Shown: positions 1 through 64,000 of the stretch, in pieces
Numbering within the stretch: position 1 is the first letter of the stretch
Layout: each line of letters opens with the position of its first letter
Origin: Nereocystis luetkeana
Lineage: Eukaryota; Sar; Phaeophyceae; Laminariales; Laminariaceae
Assembly (NCBI GenBank): GCA_031213475.1
Contig: JARUPZ010000012.1
Location: 8,588,227 to 8,652,226 of the forward strand
Direction of reading: 5' to 3'
DNA: 64,000 bases
The notes under the pieces: model-generated
What the model saw: the letters and a program-made list of their open reading frames with translations, nothing else
What the model was told of the DNA's origin: nothing
Database searches by the model: none
Translations under genes and position numbers: made by a program

Positions 1-631
1 TTCGGGGTCATGATCTTGGGAGGGGTGGTACTATGGCCGTTGCAAGTATCTGCTTGTTAGTTGGTGGCGGCAGCAGTGGTTGAATGGACCAAAAACATTA
101 GCACTGAAAACAACGCTCCCACTCCTTGGGGCGTGTCGCGGTGTGAGATGAAAGGTGCCGGTTGGGGTTGGACAATGGTCAGCGGTCTAAGGTTCCCCCG
201 GAGTCCGAAAGAGCTCTGCGGGTTTAGAGTTGTCGTTGGCTGTTGTTATTGTTGTTGTTGGTTGTTGTTGTTGTTGTTGCTGTTGTTGTTGTCCTTGGTA
301 TGTTGTTGCTGGTGTTGGTGTTGCCATTTCTGTTGATGTATTCGCTGCTGCTTGCACATACCGCTGCCACTACGGCAACCGCGGCCTAAAAATGTCATAA
401 GAGGCAGGGGTGTGTAGCCGTGGTGAAAATAAATGCCAGGCAGGGTGTGTAGCCGCGATGAGCATAAATGCCACGTATTGATTTTTATCTTATCTCTGAG
501 TGCTCTTGCGCACAATAAATAACACGAAACCTCGCCAACGATACAACAACCAACTCTCGATTTTGCTCCTTTACCGTCGACGACTTTCTGGGGGCTAAAC
601 TCGCCAAGGTTATACATAACTCCGCACTCAC

Positions 632-3600
632 CGAATCGTAGCGGCGAGAAGTCGCAGCCTGCGTTCCAAGTCGGGCGTCAAGACGATTCCTTCCAGTTCC
701 TCATCCTCCTCCGACGCAAGAAGATTCCTGCCGGAGTCGAACCGAGAGCGCCGCCGAGAGAAGATACATCACCGATCGAACCCCATGATCGATTCCCACC
801 CACAGTTCATGATCTAGATATTCCAGGGGGCAGATAGATACCAGGTAGATAGGTTCCTGATCTGAATGACCTAGCTGATGTAGCCGGGTGGGAGCCGTGT
901 CTATAGAATATCTGCATACGGTCTGGGACGTGTTTGCTGGGTTGGATGATCTGTACGGTACGGGTCCTGCACGAAACATCTCCGTGACGGCTGGTCAGGA
1001 ACTAGATGGTCTAGATTATCCAGATTATCTAGATTATCTATCTGATATGGATGGTCTGCATGATATATGTGATTGAGATGATCTAGATGATCTAGGTGAT
1101 GCATCTGATTGAGATGATCTAGATGATCCATCTGCTCTGGATGATCTAGACGATCTAGATGATCTGGATGATATAGATAATCTCTATGATCTCTATGATC
1201 TAGATGATCTATCTGATCTATCTAATCTATTTGATCTAGATTATCTAGATGATCTAGATGGTCTATCTGATCTAGATGATCTATCTGATCTAGATGATCT
1301 AGATGAAGGATCTGGATGATCTAGACGGATGATCTAGATAATCTAGATAAAGGTGATCTAGATGATATGTCGGACGTGTGAAATGTTGCACAAATGGGAA
1401 AGTGTCCTGTTTTGGCCGTACACTCTACGAATGCCCGGTATTTCAACTTTGTTTTGTTTCTCGGTGGGTACTCGTATCCGCAACGTGTATGGTTACGCTC
1501 TTGTTCTTCTGTGGTCGAGATGGTAACCCCACAACAACATCGGCCGTTTTTTTCGAGCGGGCAAAGTACACCTCGTATGAAGGCAAGGGCCTCCATCGTA
1601 CATACCGCTACGCTACAAAAAGAGTGAGATAGTTGATATCACAACCAATCAGGCGTAAGTGCTCCCATGCGCAGTGGTTTCGCTTTGCGCACTACACATG
1701 ATACTAATACCGGTATTATTTTTATATATATCGAATCAATCGGCTGCCTCGAGCCAGGTGTTGCATCAAGCGCTACGCGTGAACTCTCTGCTTCAATGCG
1801 TGGCCCAGAAGAAAATAAACTTTTCGTTTCCGCACTACAGGCAAGCACAACCCTTTCCTGACGGCACGCTGCGTACCGTTAGAGGGTGCAAACTTGCTAT
1901 TTCCTCGGGGCGGGCCTTCATCATCTCACCAGAGATCTATTCTATCTATGCATCTATCTATCTATCTATCTGTTTATCCATCTATCTATATCACGCCAAA
2001 AAAACGGCCCGAAAAAATCACGTGTACGTTTTACAACCCTTTTAGGAAGTGCACTGTCACGGGGGACTATAGTAAATAGGACCATATATTGCTAGAAATA
2101 ATAGGGAAATATATACCTTGTAGGTTTTTGTCTGTACCATAGGTCCTATTTACTATGGCCCCCCGTAATAGTCTCGTTCAGGGGGACAAACCACTCTAAT
2201 TCTAAGTAGTTCGTCTCCCAAAACGGGAACTGCGGTCCCTAAAAGGGTTCACCCGACGATCAAAACAAATGGCCTAGGTTAAGCTTATACTTCGAAGTAT
2301 ATATAAACCGAAAATAAGATAGTCAAAATTAGTTGGATAGTTCCTTAGTGCCCTTAAGGGGTCCCGGCAGTCAGATTTTCTTTTGGCCAAAAAGGGCCAC
2401 TGGGACGTGCTACCCCATCTCCCTGCGTTCTGCAAAAATCTCTCCATCACCAGCACTTCAGCTGCTTTGTTCAAATTTTGGGAACGGAGGGGAGGGGGGG
2501 GTGCGTGCTCTATAGGAGAGATGTACTCGATCGCATCCATGGCCGTAGTCGTATGACCATTAGACCCTCGCATCCCTCCAATGCCGGGACGGAGCACGTC
2601 GGGTTTTCGCCGACAATGCAGACATTGCTTGCACCAAGCGCGAACCGCCGTGATACGTCTGGCGAGTCGCATGAAGGGTGAGCTGCATCCTACTAAACAC
2701 CGAAGCAGGGTAGGGAGTTGGATTAAGAAGTCGCCACCTTTGGCTTCTTCTCCCCTCATACGTAGAGTAATCGAGCTAGAAAACAAGGTGTGCTCTCTCT
2801 CTCTCTCGCTTACTACGCCGAGAAGAATCCTGCCGTCGATATCGATAGCGCGAACCGCCGTGATATGTCTGGCGAGTCGCATGAAGGGTGAGCTGCATCC
2901 TACTAAACACCGAAGCAGGGTAGGGAGTTGGATTAAGAAGTCGCCACCTTTGGCTTCTTCTCCCCTCATACGTAGAGTAATCGAGCTAGAAAACAAGGTG
3001 TGCTCTCTCTCTCTCGCTTACTACGCCGAGAAGAATCCTGCCGTCGATATCGATAGTTGTTGGATTGACATTGTCTCGCCCAGGCGTCGGGAACAACAAC
3101 CCTCCCCCCCCTCCCCGCCTCCCGCCCTCCCGCCCTCCCCTCCCCTCCACCCTGCAGCCCAGATCCTCATAGCATGTCTCTGCAATCAAGCTATGTAGAA
3201 ACCCACAATATCTCGCCCGTTTTTTCTCGCGGATAGATGAATCCTGCCACGATTCGATGCGAGTCAAGTTTACATCCTGTCGCCTCGCGTCGGGTTGACA
3301 ACAGACCCCCCCCCTCCCCTCCCTCACTCCCTCCTCGCCTCCCCGCTACATGAATCCTCCCGAATCGATACGCGTTGACTTTACGAACAGTGCCTTGTAG
3401 GGGTGGCGGCTTATTATTTCCTGAGCTCCTCACGTGGGGGCTTCCATATCTCACAACCGAAACATCAATCCGAAAAAGATTAATCGCGCGCGCTAGCCAG
3501 TCCCAAAACAGACCCCGTTCTACGATAGGGGTAGCACATTTCCGCTATTATTTTGTTTCTGAAAGACGGAGTTCCTTGACCTCAAATCGTCGGAATGTCA

Positions 3601-6600
3601 ATCTTGATTTCGAAAAAAAAAGTCTTGTAGACTTGGGCCATGGGATTCTTCGCCGCGATGCAGTTTGATTTTTTCTGAAGTCAGTTTTCGGGTAAGGTAT
3701 GGAACTCCTTAAGGTCAAGTGAGGAACCTCAGAAATTTAGGGTGAACCTCTATCGTAGAGCGCCTCAACAAGTATGCACCAGTACTACTGTACGAGTGAG
3801 TATCATATCCGGCAGTTGCTTGCCTCACTTGAGGAGCTCAACCGGACGATCAGAAACTATTGCCTCGGAAGGCAAAGAGTGCAACAGCCCCTACCGTGTG
3901 GGATGTATCTTATGTCCCTTCTCCTGGTCCAAGACAATCCCCATTCAGGGCATACGACTACGGCCATGCATGACATCGAGTACAACCCCCCCCCCCCTAT
4001 TCCTTCACCACCCCCCAGCAACCAGCCCAGGCCCAGGTCTTCAAAGCATCTCCATTGGCGTACCTGAAGCGGCCGCGACTCAGCCCAAATAGCGCCCGCC
4101 CGCGGCGCGCGACCCAGGCAATGGCTTCCCCGGGGAGTGACCCCGGCAAGTCGGTCTCCCTCACCAGCCGTGGCCTGGTTAGCCTCCGCCGAACGGCCCG
4201 GGCTATTCGAAAGAAGACAAGCCATCACGTGTAAAAAGAGGGCGCTCGATGTTAGTTTGTTTTTTTCAGATCGAAACGGGAAGTAACCGAGGCTGTCTTT
4301 GTTTAGCCTACGCCAAACAGCTCTCGCTGCTCGCAAGCAAAAACACATCTCGAGGCAAAATGGGGACGCGCGTTTTCTTTTTTTCCATCGCACACCTAAG
4401 GTAACTGTTTTTTTTTAGCACGCGAGACGTCGTGTCGACAATGGTTTCCCGGACAGTTACTCGCTTGTTTTGCACTCGGTTGGAGGTTGAGAGCGTCGGG
4501 GGGGAGTGGAACATGGGCAAGGCGTTAGTACGTTTCGGGCTGCCGAATTGGTTGTCGGTCTGGTTGCCGAATTGGTTGCCGAATTGGGCTTAGGTGCCGA
4601 ATTGGACGCCTAACTGGGCAAGAGTCCTAAGCCTGCATAGATGGTCCAGATTAACGCTGGAGCCTATACTATAGTTCAGTCGAGAGGGGTGAGCCACACG
4701 CAAGGGAATCGACGATCGAGATGACCCAGAAATGCACCCCACGGTGAGGGGAGCGGGGTGTGCTCAATACCACGCATGACCGTCTTCGTATGACCGTAGA
4801 CCTCCCCCTCGAATCCCTACAATGCCGGAACGAACCAAGCCGGTGTTTGCACCGGAGCAGCCAGACATAGATTGTTTGCACCAAGCGCAAAAGCGAAACG
4901 TGAGGTGCTGGGCGAGCCGCACGGAGGGTGGGCTGCATCCTACTAAGATCGCTTGTGAGACGGATTTTTTTGCACATCGATCACAGCGTCGAACTAATTG
5001 ATAAGTTTTCTGGTGTGACCACTTACATAAACAGCAATGGGTATAACATGTAACTGCCTCGTCGGTGTCTTACCGTATACACTACGTATTACGATTATTC
5101 TCCTTGTGCGGAGTTAATATTTTCCACCCCGCACTATTGCGGGGGACCATAGTTAATAGGACCACATATTGTTAGTAAAAGTTGTTAAATATATAGGTTT
5201 TTATGTATACCATAGGTCCTATTTAGTATGCCCCCCCGTAATAATGATCTCAGGGAAAGGGGGGGGGGAGGCAGGGGCAGGGGCAAGGCGGCACGTGGTC
5301 TTGTTGAACACCTCGATCAAATGCCGTCGTTTGCACGAAGTCGGCCTGCCGAAACAATGAGACCGCAACACGGACGGAAGCATGGTGGGGTGCGGACTTT
5401 TCATCGCCTTCGAAAACAAAACGCGTGGTTTCCCACACGAAGTAGTTTTGTTAGTTAGTGCTATTGAGAGCCCTTCGTTTATTTACGACGAAAAATAGTG
5501 TCAACTGATGAGGGCCCCTTGTTCGCTGGGACGAATATATATATATATGAAGTCCCCCGATGTAATGTCAAGACGTTTTCCGCCGTGTTTCCGTGCTGGC
5601 TAGCGTACCTGCGAGCGTAGAGGAGTTCCCCACCAAGAGGCTGACAAAGGCTAGCCCCAAGAGTCCCGCCATTATTCTCGCCAGCTTGACGGGATCGGAG
5701 GAGACCGACAGAACGACCGCGCCCACCAAAGCGAATGTTTCGTCCACCACCTACGATGGGCGAGTGCGCACCGTACACAACGAGGAGGAGGAGGAGGAGG
5801 AAGAGGAGAGTGGGGTAAAGAGACGATGGTTGATTGTGCAAGCGGGACAGATATATCATGATATATCAATCTATAGATCACCTACTGCAGTAGACCCTAA
5901 CCCGCCGTTCTGAGATGTTGCACAGGGCCTGTATGCAGTACCAGGTACCAGGTAGTACGTGTCCAACCCAGGAAACATGTCTTCGATCGTGCGGATGGGT
6001 ATGGCTACCATCCGGAAACGTGAGCTAGGTGCTGTAGATCATCCCCGGTACAGATCAGGGATCTGTCCGCTCTGACAGCTTCAGCTCATTCGGTGGGAGA
6101 ATCTATGGATATGTTCGAGATGCGGACATCTGTACAGTATTACGGGGGACCATAGCAAATAGGACCAAATATTGTTGATAAAAATAGGGAAATATACAGG
6201 TTTTTGTGTTGTGCACCGTAGGTCCTGTTTACTATGGTCCCCGGTAACAGTAGTAAGCCACATGCTACGCGGTAGAGCAAATGGGTGAATACACTACCCT
6301 ACTGAGCTAGTGTCCTGCTGTCGACGCCAAACTTGAAGGTATTGCGAGGCGTTCTACGATAGAGGTATCACACTCGGAAAACAAAAAAAAAATCTGAGCC
6401 ACCACGTCGTCTTTCCTTGCCGGGTGCCAGTTGAAGGATGAGTATGTGAGCACTTGTGCCCCTACCTTGTTGGGCATAATCTGTACGTACGCGTGCGAGA
6501 TGCGTGTAGCATCAGTCGCATTCAGATGTTCGTTTGTCCCCGTTGAATTCCCGCAGTATACCTTGGGAGGACATGGGAGCCTCAGAAATTTCAGGTTGAA

Positions 6601-9600
6601 TCTCTATCGTAGAACGCCTCTTACCTACTGAGAGCTACAGAGGTAAGATAGATGCCGATCGATTACCCAGCCCAGGGTAACCCTTGTGACAAATGCACCT
6701 GTTTTTTCTCTATGCATCACCCTAAATATGATTTTGCAGAAAAAAATGAAAGTGTGCGCAACCCGATGAACTATCGAATTATTCACACGTCGGACAGATC
6801 TTCTACCGATTAACTACAGATCATCTACGCATCGTTTCCACTTGACGATCTAGATCTTTCAACGCAGATAGATCTATCACTGACCCTGTAGGATCTAGCA
6901 CATACATGCTGACGGACGGGACCCGTAGAAAAATCTGCATGTCTGTGTAGCACATGTTGCCTGGGCTGGATTATCGGTACTATATACAGATCCTGCGCAA
7001 CCTCTCACAACGGCATGTGAAGAACTACAGTAGATGATCTAAATCATGATCTGTCTGATCGGCCTGATATGTCCGCGGTGTGATTATTTTGGAAAAATAA
7101 AAATGCTGTACGTATTCCAACGACAAGGCATGTCTTATTGAGTAGTTCCTCAGTGACCCTAAGGAGGTGCCTAAAACGGTGCGGTGCGAGTGGAGAATTT
7201 CGACGCACAGAACAAAACTCACCGCCTGGGTCTGCTTCCTAGCCTCTTCTCCTTTCGCCCGTATCCTAGCCACGTCCGCCGCTTCCCCGCCCCGCTCCGC
7301 CTCGGTCAAGGCGCGAACGGTGGCGAGTCTTTCAGACAGTCTGGGGCGTGTTTAACGCCCGCGAAGAAAAAACAGGCACGAGTGTTCGGGCATCGACATG
7401 CGCCTCGTGTCAGTCAAAGGTGTCACCCGCAGGCGGCAGATTTGTGCGTCGTCAGCCACATCTTCAGGAGTTCCTGCACTAAAACTGGTATAATGCGTCT
7501 AGACGGCCGTCCGTCAGTCACATGTGTAATAGATTCCGCACTAAAAATAGTATAGTACGTCTAGACGGCCGTCCGTCAGTCACGTACTAAGTAAGTAAGA
7601 TACCCCACACTAAAAAAAGAGTATTGCGTCTAGACGGCCGTCCGTCAGTCACATCAATAGGAGCTCCGACACTAAAACTGGTATACTACGTCTATACGGC
7701 CGTCCGTCTAAAAAGCCGTCCGCTAGTCACATCAATAGGTGATCGTACACTAAAACTAGTATATTTCGTCTAGACGGCCGTCCGTCACAGGCCTAAACTG
7801 CCATCTCTCCCCAACACCTTTGGTGTCCGAGAGGTGTCAGAAATGCTGCTAAACTTTTACCGCAGCGGTCCTGCGGAAAGAGCAGTAGTGCCGCCGCATG
7901 TTTTCCTCGAGAAGCAAGAAACAGACGCCCCGGAGGATACTTTTACGGGGGACCATAGTTAACAGGACCTATGGTACACATAAAAACCTATATGTTTAAC
8001 CATTTTTACTAACTATATTTGGTCCTGTTAACTTTGGCCCCCCGTAATAGAGGTTCGGGACGAATTAGGTCTTCCGCCCTAGACAGGAACCACTCGTGGA
8101 AGACGGGGCGGTCGGTCGGAAGGTACGGAGGAGCAACGCAGCGAGGAATACCACGGTAGCAGTGGTTTCCAAACACTACACTGACGAGTGCTCTCTGTAA
8201 ACGCGATTGGGTGGCGTTGAGGTCTCGGGCAGGGACCGTGGAGGACAACGAATTTGTCTGCGGGTGTATCGAAGTTCCAAGTCCTCGCGGCGTGTGAAAC
8301 TAAGCTTGTTTTGGGATTGGTGCATGGTGTAGAGTTACAGTACTGCTGTAGGAACGACCTAAGCCACGACAAGCTTGTCCCCCACTTGCTTGCTATCGCG
8401 CTAAAGGATGCAGAGCGTGGGCCATCTTTCCCGGAGAAGCCACTATCACACATACGATCCATCGTTCGAACCTTGTACGATATGAACGAAGCTCAACTTT
8501 ATTCGTAGAGCACCGAACTCCTGCATTCCACCTTTGGGAACCATAGGGACCACCCAAAGGGAAGAACCGCTGGGTTTGGACCGTAATTGAGCCGTGAATC
8601 GCGGTACATATATATATATATATATATATTACATCACTTTTACTTTCCAGCCTACCATGGTAGGCCGTAGGAGGTTTTTACCCTCGGCGATCTTCTGGAC
8701 AAGCCGTGGTCACAGGTGTCGTCCCTTCTCCCCCCCGGTACGTGCCTTCATTTTTTGTCGCGCATAGGGTTCAGCATTCCCACTGCTCGTCGATTTTAAT
8801 CGAATTTAGCTAACTCACGCTCTCGCGCTTTCCGCCAATCAATTTCTTCATGCAAGAAAAAGTCCCAGCGAGCATGTGCACTCGGTGAGACTCGAACCCA
8901 CGAAATTGATCTTGATAGGCACGCGGACCACCTACCGAGCCACCGGGGACGTATACGCAACCGACGCTCTTAATCTATTCCTGGTAGTATTTAGTTGCAA
9001 GTGATACACGATGGTATACCACGGCTCGTTATTAATAGTACCCTCACCCTTCCGTTGCCGTACTGGTACATACTGCGCCTACCACTTTGTTCCTGTTTTT
9101 TTAATTCCCTGAAGACGCTTTTTTGTTAAGCCTGCGTTTTGGTGACCCAACGGGCGCAGTAGATTTGAGGGAAATGAGCTAGTGGGAAAACGTCAACAAC
9201 ATCATCATCGTTATCACCATCATCATCATTATCATCCATCATCATCATCATCGTCATCACCACCATCATCACCACAACCACCACCATCATCACCATCTTC
9301 CATCACCATCATCGTCATCATCATCATTATCATCCATCCATCATCACCACCATCATCACCACCACCACCACCATCATCATCATCTTCCATCACCATCATC
9401 GTCATCATCATCTTCCATCACCATCATCGTCATCATCATCATCATCTATCATCATCGTCATCATATTTTTGTGACAGGTGCTCGTACTCTCGCATTGCGT
9501 CGTACCTGCGGTTGGCCGACAATTGCGAGGTCTGATTGGCCGCCTGTACGTCGAGGCCCAATAGCGCGACTTCCGTCGATCTCCGGCGGGACTCCTTCTC

Positions 9601-10965
9601 GGCGGTCGATGTTAAAACAATTATTGGGGATAATAATTATTGGGGAACCGAGGAGGGGGGGCGTTTCAGAAAAGAGGGTGACAAAAATCCTGTTTCGAAA
9701 CGGTGGCCACCAATGCAGTACGAGATGATGGCGCAAAAAAAAGGCTATCACTCTCGTGTCCGGAAATACAGTACTCGTTTGGTTTTAATATCAGAGTACA
9801 AGCGGAGATAACATTTTCACCCGAAGGAGTACCTCGGAGATGAGTGACCTACGACACCGCAACGCTGCAGGCAGGTCGCTGCGGGCAAAACACAATGTTC
9901 AACGCACGAAAAGAACGGAAGCAGCTGGCCACGTGTACAGCAGCAGCTTGGCGAGGTATGTATATACACGAGTCGTGCACGGGGCCACGGCAGTTCAACC
10001 ATGCTGACCACGCCACTGTTTATCATTTCTGGCGACTAATCGCCTACGGCATCAGCAGTCGGGCGCACTCTGTGGATGTCGAGTTGAATCGCCACATTTT
10101 CGGGCGAGCCTTATGGGCTTGGGGCTGGGATGCAATAGCTGAGAGTCCGTACTCTCTAATCGGAAAGTGTCAGTGTTCAGCCAACCACCATATTTTTGTG
10201 AAGAAGACAATACCACATGACAAAACTCTTATTTGCTAACGCAGGACTATGCGAAGGTCCCTCTGAGTACGATGATCCATATCAACCCCGGGACCACTCG
10301 AGGCCCTTTTTGCGCTTCCTCGTCACGCTAGCGTCGCTTTCCAAATAAAAGTTCCCTTCATATTGGTCCCCAAATATATATATGTTAAAAAAAAAAAATG
10401 GTGTGCGTCGAAGCGCAGCGCATGTGCTGCAACCTGCAAGTAACGTTTTTGGTCCCCTTTTCTCCCCTCCCAACTACCCCAAAGCTATGCGATAAACAAA
10501 AACGATTGCTTCAAACTCCGGTGTATATGAGCACGTGCAGTAGTCAACCGACCGTGTTTATACTTCCCATATATATACATGTGGTACTCTGTCCCACAAC
10601 ATAAAAAAACTTTTCAACTCAAATATCCAATCCAAATGGTCCTTATGTTGCGGAACGATATGTATTTTTTTGCCGGAAACAACGCAGATAACAAAACAAG
10701 ACTTCGCCCCGCGGCCGCTTGCACCTCTAAATCTCCGAGGGCTTCCACGCCCTTTTGCTGCTCGTCGAGGGTTTCCAGGGCTAGGGCCGTTCTTTCCTCC
10801 ACCAAGGCCTCCGCTGCACCAAGTTCCATATCAGCCGCTGACAGGGTCTGTGTGTGGGCGTGCATGCCGGGGAAACGGGAGGGGGCGTTGTGCGCTTGGT
10901 CGATATTGCATCGCTCGCGGACGCGAGCTTCGGTCTGTAGGGGGAGGGCTGCACGTTGTTGTTGC

Positions 10966-11011
<46 letters not shown>

Positions 11012-14000
11012 GCTGTTGTTGTTGTTGTTGTTGTTGTTGTTGCTGTTGTTGTTGTTGCTGTTGTTTTTGTTTTCTTTTCTGAGGCTCCTCCTCGCGTAAA
11101 GCTAGGTCGTCTCTTCAGGAGCTCAATATTCCACCCACCCTTTTAGGCCAAACTGCAGTAGTCCCGTCCTGGGGGCAAACTACTTAGAATTTGAGTGATT
11201 TTTCCCCCGAACGGGACTGCAGTACTAACAGGGTTGAACAACCGATCAACCATAGCGGTGGCGGCCTACACGACCGGTCTGACCCTAAACAGAAGGGACG
11301 GTTAGATGGTAAAACGATTGGCGAAAAGTACCCTAGTTTTTTATGGTCAAACTGATCAATACTATCTCGAAACACTCTCGTGAACAAAAAAGCCATATTC
11401 CAACGATAAGGCGTGATGCCGGGTGATCAGCTCCTCAGTGCTGTCAGGGCCCTGAAGAAGCCTCGTCGGTCAGAAATGTTTTTTGGACCAAAAATATGCT
11501 ACCCTTATTGTATGTAGCACGCACGCCTCCCCGGCACACGTGAACGCCGTGCAATGTGAACAAACAGCCTGCACTCTTAATTTTCTGCAGCGGCCCCGCT
11601 TCTTGTGTGGCGCTAGCTGATAACGAACCCAGACTCTTGGTTTGGTCGTTTGCTCGGGGAGAGACAAAAAAAACAGCCGATTTTTCCTATTAATTTGAGA
11701 ATTATCTGCCTTTCCGATCAGAATAACAATCGATTTTAGACTATTCTTTTGTGTTCCAAGAATTGTACATCCCTCATCGCCAAAAGTTAACCTAGAAAAC
11801 ATGTTAATTGATAATACGTATCGGCCCACGAGAAAAAAAACAGCCCTGACAGGCTCGTGAAACAGAGGAGACAAAAAACTTGGCGATTTTTTTCTCGGGT
11901 CTTTCGATATCTCGAGACTGCCTACGTGCTGGTTTGTTTGTTTTTTAGGTATCATCGACGGCTGTCGCAAGTGGTATTTTTTTTTTCACAGTGCGAATTT
12001 TGACTGCGAGGGCAATGCACCACTTGAAAACGTGCGTACCCCTACGCATGGTAGCACGCGCCCCGAGTTGGACGGCGGCGACGGGTGCCCTTGCGCCTTC
12101 TGGTTAGCACCGCCGCCGAACAGAAAGGTGCTTGTGTGGAGGGAGATGGGATACAGGGGTTGCCCACCAAAGTTGGTAGGCTAGCACCGGTGTTTCTTGG
12201 GACTCTCCCCGGCGTCCATTTTATGGTAGACCATTGGCACTGTAAGGTGATTTTGTACCCCCCCCCCTTTTTCCGATGCCGGCATGTTGACCTCTTCTGA
12301 GCAACGCGCTGCCCATACCACCCCCTATTTTATTGTTTCTTTGACTAAAATGCTGGTGTACTTGAGACACTTACGTGAAAAAGGAGAGATTCTCCATTAA
12401 ACGAAAAATACGACTTGGTTCACGCCCAGAAGTCGTTTATTCATTCATTGCACCCACCCATACCCACCATACCATCAAGCGACTACATCAGGTCTAAAAA
12501 ACAAAATGCAACTGACACGCTCGATCAGATCGCGATAGCGAGAAGCCGATTCGCTTGCACCACGCCTTCCGTGGCTTGCACATAAGCGTCGTACGTACGG
12601 CCTGCCGCACGACCTGTCACGAGCCCAACGTAATCAGCTCGACGGGCCGCACCTGGTTGTGTCTGAGCTCCACCCATCTCCGACGTTCTCGTCCCATCGC
12701 CTCCTGCGAAGCGATTTTGTTCTAGGCATTGGGCACGCGCAACCACCAACAAGCAACGGGCCGGCGGCGGTGAGAGAACTGGTTTCCCACAGACAGTTGT
12801 TTTTTTTTTCGCGTTTTTTGCCGTGCGGTCACGTTTTTTTTTGTATTTTTTACGCGATACCGAAGACACGGAGCTGTCCTCGCCTCGCACTTGCGTAATA
12901 AGTGTCTAGCAGTAGTCAAATTTGAGCCCAAAGGGATAACCATATTTCCTGGAACTAAGTACATATGATATCAGATACCTGGTATAATATATGCTTATAC
13001 TATGCATGTGAGTGCGTGTTGCACAAAGCGTACTCGGGGCCTACAGGAATTTGCTTTTCATTTCAAAGAGACGGTTTGTTTTACGTAGATGGATGACTAC
13101 GTTCTGAGACGTATAGAGGTGGCAGGGAGGGATGGGGAGGGGCGGACAATACCCGTTTTTTCCCGCCAAAAAGTCTAGACACTTGCTGTTAGGTTTGCGG
13201 ACTTGGGGTTCAGGGTTTGGGTAGTGATTTTGGTGCAGACGGCGCCGCAGCCCGAACCGCCACTGTTTTTTCCCCGAGATTTTTGGAATTTGACGAGGGG
13301 TTGAGGTTTTCCAAGCTAGAAAGCGACGTTCGGCAATGGGGTACTCCGATTGTTGAGCGGAGGTGCTGGAAGGCCGTAATACCGCACCGATCAAGGGCCG
13401 TGCAAACACATAGCTGGTACACCGTACGAGTGTTTTCCCCCAGAGCGGGTGAGTACGAAAACGCTTGTTGGTGCTCACAAGCCAAAAGTCGGCACACGGA
13501 AGCTAACAAGGCCATTATTTTTTTATTTTTTTCCCAAGTCCCGTTTTCCCTGCAGGGAACACCGCGGGAGCTCCATCTACTACTGGTTGTGGTGCCCAAG
13601 AGGGGGATAACCGTCGGCATCCCCACCTCTGCGTCCGCTCCCACCGCGACCGCTAACAGCTAGCTGGTTCTCCTGAGCAGGACGGTTGACGAAAGCGCCC
13701 AGTCAACGAGAATCTTTAAGATCGGGCTCACTCGTGTCCTGCCGACGGAGGCCATGCTATGTAGCCGGGTAAACTCTTGCCCAACCGAAGCACCAAATCG
13801 GTGCAGTTCTAAAAAATGGTATCATAGCACTACTTTGGCAGCTCCCGAGCACAGAATAGTTGGTGCATATTAGCAAGCATGATATATCGCTGCGACTGTG
13901 CCTACGCTGTTTGTATCTACGTAGCGTACTTCCCACTGCATGATTTCTAGTGTCGTCTGCCGCCCTCTATCGAGGGGGGGTCACAGAGTGCCCGTCGACG

Positions 14001-17000
14001 TTTTGTACCTTGACGATGTCACGCTCGAGCTCCTTCACTGACGCGAGCTCCCGCAATTGTGCCGCTGTCTGCCACTCCTCCCCCTGCTCCTCCATCAGTC
14101 TGACCACCTCAAGGCTGGCTGTCGATCCGTGCAGTTCGATCGCCCCGAGCGTGAGCGCGTAGTAAGTAGCGGTGGCCGTTGGATCGGGATCAAGCGAGCG
14201 AGGCTCAACGCCGCGCATACGATATACGTTCGCTTCGCACACTATCGTATTACACGCGGCAAGACGGCACACCCCTTCTCGGAAAAAAAATATACCCGGA
14301 GCTGGTATTCTTGATAACGGAGGGGGAGGGTGGAAACGCCGACCGGTGGGTCGATATTGGAGAGGGCTCGAAGGTATATTTCCGAGGGATTTTTTGTTGT
14401 TGTGTGTGTGTTCGCCCCCCCCCTCCTTGGTTTCGGACAAAAATGGACTCGGAAAATCATTCCGGTGCAACGGGTTGCCGGGTACGTCTACTGTTGATAC
14501 GACTCATCGTGTCGCTTGCATCGTCGGCTCCAGAGGGCACCGGCTACTCGGTCATGGCAGCGCTGTCATCAAACAAGGTGATCGCCACCGAGCCTCGTCA
14601 ACTTCTCGAGGGTTGACTGCCGACAGGGGCGGCGATTTTTGGCCGAAACAGCTGTCGGTGTTCCGTAACCGAGAGCCCCTCTTCCCCATATCGTTCAACA
14701 CCATGTGTGTTTTATTTTTGGATGATATTCGTTGTATACCTATCGTACCATGTTCCGTGCGCAAGAGCTGGGAATGAGGGTCGGTTAAGGATTCCTTCTG
14801 TCCGCATCACAGGGGAGCCGGCCGCGTCTGGTCTCACTATGGGGCGTCCGTCAAAGCCCACACGACGTCAGAGGGAAAACATGTTTTCCGTTGTTGCTCG
14901 GAAAGTGCTACGAACGTACAGTTCGTTATCAACACACAAAAGAAAGGGTACTGCAATTCATTACAAGGTCCGCCGAACAGGCAACACATTGGTCTCTCCC
15001 CAGCCAACCTCCAAAAAGGAGTAGCATAAGATTCGCCTCTCGAAGAACAGAACTAACATGTTTTTCATTGTGATCGACGTAATCACTCGTGGATCTCTCT
15101 ACGGACGTATCCATAGCGCTGACAAACAATTTTACAAAATAAACCCTAAGCTCCGGTAGTGTCGCCTTTCCAACTGCAAGTGGTTGTCGAATACCAACCA
15201 TGAGTAGGAAATACAGCCGATGAAACCAGCTGGCTCTCCCTCCCTCCCTCCCTCCCTCCCTCCCTCCCTCCCTCCCTCCAGCTGTCTAGTTGCGATGCCC
15301 TCACCGTTTTGTGTTTCCGCCTTAAGAGCACTCATCTTCGTTTCTAGCGCGTCAAATCTCCTCTGCAGTTCCTGGTTTACGCATGGGTTGGTGTAGTGGG
15401 GAGCGTTGCGTGTTCCTTGCCATCATCGGTATACGAAGGTGCCGTTAGGTACCAGGCACTGCACGCACCAAACTCCCTCTCCCCGAGTACGTACATAGAA
15501 GGGCTTATTTGGCTCTCCTCTAGTGTTAATCCTAATATTAATAATAGTAATACATAGTAGTACATGGTAATACATCGTAGTAATACACGGTAACACACAG
15601 TAATGCACAGTAATACACAGTAGTACACGGCAATACACAGCAATACACAGCAATACAAAGTAATACATAGTAAAACATACCTGGTAGTAATCAGAACCTA
15701 CTTTGGAACCAAAAACCATGTATTCCCCCATGGTTACGCAGCATACTTGGTTCTGATTACTGCATACACCCACCCGTAACACTGTGACGATAAGGGGTTG
15801 CCACGGATAGACGGCACCACATCTCTACGATTCGTTGATTGCGGAACCGCAATTGCCTGAGTTTTACTCCGCCTACGCGCGTAGAACTCCCTTCTTGCCG
15901 CCACGCGTACGTGCGTTTCACGGGGGATATACTACTTGGAATTAGAGTTGGGCGACGTTTCACAGGTCGGACAGATAGATCCTCTAGATCATCTAGATTA
16001 TGCACAGATAGATAATCTCGACCATCTAGACCATGCACGGATAGATCGTCTATTAATAGACCATCTAGATCATGCACAGATAGATCATCTACTGTAGACC
16101 ATCTAGATCATGCACAGATAGATCATCTACCGTAGACCATCTAGATCATGCACATATATATCATCTGCTGTAGACCATCTAGATCATGCACAGATAGATC
16201 ATCTAGGCTATCTAGATCATGCACGGATATATTATCTAGATCATGCGCAGATAGGTAATCTAGATAATCTAGACCCTAACCTGCCGTTATAGGATGATTG
16301 TGCAGGATGTGTGGAGTACAGACCCATCCCGGCAGATTTGTGCTGGATCATGCACATTGCAAAGCTCCCACCCTTAAATAGCATGAGCTAGATCTTACAG
16401 GTCACAGGAATCCATCAGCCCTCACAAGACCTAGGTAGGGAATCGATGGCCTGTCTGAGGCTGTTTGTAACGTTTGCACAGCAGCGGTAAGTACAGGGGC
16501 TAACAACCCTTTTTTCTGCGTTTTTTCTCTGAGTGATCGACGTTTTCAAGCCCGCTCTGCATGCTGTTGGGTGGCAAAACATTCCATGACACTATCCGCA
16601 CATTCCCACCTCATGATCTAGATCTTCCAGGGAGGAGATAGATCCTTGATCTGTACGATCTAGCTCATGCTTTTCTAGCGTGGGAGCCGTTTACGAAGAA
16701 TAACCTGAGATGATCTCCTAGGACACGTTTCCCGGGTTGGATCTGTGCTATACAGACCCTGCACAAAATCTCATATCGACAGCCTGGAATCTTGGTTATC
16801 TCTGTTGTGTGTAAATCGTGAAATATGTAACGTTCGTCGCGGTACAGGGAGGCCAACGATTTTTTCTAGATATAGTTGAGGGTGACCTGCAGCTGAGTTT
16901 GTGCTGCACATTGTAGGGTAGGAAACATGACATGCCAGCAGCAACGATGACAAATACCAGCTGAGAAAATTATCGTAATCAGTTTTTGAGACAGTTCCCG

Positions 17001-18943
17001 GCGTGGGCGTCATACACATCAATCGTGCCTGAGTGACCGTCACAGTGTGCGCGAAAAGGTAGGTCCAATCCACGTTCGGCACGCCTTCCACGCTGGACCG
17101 TGACCCGTTCGGCAGAACGACGGGCAGAGTGAACGTCGAAAATGCCTCCGGCAACAGGTGGGCCATTTCGGTCGGCCGCACGCCGAGCTGTCGCCTTCCC
17201 TTCCTCCGGTCATACTTGAAGGTGTAGTAGCTCAGCTGGGCCTGTCGGTGGGAACGGTGCATTTATCATGGGGATTCTCGTTATCTTTTTAGAGTTGTCT
17301 GGGCTTCTTTTATTCGTTTCAAAAATGAATAAACAACAGAGCTAAAAAGTCGGCGCTGACTAGGTAGCTCAGTGGTGCATCCTTTCTAAACGAGCATATG
17401 CTGAGATAAGCTTTATCCGTTGGCACGCGCACGCAACGATAAAAAGGAAAGAAATATATACCTGCCTGGTACCTGTCGTGTGCGGAAAAGTAAGGATCGT
17501 TTCGGCAATCGTGTTAACATCTAAGCGTGCCTTACATTCACGGACAGAGGCACCTGGTAAAAACAGCAGTAGTGCCTTGGGAGGGCAGGTAGCCTGAGCT
17601 CGGAAGCATGGTGGATAATCGTGCTTCACTTGTTCTAAAAGTGTTACAAAATACGCCAGCTGTGAGTACGACCGTTCGTGCCTATGTTTCGTCCCTGGTG
17701 TGCTCTTCGTATTTTTCGGTGTTTTCTCACGCGCCACGCACTACATTAATTCATACCAGTACAGTGCGTAGGCTAGTCACGTCAGAATGATCTACGATGG
17801 AAAGGGTTACCAGGGGCTTGCGGTTCGTCGGCGGACGAGCGAAGCAGTAGCAGTGCTTGCCTACTGTAGGTATAGAATACACGGCGCGCTGCTACTGCGC
17901 GTCGCAAGTATTGCTCATCTCCGCTACGCACGAGCACGTCTTCATAGCCGTGTCAGGTACGTCGTACGCTACTATCTTTCCAACTGCAACTATAACCTTG
18001 AACTACTTGGAATTCTACAAGGATGTTTTTTTACGGTACTCTTATCTATACAAGTGCAATACGAGACACCTATAATCATATAAAAAAACGAGCAATAAGA
18101 AAGGCAGGCCGAGAATTACAGGTCAATAAGAACTTCGGGAGTCGTTATACTGAATTGACTGTAGTGTGGAAAACACCCTACCAGGTATCTCAAACGGGAA
18201 ATCCGGTCTGCACCAGCTTTCCTGTCTCCTATGTCCTGTACTGCTGTACACACCTTTCGAAGCACCTCCCAGCTTGTGACAGCGTCGACTCCAGCCACAA
18301 TCTCATACAAAGCCCACGGGTCCTGATTCAGCTCAGACAATGCCTCGTGGTCCATCCCAGTCATAAGTGCAGCAGGCAAGCCGTGCCGTTCAGGCACAGG
18401 CGAGCTCGTACTAACAATCTCGCTGTCATGATCGGCCGGGCATTCAGCAGCCCCCCCCTTCTTCTTTTGCGAAGTACTGCTGGTCGTATTATGGCTGCTG
18501 ATTTTTCGCGTTTTCGCCGCATGACGATGAGCATTGTTATTTTGTGCGTCTGATCTGGATATTCTAGTCTCGAGCCCATCATCTATTTCTGGTTCATTGC
18601 CCTCCCCCTTCTCTTCCTCCACAGGCGTAGGCCGTGTGCTGGCTCCAGCCGAGCATTCGCCAGAATTGCCATGTGTTGTCTCTCGAGAAGTGCTGTTGCT
18701 GTAGCTGTCATGACTGCTCCTCGGTCCTGGTGATAACGTTTTTTCCTCCACCACCGCACAGCCTGGCACATCGCTTTTTTCTCCCGTTGATGTTGTTGTT
18801 GTTGTTGTGGCCGATGGCGTTGCTTCGTTTGCCGACGGGCTGGCGTTGAGCTCTGCTGCTCGGCACGCCTGCGCACCATGCGAGGAAACGAGCAGAGCGA
18901 GCGTGGCGACTCTTCTGGATAGCCTATGGCGTCTTCGAGCCAT
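632..18943 (-). CDS. S74 (intramolecular chaperone) - coiled coil - ATAD3-like membrane AAA+ protein, 3' partial
   Basis: Eleven exons, read on the minus strand: 18943-18254, 17593-17462, 17241-17029, 15371-15305, 14118-14009, 10847-10725, 9597-9506, 7340-7223, 5750-5609, 4202-4064, 727-632 (640 codons plus 2 nt). Phases agree at every junction. Residues 1-26 are an Arg-rich leader (MARRRHRLSRRVATLALLVS). Residues 27-215 are Ser/Thr/Glu-rich. Residues 231-350 match the peptidase S74 auto-processing domain: SVRECK (246-251) fits the S-x-R-x-x-K dyad, followed by YYTFKYD, RRQLGV, LLPEA and VDWTYLFAH. Residues 346-515 are coiled coil. Residues 516-609 match the ATAD3 membrane region: SSDPVKL, a membrane helix at 538-556, then RPRLVRETD (human ATAD3: KPSLVRETS). 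The last exon has ELEGIVLTPDLERRL, as ATAD3 has just before its AAA+ core. Walker motifs would lie off the left edge. Exon 1 could instead extend to about 18206 and exon 2 start at 17631, also in frame. ATAD3 is a mitochondrial inner-membrane protein; S74 fusion is not usual for it. Two adjacent genes mis-joined is the main alternative. Confidence 0.78.
780..1372. repeat. GATCTAGAT repeat family (R5), long copy
   Basis: A unique-looking head (TGGGAGCCGT, TGGGTTGGATGATCTGTACG, CCTGCACGAAACATCTC) runs into about 370 bp of degenerate GATCTAGATGATCTA repeats. Similar heads followed by shorter arrays occur at 6790-7060, 16610-16800, 21170-21315 and 61075-61335. Confidence 0.75.
2034..2251. mobile_element. 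MITE-2 copy carrying a MITE-1
   Basis: Ends AACCCTTTTAG and CTAAAAGGGTT, with GTCTCCCAAAACGGGAACTG in the right arm. Without the nested MITE-1 it is about 105 bp of long inverted repeat. Confidence 0.7.
2058..2167. mobile_element. MITE-1 copy, inserted in a MITE-2 copy
   Basis: Family of about 105-110 bp with terminal inverted repeats close to TTACGGGGGACCATAGTTAA and an AT-rich centre. This copy has a changed left end (TCACGGGGG) and sits inside a second inverted-repeat element (2034-2251). Confidence 0.8.
2483..2700 (-). repeat. Dispersed repeat R3 copy, reverse orientation
   Basis: A G-rich start (the reverse of the C tail), then AGGAGAGATGTACTCGATCG, GTCGTATGACCATTAGACCC and GGTGAGCTGCATCCTACTAA. 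Confidence 0.7.
2638..3055 (+). repeat. Two-unit tandem duplication, about 210 bp per unit
   Basis: Units 2638-2847 and 2848-3055 are nearly identical (GCGCGAACCGCCGTGATA to TCGATATCGATA). They differ by a C/T near the start and by one CT dinucleotide in the internal CTCTCT run. The start of each unit is R3-derived. Confidence 0.9.
3517..3767. mobile_element. 250-bp TIR element (family 3)
   Basis: Ends GTTCTACGATAGGGGTAGCA and ACCTCTATCGTAGAGCGCCTC are inverted repeats. The interior contains TTCCTTGACCTCAAATCGTC and TGGGCCATGGGATTCTTC, shared with the copy at 42892. Confidence 0.75.
4669..4950 (-). repeat. Dispersed repeat R3 copy, reverse, diverged
   Basis: GACCGTCTTCGTATGACCGT, TCCCTACAATGCCGGAACG and GTGGGCTGCATCCTACTAAG match R3 in reverse. 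Confidence 0.55.
5137..5241. mobile_element. MITE-1 copy
   Basis: Terminal inverted repeats (GCGGGGGACCATAGTTAA left, CCCCCCCGTAA right) flanked by TA, in an intron of the minus-strand gene. Same family as the copy at 37303. Confidence 0.85.
5930..6070. repeat. R5 head, reverse, with TACCAGGTA insertions
   Basis: TCCAACCCAGGAAACATGTC matches the R5 head in reverse. TACCAGGTACCAGGTA sits where other copies have a plain TATA/TACA stretch. Confidence 0.55.
6140..6245. mobile_element. MITE-1 copy
   Basis: TTACGGGGGACCATAGCAAA left end, diverged right end GGTCCCCGGTAA. Confidence 0.8.
6346..6620. mobile_element. 250-bp TIR element (family 3), diverged interior
   Basis: Ends GAGGCGTTCTACGATAGAGG and CTCTATCGTAGAACGCCTC pair as a clean terminal inverted repeat. 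The interior differs from the other two copies, so it may be a related subfamily. Confidence 0.65.
6780..7065. repeat. R5 copy
   Basis: GCACATGTTGCCTGGGCTGG, TACAGATCCTGCGCAACCTC, ACAACGGCATGTGAAGAACT, then ATGATCTAAATCATGATCTG. Confidence 0.6.
7490..7795 (+). repeat. Spaced direct repeats with GACGGCCGTC core
   Basis: Five repeats of TCTAGACGGCCGTCCGTCAG, each preceded by CACTAAAAMTRGTATA, start near 7498, 7560, 7629, 7691 and 7769. Spacing 60-80 bp with variable spacers. The core is palindromic. It lies in an intron of the minus-strand gene. Confidence 0.85.
7944..8047. mobile_element. MITE-1 copy
   Basis: TTACGGGGGACCATAGTTAA left end and GGCCCCCCGTAA right end, inverted orientation of the centre relative to the copy at 37303. 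Confidence 0.85.
8254..8508 (+). CDS. Unassigned 84-codon open frame
   Basis: An open frame encodes VSKFQVLAACETKLVLGLVH ... DAERGPSFPEKPLSHIRSIV and closes with TAG. The composition is protein-like, but it lies in an intron of the minus-strand gene, between a MITE copy and a SINE-like repeat, and contains a TACTGCTGTA motif of the kind found in repeats. It may be a transposon fragment. No family recognised. Confidence 0.2.
   Translation: MSAGVSKFQVLAACETKLVLGLVHGVELQYCCRNDLSHDKLVPHLLAIALKDAERGPSFPEKPLSHIRSIVRTLYDMNEAQLYS
8692..8955 (-). mobile_element. tRNA-derived SINE-like element, copy A
   Basis: On the minus strand it begins with a tRNA-like head: GGTGGCTCGGTAGGTGG resembles an A box and GGGTTCGAGTCTCACC a B box, followed by a tail shared with the copy at 48078 (GTGCCTTCATTTTTTGTCGC on plus). 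No closing acceptor stem, so not a tRNA gene. Confidence 0.65.
9195..9470 (+). repeat. (CAT/CAC)n microsatellite
   Basis: About 275 bp of CATCAT/CACCAC triplets with higher-order units (CTTCCATCACCATCATCGTC repeats). It ends 36 bp from the minus-strand exon 9597-9506. Confidence 0.9.
10955..11065 (+). repeat. (GTT)n microsatellite
   Basis: About 110 bp of GTT with a few GCT interruptions, in the intron about 107 bp upstream of the exon starting at 10847. Confidence 0.92.
11136..11235. mobile_element. MITE-2 copy
   Basis: ACCCTTTTAG ... CTAACAGGGTT, with arms GTCCCGTCCTGGGGGCAAAC and CCCCCGAACGGGACTGCAGT folding on each other around an ATTTGAGTG centre. Confidence 0.75.
12525..12721 (-). CDS. 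Possible extra or alternative exon inside an intron of the S74-ATAD3-like gene
   Basis: An open minus-strand stretch reads GGDGTRTSEMGGAQTQPGAA ... DYVGLVTGRAAGRTYDAYVQ ... LLAIAI, closing with TGA at 12525-12527. Composition is protein-like. It lies in the intron between exons 14118-14009 and 10847-10725, which already join in phase, so it would be an alternative terminal exon or a nested gene. No family recognised. Confidence 0.25.
13119..13960. other. Intron stretch without recognised features
   Basis: Lies in the minus-strand gene's intron 14008-10848. Open frames on both strands at 13210-13660 overlap each other, and none shows family motifs or matched splice sites. No repeat family recognised. 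Confidence 0.4.
15236..15279 (+). repeat. (CCCT)n microsatellite
   Basis: Eleven CCCT units 26 bp past the donor site of the exon ending at 15305. Confidence 0.92.
15540..15675 (+). repeat. AGTAATACAC minisatellite
   Basis: About 13 degenerate units of 8-10 bp (AGTAATACAC, AGTAGTACAC, AGCAATACAC). Confidence 0.8.
15965..16275. repeat. R5 GATCTAGAT array
   Basis: Tandem units around ATCTAGATCATGCACAGATA repeated about nine times with variation, about 33-45 bp apart. It lies in the intron between exons 17029 and 15371 of the minus-strand gene. Confidence 0.7.
16610..16800. repeat. R5 head
   Basis: GATCTAGATCTTCCAGGGAG, GGGTTGGATCTGTGCTATAC, ACCCTGCACAAAATCTCA. Confidence 0.6.
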
Positions 18944-19479
18944 CGCGAGAGCACACTTGCTTTATGTTCCCGGGGATACTTCGTACGGCGGTGTCAAGTG
19001 CCCAAACAGCGAATATATCTTTCTTCGAGAATATGTGACCGTCGGATCGTATCATATCATATTGTATTTTTGCTTCGACGCCTGGACCGTACGCAGCACG
19101 AGCAACCTATTTTTTTCGCCTGGCATTCAATGACTCCAGAGGTTGCTAGCTGGTGGCAACGTGGCCATCCCGTTGTCTCGACAACAGCAGTTGCATTCCC
19201 GCCCACGATTGGACACACGTATTTGCGCCGTGTCTGCGTGTGTTTATATGCAACGTGTTGGAGCCCAGGCCTCCTATAAATACAGGATCAGCCCGACATT
19301 TATTTTGTCGAAAAATCATCTGTTTTGTCGGTTTCAATTAGGCGGCGCAATACGACAACCAATCAAAGGAGGAAGGACACAGAGGTCTTTCGCGTTTTGC
19401 TTCTTTTTGGGGTGCTGCTGCGGTATGATACGGGCTACGGTTCGACGTGTATACGAGCTACACACGAGCTCACGGGGGC
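18944..19479. promoter_or_regulatory. Shared intergenic region between divergent genes
   Basis: The start codons of the S74-ATAD3-like gene (18943, minus) and the GH47 gene (19480, plus) face away from each other across 536 bp. The stretch holds no recognised repeat and no convincing exon. A bidirectional promoter is inferred from geometry only. Confidence 0.45.
19275..19282 (+). promoter_or_regulatory. TATA-like box
   Basis: TATAAATA lies 198 bp upstream of the GH47 start codon on the same strand, in a non-repetitive stretch. It is a candidate core promoter element only. Confidence 0.3.
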
Positions 19480-20444
19480 ATGGCTCCTTTGCTCGCCGTG
19501 GGCCATTCCATCCTTATTGTTGTGTACGCGGGCACTCGCATAGCGCCGGTTATCGCTAGAGCAAGCGAGGCCCATGATGTCGCCGAAATCATTACAACCT
19601 CGCGTGCTAACACTGCTGCTGCTGCTGCAACGGGCGAAGATGCGCCCAAAATCCGAGAGCCGCCCTACGACGAGTACGATTCTTCAACAAACGATGCAGA
19701 CGCAGCAGCAACCGATCGGTTGGAACCTACGTGGGACGCCAACGGCAGTGGCAGCGAGGGGGCCCAGTTAACGAAACCGGTCCCACTAAACTTTCGAAGC
19801 GACGGACAGATAGACGATGACAACGACGCAATCAGCAGGGAAGATTTCACTGCGTGGCATGGTGGTGGTGGTGGTGGTGGTGGTGATACGAGCGAGTTCG
19901 CCGACCGTGTGGCTAGCGCCTCGCTCGTCGCCGTCGCCGATGACGACAAGAGAGCGCAGCCGTTAACGTCGAAAATATCTCCATCAGTACTCGACCATGC
20001 AGGAGCTGGAGCGGCGGTAACTAAGGGCAACAACGGGCGCGGTGGCGAAACCGATCCACGAGGAATTCTCTCGGGACACAGCCTTGACACAGGCACTACT
20101 AGTAATCACGCGAAGGAATCCAGCACCGATTATAACATCCCGTTGGGAGATTATGTGGCCCAAAACACTGAGGTAGCGGGTATGATTGCCGTCGAGACCA
20201 TCGCGGAGGCGGAGGAAATTTGTGGGGAAGGGAGATACCGCAAGGCGTGCAGCAAGGGGGGGGGCTGCTGTAACAGCAGCTCCTGCGACATTAGTTGTGC
20301 TATCAAGGGGGAGGAGCCGTGCCCGCATACTGCGTGTGGAGAGCCCGGCAGCGGAGAAGGCGGCTCGTCGAAGGTGCGCCGTCATGTGTTATAGCTTCTT
20401 GCATTTGACCGAACAAATGCCTGAACCACACCTTACCTCTCCTC

Positions 20445-20478
<34 letters not shown>

Positions 20479-23400
20479 CCTCTGTCTTTCTCTCTCTCTC
20501 TTTCTTCGTTTTAACTCTGTTGTACCATCCGCTGCATTGTCACAATCGAGCGTGATACCGCCGTAGCCCGAAACTAAGCGTTGCTGGCGGTGGCGAGTGC
20601 TCCCTTCGAGACCATATACGTACGAGCACGTACGCGGAAACGAGTACGTAATACTGTGTTGTGTGTGTTTATGTCATGCTCACGACAGCATCGCCCCAGG
20701 CTTCGAGTGTGGCTTCTTCCTGTCCTGTTGGCAAAGAAGGGTGGGTACCATCGCGTGTATTCAAGTATTTGCGGTGTACCACCAGGTATATTACACGGTA
20801 CGCTTGTGAACTGACATTCCGCATGATACTCATGGCCCACTTTCCGCTCGAGAAACAATAAAAAACAGCCCGTGGTGCGAAAACAGTATTACGAGTATAT
20901 TATACACTGTACTTCCAATGCAACCGCAGTACTCTTAGCTCCAACCTGTTGCAACGCCTTCAATCTGCTGCGATGAAGTTGCCCATAATTATCCGTAGAA
21001 AACAACTCGTGTACTACCCCGAGTACCAAGCTGAGAATGTCGGGGGTTTGATAGGTTTTAGAGGCGTGTTACGATCGGGGTAGCACCTAACTTTTCATTA
21101 GAATCTCCTTGGGTTTCTCCTGAAGCATGATGGGGAGATCACCGACGCTCGCTTAACGATTTACAGGACAGTATAGCAAGTATTTTGTGGGTTGGATCTG
21201 TCATGCTGTCTGTACAGACCATGCACAAAATGTCACAACGGCACATTCGAATCTAGATGATATATCTGATATATCTGATCTATCTGATCTATATTATCTA
21301 TATGATCTATCTGCCCGATGTATACACCCTTGAGATGTGTCCCCAGTTGAGCCCGGAGGGAGGCGTGCAACCAGACTCTCGCATTCTACGACACGAGGCG
21401 TTGGAAAATTCACTCCTCGATAACCCGTCCACGCCGCCAAAGGACCGCCTGCGAAGCCTACAGCTGCACATGCCAGAGCTGTTCAGACACGTTAGCCCTA
21501 AGGGGTTCAAACGCTTAATTGACAAGGTAAACGCTGAGTGGGTTACGACGGGTTGAATGTATCGCATAGCTGGACGCCGTGCTTTTTTGTTTTTTTCCTC
21601 TTGCCGTTTTACTTTCTTCGCCGTTCTTTTCCTCTCTCCCTCCTAGTCGCAACTCAAATCCGGGGTCACATCGTAGGCTCTCCTCCCCCCTCCCCTCCCC
21701 GCTACCGTTCGTGCCTTGCAGTTTCATGGCGAGAAGACAGTAACCATTTCTTCCCTCGTCGACCTGCGTTGAATTTAGCCTACCCACGCTACGCGCTACC
21801 AGCAGTTGATTCCTTTTTTTTATTTTTGAAAATTGTAGAATTTCTTACCACGCGGGAGAATCAATTTAGGCAGCATTCGAGGGTACCACTGAGCTACTGG
21901 GGTGACCGGCTTGAGGGGGAAATCCGGAATTTTAGTGTCTTCGCTTCGCTTGGCCTTATAATAAGTGACGAGCCCCGCGTTCTTTTGCACCGGACCCGAA
22001 TCGGTTGCTTGACAGTAAAAAATCTCCGGGGCTAAGTCTTATTTATTTGCGTACGACCAAATCAATGTGTGCAGTTGCAAAGTCCGGCCCGTGTTCTCCA
22101 GATCTTCACCTGCCCCCGCCATTTCAGCGTAGTTCGGGCATCAATCTCAACATTCCCGTAGCTCGTCGGCTTCTCTCTGAGTGAGCACCCAACTTAGGAG
22201 CTTGCCGTGTCGGCCAAGCTTTTAAGGCGACCCGTTCCCTGACAGCCAAATTCGCTCACGTGGTTGAAGCCTCCACATTGCCATCGCGGTACTTTTCCAG
22301 GTCCCATACCAAGAACCGCTCGGGTTCAAGGCCAGGCACCACGCAGTACGTGTATATGACCGCGTTACAGCACAACTGTAGTATGTTGTTTTCTTTTTCA
22401 TGTTCTAGCCAGCAAAGATGTGTTCAAAAACTGGTATATCGTCGCAGCTGATTAGGACGTATTTACATGGTTTTCGAAGAGTTTCGTAGGCCGCAGTACG
22501 CGTGCACCCAGACCCTGACGGAACATCGCCCTACTACCCCGTGCAGGTCACAGGGAAGCCTGAAACTAGTGACACTACAATACGCCGACGATCAGGCGGG
22601 AGGATCTCCGCGGGAGACAAGGCCGTAACGTCCCGTACGCTTGAAAGCCTCACTGTTGTGCACCCGCCCGCCTCGTCGCTGCAAACCCCGGGACCAGTCG
22701 CCGCGCCTCCTTCTCCGCTCCCCCCCTCCGTCGGTCGGGGGTCCTCTTTGGGGGGGGGCAGTTCCGACGTTCGATTGTTGGAGCGGCCTAAGGCCAGGGC
22801 GGGGGCCCTCGCGCACAAAAGGCATGGTCGCGACATTCATGAGATGGTCGACAATAGTTCGAATTCGAGTTCGAGAGGAGGAGGAGCAGGAGGAGGAGGA
22901 GGAAGAGGAGGAGAAGGAGGGGCAGATGGAAACCACCCGAGCCGCAGCAAGGAAAACCTTGCAGCCGCCAGGGCCGCCGCGGAACACCTGCGGCACCAGC
23001 AAGGCAAAAACACGGTAGAGGCACCGCAGTCGTCATTGGTTTCGCCGAACCAACCCCGGTCGGATTTGGAGAAAAATGATGAGCCGACGGCTGGGACACG
23101 AAAGTACAGAGGTAGGGGCGACACGGTTTCGGGTATGGAGCATCCGGTAACGGGCCTGGGAGACGTCGACGTCGCGTCCACCATGGAAGGCTTGCTAGAT
23201 CGAGAGGTAAGCGTCAAGAAATTCGTATCGTCGGTATCGCGCTTTGATTTGGATGTGTGGCAGCGGTCGATGTTTTGTGAGGCAGGGAGGGGTATCTCAC
23301 ACCCAGCGGATGAATTATGTGGTGGGCCGGGGAGCGACACTACTGCTGTCGGATTCGCCTAAAGTAATCACTGCTAGACACTTTGCGGCAAACAATGTGG

Positions 23401-26400
23401 GAGGCGGGGTATCCAACCACGGCGGGTGCACGGCGGTGGTGACTGCAAGGAGTGACAACACTGCTTGCTGCAGGATTGACTTCCAGAAACTATGAAATAG
23501 ACGCTGTCCTTCCCCGCCGGTTCCACCTTCGTCCCCTATCGCCATCTCGTATCAACACCCCCTCCCGCACGACCACTTTTCAGGTCTCAGAGGCCATGCA
23601 AGAGGAGAGTGACCGTCTCGGACGATCCAGAGCCGGCGTGATAGAGGGCGCCATGAGTCGCCTTTGGAAGGGGTACTCCACACACGCCTGGGGTTTCGAC
23701 GAGGTGCGAAGATTTGCTCCGGCCTAATTGTTTTGGCGAGAGTAAGCGCGCCGTAACGATAACGATACCTGGGGGTGTTTCTGGGCGCTCTCACGATGTG
23801 TGGGCGATAGCGTCTGCGCCGAAAACAGTAAAAATGTTTTTTAAAAAAATCAGCACCACCGGCCGATTCCAGCTACTACACGCAACGTGCCGCGACCCCC
23901 TCGGACCCCATGCGCACAACTAAGCCCCGAATATCACCGGGTGTGAAAAACCACGGATGATATTGTGATTGTTGGCTACGACCAATAACAGTGCAGTGTT
24001 TATCCCTGTACGCCGGAGCTCCATGGCGTAGTAGTAGGAGCGTGATACGTCGGCCAGGGGGCTGTGCGCCGCATCGGTCCCTCGGTGTTCATGTATCATG
24101 TTTCCCTGGTGATGCACGCTGCTCGGGTCGAAACCCCAGGTGAAGCCGCTGGGAAGAAAGGGAAACGATAACTGGGGGGGCATGGGAGTGACACTGGTGG
24201 ACTCCCTCGACACGCTCTGGCTCATGGGGTTTGAAGCGGAGTTCTACAAGGGAAGGTGGGCTGATATGTTGATATATCTCCTGCCTAACGCTTCCCGAGA
24301 ACGATGATGGAAAGAAACTCGCGCGGGGACCAATCGCAGTACGTCTATGTTGGCGGTCCGTTGGGAACGCCTGTATACACCAATCTATAGCGATTCATTG
24401 CCTTCGGAGGATTCTGTTTCACAATAAAAAAAGGCACGGCCCCTCCTTTTGCCGGGGAAAGCCGGCGAAACGTAGGCGAAACACAATCGATTCTCCATCC
24501 ATCCATCCATCCATCCATCCATCCACCCGTCCATCCATCCATCCCTCCATCCATCCATCCATCTATTCATCCGTCCATCCATCCATCCATCCATCCATCC
24601 ATCCATCCATCCATCCATTCATCCATCCATCCATCCATCCATCCATCTATCCATCCATCTATGCATCCATCATCTTTGCATGCATGCGGTGTTTTGTGTC
24701 CTACCATGCACCACGCATGCGTTGCCAGCCAGACAGGCGCTACCGTGGGGAGGCTGCCCGCATCTTCACTTGCCGCGTTCAGGCCCCTCGGACGAGCGGC
24801 TCTGTACCACCTCACTGGAAAATTCGGGCTTGAACCTAAAGTTCTGTATTCGGCGCATCGTAACAAACAGTCCGATGGCGGCACACACATGGCATCAAAG
24901 CTTAGCACTGAAAAAAAAAACGCTGTAAAAAAAAATAGGGCAGTCACTGTACATAAGAAAAAAAAAACTAAACGTGACCCTCCCCCCTATCATAGCCTTG
25001 GCCAGCATGTCGATGTATGCTGCACTATGCCGGATTATATGTCCAGTGGTGTATTTACGAAGAGTGCCATACCTCCCTTTCTGCCTGCCTGCCTGCCTGC
25101 CCTGCCCTGCCCTTCGCTGCCCTGCCCTGCCCTTGTCGCCGCTCTGTGCAGGGACTGGGTCCGCGATCACCTGACCTTCGATAACGCGGGGATGGTCAGC
25201 GTCTTCGAGACCACTATACGTGTATTGGGAGGGCTTCTTTCGGCCTTCGAGTTGTCGCGAGATCAGGTGAAAGGCTCCGACCACCGACTATTTAATATTT
25301 TTTCCTCGGCCAAGCCCCTGTCGATCTCCGAGACTCTCGCATGCCTTCGTGACGCTCACCCGGTTGGAACTGGGAATGATTCGACGGCACATATATGTGC
25401 ATGATGACCGTCTCGATCGGTGCTTGGTCATTGCCGACAACTCTAGCGTGCTGATTGGTGTTGGTTATATCTTGGATGGAGGCGTAGAAAATGATGAACA
25501 ATGCGCGCACATGCCGTGCTATCGGGGGGGGGGCATCCCCAGGAAGGCAGTAGCTACGTACCTCCGTAAGCATATTCACGGGGTGCAGCAGCATCAGCAA
25601 CAACTTGTGATGCCCAGGAAATAAACAAACACCTCTATGTTTAACTCACTGGTAGTGCATGTGGTAAACAGTGAACACATTCAATAATACTCACCGATTT
25701 TGCTTGGGGTTTGCGCGGTCGACAAAACTCGACCACCGGTACAGTTCCTCAACCTTAAGGAGCACCGTCAGTCATTTTTTTTTTTCTCCAAGAAGATGTA
25801 CCTCTATCGCATAGCATGGATTCCCCGTTGGTTTGTGATTCTTCCAAGTATGCAAGCTGGAAAAAGCTCGGTGTTTCTGCGCAGGCCGCCGCCCTGCTAT
25901 TACAGCGGACCATAGTAACTAGGGCCTATGGTACACACAAAACCTATGTATTTACCATTTTTTACCAACAATATTTGGTCCTATTTACTATGGCCCCCCG
26001 TAATACGAACCGCTCAGCGTTGGTGAATTATCGTTCCACGCGGGTGATCCTCACAAAAAAAACTTGCAGGTGTTCTTAGCCCGTGCCAAGGAGCTGGCGG
26101 ATAGGCTCATGCCGGCGTTCAGCTCCTCGACCGGACTCCCCTATAAGATGGTGGGTACCCCGCTTTGCTCCAAACGCATAGAGTATGTCGCCGGCGGCAG
26201 CCATCGATCGTTTCCCGACATGAGCCCATATGTCACGGTATTCATGGTATCCCCGTTTCCCCTCTAGTGTCGAGGAGGCGTTTCTCCGATGAAAACGCGC
26301 CAAACAAAAAATTGATGTAACCCACCCAGGTCTCAGAGCCCTCTGAGAGTCAGGAAACGTGGGAATCGCCAGCATGAGATATCGAGCTCTGTGAGCAACC

Positions 26401-29400
26401 GTAGCACGCGTCGACAAGTAGATCGACCGGCATTACGGTAGTCTGGTCAGCCCCGTACTGCCCCTTTTGGTATCCGGCAACCAGCCTATATCCAGGCATA
26501 CTACCAAACGAACATGCTGAACCATCTGCCCCGAGCTGTAACAGGGTTTTTGCCCAGTCCTGCTGTAGTAGGAATCCGTCGATGTAGTCAGGGCATACAC
26601 GGTGCGACAGCACTGTTAGGCCGCGCCCCGCTCACTCTAGGTTGAAAATTCAACCCTCGAGTGACTGAACGGACTGATTTTGTTTTTCGGTCTTCCGACG
26701 CTGTTGCCTCTTGAAGGATGGCTCACACCTTTTTTCTTCGGCCCTCCTCGGGCTGACTTTCTCCCGCGTAGCGCTGAGCTCGGCCACGTGCGTTGCTTGC
26801 GCTCGCCGTGCGTGCGTGCGTGCGTCGCTGTTGCTGTTTCTCAAGCCCGTGCTGCTGTGATACATGTTGGTGCAGACGATCGGTTCGGTTTTCGGTACCT
26901 TTGATCACATTTTACGTTCAAAACAGTGTTCTCTGTGGCCTCTTCGTTCCTCCGGGAGGCAATTGTGAACGGGGGCAGTCCACGGTGCAGCGATGCAACA
27001 TGCATGCACATGTACAGCTGCGGAAGAAATAGAGCGTGTCTTACGCGAGATGTCACCCCTCTCCTCCACTCACGCGGATTCCCTCTCCCACGCACTCACT
27101 CCATTTCGCCGACTAACAGAGTCTGTAGATCTCGATCATTTTTAAGTTTCGTCCCCCCCTCTGCCATGCACGCCCTCTGGTGTGAAATGGGTGGTCCTTT
27201 CTCGACTTTTCCGTTTAGTCCCGTCGGCGTATTTCAGCCATTTGTCAAGGATATCTGCTACCACTCTGTCCTGAAATGTAACGACCGTTTTAATTACATA
27301 TTAATGCGCAACGTGTCCTTATATTTAGGTGCACTTATCCTCGGGGAAAACGAGCGGCGGCAGCACCAGCGTCCTTTCCGAGCTGGGCACTCTGCAGGTC
27401 AGAACAGTTTCTCGTGTTCGACCTCCGTTTACATAAACCGCAGGCGAACAAAATGAATCGCAGGGCTGTATGCATCACCGAGAGGCGTACGTGACATCTC
27501 CGATTTATTTGCTACAGTAGCGCTGGCCTATAAAACAAAACACAAAGCGTGCGTCCGCAGGACGGGTGTCGGCAATGCGTTGTAGCACGCAGACGGGCTG
27601 TCGGGGTGAGAAAGCCCACCCGCCCCCGCCCCCCCCCCCCACTAGCGGTTCTTAGTAGGATGCAGCAGCTCACCCTTCGTGCGACTCGCTGAATGCCTCT
27701 CAGTTCTTCGCGCTTGGTGCTCTAGAGGTGCCTGTCTGGTCGGTAAACCCGACGTACTCCGTCCCCAGCATTGTAGGGATGCGAGGGGCTATGGTCATAG
27801 GACTACGCCCATGCATGACAATGAGTACACCCGCCCGATACACACACAAGCGGTTCGTAGTATGATGCAACAGCTCACTCTTCGGGCGACTCACCGAACG
27901 CCTCACAGCGCTTCGCGTTTGGTGCAAACAATGTTTGCCTGGGCGGTGAAAAACGCCATCCAACGCTGTCACCATTATGCAAGAAAGTCCGCTTCACAAG
28001 CGGCTCTTAGCAGGATGCACCTCACGTTTCGCTTCGCGTTTGGTGCAAGCAATGCCTGCCTGGTCGGTGAAAACCCGACGCGCTCCGTCCCCAGCACTGT
28101 AAGGATGTGAGGGGTCTGTGGTCGTACGGCTACAGCCATGCATGACAATGAGTACCCCCCCCTCCCCCTCCCTTCGCGCATACGTATACTTCCGCCCCGC
28201 CCCCACACGCGTACGGGAGGAAGTGCTTGCCGCACAACGAGTCCTGCCGTTCTAGCCTAATCTGCTATTTACGGGGGACCATAGTAAACAGGGCCAAATA
28301 TTGTTTGCAAAAATAGGTAAATGTATAGGTTTTAGTGTGTACCGTAGGTCCTATATATTATGGCCCCCCGTAATAGCCTAACCTTCTAGCCAAATCTTCT
28401 ACCCAAACCTTCCATAAAAACATTATTGCCGAACAAAACGAGTGCTTATACCGTTCTAGCCTTCTCGGGGCACGGCGGTGTTTGGTTACACCCAGGCTCG
28501 AGCGCGACACGAAGGGAGGGGATAAGCTGGAGGCGATAGACCACCCTCTTCTCTCTGAAGCGACCCACGTTTCGTACGATAGAGGTATATTTATACATAT
28601 CATAGCACCTAAAATCTTGAGAAACTTGTCGAATCTTAAGCACCTCAAATTCTTGAGAAAAATCCCGTTTTGAGGAGCTCTTTAGGCCTCACCCAACCGT
28701 GGACTTTTGATAAAGGAAAAAAAGTGCTAGCCAAGCCTGATGCACAGCTCTAATACCACGGGCCAGGTAGGTATCTCACGCAAACCGGTTGCAATTTACA
28801 TCGGACATTGGGTAGATGGAGAGTTTGCAATGGTTGAGGAGTTTCATCAGTGAGAGATATTCAGGTAAAACAAACGTGTCACCCCTAATTGCAACCCCTA
28901 ATTGCAATCCCTATGATGTAGCCCCCAATAGTAATTCCTGAGTGCAGCCCATTACTGCAACCCGTAATTGGAACCCGTAATTGGAACCCCTATTTGCAAC
29001 TCCCCCCGTTTCAAGTGCTGATTTGTCGATGCTTGCTTTTCTTTGGTGAGGGAGTGGTGCCGGGATCTTCTCGGCAAATAAAAAAATACGGTACTCGTAT
29101 TTTGTAACACGAGGCCGGAAAAAAGACAAACGAAAACAAACGGCTGTCAGTAAAGTACTAAGAGACAGAGGTTGGTTGCAAAAGCGAATGGTGCGACACC
29201 CCGATTCCAGCTCGGCGCTTCAACAAGCCCTTTCGAAACGCGTCTCCTATTTTGAAAACGCATCTTCTCTACGCCATGGCTGCTTACATCCTCGCATCAT
29301 GTGTGCGCGTGCGTGTGCAACGCAGCTGGAGTTTCGGTACCTGAGCGAGGCGATAGGCGACGACAAGTACGCCAATGCGGTGAGAAATTTGACGATTTTG

Positions 29401-29408
29401 ACTTGTTA

Positions 29409-29440
<32 letters not shown>

Positions 29441-32400
29441 TTAGAGTGATGTTGTCTCCGGCATCCGAGGTCGACGCGTTGGACGAGTCGGGTTTGGCTT
29501 TCGCTATACGTAGTCTATGTCTGACGCCAACCTTACTTGGTGAGTACGACGAAGCCGTGATACTAATACTCTGACTCGCCTTGAGCCAAGTTTGCAAGCT
29601 TAGCAAGAGCGCGATGAGACCATCTTGTTGACCGCACAATACATACGGTGCCGTACCCCCCTCCCTCTCCCGCCAAACTTGGCCTATTTGATATAGGTTA
29701 AGTTGGCGTCGGTTGGCAACGACACTGTGAAACATGCCGCTTACTACGTGAGCTAGACAACCAGGGTACGTTTTTTTTTCTTTGGCGGTCGCTCAAAGCT
29801 GGTTGTCGAGTTAGATCATTTTTGTGCGAGGTAAATAAGCTTTACTCCGCACAAGGGAATTGATCGCATCACCTAGTGTTTATGGTGAAGCACCCACGAG
29901 GCAGTTACATAGTACCCCCATTGCTGTCTCTGGAAGCGCCTGCACCGGAAATTAACTTGACTCATTGAAGCTGTCATCCTTATGCAAGTCCGCCCCACAA
30001 GTGGTTCTTAGTAGCATGCAGCTCACCCTTCATGCGAGTCGCCGGACACCTCATGGCGCTTCGCGCTTGGTGCAAGCAATGTCTGCCTGGTCGGTGAAAG
30101 CCCGGCATGCTCCGTCCCGGCGTTGTAGGGATGCGAGGGTCTATGGTCATACGACTACGGCCATGCATGAGATCGAGTACATCTCTCCTATCGAGTACAC
30201 CCCCCCCCCTCCAAAATTAGAACATTAACTCCGCACAAGGGGGATGATCGTATCACGTAGTGTGTATACGGTAAGGTATCCACGAGTCAGTTACATAGTA
30301 AACCCATTGCCGTCTCTGGAAGTGGCCACACCAGAAAAAAAACAACAGCTAGTTGACGCTGTCATCCGTATGCGAGAAAACCCGCCTCAAAGGCGGTTCT
30401 TAGTAGGATGCAGCTCACGCCTAATGCGACTCGCTCAACACCTCACGGGGCTCCGCGCTTGGTGGAAGAAATGTCTGCCTGGTCGATGAAAACCCGACGT
30501 GTTCTGTCCCGGGATTGTAGGGATGCGAGGGTCTATGGTCATACGGCTACGGCGATGCATGATAACGAGTACACCCCCCCCCCCCGCCAACACGTTCGCG
30601 CTTTTTTTATCCGCACGTTGTATGATATTTTACAAATAATTCACGCGTTCCTTTGGTCCAATTGCGTCATGAAAAAGGTCGTTCTTGCACTACAGATATC
30701 CTGACAGACGTAAAGCAACGCTACGAGGTAAAGAAAAAAATTGGCCGCGACGATTGCAAAGGAGAAGATCGTGGTGACGCTGAAAGTAGCCACTCGTTCG
30801 ATGCATGCATGAAATATCTCGCCTACCACCGAATGTTTGTGTGCGTTGGTCTATAAAGCTGCTATATAAAACTCGAGCACATAGGTCTCGCGCGCACGCT
30901 CTGGTTTTAACAATGTACTTTTTGCTGTTAGCTGATAACCGATGCAATGACACGCCGCCGATGTCGCTCCTACGTTCGTGCATGACAACGGAGGCAGCGG
31001 GGGGGGGGGGGATACACACACGTAGAGATGCAGCGACAAACGTTCAAATAAGCCGTCACCGTCTTATGTGCTACGTGCGGTAGTTTGTTGACAATTCTTG
31101 TTTTTGCCAGGGTCTGGAAGCGTGCTGCCACGGTATAATAGGGGCTATGTATGCATAGCAGGACTTTGTTGCCTCAAGAGGCAACAGTTCTGATTTGTTG
31201 ACGGAGCTCCTGCAGTGAGTGGACTACTACCCGGCAGATTGTAACTATCCCATTTGTGTGGCACATGTTCTTACGGGGGACCGTAGTAAATAGGGTCAAA
31301 TATTGTTGGTAAAAATCGCGAAATATAGAGGTTTTCGACTTTACCGTAGGTCCTATTTAATATGCCCCCCCCGTAAAAGTCGTTCATAACGCTTACCGCG
31401 GTGACGGCAATTTGTCTGGTGACGTGACCGCAAATGGGCAATCACATGGCGTGACGGCAAGTGACGGCTAAATCCGGGGACACGAACGAAACGCCCCCAT
31501 TTTTTCAGATGAACTTTACAACAAACTTCAAAACCGTATTTTTTTACGATTTTTGTACTCAGATATTATTTTGTTCTACACGTACGGTATGTGTTTTCAC
31601 GATTAGTTGTTTTGGCCGCTGCCAAGCGTACGTGTGGGAGCTTGAGGGGGAATGAGATGAAAAGCGATAAGCAGCGCGCTGCTACTTTTTTCCTTTCACA
31701 AGGGATTTCCAGAGAGACATGGAAGCGTTATTTTTTGGGAGAGGGGATAGGGGTTTGCTGGATGATGACATACAAAAACCGGTGACGTGACCGGCGTGAC
31801 GGGAGACGTCATTCATTCCCCATCTTTGCTTTGCTTTTTGGGGGACAAACCACACAAATTCTGCACTCCTACATTGGTTGGTAACGCCTACCTGGTACTA
31901 CCATACGGTCATGTTATTTTTGTTGCTCGGGTTGAGTCTATCTGCACACATTTTCTCAAGCTACAGCAGCAGTACGTCAGTTTCATTAGAGTGACTCGGT
32001 AATAAACGTGGGTGCTCCTAAAGTGAGGAAGCCTCATCAAAATTAGGCGCTGCCCCTAGATGGCAGACGTACGCGCGCCACGACACGGGTGCTGCAGCAG
32101 CAGCAGCAGCAGTGGCCCGTTGTGGCGAAAATGTTTCTTAGAGGACGAACATGAGGATAACCTACAGTACTTACGATTCACAATTAATTTGTTTCTGTAG
32201 AGTGACAGAGCGGGCCCTTAAATTGGAGAGAGCCTCGAAAAATCATGCGTCCTACGTACCCCTCTCGCATGTAGCACTCGTCTCTGTGGTGCCCGGCTCT
32301 TACCAACTTTTTCTCCACCATATGTATACATATATGCGTGCACAAAAATGTGTGTGTTTTCCAAAGGTGAACAGGGTGTACGAAGTTTTGGCGGGTATGG

Positions 32401-35400
32401 AGGCGGCCCACGGGCTCTACCCCGTCATGATGAGCCCCAGCACCGGGCAGTTCTCCAGCACACAGGCGAGGGGGGGGGCTTTATTACTGACTACTGCTGT
32501 ACTTGCCATCATTTTGTTTTTATCAAGTTGCCGGCGCTCGCTCGCTCACTCGCTCGCCCGCTCGCCAATGTTGCACCAGGTGCTCCCAGCATACCACGTG
32601 CTCCCGAGCATACTCGGGGTACCGAGGGTGTTTCGTACTGCGATTACCGAGAGTGCTACTGCCGTGCTGAGCGTTCTCGCAGTATCCGCCCTCTACTGTA
32701 AGTGTTGCGAGGTGCCCGCATTATTACCCGCAGTACCCGCGGCACCGAAATCCCCCGGAATACATGAAATTGATGTGAGCTACGTATTGATGTTGAAGAT
32801 ATTTATTTGTTGTTGTTAATAATTGTTGTTGCGGTTGCCGGAAACATGATGAGGGGATGGTCGCCGTTGCAAAAGTCGCGCCGCACCGATCGTTTCCGGG
32901 AGAAAGCCGCCCAAGCAAAAGCATGGCCGAGTCGAGTCGCATAGGGGTCTGAATCACATCGGCACGCGCTTGCAGTTTCCCCCACGCATATATATATATA
33001 TGTATATATATATATACAGCTTAATTTTTTCTGCTTGCCGGTCTACGCAAGAACGCTCGGTGCACCCCGCATCCATCACACCGATCGCCACGAGCCTACT
33101 GCTGTAGACGCATGCTCTATACGGTAGATAGCGGTGCGCCTGGAATCTTCTAAGAATATTCTGAGGCTCCTCGCTTAGGGAGCTCTTTATGTCAATCATC
33201 GTTTTTTTAATCGAACAAAAAATGCATGCGTACAACAAGTCGATCAGCATCAAATCCCATGACCTTCTACGAGGCTTAAATGTTACGAAAAATACTACCT
33301 GGTAGGAACTCCAAAACGAACGCTGTTGGGTATGATAGATAGCTTCTCACTTGGGAACAGCCTCATATTTCAGACGAAAAAAGATGGCCGAAAACTTGCT
33401 ACCCCTGCGTACGTATATAGAACTTCCCAAGTAAAAACTCGTTTGAGCCGGTCAGTGTTCACTTGCCCGGCGTCTACTTCTTCTTCTTTTTTAGCGCTAA
33501 AGAGTTTTTTGCCAGTACGAGTGTTTTCGGTCCTTGCCCGGCGGCTACGTGCGACCTATATATAGGTGAAAACGAACGCCTACCGTCTGTGTTCTCTTTC
33601 CCTTCTCGGCTCGAGACACCCCCGCGAGATTGCAAAGATCAACCATCATCCCGAAGGGGAACCTTGTACTTTACATATATTATACCAGGTATATTATACC
33701 AGGTATATACATACTTCGAAGTATATAAATACCAGGTATATATTTATATATATGATACATGGTTCAAAAGCGGGAGCGTGAAAACGGCAATAATAGCCGT
33801 GACTTCCGCCACGGTCAACCAAGCGATCGACGCAACATGCAGTTTAGGCCGAAGCCCGAGCTGTGGCGTCCCCGTGCTGTGGCACTGACCACCGCACGAG
33901 GTTTTCTTGAATGGGCCGACATATATATTATGCGTCATGTTTTTTTTTTTTTCCGTTCTTCTCTTTTGATTTGTTTTCTTTGTTTTCAGTTTCTATCTAG
34001 ATTCTGTTGTTTCTATATTTTCATAGAATGTGTACGTATGTCGTGACTATATATCCCTGCTGTACTTGGGCATTGCATCGTCTACTCTGCTTTCGTAGCG
34101 CATGCCAATGTACAGCAGGGATATATAGTCAGTGATCCGGTGTCTGTTGCGCAGCCCAACAGGCGACGCAAGGCGTTGTTGCGATATATGCACGAATTTA
34201 TGCCCGAAAACCAAGTACCAAAGTGCGTGCAAACGCCTCCCGACCCTCGAAAAGGCGCGTATCGGGATCAGAACCTAATTTTCTTTTGTTCTACTACCGG
34301 CGAGTAGAAGAAGAGCCTAAGAAAAAAATTCGCCTACGGCGAACTAAAAAGAGGGGCTCAATTTTTCCCTCGCCAAAGGCGAATCTGAAAACAGTGTTTA
34401 AACAAAAAAAAAACGCCTACGTACGGCGAACTAAAAGGCCGCAACAACTTTTTGGACCTGCGGCCGAAAAAGTTGCGAGCTCGAAATCGCGTGTTGCGCT
34501 GCGCGCAATCAGGCTCTCCGCGGCTGTTGCGGAAATCGGCTATTTTGACCAAAATGTTGCGCCAGCGCGACAGCTAATAATGATATCCCTGATGTACAGC
34601 AGTAGTATCGCTGTGGCGTAGTTTTGTGACCACAGCGCTTGTATCTCCCCCTAGGATTGAAGAGTCAACGCGGGTGCTTGATTGCGCTGGATGTCGGCAG
34701 GGAGGAAGAGCGGTTGAATGTGAAGAAGACCCACCACACCCATGTTTGGCAACGCCATACATTTTCCTCCGTGAATATAGTGTCGTATTCGAAAACTGAA
34801 TCATCGAGGGAAGACGGGGCGTTAAAACCGACGATTACAGCCACTATACGCGTGGTTGGCGGCGGGGGGGGGGGGGGGGGGGGGGGGGGCTACAAAGAGG
34901 GCGTCCGACGTACCGAGCGCATTGAAGAGGAATCGTACGACGGCGCGGGCCCAACACGATCCCACCCGTACTGTTGGGAGCTCACACCGCTCTACGAAAC
35001 AGCTACTTAGTAGTAGACGGTCTGATAACACCAAAGTTATCATTGGCTTGGTCGCTATCTTCAACACCGTGCGAAAGGGGTCAAGTGGCAGACTCGTGTG
35101 TGTGGGGGGGGGGGCGAAAAAAGCTTGCGTCTCTATCCCGTCGGTGAGCAAAATCGGACCCTTTTTTTGGTGGCGATGCACAAAACAAAACGACCACTAG
35201 GTTAGGCCCTTCAACTTTTCTCTCTCGCGTGCGCGCTGTCGCGTCCCGTCGCGCGCTGTGTTGTGTGGCCGCTAAACAATTCTACGGGGGCACCATTTTT
35301 CCTACTGTATACCTGGTATGTTGTTAATAGGTTACCTTCGGAGCGCTGGGAGACTCCTTCTACGAGTACCTGTTGAAGGTGTGGATGCAGGGGGGCCGGA

Positions 35401-38400
35401 AGGAGGAGGCCTATCGCAACATGTACGACGACGCGATGGACGGTGTCGCGGACATTTTGGTGCAGAAGGTGACAGGGCGTGCTTGACTTGAGGAGCTTCA
35501 TGCCTCAATAACTGCAGTAGCACCAAAATCCGGCTTTTTGATAAAATGTGTATTTACTCTTCCCCCCGACAAACGATTACATGTCCTATACTGCCTATTT
35601 TTGATACTCGGGGGGGGAAAGCCGTGGTTTGATACTCGGGGGATATACACTAACGCCAAGTAGTCACATCCGTTCCTCGACAGCTTTTTGACAACTTTTC
35701 ACACTCTTTTTCCAAGTGGTACCTGGTACAAGTCCGAATATAACTTGAATAATAAGGGGGTTAGACTTTGAACCTGCAGACATGACTTCAAACCCTGCCA
35801 AGAGCACCATTGTTTGTTGTTGTTTGTTGTTGTTCTCACATTAACTCTCTGACGAAGGAGTCCGTGGTCACACAAAGGTGCTGGAGCCCTAGGAAGATCC
35901 GAAAAACAAAAAAAAACGAAAATTCGGCTGCCTCAAAATACACGAGACGGAAAAAGCGCACACAAGATAAAACCAATGTGCAAAACTGAACTAACCTGGC
36001 CGCGGGTATATCCTCTCAACTATAATATAGAAGAGTACCCCCGTTCCCACCACTAACCAACTCGTGGCTGCTGACTACAGCGGATGCTGTCTGAAGTGCT
36101 GCCTGCACCGTACGAAACGCACGGTAGTCGTGAAAACGAAAGAGGAACACACCTGCCTGCTATCTGGAGTGCTGTCACAGAGTGAAGACTCGCGGATATG
36201 CAGTGGAAAAAGGAGCAATCGAACCTTACTGCCACACGAATATCAACGATCGCCATCTCTTCCTGGACTGTCTGACACAAAAAGGTGCAGCACAGCAGTT
36301 ATGATACCACGTCCCTGATAATTGCGTAGGTTATTCCCCATGAAGGGTATACAACTCGTTAAACTACAAAAACCAGTGACGAGTACCGGTAGATACTATT
36401 CTGCCTCGTGAAAAACAAAACCAGGAAAAAACAAACTATGACTGCTTCTCTCGTGATGATAGTGTGCGCGCAAATCATGGGTCTCCATGCACCGTCTTCC
36501 TGCCGCTCTTCATGGCCGCATCATCGCCTCGGCCCAATCCACCCGCTCCTTTGCGCGTGCACTCGTTGCCATTCCCTTCCAGTCGTTTCCCTTTCTCCGT
36601 CATCCTGAAAAACAAAATGCTCCTCGCACTTGCGGTTCTGATCTGAAAAATAAAAATTCTCGCGCAGGGGGAGGTCAATCCGTCTCTTCCCCGCACGTCG
36701 ACGCTCAGTCTCCCTCCTCCCTCGTCGTCGAATCCAGCCTCCAACCGGCGCAATAGACTGTGCCGTAGTGTGGCCTGTGGTGGCGCCTGCCTCCGCGCAT
36801 GGACACCCCGATTGAGCATTGCTGCTCTGCCGCAGCTGCCTAAAAAGACGCGCGAATCGTAGGTCTCCGTGCCTGACGCACCACGTACGACCCAACTCTA
36901 CTGCCGCCTGAGCCTCGCGGCCACAGGCAGCAGCAAGAAGGTATCACTCCTTGAGGGTGAGTCCGGCCTTACACCCGCCAGAAAGACCTACCCCACTCGC
37001 TATTAGCCTGATAGGGCATGCCTCGCAGCATTCCTTGCCGAGGCAGCGAGGGGAACGGAACTTGTATATATACCTGGTACATATTTTTTACTCGTTTGTG
37101 TATACTCAACACAAGCAGTACCCAGCCTTGAAGTTCGGTGGGTGCTAACGAAACATTTTTGTGCAACACAAAATGGGACACATTACTACCGGGAATTACC
37201 GGGTAATTCCCTCATGTGCGCGCAGAAGTAAAATTGTAACACCAATCAGATGAACTCAAATTTGGCGCAAAACGAGGCGTCAGGATTAGGTGAGATCACC
37301 TATTTACGGGGGACCATAGTTAATAGGACCAAATATTGTTAGTAAAAATGGTTAAATATATAGGTTTTTATGTACACCATAGGTCCTATTAACTATGGTC
37401 CCCCGTAATAACAAAACGAACGCCCGAGTCGATCACTCTATTGAAGGCTAGCTCCCCTGCCAGAACAGGGTAACAGGCACCTGGAAAAACACAGAATTTC
37501 CCGCCCACCCTACAAGCTTAGTAGTCTTTTTCTGCAAGATCATTTCAATCCCGGGGATTGGCGCCGCGCTGAGAACGCACGAAGCGCGGAGTTTATCCCG
37601 GGCGTGGCCCCCCTGCTTCGGGGCAGGAGGCCTCATCCGATCCAATACAGTACTTACATTGAACGATCAGCGGCAGCGTAATAGAAAACTGTAGGAATTA
37701 CCGGGTAGTTTCCTCAGTTTAGGAGCTCTGCCGGACTGAAAAATATTACGGTCAAAATGTGTTATGTACATACATTCCCCCCTGCTGTCGTTGCATAGCC
37801 CCTGCTGTCGTTGCATAGCCCCTGCTGTCGTTGCATAGCCCCTGCTGTCGTTGCATAGCCCCTGCTGTCGTTGCATAGCCCCTGCTGTCGTTGCATAGCG
37901 CATCAGGTGTGGGGGCTGACGTCTGACCCGCCCCACGTATTCGATACGGGGGCCAGGTCGGGACAACATGCTCACACGCCCCATGGTACAGCAGCAGCAG
38001 CAGCAGCAGCAGCAGCCGGTTAAGCGGTTGAAACGGGAACGGCCGGGTCAGCTTGACACACGGCGCTATCCTTACACGTGGCAGCGTGGCGAGCTCAAGC
38101 TGTAGCTTTGAGCTACTGTAAGCTCAAGCCGTAAACGTGACCAATCCGCCGGATTATAGAATGCCGAAAACAAGGAATAAAATCGACTTTGTCTGCCCCG
38201 CTTACGCTTGGTAAAACGCTTGGCATCTTTCGCTACCGTGCACCTGTCCGAAGAACTGAACCTGACATCTAATTCTCACTGTTTTGCCTTCACAGTGGGA
38301 GAGTAGTGGCGTCCTGAAGGAGTAGATTACTTGGGCATGGAGTTCGATTTTTACCGCAAGTTTTTTCAGGGGGGGGGGAGGGGGGGGGAAAAGGGTCGAG

Positions 38401-41400
38401 GCATCAAACACCCTTAAAGTTTGTGGGCCGAAAAAAATAAAACGTGGTGATAGTTTTCACATAAGCTCAGTTGGTGCAAATAAATGTCGATCGGCAGTGA
38501 GTGGCGCCAGGCTACGTATATATATACAAACGGCGAGGGGGGCTTACGGCCGCGATGGTTTTTCATTTTTTTCCTGGGAGGGGAAAAAAATGGCTTTCAA
38601 CACAGTAATATCCCTGCGCTGAAAGCAACGACAACCGCGGTCATGCCGCCGACCGGAAGAGTGCATGGCCATATAATATATATATAGCTATATAATATAT
38701 ATATATATACAACATTGATCTCGCTTCCGCAGTGAATGTAGGCGCGTAGCCGTGGACAACGCGCCTTCATGTCGACACTATTACCGGGGACCATAGTTAA
38801 TAGGACCTATGGTAGACATAAAAACCTAGATATTTAACCATTTTTACTAACAATATTTGGTCCCATTAACTATGGTCCCCCGTAATAGGTGTTGGATATC
38901 GTTTGTATATATATATATATATTCATCGAAATTTTCTCCGCCGGAGGGCACACCCCCCCCATATATTGTGTAGGTTGGGTTGGCGCCGGTCGGCAGCGAC
39001 ACTGTAAACACATGCCGCTCACTAGGTGAGCTGGACAACCAGGGTACCGTTTTTGTTTTTCGGGAGGTCGGTCACAGCTGGCGATCGAGTTATAGATCAT
39101 GTTTCGGGGGTGGAGAACGTTTAATCTGCACAAGGGGGATGGCCGTATAACGTAGAGTTCATGGTAAGACACCCACGAGGCAGTCACATAGTACCCCCAT
39201 TACTGTCTCTGGAAGTGGCCACACCGGAAATTACATCAGTTGGGGAGACTCCCCCTCCCCCGTCGAAGCCGGGCTGGGCACTGGCACAGTATGCACTGGC
39301 AGTGGAAATCTATAGATTGACCTGGCCAGTATATTCGCCAGCATGTTTTTACCTCACGTACGCCCAAGAATCACGCCGGATTTTAGTACGGAAACCCACG
39401 ACGTAAATGCGTTTCGGAGGGAGAGAGGAGAGAGGAGAGACAGTATACTGCTGCCATCCAGCACAGTATATTCGCTACTGACTGAGTCGCCCATTGCCCA
39501 ACCCTACTTTGAATTCTGCTGCACAGTCTGCGCAGAAACGTAAAGACATTTTAATTCCAAGTTGTTTTGTCCCCACAACGGAAGCGCAGCCCTATAGGGG
39601 ATATAGTGTTGATGCTCCCTATATCGATCGATCCCTCTCCGACTGCGAACTCCCTCCGGCGTCTCGAAAAAGGGGCGCGGACTGACGTACCTCAGCGAGT
39701 GGAATGGCAAGTCCAACCATCACCGGATGGACCACCTCGCGTGTTTCATGGCCGGGAACCTGGCCCTCGGAGCGGTGACCTCGAACGACGCCGTCAGAGC
39801 CGCGAGAGACTTGCGCACGGGAAAGGCAAGCCGCGTGTGCCACGGCACCGGTAGTGTGGAGGTGTTGGTTACCTGCTGAGTAAAATAGGGCTGAACAAAC
39901 ATGCTGTACATCGATCACCCAGTAAATACGAAGGCGTTATTATAGTTACCTGCTGAGCATATAGGGGTGGACAAGTATCGATCGATCGATCGCCCTGTCA
40001 AGTGCGAAGGTGTTATTACGGGGGGGGGCATAGTAAATAGGACCTACGGTACACACAAAAACCTATGTATTCACCTATTTTTACCAACAATATTTGGTCC
40101 TATTCACTATGGCCCCCCGTAATAGTCTTTTTTAGCAATGAAGGCAGAGAACTATCGAGCGATCACCCAGTCGAGTGGGAAGGTGTTAGTTACCTACTGA
40201 GCAATGCGTAGGGGTAAAATATCGATCGTAAGTACGTAAGTCTCGTGGTCTCATCGATAGCCGGTCCTCTGCAGGCGCGTGTGAGCGCGACGCCATATAA
40301 ATTGCGATGCATACAAAAAAAATTGCGGTGGCGCACGTTGAAAGTTGCGGGTACTCCGTCCATGATATCCTGCTGTGAAGGTAATATTTACTGAGATATA
40401 GGTGTAAAATACTGATCGATCACCCAGCCCACGGTACTCCTTTTAACACTCGTCCCCCCTCTGAACGGCGGGATCTTTGGGGCGTCAGTATTGTATTCGG
40501 CCGTACACTGGTCTGCTCACTCCGTTTCAATACCTGGGGAACCAGGGACATATGTCTTTGGGGGCCGCACGCGCAAGCGTTTCTATAAAAGAAACGTTCG
40601 AAGTGAGATTCGAACCCGTGTCCTCGACGACGTTAAACGTGAAGGTATTATCAACTGAGCTATAGGGGTAAAATGCCGATCGATTACCCAACCCAGGGTA
40701 ATCCTTACAACACCTCCTTAGGTTCGCAGCACCGTGCTGCTGTATAACACGGTGATAATATAACACACTTCCTCACTCGAATGCCACTGAGACTAAACCT
40801 GCCTTTCTCGACAAGGAAGACGGTGTAAACGCCAAGCAGCGAGGCGTCCACGGGAACACCTTCGTGGAGACATTTCCAAAGCCACCATGTTTTCTTCGCT
40901 CTGTGTCCAACACCACTCCTTGCTTTGGAGAATTTTGGGCTCGAAAAAAATCCCTCGGCAGCAAAGAGTTTTGCCATCTTGAGTGTTTCTGCGGCATGTG
41001 GCCGACGCCGTGATATCGTCACATTCTGTCCGCATTCGCTGTTCCCCATTGTAACCCCGAGAAGCGGTTACAACCTTGTTGGGATCCAGCCATGTCCAAC
41101 AAAAATGAAACGGGATCTAATTGTGCTATTTATTGATACCGACCGCCTACGAGTACAGTACACCGTGTTGTGAGCAAACCCGCCGGTCGAGCCGTAGCGG
41201 CGGAAATGAGTCATGTGAACCGCGTCTGTGTCGCCCCCCCCGTACCCCCCCCCCCCCCCCCCCCCCGCCCCCCCGCGCGCTCGTTGTTTTTGGGCGCCGC
41301 TGTTCACGGGCTCCCACTTGCTCAGGCTCTAGCGTACACGTGCTACCAGATGTACTCGCGCACCCCGACGGGCCTGTCTCCCGAGACGATCGAGTTCAAC

Positions 41401-43715
41401 GGGGCCGGGGACATGAGGGTGCGTGACAGAGCTCGCTTCTACGCTCTGCGGCCGGAAACGCTCGAGAGCTTCTTCATCCTGCACCAGCTGACCGGAGACC
41501 CGGTGTACCGAGAGTGGGGGTGGGACATATTTCAGGCGATCGAGCGGCACTGTCGAGCGGGGGTCGGGTACGGTTCGTACCCCGACGTCGAGGTGAGGCA
41601 ATCAGCGGTGTGGAACTCCTTGCTGCGACGGGGGGTACAAGTAGCGGCACCTTCCTTTTTCTCCTAAAAAGTTTTTTTTTCCCTCACTTGGAGTGCGCAC
41701 GACGGTGTTTAGAAAAAAACAAAACTATGAATAAGAAGCCCGACAATCGACGAACAATGCAATTGGATTAGGTCAGGTTGGGTTAGGGTATCTTGTACTG
41801 TTAAAACTACAGTGAGTGCATCGGATTTCTCTTGTTTTTTTTGTTTTGTTTTGCTGGGAACGAATGCTTTTGAAGGTGGTCAACGTTGAAGCTCACATGC
41901 CATACATACGTGTGTCGGGTGGCAAGCGACGAGCGCAATATTAGTAACGTTGGATGTATCTTCTCCTCGGCTGTGTTGGGGAGGTCCATCAGTCATAAAA
42001 TGTTTGGGCTGAAAATACTACCCCTAATTGCCACACCTAATCGCCACCCTTACCGTCAGTAAACGGGGGCGGTCATTATAGCAGTCACGTTTTCGACGCG
42101 ATGATGATGATGATGATGATGCGCGTGGACATAGGCCTGTTTGTTTGAAAGGGAAACATCGCGCCGCAGTTGAGCGCAACAAACGTTCGTCGCAATCGAT
42201 CAATCAGCACCACGCGCGCTCAGACACACAGGCCTTACAACAACAAAAACAAAAACAGCCACATCTAACTGCAGAGGGTAGTGCAAAACGGCTCCCTCTG
42301 CAGCCAGCTAAACTAAAAACGGACATGACGCACGTGACTCAACGCCCGGGGTCATGCTCTTGCGCAGGCCCCTCGGGGGTCGTCCTTGTCCTCTCTGTCC
42401 GCTGTCGTGCCCGGTACTCGTAGCTATTGTTGTCGTTGTAGTCAGATCAGACCCACCAAGTTTCACAGTGCACCCTCCAAGCAACGGGTCACACGCGGCG
42501 CGTTTGAGGCAACGCTCGTCAAAAACCGACTCCTGACATCGAAGGAAGACCGCAACATTCCCTCAGACGATGCTATCACGGGGGGCTGTAATCAAGAGGA
42601 TGTACGGTACAGACAAAAACCTGTATATTTAGCTATTTTTACTATAAGTGTATTTGTTCTTATATACTATGGTTCACCTTATCACCTTGAGGCAGGGGCG
42701 CAAATGCGTTATTCCTGAAGTTCCTTACTGGAAGAGCTCTATACTATTTATGAGTCATACACACTAATATTAAGTCATCTCTGCTATTACTAACTCACAT
42801 ATACTATTATTAATAGTACGTCATATGTACTACTAGTAAGTTATCTATATTATTAATAAACCATCTACACGATTGCTAAGTCATCGGACGCGTTCTACGA
42901 TAGACGTAGCACATTTCCGCTAAAATGTTTTTGGAATGACGGGGTTCCTTGATCCGAAATCGTCGGAATGTCAATCTTGTTCCGAAAAATGACGTTTTTG
43001 TACACTTGGTCCATGGGATTATTCATCGGGATGCAATTTGATTTTTGCTGAGGACAGCTTTAGGGTGAGGTATGGAGCTCCTTGAGCGAGGAGCCTCAGA
43101 AAAATTACGGTGAACCTCTATCGTAGAACGCCTCATTGCTGGGTCACTGCTGTCGTAAGTCGCCTTGAAACAGGTTAAAGAAAAAAAAACGTGTTCTTAA
43201 CCCCTTTAGAACCGCAGTCCCGTTTTGGGGACAAACTACTTGAAATTTGACTGGTTTGTCCCCAAAACGGGACTGCGGTGCTAAAAGGGTTAACCACAGC
43301 GGTGAGAAAATCCCATGGTCTGCCAGGTCTGCATCGAAATTTTGCCTTGCGAGGCGCAGAGTTTCCCCCCCCCCTATCATTGCACGCACCATCAGCCCTT
43401 AGTCTCACAACGCTGCGCGAAAGCACCCCCCAAGCAACTGTTCCTGCTCGTTCTTCGTTCCCGATTCGCCTATCGCCTACATGCTCTTTCTTTTCTTTTC
43501 TTTTTTTTTCCTTTGACGCGCAACAGAACCCTAAGGGCAAGATGGATGACCACATGGAATCCTTTTTCCCAGCGGAGACTCTCAAGTACCTGTATCTCCT
43601 GATGCAACCAGACCACGAGATAGATTTGATGCGATACACGTTGAACACCGAGGCGCATCCGCTCAGGATATTTGATCCCTCCCCATATAGCGTCCCTGAA
43701 CAGATCTTGCGCTGA
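19480..43715 (+). CDS. Class I alpha-1,2-mannosidase, GH47, ER mannosidase I-like
   Basis: Trims mannose from N-glycans (Man9GlcNAc2) in the ER/early Golgi. Exons: 19480-20373, 21347-21526, 22547-23206, 23584-23703, 24140-24255, 25152-25266, 26070-26150, 27329-27397, 29326-29379, 32367-32465, 35331-35468, 39673-39825, 41326-41592, 43527-43715. Together 1044 codons with agreeing phases and a TGA stop. The catalytic domain (residues 579-1044) runs in family order: [152 protein letters not shown]. The acidic residues of FETTIR, MDHL and RPETLES, the Cys pair of LACF/TCYQM, and the calcium-site Thr of NTEAHP are present. The first 578 residues are family-atypical: a possible signal anchor ([18 protein letters not shown]), acidic and Gly-rich stretches, and a Cys-rich patch. 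The first exon is the least certain; an in-frame ATG at 19447 is also possible. Confidence 0.92.
20438..20505 (+). repeat. (CT)n microsatellite
   Basis: CTCTCT with GT interruptions, in the first GH47 intron. Confidence 0.9.
21170..21315. repeat. R5 copy ending beside a GH47 exon
   Basis: GGGTTGGATCTGTCATGCTG, ACCATGCACAAAATGTCACA, then TATCTGATCTATCTGATCTA. The exon starting at 21347 lies just downstream. Confidence 0.6.
24494..24660 (+). repeat. (CATC)n microsatellite
   Basis: About 165 bp of CATC/CATT units, in the GH47 intron 24256-25151. Confidence 0.92.
25900..26003. mobile_element. MITE-1 copy
   Basis: Left end TTACAGCGGACCATAGTAAC, right end GGCCCCCCGTAA. It lies in the GH47 intron 25267-26069, ending 66 bp before the next exon. 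Confidence 0.82.
27640..28200 (+). repeat. Two or three head-to-tail R3 fragments
   Basis: GGTTCTTAGTAGGATGCAGC at 27650, and GCATGACAATGAGTACCCCC at 28138, with a second CTTCGCGTTTGGTGCAA block between them. The C tails are interrupted (CCCCCCCTCCCCCTCCC). Confidence 0.6.
28267..28373. mobile_element. MITE-1 copy
   Basis: Left end TTACGGGGGACCATAGTAAA, right end GGCCCCCCGTAA, in a GH47 intron. Confidence 0.85.
28885..29003 (+). repeat. CCCTAATTGCAA minisatellite
   Basis: Nine degenerate units of 12-13 bp (CCCCTAATTGCAA, CCCGTAATTGGAA), in a GH47 intron. Confidence 0.8.
29411..29440 (+). repeat. (CA)n microsatellite
   Basis: Fifteen CA units 31 bp after the GH47 exon ending at 29379. Confidence 0.92.
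29686..30215 (+). repeat. Dispersed repeat R3, full-length copy ending in poly(C)
   Basis: Runs from GGTTAAGTTGGCGTCGGTTG through CCACGAGGCAGTTACATAGT, GCAGCTCACCCTTCATGCGA and GCCATGCATGAGATCGAGTA to CTCCTATCGAGTAC followed by a C tract. Other copies share blocks in the same order. Confidence 0.75.
30237..30590 (+). repeat. Dispersed repeat R3 copy ending in poly(C)
   Basis: Begins CACAAGGGGGATGATCGTAT and ends GATAACGAGTACACCCC. It follows the 29686 copy almost directly. Confidence 0.7.
31271..31375. mobile_element. MITE-1 copy
   Basis: Left end TTACGGGGGACCGTAGTAAA, right end GCCCCCCCCGTAA, in a GH47 intron. Confidence 0.82.
34044..34129. repeat. Perfect 21-bp inverted repeat with 44-bp loop
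   Basis: Arms at 34044-34064 and 34109-34129 are exact reverse complements (GACTATATATCCCTGCTGTA plus C). A half-site recurs at 34582 (GATATCCCTGATGTACAGCA). It lies in a GH47 intron. Confidence 0.85.
34864..34889 (+). repeat. 26-bp G homopolymer
   Basis: Uninterrupted G run in a GH47 intron. Confidence 0.95.
37303..37408. mobile_element. MITE-1 copy, near-perfect inverted repeat
   Basis: TTACGGGGGACCATAGTTAA at the left and its reverse complement at the right, flanked by TA. This is the cleanest copy in the window and a good family reference. Confidence 0.9.
37781..37900 (+). repeat. Six exact tandem units of 20 bp
   Basis: CCTGCTGTCGTTGCATAGCC repeated six times, differing only in the last base of the final unit. 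Confidence 0.95.
38781..38885. mobile_element. MITE-1 copy
   Basis: Left end TTACCGGGGACCATAGTTAA, right end GGTCCCCCGTAA, in the GH47 intron between 35468 and 39673. Confidence 0.85.
38960..39240 (+). repeat. Dispersed repeat R3, 5' part
   Basis: Shares GGTTGGGTTGGCGCCGGTCG and CACGAGGCAGTCACATAGTA with the 29686 copy; the 3' half is missing. Confidence 0.65.
40016..40122. mobile_element. MITE-1 copy
   Basis: Left end TTACGGGGGGGGGCATAGTA, right end GGCCCCCCGTAA, embedded among degenerate tRNA-like repeats. Confidence 0.82.
40595..40690 (-). mobile_element. tRNA-like repeat
   Basis: The minus strand contains TAGCTCAGTTGATAATACC (A-box-like) and GGGTTCGAATCTC (B-box-like) but no matching acceptor stem. 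Related fragments lie at 6620-6690, 39880-40000 and 40140-40240 (each with ACCTRCTGAG and ATCGATCACCCAG). Read as decayed tRNA-derived retroposons. Confidence 0.5.
42574..42681. mobile_element. Degenerate MITE-1 copy
   Basis: Starts TCACGGGGGGCTGTAATCAA and keeps the central AAAAACCTGTATATTTA but has a decayed right end (ATGGTTCACCTTA). Confidence 0.55.
42892..43134. mobile_element. 250-bp TIR element (family 3)
   Basis: Ends GTTCTACGATAGACGTAGCA and CCTCTATCGTAGAACGCCTC. Interior nearly the same as 3517-3767 (ATCGTCGGAATGTCAATCTT). It lies in the last GH47 intron. Confidence 0.78.
43199..43292. mobile_element. MITE-2 copy, near-perfect
   Basis: AACCCCTTTAG ... CTAAAAGGGTT with arms GCAGTCCCGTTTTGGGGACA and TGTCCCCAAAACGGGACTGC. 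It lies in the last GH47 intron and is the best copy of the family. Confidence 0.85.
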
Positions 43716-45027
43716 AAAAACAAAATTATCCTATGGTATTATGCGGTCTGTTTGTGTTGCACACGTACAGTCGGGTTCAGAGCTTCCCCTGCGGAATATT
43801 GTTTTTTGTAATGGTTTTTAGGAATTTCGGATTTTCCGAGGGCTCGAGCGCCTTTGTGTGTGCTCACGGACTGCTTGAGTTGAGAGCTAATGGGAGAACA
43901 ACAACAGGAAGAGGAGAAGAGGAGAGCATAGGGTTTTGTACCGTATCGTGGATTTTCGGTTTGCGTAACTTTTGAGTTTTCGGAACAAGGTGGTCATGTC
44001 CCTGCTCCTCGTCTAAAAGCATTGTGGTCGTCGGCTGTTTTTAAGTTTGTCAACTTGTTGGTTATTGTTGTTGTTGTGACCGATGCGTTTTGACAAATCT
44101 GCGTAGTTTTTGAAACCCTGTTTATGTGCTACATACGGAGGAAGTCGTCCGAACTGTGATACCAGTACGAGTCACGCAGATGCATCCGCTTTTGAGAAAT
44201 GTATGCCTTGTTACTACTGCTATACCAATGGTCGCTCTCGGGCCATGTTGCGATACTTATCGAGGAACGGAGCGCCTGGCGTCGGGAATCTTTGTTTTCG
44301 GCAGCGTTCCGGTTGTGTTTCGCGCCTCCGTCCACGTCGCGCCTATTGTAGTGCAGCAGGTTCAGCCCTGCAAACTCAGCGTTCCATGTTGGCGGTTTTG
44401 GCGATGAACCTCTTTAAGGAAAGCCGCTGAGCGCCTGAGGCGTGACATGTGCCAACCTGTGGTGTTTTGAGTTCGATCTTATCGAAATACAATGCCTCAA
44501 GGCGGCCGTATATATCAATCAGTGATCCATCCATGTGTGTGTTCTTCAATTTAAACCGATTTTTCTACCCGTCGATATCCAGCACCGCCGGTGTCCGTGC
44601 CGATTCTTCAAAACTACAGAGATACAGGCTCTGTGGACACAAAACTACGGCACAGATATACTACATTTGTTGTGCAGTAAGCAGAGTAGATTTTGCGATG
44701 GCATGCCGTCGTACTGGATACGACAGGCACGACATACACATTATATGAAAGGGAGGAAACAAAAGAAAACAAAAAAACAATCGAAAGAAAAAACTCCAGA
44801 AACAAAACGAAACAAAAAGCTGAAAAGAAACAACAATTCAATCACATACCTGGTACGTATTACCAGGTATAAACAGAGTAAGACCAAGAACACAGGCGGG
44901 CGAATAACAGGCAAACCAAGGCGCAACAAAAAAAACAAAATGCACCCTCCAAGCGGCCGCAGCAGTTTGTGGTACAAGTAGCATATACCTGGTATATATA
45001 CAGGTTCTACCTACCAGTAGTCGGTCT
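43716..45027. other. Intergenic stretch downstream of GH47
   Basis: No convincing exon. Holds a purine-rich block (44745-44845, many AAAC/GAAA) and three TACCWGGTA motifs (44847, 44861, 44986). No clear AATAAA within 100 bp of the GH47 stop. Confidence 0.4.
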
Positions 45028-45029
45028 AT

Positions 45030-45141
45030 TACGGGGGACCATACCTGGTAGTTAATAGGACCAAATATTGTTGGTAAAAATGGTCAAATATATAGTTTTT
45101 TATGTATACCACAGGTCCTATTAACTATGGTCCCCCGTAAT
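45030..45141. mobile_element. MITE-1 copy with an internal 7-bp CCTGGTA insertion
   Basis: Matches the 37303 copy except that GGACCATA-GTTAATA is split by CCTGGTA, giving TACCTGGTA at 45042-45050. Confidence 0.88.
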
Positions 45142-45649
45142 AGTAACATGCTACCCTGTCTGCTGTCTCCTTCCTGCCTTCGTCAACCATGCCCCACCCC
45201 CGGAGAGGATGCGTCAGACACACAAAACGAACAAAGCAGGCTATAGTCATCCACCCACGAAACAAGGCTTCTTGTATGAGGACAACAATGAAGAAGTATA
45301 GAAAAAAGTGACAAAGAAGAAATCACGGAGGACCGAAGCGCAAATTGAACAAGAAGCCAAAGGAAGATCACGTTCGAACCAGCTGCAGCAGTAGGCGGCA
45401 CGAGTACAGCATAGACATGCTCCACTTATTTTTCGGCCTGGTGCCTCGCTACCCTGTCTGCCGTCTCCTTCCTACTTTCGTCCGCCGTATTTTCCCTTCT
45501 ATTCCTCCTGTTGCCCTCCCTGACCCCATCCCCTCGGTCGGGTTTCCCTCCACTCCTCCTGTTGCCCCCCCCCCCCTCCATTCCTTTGGGCCCCACCCAC
45601 GGCCGATGCGCGGCGCTGCCTACTAAAGCTGTGCCTCGTCCTCGTGCCA

Positions 45650-46884
45650 TTATACAATGAATCGTTCGGCTGATTCGAGGACCCCCCTGTACCACTTACC
45701 CGCCTTTTTTGCTGCAGTGGACCACAGCGCGGTCTCAACTCCAAACACCAAGGGGGCAACTTCCGTTGATCCTTCTGTGGCTTGGAACTCCCTAAGATCT
45801 TCGACTAGGCATCTATGCCAAGTCTTCAACTGTCTGCCAGGTCTCGGGTTCTCTCCACCAGCAATCGTCCCGAACATTAATCGACTGGGTAATCGGTCCT
45901 TGCTTTGCCGCGCCACGGTCCTCGCAAAAAAGAGCCGCCGTTTGCGCATGGTCGCTTTGATGACATCGCAACGTGTCATCTTGAGGTATTTCGGGTACGA
46001 AAGGGTGGTGTGGTCGCTACGAAGTCGGCGCTGGAAGTCAATGACTCGCAAGAGGAATTGGTGGTAAGCCGTTCGGAGCTCGGCACAGTGTTTCGCTCTG
46101 AGGGTCCGCGTCACACGCCCCGTACAGGAGGGCCTCGATCACCTCGGCCTTCAGCATGCGGGCTTTCAGACTAAGCGGAGCGGTCGTCCTATCATACAAC
46201 TCCGGGCCAAACTATTTGAGCATGCCTACATGACACGGATCCGTCGGTCGATTTCGAGCGAAAGATCAACGTTTTCGTGGATAATGCCGCCTAGGTATAA
46301 GAACTGGGCCGTCTAGTAATACATTTGGCCCGCTGCTTCGATGATGAGCGGTGGGGCTAGGGCTGTCTGGTCCGGTGTTCGTAGAAGCATTCTCCCTGGC
46401 TTCTTATCCGATACCGTGAGGCCTGCTGCTTCGAAGACAGTCACGATGACCGCCCTCAATGAGTCGTTCGGTCGGCTCCGAGACAATTCCTGCGTCATCG
46501 GCGTACAACGTGCTCGCACGCCAACGGCTCCTGCTCCTCTGTTCCGACACTCCAATATCGTAGAGTTAAACCGAAACCCTTACGATGGCTCTGTCTTTGC
46601 TGAAGCGTACCAGTACGACGTGTAACACAGCAGCGAAGAACACGTCGAACATTAAGGGTGATAGCAGGCAGCCTTGCCGCAGCCCCTCGTGACATCGAAC
46701 CATTCCGAGTGCTCGCCGTCATCCGTACGCACGCGAGCCCGCATGCCTTCATGGAAAATTGCGGATAATTGTGAGCAACTTCGTTGGTACGCCAGAGCGT
46801 GTGGGTACCTTCCACAGCAGCTCTCGGTCGGCAGGGTCGTGTGGAGTTGCGGCGTGGCATACGTTCACAGTTGGCTGTCGTAAG
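45650..46884 (-). pseudogene. Decayed non-LTR retrotransposon reverse transcriptase, 3' part
   Basis: On the minus strand the region reads, in order, as palm and thumb pieces of a LINE-type reverse transcriptase. Near 46780-46720 is a stretch like [20 protein letters not shown]. The catalytic box LYADDAGIVS is at about 46510-46480, followed by PNDSLRAVIVTVFEAAGLTV and by a C-terminal part with RKRRLLFA-like and LREFQATEGSTE motifs (about 46000-45750). The reading frame shifts several times, for example just after the YADD box, so this copy is not functional. A small inverted-repeat element interrupts it at 46885. It sits alone between the GH47 gene and the unknown minus-strand gene. Confidence 0.75.
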
Positions 46885-47130
46885 TAGTGTTGGATATCGA
46901 AGCAAAATCGAATTCGGTATGACTACCGATGGTCAAAACAAAACCAAATCGATACGTACGACCTCGATAACTTTGATAGATTGGAGTTTTCTTTCAACAA
47001 CTACATCAAAGACACGGGGATGCCAGAGGATGGAGGGCAAAACCCGTCCGTTCTATGCAATACCTCGAAAGTTTCGATATGTGGGTACAGTATGTCGAAA
47101 CTTTGGGTACGATATCCAACGCTATACATA
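46885..47130. mobile_element. hAT-like non-autonomous MITE inside the reverse transcriptase
   Basis: About 246 bp. The left end TAGTGTTGGATATCG pairs with the right-end reverse complement TAGCGTTGGATATCG. GTCGTAAG occurs at 46877-46884 and again at 47131-47138, an 8-bp direct repeat as expected for a hAT target-site duplication. Six extra bases (TACATA) lie between the right terminal repeat and the duplication. No coding potential seen. Confidence 0.6.
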
Positions 47131-47660
47131 GTCGTAAGGGTCGCGACCTTAACGAGGAGTGATTTTCAGTTTTTTCAGTGTTTTGCCGAAAAAATCCGAC
47201 CCCGAAAAATGACGTCTTGAATATTTCGAGGGTTTTCAGGAAATTTAGGTACAAGGCTGTAATCGGCAGCCCCACAGCTCGAGCTGTGCCACCACTCGCG
47301 AGCGCACAAGGCTGACAAAGGTCGTTCCTAAGGTCATTCGCAAGTCATGGCCGAACGCAGCAGGCGCAATGACTTTCTGGGCTATTGTGGCCAAGTTCAC
47401 AAGGTGACCGCACCGAGGTGGCCGACCGACTGTGCTCGGTGAGGGCAATAGCTGAGACTTTGTCGCGTTGGGCGTTGTAGCGTGTCGAGTTGGTGATGGA
47501 TTTCACTCCCCAAGGCACCGAAACCTGCCTACGAGTCAGGCCTATGACAGCGGGACCACCGTACGGATAGTTTCCGCGAGCGCAGCTACTGCAGTGACGG
47601 TTCTGTGCCGTGTGGGTAGGTATTGCGCGAGCCAACTGAGGCACGTACTCGACAAGATTC
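47131..47660 (-). pseudogene. Upstream remnant of the same retrotransposon
   Basis: Continues the decayed element on the far side of the inserted MITE. Minus-strand fragments such as LELWGCRLQP (about 47270) and GVKSITNSTRYNAQRDKVSA (about 47500) are open but frameshifted. About 120 bp at 47140-47260 (T-rich, repeated TTTTCAG/TTTTCC) does not look like reverse transcriptase and may be another insertion. Assignment to the same element rests on position and orientation. Confidence 0.4.
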
Positions 47661-48077
47661 AACCCTCGCTGAATTTGGACAAGTGTCGAAATCTCAGGAA
47701 AAAACGAAATAAAATACGTGTCGTTAAGATCGACCCTATGTCACCTTGAGCGCGTCACCTTACCCAGAAATTTTGCCGCGTCAGTTGTTTACTATTAATA
47801 ACTGCAACATAACTGCGCACGCAGACATGTTGCATCATGCGGTCGCTGTGCAGCTGCACACAGCTTTGCAAGGCGCGCGGGGTATATATTTATGGTAGCC
47901 TTGCACTTGCATCGAGGGGGGGTGTTCCGCGAAAAAGCGTAGCCTAGGTAGCCAATATTACACTCACCACAGACAGCAAGTTGGCGGCCTTCACCATGCA
48001 ATGCTCTGGCAGCTGGACGAAACTGTAACGAACTTTAGTAATTCATTTTATGCTTTATCGTCACTTTTACATAACAG

Positions 48078-48336
48078 CTTCTGGAAAAGCCGTGGTCACA
48101 CTTCTGGTACGTGCCTTCATTTTTTTTATCGCGCATAGGGTTCAACACTCCCACTGCTCATCGATCTTCATCGAATGTTGCTGCAGTAGCTCGCGACTCT
48201 CGCGCTTTCTGCGGACCAAGTTTGATGCAAGAAAAAGTACTTCCGAGTATGTGCAGTCGGTGATAACTGAACCCACGCAATTGATTTTACAGTAGTAGGC
48301 ACGAGGACCGCCTACTAATACCAAGCAACCGGGAAC
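48078..48336 (-). mobile_element. tRNA-derived SINE-like element, copy B
   Basis: Aligns over about 250 bp with 8692-8955 (GTGCCTTCATTTTTTTTATC, ATCGCGCATAGGGTTCAACA, TGCAAGAAAAAGTAC). The B box is decayed (GGGTTCAGTTATCACC), and short TACAGTA/TGCTGCAGTA insertions distinguish it. Confidence 0.6.
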
Positions 48337-48682
48337 GCCGGCACGTACGCAGCGTGCTGATGGCATATTTTCTGCCTGCGACTCGCCCGGTGGTATATCC
48401 AGATCTTAGGCACACGCCACGAGCTCCTTTTGAGACTATCCAGATTTTTTATCTGCCGTTGCGTTATGTTGTGCCAAGAGCCGCGTCATACAGATCCCAC
48501 CCAGAAATCATGTGCACAAAAAAGCCTTCAGCAGTACGGATCCCACACGGCAAAAGTGACGTGCTGTGGATCGTGCAGATCAAATAAACCCTGCTACTCG
48601 TACATAGGCAAAACCGTTTAAACAATCGGTCGACATCCTCGTAGCTACTAGTATACCAGGTATAAATTAAAGTGATCAGGGG

Positions 48683-48837
48683 CTGTCAGCCCCGAAAGAT
48701 CTGCGTAGATCATGGTCTGCCCTGAAAGACCACGTAGATCATGGCCTGCCCCGAAATATCTACGTGGATCATGGTCTGCCCCGAAATATCTACGTAGATC
48801 ATGGTCTGCCCCCGAAAGATCTGCGTAGATCATGGAT
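48683..48837 (+). repeat. Tandem 37-38 bp repeat, about four units
   Basis: Units around CTACGTAGATCATGGTCTGC joined by CCCGAAATATCTA or CCCGAAAGATCTG; each contains a near palindrome TACGTAGATCATGG. Confidence 0.85.
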
Positions 48838-49614
48838 AGTGGGGAGTTGATATGCCCCAACGTTCGCGTGTACTTGTTTTTGTTTCGTGTCATCTGTTAG
48901 ATTTGCCCTACGGTACGCGTCTCCAGATCCCTCCCTTTTGTAAGCCAGGTCCGGGGTGGAGCTATCGCAACGCTCGACCCCCGAACCCAGACATTTACTT
49001 GCTTCTTGGAGAAACCGCAACTTGGTAACCGATGGTAGAATAAACACTTAGCGTGGCGAGGATCGCGCCCACTCCCGTTCTCTCTCGGTGCACTCTTCCT
49101 CTCGTACCGTTTTTATTTCATGCCTCGACCGCCCTATCGTGAGAGAGGACCACTGGGCAGCGACAGACACGAAAATACCATAAAAAAGGCGCGATCACTA
49201 CAAGCTCGATGCGGCAACAAAATACCACAGAAAAACAGTCGCGATCACACAACCCGATGCGGTACTCAGTCCGCTGGAGGGTGATCGAAAAAAAAAGGAG
49301 AAGAAGAGTCGTTTTGCCTCACGCCAGAGCACTCGTTTAGCGCAGAGCTTGCCCCTTACCCTCAAACCAACCAAACCCAACCAAAAACCCTTTCTACAGA
49401 AACACGAACACTGCCTAGCCCCTCTCGAAAAAAAAATACGTATCGAGGACAAAACTTGGCAATAGAATGGGAGTATTGTTTCGAACGTAACAGGCTACGT
49501 CAGAGGTGTTGGGGTATTATTTGGGTAGTAAAAGGCTACGTGAGAAGTTCTACTTTAGCAAACTATATAGCGCTATGTCAAGGGGGGTGAAGCGTGTCCC
49601 CCCCCCCCCCTCCC

Positions 49615-49702
49615 CGCTACGGTCATACGACTACGGCCATGCATGAGATCGAGTACATCTCTCCTATCGAGTATCGAGTACACCCCCCCCCCCCCCCCCC
49701 TC
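49615..49702 (+). repeat. R3 3' end with long C tract
   Basis: ACGACTACGGCCATGCATGA, TCTCTCCTATCGAGTATCGA, then a C run at about 49682-49700. Confidence 0.65.
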
Positions 49703-49763
49703 CCGCGCGCGCGCCTCGCGCCCGCTCGCGCGCGCCCAACCCGCCGCCCACCAAGCCGGCCGA

Positions 49764-52700
49764 TCACGCTAAGGCCTGGCGACACCACTCCGAGTAAAGG
49801 GGTGACTCAAGCGTCTTCAGTCGTTTTACGAAGACATTCAGAGACGCGGCAGGGTCCACTGGTGGTGCCGGTCCCGCCGTCAAGCCCGCTTGCCCTCGAG
49901 AGATCGCCCCCGCCCCCGCTGCGGAGAAGTCAAGCTGCTTTCCCGGCTGTCCTGAGGGCAGGTCTGGCGGGGCGTTGCGGCGCAGCGGTTGCACTTACTG
50001 TAAATGAATCCTGCTCCACTTTTAAAGACAAGCTAGGACAAGGAGCATAACGCGAGTACCGCTGTAGTCTACGACTATGCCACCGTGTTTCCCCTGGACT
50101 ATGCTGCCAATGCTCGAAAATAGTCCTTATCAGTAGTATGTACATACGATGCTGATTTAACGCTCTTCAAAACGCCCATACGAACCCGAAATAATTGCGA
50201 GCTACGTAGTGGAAAGAGGACAGCTAGGCAGCGGCAGGGGAGAAATAAGGAGACCTTGAGCAAAATACGCCAAATGACGGCATGGCTGAAGGCTAATGAC
50301 GTAAACCACTACCAGGTACCAGGTTGCGTTTTGTTGTCGATGATGTATGTCTGCCTGACAAACGCGCGTGGCCCGTCATATTCGTCCACGACGGTGCTTG
50401 GGCACGTCTATAGCTGGGCCTGTCGCCTGCAAAGGCGATTATGCATACTGCCGCTTTACGTTAGAAATACGACACACAAGCACAACGAGATCGCGTCCGC
50501 CTCAACGAATCTATACGAGCCAACACCTTCTCCCTTCGGTTCAAGAAAGTGACAATCGATGATGAAAACCCGGTGCTCGTTTTTTTTTTTCGTGGCGGAC
50601 GGTATTTCCGCCATGGGGCGCACATTTGGTCTCTTGAGGGGAGGTCTGGAGGTTTTGTGCGAAATCGGTTCAACGAAGGGAAAAGGGAGGACGCCGCGCG
50701 ACACGGCGAAAATGTAGGGGTGGGTGGCCACAGCAGCAACCTGTTGTCCCGCTATTATACATCAGTACCTGGTAGTCAGCAGAGCAAGCCGCGGGGGGAA
50801 TGGAATGGTTGCGCACTGCTGCTGTAGTACACCGGTGTGGGGACGACTACGTAAGCGTTTCAAGACTGTGACGTAGCCAGGCGGGGCCGGGGCCGCTTCT
50901 TCGAGGACTCCAGAGGGAAAACGCGAGATCCCAGCACAATTTTCGTGTTCTACGACGATTGTAGAATATCTGCCGAACGACGGAGCCCCCGCGCTGCGAG
51001 GCTACGAGGGTGGGTGACAAAAAACAGAAACAAAAGGGGCTCAGACGCACGCGCTCAGCATCACGACACTGCTCGTGCTGCTGCGCCCATTACTCGTGTT
51101 ACGGGTGGGCATATGTAATAAGAAACAGAACCAACGATGGACCCAAAAAAGGTTTATCCCCCCTACCCTATCCTATGGCAACACGCCATGTTTGGGTCTG
51201 CTTACCATGCTCCCTCGTGATAGATAGACTCTCGACAAGGAGCCCACAAAATACTAGTTTTGGCCCCCATGCGGTAGGCGCCAAAGAGGGTTTCCATACC
51301 TACCGTAGGCCGCAAAACGATTACAACCTTTTTAAGACTGCAGTCCCGTTTCGGGAACAAAACACTTGAAATTTGAGTGGTTTGTCTCCCAACACGGGAC
51401 TGCACTTCTACGAAGGTTCAAGAGAGGGGTCTATACTAAAATATGCCAAGCATCGGCAATACGAAATATCTGCGAAGCGTACGGGGCTAGGCGCGAGCTC
51501 AATCTGCGCGTCTGGCGGCACGTCGCGCATCCCATCTCGAGGCCGACTGGGGAGTCACTTGCTGTTCGGTCTCGGGGTTGGTCTTTCTGGTGTCGGTTGC
51601 GTGGTTTTAGATGATCTCCAGCAACGTTGTGGACACCCGTGGTATTCTTGGGTACAGCTACCCACCCAGATAGAGGGTAGATACTTGAGCGAAAATACCA
51701 ATGTTAGGTCATCATCATGTCCGCCATCACCAAAACAATCATCATCATCATCATCATGATCACCACCATCATTATCAGGCGGGTTGGCTTTAGATGATCA
51801 CCAGCAATCGTGCCGACTGTGTTGCTATTCTTGCTATAAAGCTAGCCACCCCCAGCCATCTAGGGGTTGTTCTAACGCTGGCCCGTGCGAGCATACAGAA
51901 CCCCCTGCGTTCCATGAAAAACATCCACGAAGTATCGCGAAGCCAAACAAACAAAAAAAAACAAGCGCCTACCAGCCTCCAACTCACAAAAGCCGCAAAC
52001 AAAAAAAACTAAGTGTCTCACGAAGATCATGGAAGAAAAAACGCCGTCCCCTGACGGGCGTCCGGGAGAGAACGGCTACCAACCTTCCGGCACACCGAGG
52101 CGTGTTGTTGCCGTTGCCGTCGCCGGAGACCCATCACCGCTGCCTACGCCTCCCGCACGTCGCGGGGACACCCCTTTTCTCTTGCCCTTGCTCCCGTCTC
52201 GCCTGTCGGACGAGTCTGGGGGGTTTATTCGGAACGCCTTCGCAATGTGCTCGACGTCGGCGAGCCCGCACTTCCTCTTGGGAGCCGAGAGCAAAGGAGC
52301 GCGGTAGGTATAGGGTGGGCGTGGGGGGTGGGCGGCGGCGTCAGCACCGGAGGGGCGTGGAGGTATTGATTCGATCTGGACTGGATGAGGCGCGAAGAAC
52401 TGCCTGAGGATACGAACAGGCTTGAGTTGAAAGCGCACGCCTTCAGGGCTTGACCCGTTTAGGACCGCCCTCCCGTTGTGGGGACGAATTGCTTGGAACT
52501 AGAGTCGAAGTTAGGTACATGTTCAGTGCATTCCTAAAAAGGGTTTACGACCACTACGTCGTATCGAGCATTACGTACGGAGTCAAAATTAGGTGCATGT
52601 ACAGCAGTGCAGTACTAAAATGGGTTTGCGAGTACTACGTATAGAGTACTACGTGCAGAGTCAAACATTAAGGCGCATGTACATCAGTGCAGCACGATTG

Positions 52701-53118
52701 ATAACAAGGGTTGCGAGTAGTACGTACCAGGTATATAACACCTTCGGCACGTTTGAGAGAGGGGAAACAAAAATTTGACGACGACAAAAAAAAAAAATGA
52801 TGACTACACCATTGTCGCCCGCTGAATGGTTGGAGATGATAAAAAACTTGGTGTCCGAACAATGTATCCACTCTGCCCGGGGGTATAAACACGCCTGGAC
52901 TCTTGACGTGAGTATCAAACGGGTACTCCATTATCAAGAAACCGCCCGGCACGCCAAGCTACTTATACGCATCACGCCTGCTTTTTCTTCGTTTTACTGG
53001 CATGCTTTTCTTCTTCGTTTTACTGGCATGCTTTTCGGATGACAAGGGAGCGTGAAGTACCGGGTAAATAATGCTACCATGTTATGCCCCCAACCATGCC
53101 GCCCATGCTCGAACCCCG

Positions 53119-53155
<37 letters not shown>

Positions 53156-54299
53156 CCCTAACACAAAAAGAGCCCAGGTATGCTACAGTAGTTTTATGTC
53201 CTTGAAAAACGCCCGAATATGCCGAAAGAACCGCGAGCACAGTGGATACAAGCCTACACGCGGGCCGCCTCCGTGGACGGCAAGTAAGACCACGACGCAC
53301 CTCTTTACTTTCGGATCTACCTCTGGGTCCAAGGGGGGGGGTAGCGCTACTGTAGGTCCGCCGTCATGCTATACGCGCAGCTCCCGTTTGTACATCCACA
53401 TTCGAATCGATTTCTTTCGCGGCGCATTGGCTAAAAAGTGCTGTTTCTGTGTCATGGTGACCTCAGAGCTTTAATCTCTCCAGGACGAACAACCCAACAC
53501 CAACACTGGGTGTGCTGGATGTCGACCGGAAAAAAAAAAAAAAAAAACGGTTTCATGTCAAGAACACACACGCACTCCCCCGTGGTAGCTGCCGTACGGC
53601 GCGACGCCGTCGAACGCGTTGTTGGATCTGCCATATTACATTCATCAAAATCTCGCTGTGTATCGTCCGATAGTTTTCGCAAAGGCCACTTTCGGAAGCG
53701 ACCCGCAACCTACCGCGGGTACAAATTTCAGCCTCGGCCCCGGTGGCAACAACACAGCGTGGTGCTGTCGAAGTGCGCTGGCTATGCCATCTTAGTAACC
53801 GAGCTCGCTGTGTACATTCGGATGGTTTCGCAAGACAACCTCGAAGCAGCGGCGAGCATCCCCGGCGGGCACGACTTCACCTTCTGCCCGGTGAAGAAAG
53901 GCGAAGAAGCAGTGATCTTTTTCAATGAGCGGCCTGCCCTCTAGCCTACTGTAGCTCCCGCCTGTGCCCACGAGAAACAAGGACCCATCCCTCCACAGCC
54001 GAAACGGCAACCAGACACGAACAGGTATGCACGCATTTTTATTTTTATTTACGCACTGGAAGGCTGGTTTCGCGTGGGTCGTTGCGCCCGACGGATGGAC
54101 CGTCGCACCACCATTCCTTCGAGAGAAAACGAACACACACCGAGGGCTCACCACGACGTCGACGCAAATCTTGTCCAGGTCTTGAGCTTTCATCTGCATC
54201 TCGGTTGCCACAAAGTTGCGCACCGTGTGGGCTTTAACCTGCGAGGCGAGAGGGATCGCCGAGCCAAGAGTCATTTCCCACGCGGCCTCGTACAGTAAG
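49764..54299 (-). CDS. Candidate multi-exon gene of unknown function (C-terminal part)
   Basis: Coding-looking minus-strand exons with compatible phases: 54299-54152 (LLYEAAWEMTLGSAIPLASQ ... DKICVDVV), 53883-53800 (KVKSCPPGMLAAASRLSCET ...), 52276-52084 (CGLADVEHIAKAFRINPPDS, then a basic and Gly-rich tail), and 49951-49764 (PAPPVDPAASLNVFVKRLKT ..., stop TGA). The acceptor before 53883 has a long pyrimidine tract. The 53.8 kb exon could instead be terminal, since its frame meets a TAG at 53782-53784. I do not recognise the family. The predicted peptide is helical at first, then disordered, then ends in a short helical C-terminus. It may be a separate gene or a downstream continuation of the ORC6 gene: an open stretch at about 56594-56477 would join in phase. 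Confidence 0.38.
51325..51418. mobile_element. MITE-2 copy
   Basis: CTGCAGTCCCGTTTCGGGAA and CTCCCAACACGGGACTGCAC as opposing arms around ATTTGAGTGG. The terminal TTTTAG boxes have decayed. Confidence 0.75.
52449..52505. mobile_element. Half of a MITE-2 copy
   Basis: One arm only: GACCCGTTTAGGACCGCCCT, CCCGTTGTGGGGACGAATTG, GGAACTAGAG. Confidence 0.5.
53120..53154 (+). repeat. C homopolymer, about 35 bp
   Basis: Uninterrupted C run between two candidate exons of the minus-strand unknown gene. Confidence 0.93.
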
Positions 54300-54463
54300 C
54301 TGCTTTCCTTCCGGCCACAGGAGGCCGTCGCAACCTACGCGTACAGGCGTAAGCCTGTGCCTAACACGGTGACATCGCTAATATTTACCCGGAGCGGTAC
54401 TAATGTTGTATGGGGGGGACGTGTACCCCGGTAAAACCGTAAGAGTGGCAAAAACGCTACTAT

Positions 54464-54567
54464 TACGGGGGGCCATAGTTAATAGGACCAAATATTGTTC
54501 GTAAAAATGGTTAAATATATAGGTTTTTATGTACACCATAGGTCCTGTTAACTGTGGCCCGCCGTAA
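54464..54567. mobile_element. MITE-1 copy
   Basis: Left end TTACGGGGGGCCATAGTTAA, right end GGCCCGCCGTAA, just beyond the 54299 exon start. Confidence 0.85.
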
Positions 54568-54872
54568 TAATAGTTTTTTTCGGGCTCCTTCTACTCATCC
54601 CACGGCAGAGGGGTTGTTCCGCTTATTTTTGCCTTGTGAGGCAAACATTTTTCAGGCCGGTCGACCCCCTCACGTCAGCAAACTGTTACCGGCTATACTT
54701 CGTATACTGTGTATAGCACGATCCTTTTGAGTAGTTGTAGTTATATGCTTGCGTTATTAATAGGACGTATAGCCGCATAGGAATCTTGGTCGGGTCGCGC
54801 ACGAACAAGAAACGCTCCTAAGGGAGTCATGTTTTAGGGCGAGTGATATTCAGCTCCTGGTGTGATGAGGTA

Positions 54873-54905
54873 TTACGGGGGACCATAGTGATAATTCGTA
54901 AAAAA
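54873..54905. mobile_element. Truncated MITE-1 end
   Basis: Only the left terminal part (TTACGGGGGACCATAGTGAT) and a short central piece remain. Confidence 0.5.
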
Positions 54906-55298
54906 CACCGACCTCTGACATTGCCCCGCGATGGGGGTAGTAGTGTTTGCCCAAGACATTTCGGACCGACTTAGGCGTGCTAACCTGATAAAACCACTCG
55001 ATGTCGTCGTCGGGATCTCACTATCGCGGGTGCCCCATAGCAAAAAAGCCCTTATATTCCAAAAAGCAACCGCCCACTTTGGCCGCGTTGTGTATCAAGA
55101 ACCACTCGCGTGGAAGAACGAAAACGTTGTCTGTTTCACAAAAAAAAACTCGGTTGGTGATAGGTTTTCTTTTCCATCTCTGCTATAAATAATGGATTCT
55201 TCACCAATTTTCGGCGTAGCAGGTGTGCATTGAAGGCCACCGTAACAGTGTTTTTCAACAATATTCCTTGTGCACCTACCACCGGGGAAACTACAGTA

Positions 55299-55517
55299 TT
55301 ACGGGGGGCCATATTTAATAGGACCTACGGTACATACAAAAACCTACCAGGTATACAATTCGCTATTTTCACTATTACGGGGGACCATAGTTAACAGGAC
55401 CTGTGGTATACATAAAAACCTATATATTCAAGCATTTTTACTCACAATATTTGGTCCTATTACCTATGGTCCCCCGTAATAACAATATTTGGTCCTATAT
55501 ACTATGGTCCCCCGTAA
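55299..55517. mobile_element. MITE-1 copy split by another MITE-1 (outer element)
   Basis: The left part (55299-55374) and right part (55480-55517) form one copy flanked by TA. It is interrupted by a complete copy at 55375-55479. The left part also carries a 7-bp CCAGGTA insertion (TACCAGGTA at 55345-55353). Confidence 0.88.
55375..55479. mobile_element. MITE-1 copy nested in another copy (inner element)
   Basis: TTACGGGGG ... CCCCCGTAA with TA on both sides (55373-55374 and 55480-55481), inserted where the outer element normally reads TTTTACTAACAATATTTGG. This defines a TA target-site duplication, as in Tc1/mariner-type elements. Confidence 0.9.
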
Positions 55518-55522
55518 TAGAA

Positions 55523-55621
55523 ATCAGGACCAAATATACTTTGGTACGAATACCGGAATAGGTAGGTGTTTGTGTACGTGATAGGTCCTGATCACTGCTG
55601 TGTAACATGGTCTCCGGTAAT
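55523..55621. mobile_element. Diverged relative of MITE-1
   Basis: Shares CAGGACCAAATATA, a GGTGTTTGTGTAC centre, TAGGTCCTGAT and the terminal GGTCTCCGGTAATA, but the left terminal repeat is lost. Confidence 0.45.
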
Positions 55622-56832
55622 AGGTAAGTCATGGGGGCTTGTTTGAATTTTCGATTCGTCTTTTGTTTGTCGGAAGGGTCCTCGGGTGAGAGCTAAGCAG
55701 ATAGCTCTTCGCAAGTGAGGAAGAAGGAGCCTCGGGAAAAAATGGAAGCTACTCTTTGCACCTCTACCGTGCAAAGCACGACACGAGCACTGGGGTAAAA
55801 ACGGGAAGCGCACCCCGATGAACAAGGTTTCCATGGCCTCGTGCACAAGAGCCTAAAGCGAAGCAAGTGTTAAAAAACAGAAAAAAGTAAGTCGACGAAA
55901 ACGCATGCCTTTATAAGGCATTTCTTCAGCTGAGGAGCTCCACCAGTCCCATTTGACGAAACAAAATGACCAAAAAGTGCTACCCCAGGTATTCCCAGTG
56001 ATATTGTGGCATTGGGTAGCCCCTCAGTGTAGGGGTCTATTGATAGTGAGTCAGAACTATTGCTTCATATGGCAAAAAAGTGCTATATCCCTATACATAT
56101 CGTAGCAGCACGCGTCGGTTGCTGGTGGCAGCCATGGTAACGTAGCAAACCTCACCCGCCGCCGTAAAGAGCGTTTGACTTCGCACGGCAGGGGGTGACG
56201 CGACCGTTTTTTTCAGCGCTCCATTTTTCCCGGATCGGGAGAAGATTTGCCTTCGCAATACCACTCCGTCCCGAAATACAGTGAAAATTTTGATTGAATA
56301 TTAATAAACAGAGGGTGCTTATATTTCGGGACAGAGTGGTACCGAATAAGGGAGGCGTTTTCGGAAAGGTCAACGAGCCACGTCAAGCGTCAGCTCAACA
56401 AGCGGAAAACGGTGCCCACTTCACCTCCCCAACCTTCACACCTAGAATCTCTTGAGGTAGGCGCTGTCGGGGACCTTGAACATTCCATCGGCGCGAGGCG
56501 AAGCAAGCCACACCGGTACGGGGAAAACGCTTCGGTCCGGGATGCGACTAGCGCGACGCTCGTCCCCACTACTGCCGAGCGGTCGAGCTGAACGGCACGA
56601 AACGGCGGCGAGGCTGTTTCCGTCCCACGACGCAGCATGCAGACAGGCGCTTTCTCTTTAGAGTCGACGCGGACAGCGCACCGAAGTACGACTCTGGACA
56701 AAAACATGACGACCGCTTGTGTCTTCATTTTCATGCCTCAGCGTTTCTTACATTTTTCGTCGTCGTCGTACGAGAAGCAGTCCAGAGTATTGCGTCGAAG
56801 GCATACGAGTCGAAGACGAAATATTGTTACAC

Positions 56833-58197
56833 CTCTCTGCCTCCATGATCAGCAACGCGTTGCTCAACCAGACGGGTGAAGTCCGCCTTCATCCGAGACA
56901 CGACGCTCGGGTCAAGACACCTTTCCTCCCCACAAACATACCCACCCTCGCACCGACAGCAGACAGATCCTAGCCTACCGCTACTACTGTAGTACGAAAT
57001 GGCACGGTGTGCGGGATCTCCATTTAGTACAATACACTCAACCCAGGAAAACTGCTCAACAGATCATGCACAGACCGTACGGCTCCCACCCGGCAACGTA
57101 CTTGTCAGCAACGTACTTGTCAGGTGTATCCAATCGCGAAGGAGAAAAAAAGGAATATTTGAAGTTCTGGGGATGATCGAACAGCTTTTTTAGCTGGGAG
57201 GGCTCAGGCTGTTCGTGCTGAGAGTTGCAGCATTTTAGTGTTTTCTTTCATTTCGGTTATTTTAGGAGCTATTCATAGTGTACAAAAGCCAAAAAGGGGG
57301 GTATTTTCGGTTTTATGATGGTATCACAAGCGACTTTTACTTTGGGCAGTTTTAGTGCCAGATGGATTATACGTGCAGAAGGATGAATGCTATCTCGCGT
57401 TTACCGTTTTCGATCTGTTCATCTATGGCGGTGGTAGTAGCAAAGGAGAAAGGAAGGTTTTTGTCCGGGTATCCTCGCGATCTGTAGCATGATATTTTTC
57501 GGCTTCGTTTTTTTTTTTTGGCACGACTACAGTTGTCGTAACTTTTTCCGTGATTGCAGCAGTTTTGTCAGGATTGAGGGAGAAGTTTTTTTTGCTTGTC
57601 GTTGGGACGGGTTTCCTCTTGCCATTACTGTTGTTGACGAAGGTCAAGGAGATACGCTCTGGTTGTTTTGGTTCGTCACCGTTGCGTAAAGAGCCAGGGA
57701 GGGTGTTCGTTTGGTCTCTTTGACCGACAGTTACGTACCGGTTCGTGCCATTGCCTATCGTGGATCATGTGACTCTTGACTTCTGAGGTTGTAAGCGGTG
57801 ACGCACGAGGCTCGCTTCTTCTCCGCCCCTGCCTTGTGACAGGCCAATCATACATTACCTGAAGCATCCATCCATAGACCGCCATGCAGTCTGGGCTACC
57901 GTTGCCTGAGGCTACGATCATGGTATGACAAACAGAGCAGGACCGTACCAGCACCGAAATATGTCGGGACCATGAACTGGACACCGACTACTTGTTCTGA
58001 GGTGTGCGAGATTGAGCCATCCCGACGGCAGCGCGCTACCATCAAAAGCGAAACGTGCAAACACGCGGTCACCTTCGCTTCGATGGTCGCGACGCAGAAC
58101 GCCGCGGCGTGATACACGGGCGTGCTGTAGTTCAAAAGGCCTCTTTTTTCCGCCGTAACTGTACGCCGACACGCCTCCTAACAACAAGGAAAACCGA

Positions 58198-58245
<48 letters not shown>

Positions 58246-61200
58246 CCGAACGAACAGTCAGTGTTGCATGCGGGACCTATTGTAGGCCAAAAACGGCGAG
58301 GAAACGTGCCACAGACCCAAACTCTCCATGTTTTCTATTATTAATAGGTTCAAGGCGAGGCGGAACGACAAGGTACAGACCAGTGTATCAGCGTGTTTTT
58401 TTTAATATACATTGACGCTCGCCACCTCCCTCCGCCTTTTTGGTACAGCTGCGGGTTGGCTGGATTTTCGCGGCTATATACAGTACCAGGTAGTCAACTT
58501 CGTGGGGTTGTGGGGGGGAAAAAAAAGTGCCTGTTGAAACTAACAGTGCACACGCGACAACCAAAAAAGGCACAAATCCGAGCCAGTAACGCACAAGTCA
58601 GAGATACGCATCGTACGTACAAAAAGACACGAAACTCCGAAACTTGAGAAAAAAAAAAGAGCCATGAACTCGTCACGTGGGTGGGTGCTATCGTTTCTTC
58701 AGCGCCCGTTTTCTCTCAGCAACGGTAATGAGGGTGCTACACTACTAAGAGGAACCATATTGAGTAGGGACCTACGGTAAACACAAAAACCTAAATATGT
58801 TGCTATTGCTGCAATAATAACAATATTTGGTCCTATTCACTACTATGGTCCTCCGTAACAGAGTCCAACATTCCATTTTTCGGGAAGGCTACGCTCGACC
58901 ACACCTATTTTTTCCGAGAACACAATCTTCCCGCTCCGGAGGATTAAAAACTTATATATATATATCCCGTTCTGGGCAAAAAAAAAACGAGCGCTTGAAA
59001 CACGATTTCGGAAAATACCCCGGTGTGAACTCAACGCTCGTTGCGGCAGTCAAGCGACTGGCTCACAGTCGGCCAAATTCACAGCCCTGCCTACGAGTAG
59101 CGTTTTGAGATTTGTCTTCAGCTGGTTGGTTCGGCGAAATTGTTTACGATGGCGCCAGAGGCTAACCCCTCCCCGTAGTGCCTACACCGGGAAATAAATT
59201 AACTCGTTGCAGCTGTCATGCATATGCAACTCCGCCTCACAAGCGGTTCTTAGTAGGATGCAGCTCACCCTTCATGCGACTCGCCGGACACCTCACGTTT
59301 CGCTTCGCGCTTGGTGCAATAAGCAATGCCTGCCTGGTCAGTGAAAACCCGACATGCTCCGTCCCGGCATTGTAAGGATGCGAGGGTCTATGGTCATACG
59401 ACTGCGGCCATGCATTAGATCGAGTACGTACATCTCTCCTATCGAGTACCCCCCCCCCCCCCCCCCCCCTCCCCCCCGTCCGTTGGAGGTTTCTCTATCA
59501 GGAGTAGGAACGGTGCTCCGCCTCGAAAAGGGATGCGTGGTGAATGGTGAAATGACTAGTACGGGGGACCATAGTTAACAGGACCTATGGTATACATAAA
59601 AACCTGTATGTTTAACCATATTTACTAACAATATTTGGTCCTGTTAACTATGGCCCCCCGTAATAACGCAAGCAGGAAATGAGTACGCCCCCCCCCCCGC
59701 CCCCCCCCCCCCCCCCCCCCCACCCCCCCCCCCCTCGCCCTCCGAATGGACAAAGTTCGACCCCCCGTCCACGCGATATCTCGCCTCCACTGCTTCAAAA
59801 CCAACCAGGGAGGGGTGTGTGTGTACTCGATAGGAGAGATGTACTCGATCTCATGCATGGCCGTAGTCGTATGAACCATAGACCCTCGCATCCCTACAAT
59901 GCCGGGACGGAGCATGTCGGGTTTTCACCAACCCGGGAGGGGGGGGGGGGCATCTCGCCAGCGTGTTATCATACGGTTCGAGTCATACAGTTGGGGTGCC
60001 TTACCTTGAACAAAAAAACAAACAAACAAAAAAACGCTATAAAAGTACCAATCGTGGCAGACGAAAACGTCACCATTTCGGGCGAATCGTAATTTTTGAC
60101 AAAAAAAAAACACACACACACACACACACAAATTTTTCCGAAAACATCCAAGAACCACAGCAGGGTGGTGTCAGAGAATGCATTGATGTTGCGATCCGAT
60201 TCGATTGACACGACAAAAAAAAAAAACGAGATCACAAGAAAGAAAAATCGCGACACACGACGCACGTCAGTTATTTGAAACATGTCACGTTTGTTTCCTG
60301 ATAAGAGTTTAGTCACGTTTTTTTTTGTTTTTTTCCAAGCTCGTTAGAAGGCAACCTCAACCTCGTGAAGGCATTGCTCACGCTGGCGGGCAGCTACCGT
60401 ATACTATAATCAAAGACACTACCGTATATCACCCTGGGTGATAAATTAACACACACCCTGGGATGCATTTGATTTTTCCAAAACCAAGGGGGGGGGGGGG
60501 GGGGCAGACAAGGACGAAAAAGTTTTTGGTTGGGAAAAATATCTCTTCGTCAAACGAGACCTTTTTCATAGACTGGGTCGCTCGGCGTTCACACCGTCCC
60601 CGTTATCGGGGGAAAAACTTGGAAAAATCGTCCGAGTGGGCGAGTGGGTGTATTATCGTACGTGTTAGATACATCTACCGAAATATATTGCGCGTAAACG
60701 TAAAACGTAACTTTGGGGAAGAGGCCCCACGCCGATACACGAGGAGGGGGGGGGGGGGGCGTACTCATTTGTTGCTTGCCTTAGTCATCTGACCATCGAC
60801 CACGCATCCCTTTCGAGACGGAGCACCGTTCCTACTCCTAACAGAGACACCTCCAACAATGGGGCGCTCATTACGTTGTTTCCATGTATTGCATGGAAAC
60901 TTTTTGCTAGTCTTATCCCCTTCCTGTTTGGCCGGGGCGTCAATCAGCTGCCCTCGGTATCCCGTAGCCGCCTCTTGCGGGTATCAACACCGGCCGCTAC
61001 AGCAGCGCCCTGGTATGACGTAGCCGGAGGGTAAACAGATGTTCGCGGCATCGGAGAGGGCCCCGATTGCTGAATATCTGGGGGCACACCCTCCGTACGA
61101 TATCATCGATTCCCAGATAGATATATTCCCGATCTCTGTATATACCAGGTACCTGGCATGATCTAGCTCATCTTGCCGGGTGGAACCCGAACAAAATCTG

Positions 61201-61608
61201 AATGATCTAGCACTTGTTTCCTGGGTTGGATCTGCACTAGCTATACATGCAGATTGCGCAAACAACGCCTCACAACGGCAGCTAAGGAACTAGATGATCT
61301 AGATGATCTGTAGATAGATAGATCATTATCTATCTGTCCTACACTAGGGGTGAAGCGCAGCAGGGGTGAAACTTTCGAGGCGCTGCGTGTGTGGTGGCAA
61401 TATCGACGTCGATCCCCCAATGCTCGCCCCAAGACCGCCGCCCGCGCACACACAGTGTCTTCTTCACCTGGTACTTGTGCAGCAGCGCCCGCGAGCGCTC
61501 CACGCTCGCTCCCGCAAATTTTACGGCGAGCTGTTCGATGTTCTTCCCCTTAGGCAACACTTGAGCGCCCAGAACGTTGCGGATGAGGTTGTAGGTGGCA
61601 TCGTACGC
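56833..61608 (-). CDS. ORC6: Origin recognition complex subunit 6 (ORC6), N-terminus and possibly C-terminus not located
   Basis: Three phase-0 exons: 61608-61468 (47 codons), 58177-58073 (35), 56946-56833 (38). Exon one, AYDATYNLIRNVLG ... IEQLAVKFAGASVERSRALL, matches the second cyclin-like/TFIIB-like fold of ORC6 (plant pattern: KAYSRSFNSLQNSLG ... VRELGVQFG). Exon two has LNYSTPVYHAAAFCVATIEAK, matching the ORC6 pattern VDFTRPVFTAAAFYLCAKKHK. Exon three (LDPSVVSRMKADFTRLVEQRV) fits the helix that follows. Acceptors at 61609 and 58178 have good pyrimidine tracts, and donors are GTGAAG, GTGACC and GTGTAA. The N-terminal half (usual protein about 250-280 aa) was not found between 61.6 and 64 kb and may lie past the right edge. 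After 56833 the protein may end in a short exon at about 56600 (frame closing with TAG) or continue. ORC6 acts in the nucleus in replication licensing. The third exon's start is the weakest boundary. Confidence 0.78.
58199..58244 (+). repeat. 46-bp G homopolymer
   Basis: Longest homopolymer here, 21 bp upstream of an ORC6 exon (start 58177, minus), where it is a C run 5' of the intron's pyrimidine tract. Length may be misassembled. Confidence 0.93.
58744..58858. mobile_element. Degenerate MITE-1 copy
   Basis: Keeps GGAACCATATTGAGTAGG, AAAAACCTAAATATGTT, CAATATTTGGTCCTATTCAC and GGTCCTCCGTAAC. It lies in the ORC6 intron 58178-61467. Confidence 0.65.
59125..59469 (+). repeat. Dispersed repeat R3 copy ending in a C tract
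   Basis: TTCTTAGTAGGATGCAGCTC, GTCCCGGCATTGTAAGGATG and CTCCTATCGAGTAC followed directly by a long C run. Confidence 0.72.
59559..59663. mobile_element. MITE-1 copy
   Basis: Left end GTACGGGGGACCATAGTTAA, right end GGCCCCCCGTAA, in an ORC6 intron. Confidence 0.85.
59790..59945 (-). repeat. R3 3' part, reverse
   Basis: TACTCGATAGGAGAGATGTA, GGCCGTAGTCGTATGAACCA, AATGCCGGGACGGAGCATGT. Confidence 0.65.
60341..60401 (+). CDS. Possible orphan exon, ankyrin-like helix pair
   Basis: After a very pyrimidine-rich stretch ending CCAAG, one plus-strand frame reads LEGNLNLVKALLTLAGSYR, resembling half an ankyrin repeat (GNLELVKALL). It is antisense to an ORC6 intron. No matching exon seen nearby, so it is weak. 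Confidence 0.22.
61075..61335. repeat. R5 copy
   Basis: TCCCAGATAGATATATTCCC, TGGGTTGGATCTGCACTAGC, CACAACGGCAGCTAAGGAAC, then GATGATCTAGATGATCTG. Holds TACCAGGTACCTGG as an extra block. Confidence 0.65.
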
Positions 61609-63005
61609 CTGAACCGAAAAAAAAAAAAAGAGGCGAAAAAAAAGCGAAAAAGGAATGAAAAATCAAGAAACAAGAAACAAGAAACAAAAAGTAAAACAGA
61701 AAACAAAACAAAACAAAACAAAAAGCACTTGAAAGATACTCCTCATGCACGCCCAGTAACCGAATGGAGGGAAAGCGACAGGCTCTCATGAAGAGAGAAA
61801 AAAAAAAAAAAAAGCTCTCCACCAAAACCAGCGGGAAGGTGTTATTTTTCTCCCCCCACAGGGGACGGAAGACTCCTGTAACAACGCGCAGGCCGGTTCT
61901 TGCTGCGTAAGATAATCGCTGACACAAAAACAGACCGGCGCGCCAATAGAACCTTTTCGACGACAAGACATCCGCCCCCCCCCCCCCCCCCCCCCCGCAC
62001 GGCTTAACCCCAGCTACAAAAATATATATATACCCCACACTGCTTGAGACACTCCGTTGTTTTGGGCCAGGCACACGGTTCCTTCTTGGGACAGGGCGCG
62101 GGGGACCAATACAAATTTTAGCACGAGCAAAAAAAAAAAAATCATGCGTAGGAGCGAGAAAAAAAACGAGCAAAACGAAACACGTGATCCCCGCAAGCCC
62201 CTTATTATACACTGTGTCGCGTTCACTGTATACAAATATAGCCGGAGACAAGGTGGTCTTCGCTCCGCCAGATGTGCTGTATATACATACCAGTATGTAT
62301 CCGGTAACCATTTACGATAATTCTATTAATAGCATCCTTTACCATCTGCCGATGTGAAGCATGGGTGCCAACAATAAAAGGAAAATATGACGGGAAGACC
62401 ACAAAGTCCTGGGCACGAAAGCTACAAGCGTGAAACGATGTTTCCGACCGCCAGAAACTGCGAAATACAGCATGCACTTCCCCCTATGTTCCCCTGCTCC
62501 AGACCCTACCCTCCCCCCTCCAGCCGCAAGGGCCAAGTCTTCCTCCCCAACCACGTGGGCGCGACAACCCGCTGTCCACAAAACATGGCTGGTGTGCAAC
62601 TGCTGCGCGTAAGTTCCAACGCTCGGAAGGAAGGCTACTGCACTACACACGCGGCCTTCTGCCGTCTGGCACTGCTGCTATCGGTTGAACCAAGGCAAAG
62701 AGGCCCCGCATGTTGTTCTTCTTGTTGTTGCTGCTGTTTTTTTCTTCATCCGGCGGATGGGTAAAAACCTTGAAAAAAAAAAAACGTGCGAAGACTGTAC
62801 CATCAACAACCTTTCTCCTGCCGCGCTACATAAATACACCACTCTGACCTCAAAAATAAGGACTGTTTATACACAAACATGAAGACAAAACGGTACCTAT
62901 ATTTCCGTCCATACCGGTACCGCTTCATAATCCAGCGTAAATTCTAAGAATTTTTCCCCTCCGAAACGGGCGCGAAGTCCGTCCTATACGCCTCAAACAG
63001 GGTTA
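61609..63005. other. Region upstream of the first seen ORC6 exon
   Basis: A-rich (61615-61725), then a C run at about 61976-61996. The ORC6 N-terminal motif (a Cys-Leu-Glu-Ile-Ala-like helix) was sought on the minus strand and not seen. Open frames at 62339-62650 lack motifs. Confidence 0.35.
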
Positions 63006-63235
63006 CAAAACCCGTTCAGAACCGCAGTCCAGCTTTGGGGGACAAAACCACTCATAGTTGTAAGTATTTCGGGGGACCACATTAAACAGGACCCACGGTA
63101 CACACAAAAACTTTGATATTTCCGTCTTTTTACCAACAATGTTTGGTCCTATTTACTATGGTCCCCCGTAATAGTTTGTTGCCCCAAAACGGGACTGGCC
63201 GCAGTCCTCAACCGGATAATTCTAAGCGCACACCA
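63006..63235. mobile_element. MITE-2 copy carrying a MITE-1
   Basis: Left arm ACCGCAGTCCAGCTTTGGGG and right arm GCCCCAAAACGGGACTGG separated by the MITE-1 at 63066-63171. Confidence 0.7.
63066..63171. mobile_element. MITE-1 copy, inserted in a MITE-2 copy
   Basis: Left end TTTCGGGGGACCACATTAAA, right end GGTCCCCCGTAA, flanked by TA. MITE-2 sequence continues on both sides. Confidence 0.85.
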
Positions 63236-63440
63236 CTCTTCGGATTCGCATCAGGGTGTAAAGGGGGGTTACATTTCCTGTTCGGACTCGCATATATAGA
63301 TATATGTATATAGCACATTATATATACGAACATGTGTCATGTGTGTCAACCAATTTATACCCAAATGGCTGTTCACCGGTCGGGTCAAAAACCTCGCGGG
63401 TCCTGTCGCGTCGGGTCGGGTCGGCTTGCAAAAAAAAGAA

Positions 63441-63595
63441 GGGTGACCCGACCCGACCCGACCCGACCCGACCCGACCCGACCCGTGAGAGTTTGAAAAC
63501 CTATTGCAGTATCTCCTGACCCGACCCGAGCCAACTCGACCGTGTACCCGACCCTACCCTACCCGACCCGACCCGACCCGACCCCGCCCGACACG
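63441..63595 (+). repeat. (ACCCG)n satellite-like array
   Basis: CCCGACCCGA units, perfect over 63441-63485 then degenerate (CCCGAGCC, CCCTACCC); the reverse orientation (CGGGTCGGGT) precedes it at 63376-63424. Confidence 0.85.
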
Positions 63596-64000
63596 CGATT
63601 TTTCGTAGGCGTTCCTGACCCGAGCCGCGGGGTCACGACCCGTGGCGACCCTGAATTTTCACTCGGTCGTGGCATCTACCCGTAAACAACTATGGTTGCG
63701 GTACCCAACGGTGCTGCCGAAGCGAACAGACCAGACGAAACGACCGTCAACGTTTTTGTTTTTGTTTTTGTTTTTGTTTTGTTTTGCCGTCGAGGAGCAG
63801 CGACCTGTAAAACTGTATAATGGCCTTCTCAAGTGACGACACACTAGGGCGCCGAGCGTACGCCCCGCAAGGCCTCTCGGCGCAAGAAGCAGCCCACATC
63901 CCGCGAGAGGCTTGACCATACTTCGGATTATAGTATATAGACGGGAAAATCGAAGAGCTAAAAAAAAAATGGCGATTACAGCATCGGCCACCGCTCTTGG

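Follow-up and report, generated by a model that had tools for sequence, protein, structure and literature searches.

A gene on the minus strand of the 64,000-nucleotide stretch of Nereocystis luetkeana DNA analysed here (the window) encodes, with a probability that we put at about 0.6, a membrane AAA+ ATPase of the ATAD3 type whose coiled coil is preceded by a cleavage-dead S74/ICA domain, which would act as a permanent assembly clamp. As read from the sequence, the fusion of the two parts is real and conserved, and the ICA-like domain probably helps the protein to assemble rather than to cut itself. Previously described ICA domains belong to phage fibres and to MYRF-type transcription factors, and in both they are self-cutting assembly aids. 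No description of an S74/ICA-ATAD3 fusion was found among the papers listed by full-text searches of the open-licence part of PubMed Central, in keeping with the original prediction, which knew of no described protein combining S74 and ATAD3.

A gene of eleven exons

The exons were rebuilt from splice sites and then corrected against relatives. The resulting model runs from 18943 to 632 and comprises 11 exons, 1856 nt and 618 codons; it is stop-free, and all ten joins are in phase. The eleven-exon chain proposed earlier is thereby reproduced in its outer coordinates (632 and 18943) and its ten in-phase joins, including the two junctions singled out for checking, 17029/15371 and 15305/14118. 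The partial protein of 618 residues reads, in order, leader, disordered region, S74/ICA-like domain, coiled coil, membrane helices, RPRLVRETD and AAA+ lead-in. Intron sizes are 1.0 to 3.3 kb, and third-position GC is 0.72 in exons 2-11 as against an overall intron GC of 0.49.

Relatives were collected with residues 200-600 of the first model, in which exon 1 was longer and exon 5 shorter than in the final one and exon 7 was missing. This protein search gave six matches: Pylaiella P0001 (929 aa), Hapterophycus P0002 (392 aa, partial), Ectocarpus fasciculatus P0003 (629 aa), Ectocarpus sp. 4 P0005 (578 aa), Undaria P0004 (JGI label Undpi1; 919 aa), whose gene model skips the S74 exon, and P0006, which starts after the S74 part. 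With the Ectocarpus P0003 query, tblastn matched exons 1-10 in order on the minus strand.

Exon 1 (18254..18943, residues 1-230) holds the start ATG, the leader MARRRHRLSRRVATLALLVSSHGAQA, the disordered region and the start of the ICA-like domain (DPWALYEIVAGVDAVTSWEVLRK). Its end at 18254 (AAG/GTGTGT) is the exact end of the tblastn match for four of five queries (P0001, P0003, P0004 and P0005), while the match of the fifth, P0002, extends to 18122 at 35% identity; the boundary thus very probably lies at 18254 rather than at 18182. Moving it there leaves 24 residues fewer, which would explain the earlier count of 640 residues: the exon chain of that model stands, and its exon 1 would be too long by those 24 residues.

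Exon 2 (17029..17241, residues 231-301) carries the core of the S74/ICA-like domain (AQLSYYTFKYDRRKGRRQLGVRPTEMAHLLPEAF...VPNVDWTYLFAHTVTVTQ). It is the best kept exon of the window gene in comparisons with P0001 (61/71 identical), P0002 (57/71) and P0003 (59/71), so that the domain seems to be under constraint. The join after it uses a GC donor (CAG/GCACGA). After ...VTQ at junction 17029/15371, the public models P0001, P0003 and P0005 read differing stretches (ARFSA, AWIRR and AWLRRQ), as is expected if a conserved GC-AG intron there is missed by predictors.

The end of the ICA-like domain and the start of the coiled coil (ELQRRFDALETKMSALKAETQN) lie in exon 3 (15305..15371, residues 302-323), and the coil continues through exon 4 (14009..14118, residues 324-360), exon 5 (12653..12721, residues 361-383) and exon 6 (10725..10847, residues 384-424). 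These four exons rest on the splice model and tblastn; the acceptor of exon 4 and the donor of exon 6 are weak, both being below the listing thresholds of the splice-site scan. Three further exons are supported by identity to Undaria: exon 7 (9506..9594, residues 425-453; coiled coil, 26/29), whose acceptor CGAGAAG/GAG is weak by eye, exon 8 (7223..7340, residues 454-493; coiled coil of the ATAD3_N region, 38/40) and exon 9 (5609..5750, residues 494-540; 42/47). Exon 9 encodes a hydrophobic helix pair, with LARIMAGLLGLAFVSLLVG as its best hydrophobic stretch (hydropathy 2.07), and this pair precedes the ATAD3 signature, as it does in ATAD3. The signature itself, TRPRLVRETD, is in exon 10 (4064..4202, residues 541-586; splice model and tblastn), and exon 11 (632..727, residues 587-618 and a split codon) supplies the lead-in to the AAA+ module (ELEGIVLTPDLERRLRLLAATIR). 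P0001 and P0006 match exon 11 at 702-631 in tblastn, and P0009 at 720-631. The last intron of the gene seen in the window contains a 210-bp unit in two copies of 98% identity (2637-3056).

Where, then, is the ATPase core? tblastn with the relatives did not find it inside the window, whose left end cuts the gene. The next exon is therefore expected to the left of base 1, and it would begin like SAYGRGAPLPHILIHGATGSGKS of P0004 and carry Walker A/B.

Two other features of the window may be recorded. An exon of a GH47 alpha-mannosidase gene is found on the plus strand at 41137-41664 (PF01532, 96.8 bits), and a perfect tandem array occupies 37779-37899 (20-bp unit, 6.1 copies, 100% matches).

The ATAD3 half and its location

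A wider search, with the coiled coil and AAA region of Undaria as query, yielded 20 proteins, of which 11 have an ICA-like part by profile scores and inspection: Pylaiella, P0010 and P0023 of Chrysophaeum taylorii (Pelagophyceae), and eight others (P0011-P0014 and P0017-P0020), the match being weak in P0011, P0018 and P0019. These relatives allow the ATAD3 half to be judged beyond the window, where the spliced model scores 19.5 bits with PF12037 (ATAD3_N), below the 25-bit cut-off. P0002 (20.9 bits), P0003 (13.0) and P0006 (18.2) are also below it, the Pfam scan does not report the domain for P0001 and P0005, and P0004 is at the cut-off with 25.0 bits. Five environmental and pelagophyte relatives are well above it: P0010 (99.7 bits), P0012 (78.3), P0013 (101), P0017 (67.1) and P0023 (85.7). 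The ATAD3_N search proposed in the original prediction therefore succeeds for the family, at 67-101 bits in these five, and falls short for the window model. An AAA+ core with Walker A and B is present in the orthologues P0001, P0004 and P0006; in Pylaiella P0001 it reads GAPGSGKS and VVVMDEAE.

A further question is where in the cell such a protein would work. Human and Plasmodium ATAD3 are mitochondrial (PMC13249166), and the leader in the window is Arg-rich with a weaker, less hydrophobic core; on these grounds the algal protein could be a mitochondrial ATAD3 as in animals, its leader a presequence and its ICA part facing the cytosol or the intermembrane space. We regard this as unlikely, since the leaders of the relatives are of another kind. 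When leaders were judged by hydropathy, 8 of the 13 ICA-bearing proteins checked had a strongly hydrophobic one (P0003, P0005, P0011, P0012, P0014, P0017, P0018 and P0023); those of P0012, P0014, P0017 and P0023 are short and hydrophobic with almost no Arg, and those of Ectocarpus have a long hydrophobic core. A hydrophobic leader was not seen in P0001, P0010, P0013 and P0020, of which P0001 is partial and P0010 starts inside the domain. The description of ATAD3 as a mitochondrial protein, given with the first reading of this gene, is consequently not to be carried over to the algal family as an assumption.

An ICA-like domain without its dyad

The assignment of the N-terminal domain to S74/ICA, already proposed from the window, is borne out by profile comparisons. 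A profile built from 10 phage S74 domains gives 26.5 bits with the spliced window protein, at residues 231-319, and 31.8 bits with the isolated window segment; the best shuffle reached 14.5 bits in a control in which 3,705 of 4,000 shuffles got a score and which included shuffles with the coiled coil left in place. For scale, the same profile gives no more than 14.2 bits to the true ICA domain of phage K1F. An alignment of 13 family fragments, searched against PDB sequences, finds the MYRF ICA structure 7DC3 at E=1.7e-11 and the phage tail fibre 8HQZ at E=5.4e-8, and hhalign gives a probability of 96.9 for the S74/ICA homology. In the reverse test with the 13-fragment profile, 4 of the 11 phage domains outscored the best shuffle.

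Among the individual fragments, PF13884 is matched by 9/13 at E up to 10 (best E 9.7e-6), the first family member scoring 26.2 bits against a cut-off of 22, and MYRF_ICA (PF13887) by 6/13 at E up to 10 (best E 0.004); in P0010 and P0012 MYRF_ICA is below its 24.1-bit cut-off. By itself, Pfam reports Peptidase_S74 neither for the window protein nor for those of the brown algae, so that this proposed check fails for the model alone; the relative P0013 passes the Pfam cut-offs for Peptidase_S74 (PF13884, 22.5 versus 22.0), ATAD3_N and AAA together.

In the corrected model the ICA-like domain begins near residue 208, and for the stretch ahead of it Pfam gave no match in any of the proteins scanned. 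The window fragment has a weak match to Trimer_CC (E 0.034). Directly after the domain, the brown-algal coil begins R-[FY]-x-x-L-[EDN], which appears near to R-h-x-x-h-E, the trimer motif of coiled coils.

The decisive point is the catalytic dyad. The MYRF dyad is S587/K592 (PMC8326128), or S578/K583 for the same residues in another numbering (PMC3742443), and alanine at either residue blocks cleavage. To place these residues, the MYRF numbering was anchored on R611-L612 and Y615/Y617 of PMC8326128. E593 aligns to position 9 of the family profile in the comparison of the 13-fragment profile with 7DC3, and K592 is assigned to position 8 by ungapped extension, the register being extrapolated past the match start. 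With this register, all 12 fragments that cover the K592 position have Tyr there, and not one of the 12 readable ones has Ser at the S587 position (P0011 and P0018 being read by eye in both counts); the thirteenth, P0010, begins inside the domain, past the dyad site. The residues found in place of the serine are A, R, T, P, E, T and four times D, with A in P0011 and W in P0018. When the fragments are aligned with phage domains by MAFFT, the dyad falls on neighbouring columns, where the brown-algal rows are without Ser or Lys. The MYRF Y615 position is Tyr in 10/13 fragments and Phe in three. With the dyad absent, self-cleavage by the known mechanism is not expected, and the MYRF-style release of the N-terminal 245 residues that had been put forward by analogy is not supported. 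The likeliest interpretation of these alignments is that the S74/ICA domain of the family is a pseudo-ICA, which would fold and trimerise without cutting.

Could the domain nevertheless be an active protease with an altered active site, whose self-cleavage frees an N-terminal piece? The overall ICA homology is clear, and an S-x4-K motif (S[YH]Y[TI]FK) lies 11 residues before GRR in the window, P0001, P0002, P0003 and P0005, with another, SKIPLK, 16 residues before GRR in P0020. Both are far downstream of the dyad's place: the brown-algal motif is 16 residues before the last Gly of GRRxxG, on the strand aligned with MYRF Y615/Y617, whereas the distance from the Ser to the matching Gly downstream is 37 residues in both phage domains that were measured. 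Moreover, P0010-P0014, P0017 and P0023 have no S-x4-K before GRR, and the sole such motifs before GRR in P0018 and P0019 are 177-218 residues upstream. Given also that neither dyad residue is in place in any of the 12 readable fragments, an active protease is very improbable.

Conservation and spread

P0001, P0002, P0003 and P0005, from separate genomes, have the same domain order as the window, which answers the call for a search of other brown algae with gene models from Pylaiella, Hapterophycus and two Ectocarpus. The first of these spans 99% of the query region and contains the S74-like part, the coiled coil, the membrane helices and an AAA+ core. Two adjacent genes, for an S74 protein and an ATAD3 protein, fused by gene prediction both in the window and in public records would agree with the annotation of P0006 and P0008 as proteins beginning after the S74 part, with an ATG-containing open reading frame just upstream of exon 4 and with brown-algal gene models that may share one pipeline, but are scarcely credible in view of the ten in-phase joins, of P0001, P0002, P0003 and P0005 crossing the join, and of the ICA part and ATAD3_N standing in one chain of 759-1026 residues in P0010-P0014, P0017, P0020 and P0023 (Chrysophaeum, environmental), among which P0013 has 57 member sequences. 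The fusion is thus upheld as one gene by its exon chain and by the same order in relatives.

As judged from these proteins, the ICA-ATAD3 architecture spans Phaeophyceae and Pelagophyceae and is not brown-algal only; it may predate the split of the two classes or have spread in another way, the tree of the AAA part being too weak to favour either. Chrysophaeum taylorii has two such proteins, P0010 and P0023; the Walker A motif of P0023 bears a 14-residue insert, possibly an unspliced intron. Of the rest of the 20 proteins, seven start at or after the ICA-like part or skip its exon (P0004, P0006, P0008, P0009, P0016, P0021 and P0024), and in two full-length ATAD3_N+AAA proteins, P0022 of the red alga Rhodosorus marinus and P0015 (jgi/Chlat1), the ICA-like part was not seen, neither being among the ICA profile matches listed. 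P0015 has 1463 residues and a hydrophobic, signal-peptide-like start; its precomputed Pfam accessions are presumably those of NHL-type and Ig-like-type domains. From its sequence it is perhaps another secretory-type ATAD3, outside the ochrophytes.

Comparison with known systems and proposed mechanism

One close parallel is MYRF, in which an ICA domain is likewise followed by a coiled coil and then a membrane helix, and whose 7DC3 is the best sequence match among solved structures. The algal family differs in being without the Ser-Lys dyad, in having an AAA+ ATPase after the membrane helix and in a leader that suggests the opposite topology. An NDT80/PhoG-like DNA-binding domain was found neither in P0001-P0006 (E up to 10) nor in the window model and six relatives (E up to 1); the stretches ahead of the ICA part, 192 residues long in P0001 and 233 in P0003, give no match of their own. 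The MYRF C-terminal domain was not reported in the proteins scanned.

With phage Peptidase_S74 (PF13884) the family shares the domain, by profile, and the coiled coil after it (R-[FY]-x-x-L in brown-algal members). In phage K1F, however, annotation places the domain at the end of the tailspike, from which it is cleaved, while the algal domain lies close to the N-terminus, has no dyad and precedes a membrane ATPase. The likeness to ATAD3 (PF12037 and PF00004) consists of the coiled coil, the hydrophobic helix pair, the [KR]P.LVRET signature and, in the orthologues, the AAA+ core with Walker A, Walker B and DR.DE; the extra ICA domain and, often, the secretory-type leader set the algal family apart.

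How might the parts of the proposed clamped ATPase work together? The leader would direct the N-terminal half into the secretory system, where the pseudo-ICA would fold into a trimer, like its counterparts in MYRF and tail fibres, nucleate the coiled-coil stalk and stay attached to it. The stalk would cross one membrane, with the pseudo-ICA cap most likely facing the lumen of the secretory pathway and the AAA+ ring working on the opposite side; a hexameric ring would bear two trimeric caps. The pseudo-ICA would then be a permanent assembly clamp and no protease switch. Going further, and with somewhat less than even confidence, we suggest that the ochrophytes may have an old secretory-pathway ATAD3, its lumenal stalk built on a protease-dead trimeric ICA clamp, with a role outside mitochondria.

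A membrane ATPase with a conserved dyad-less ICA would set the assembly role of these domains apart from their protease role and provide a natural test of each, and the pseudo-ICA offers a handle on the assembly of the N-terminal half of ATAD3. If the proposal is true, a major lineage of algae would have an ATAD3 outside the mitochondria, the usual setting of this protein.
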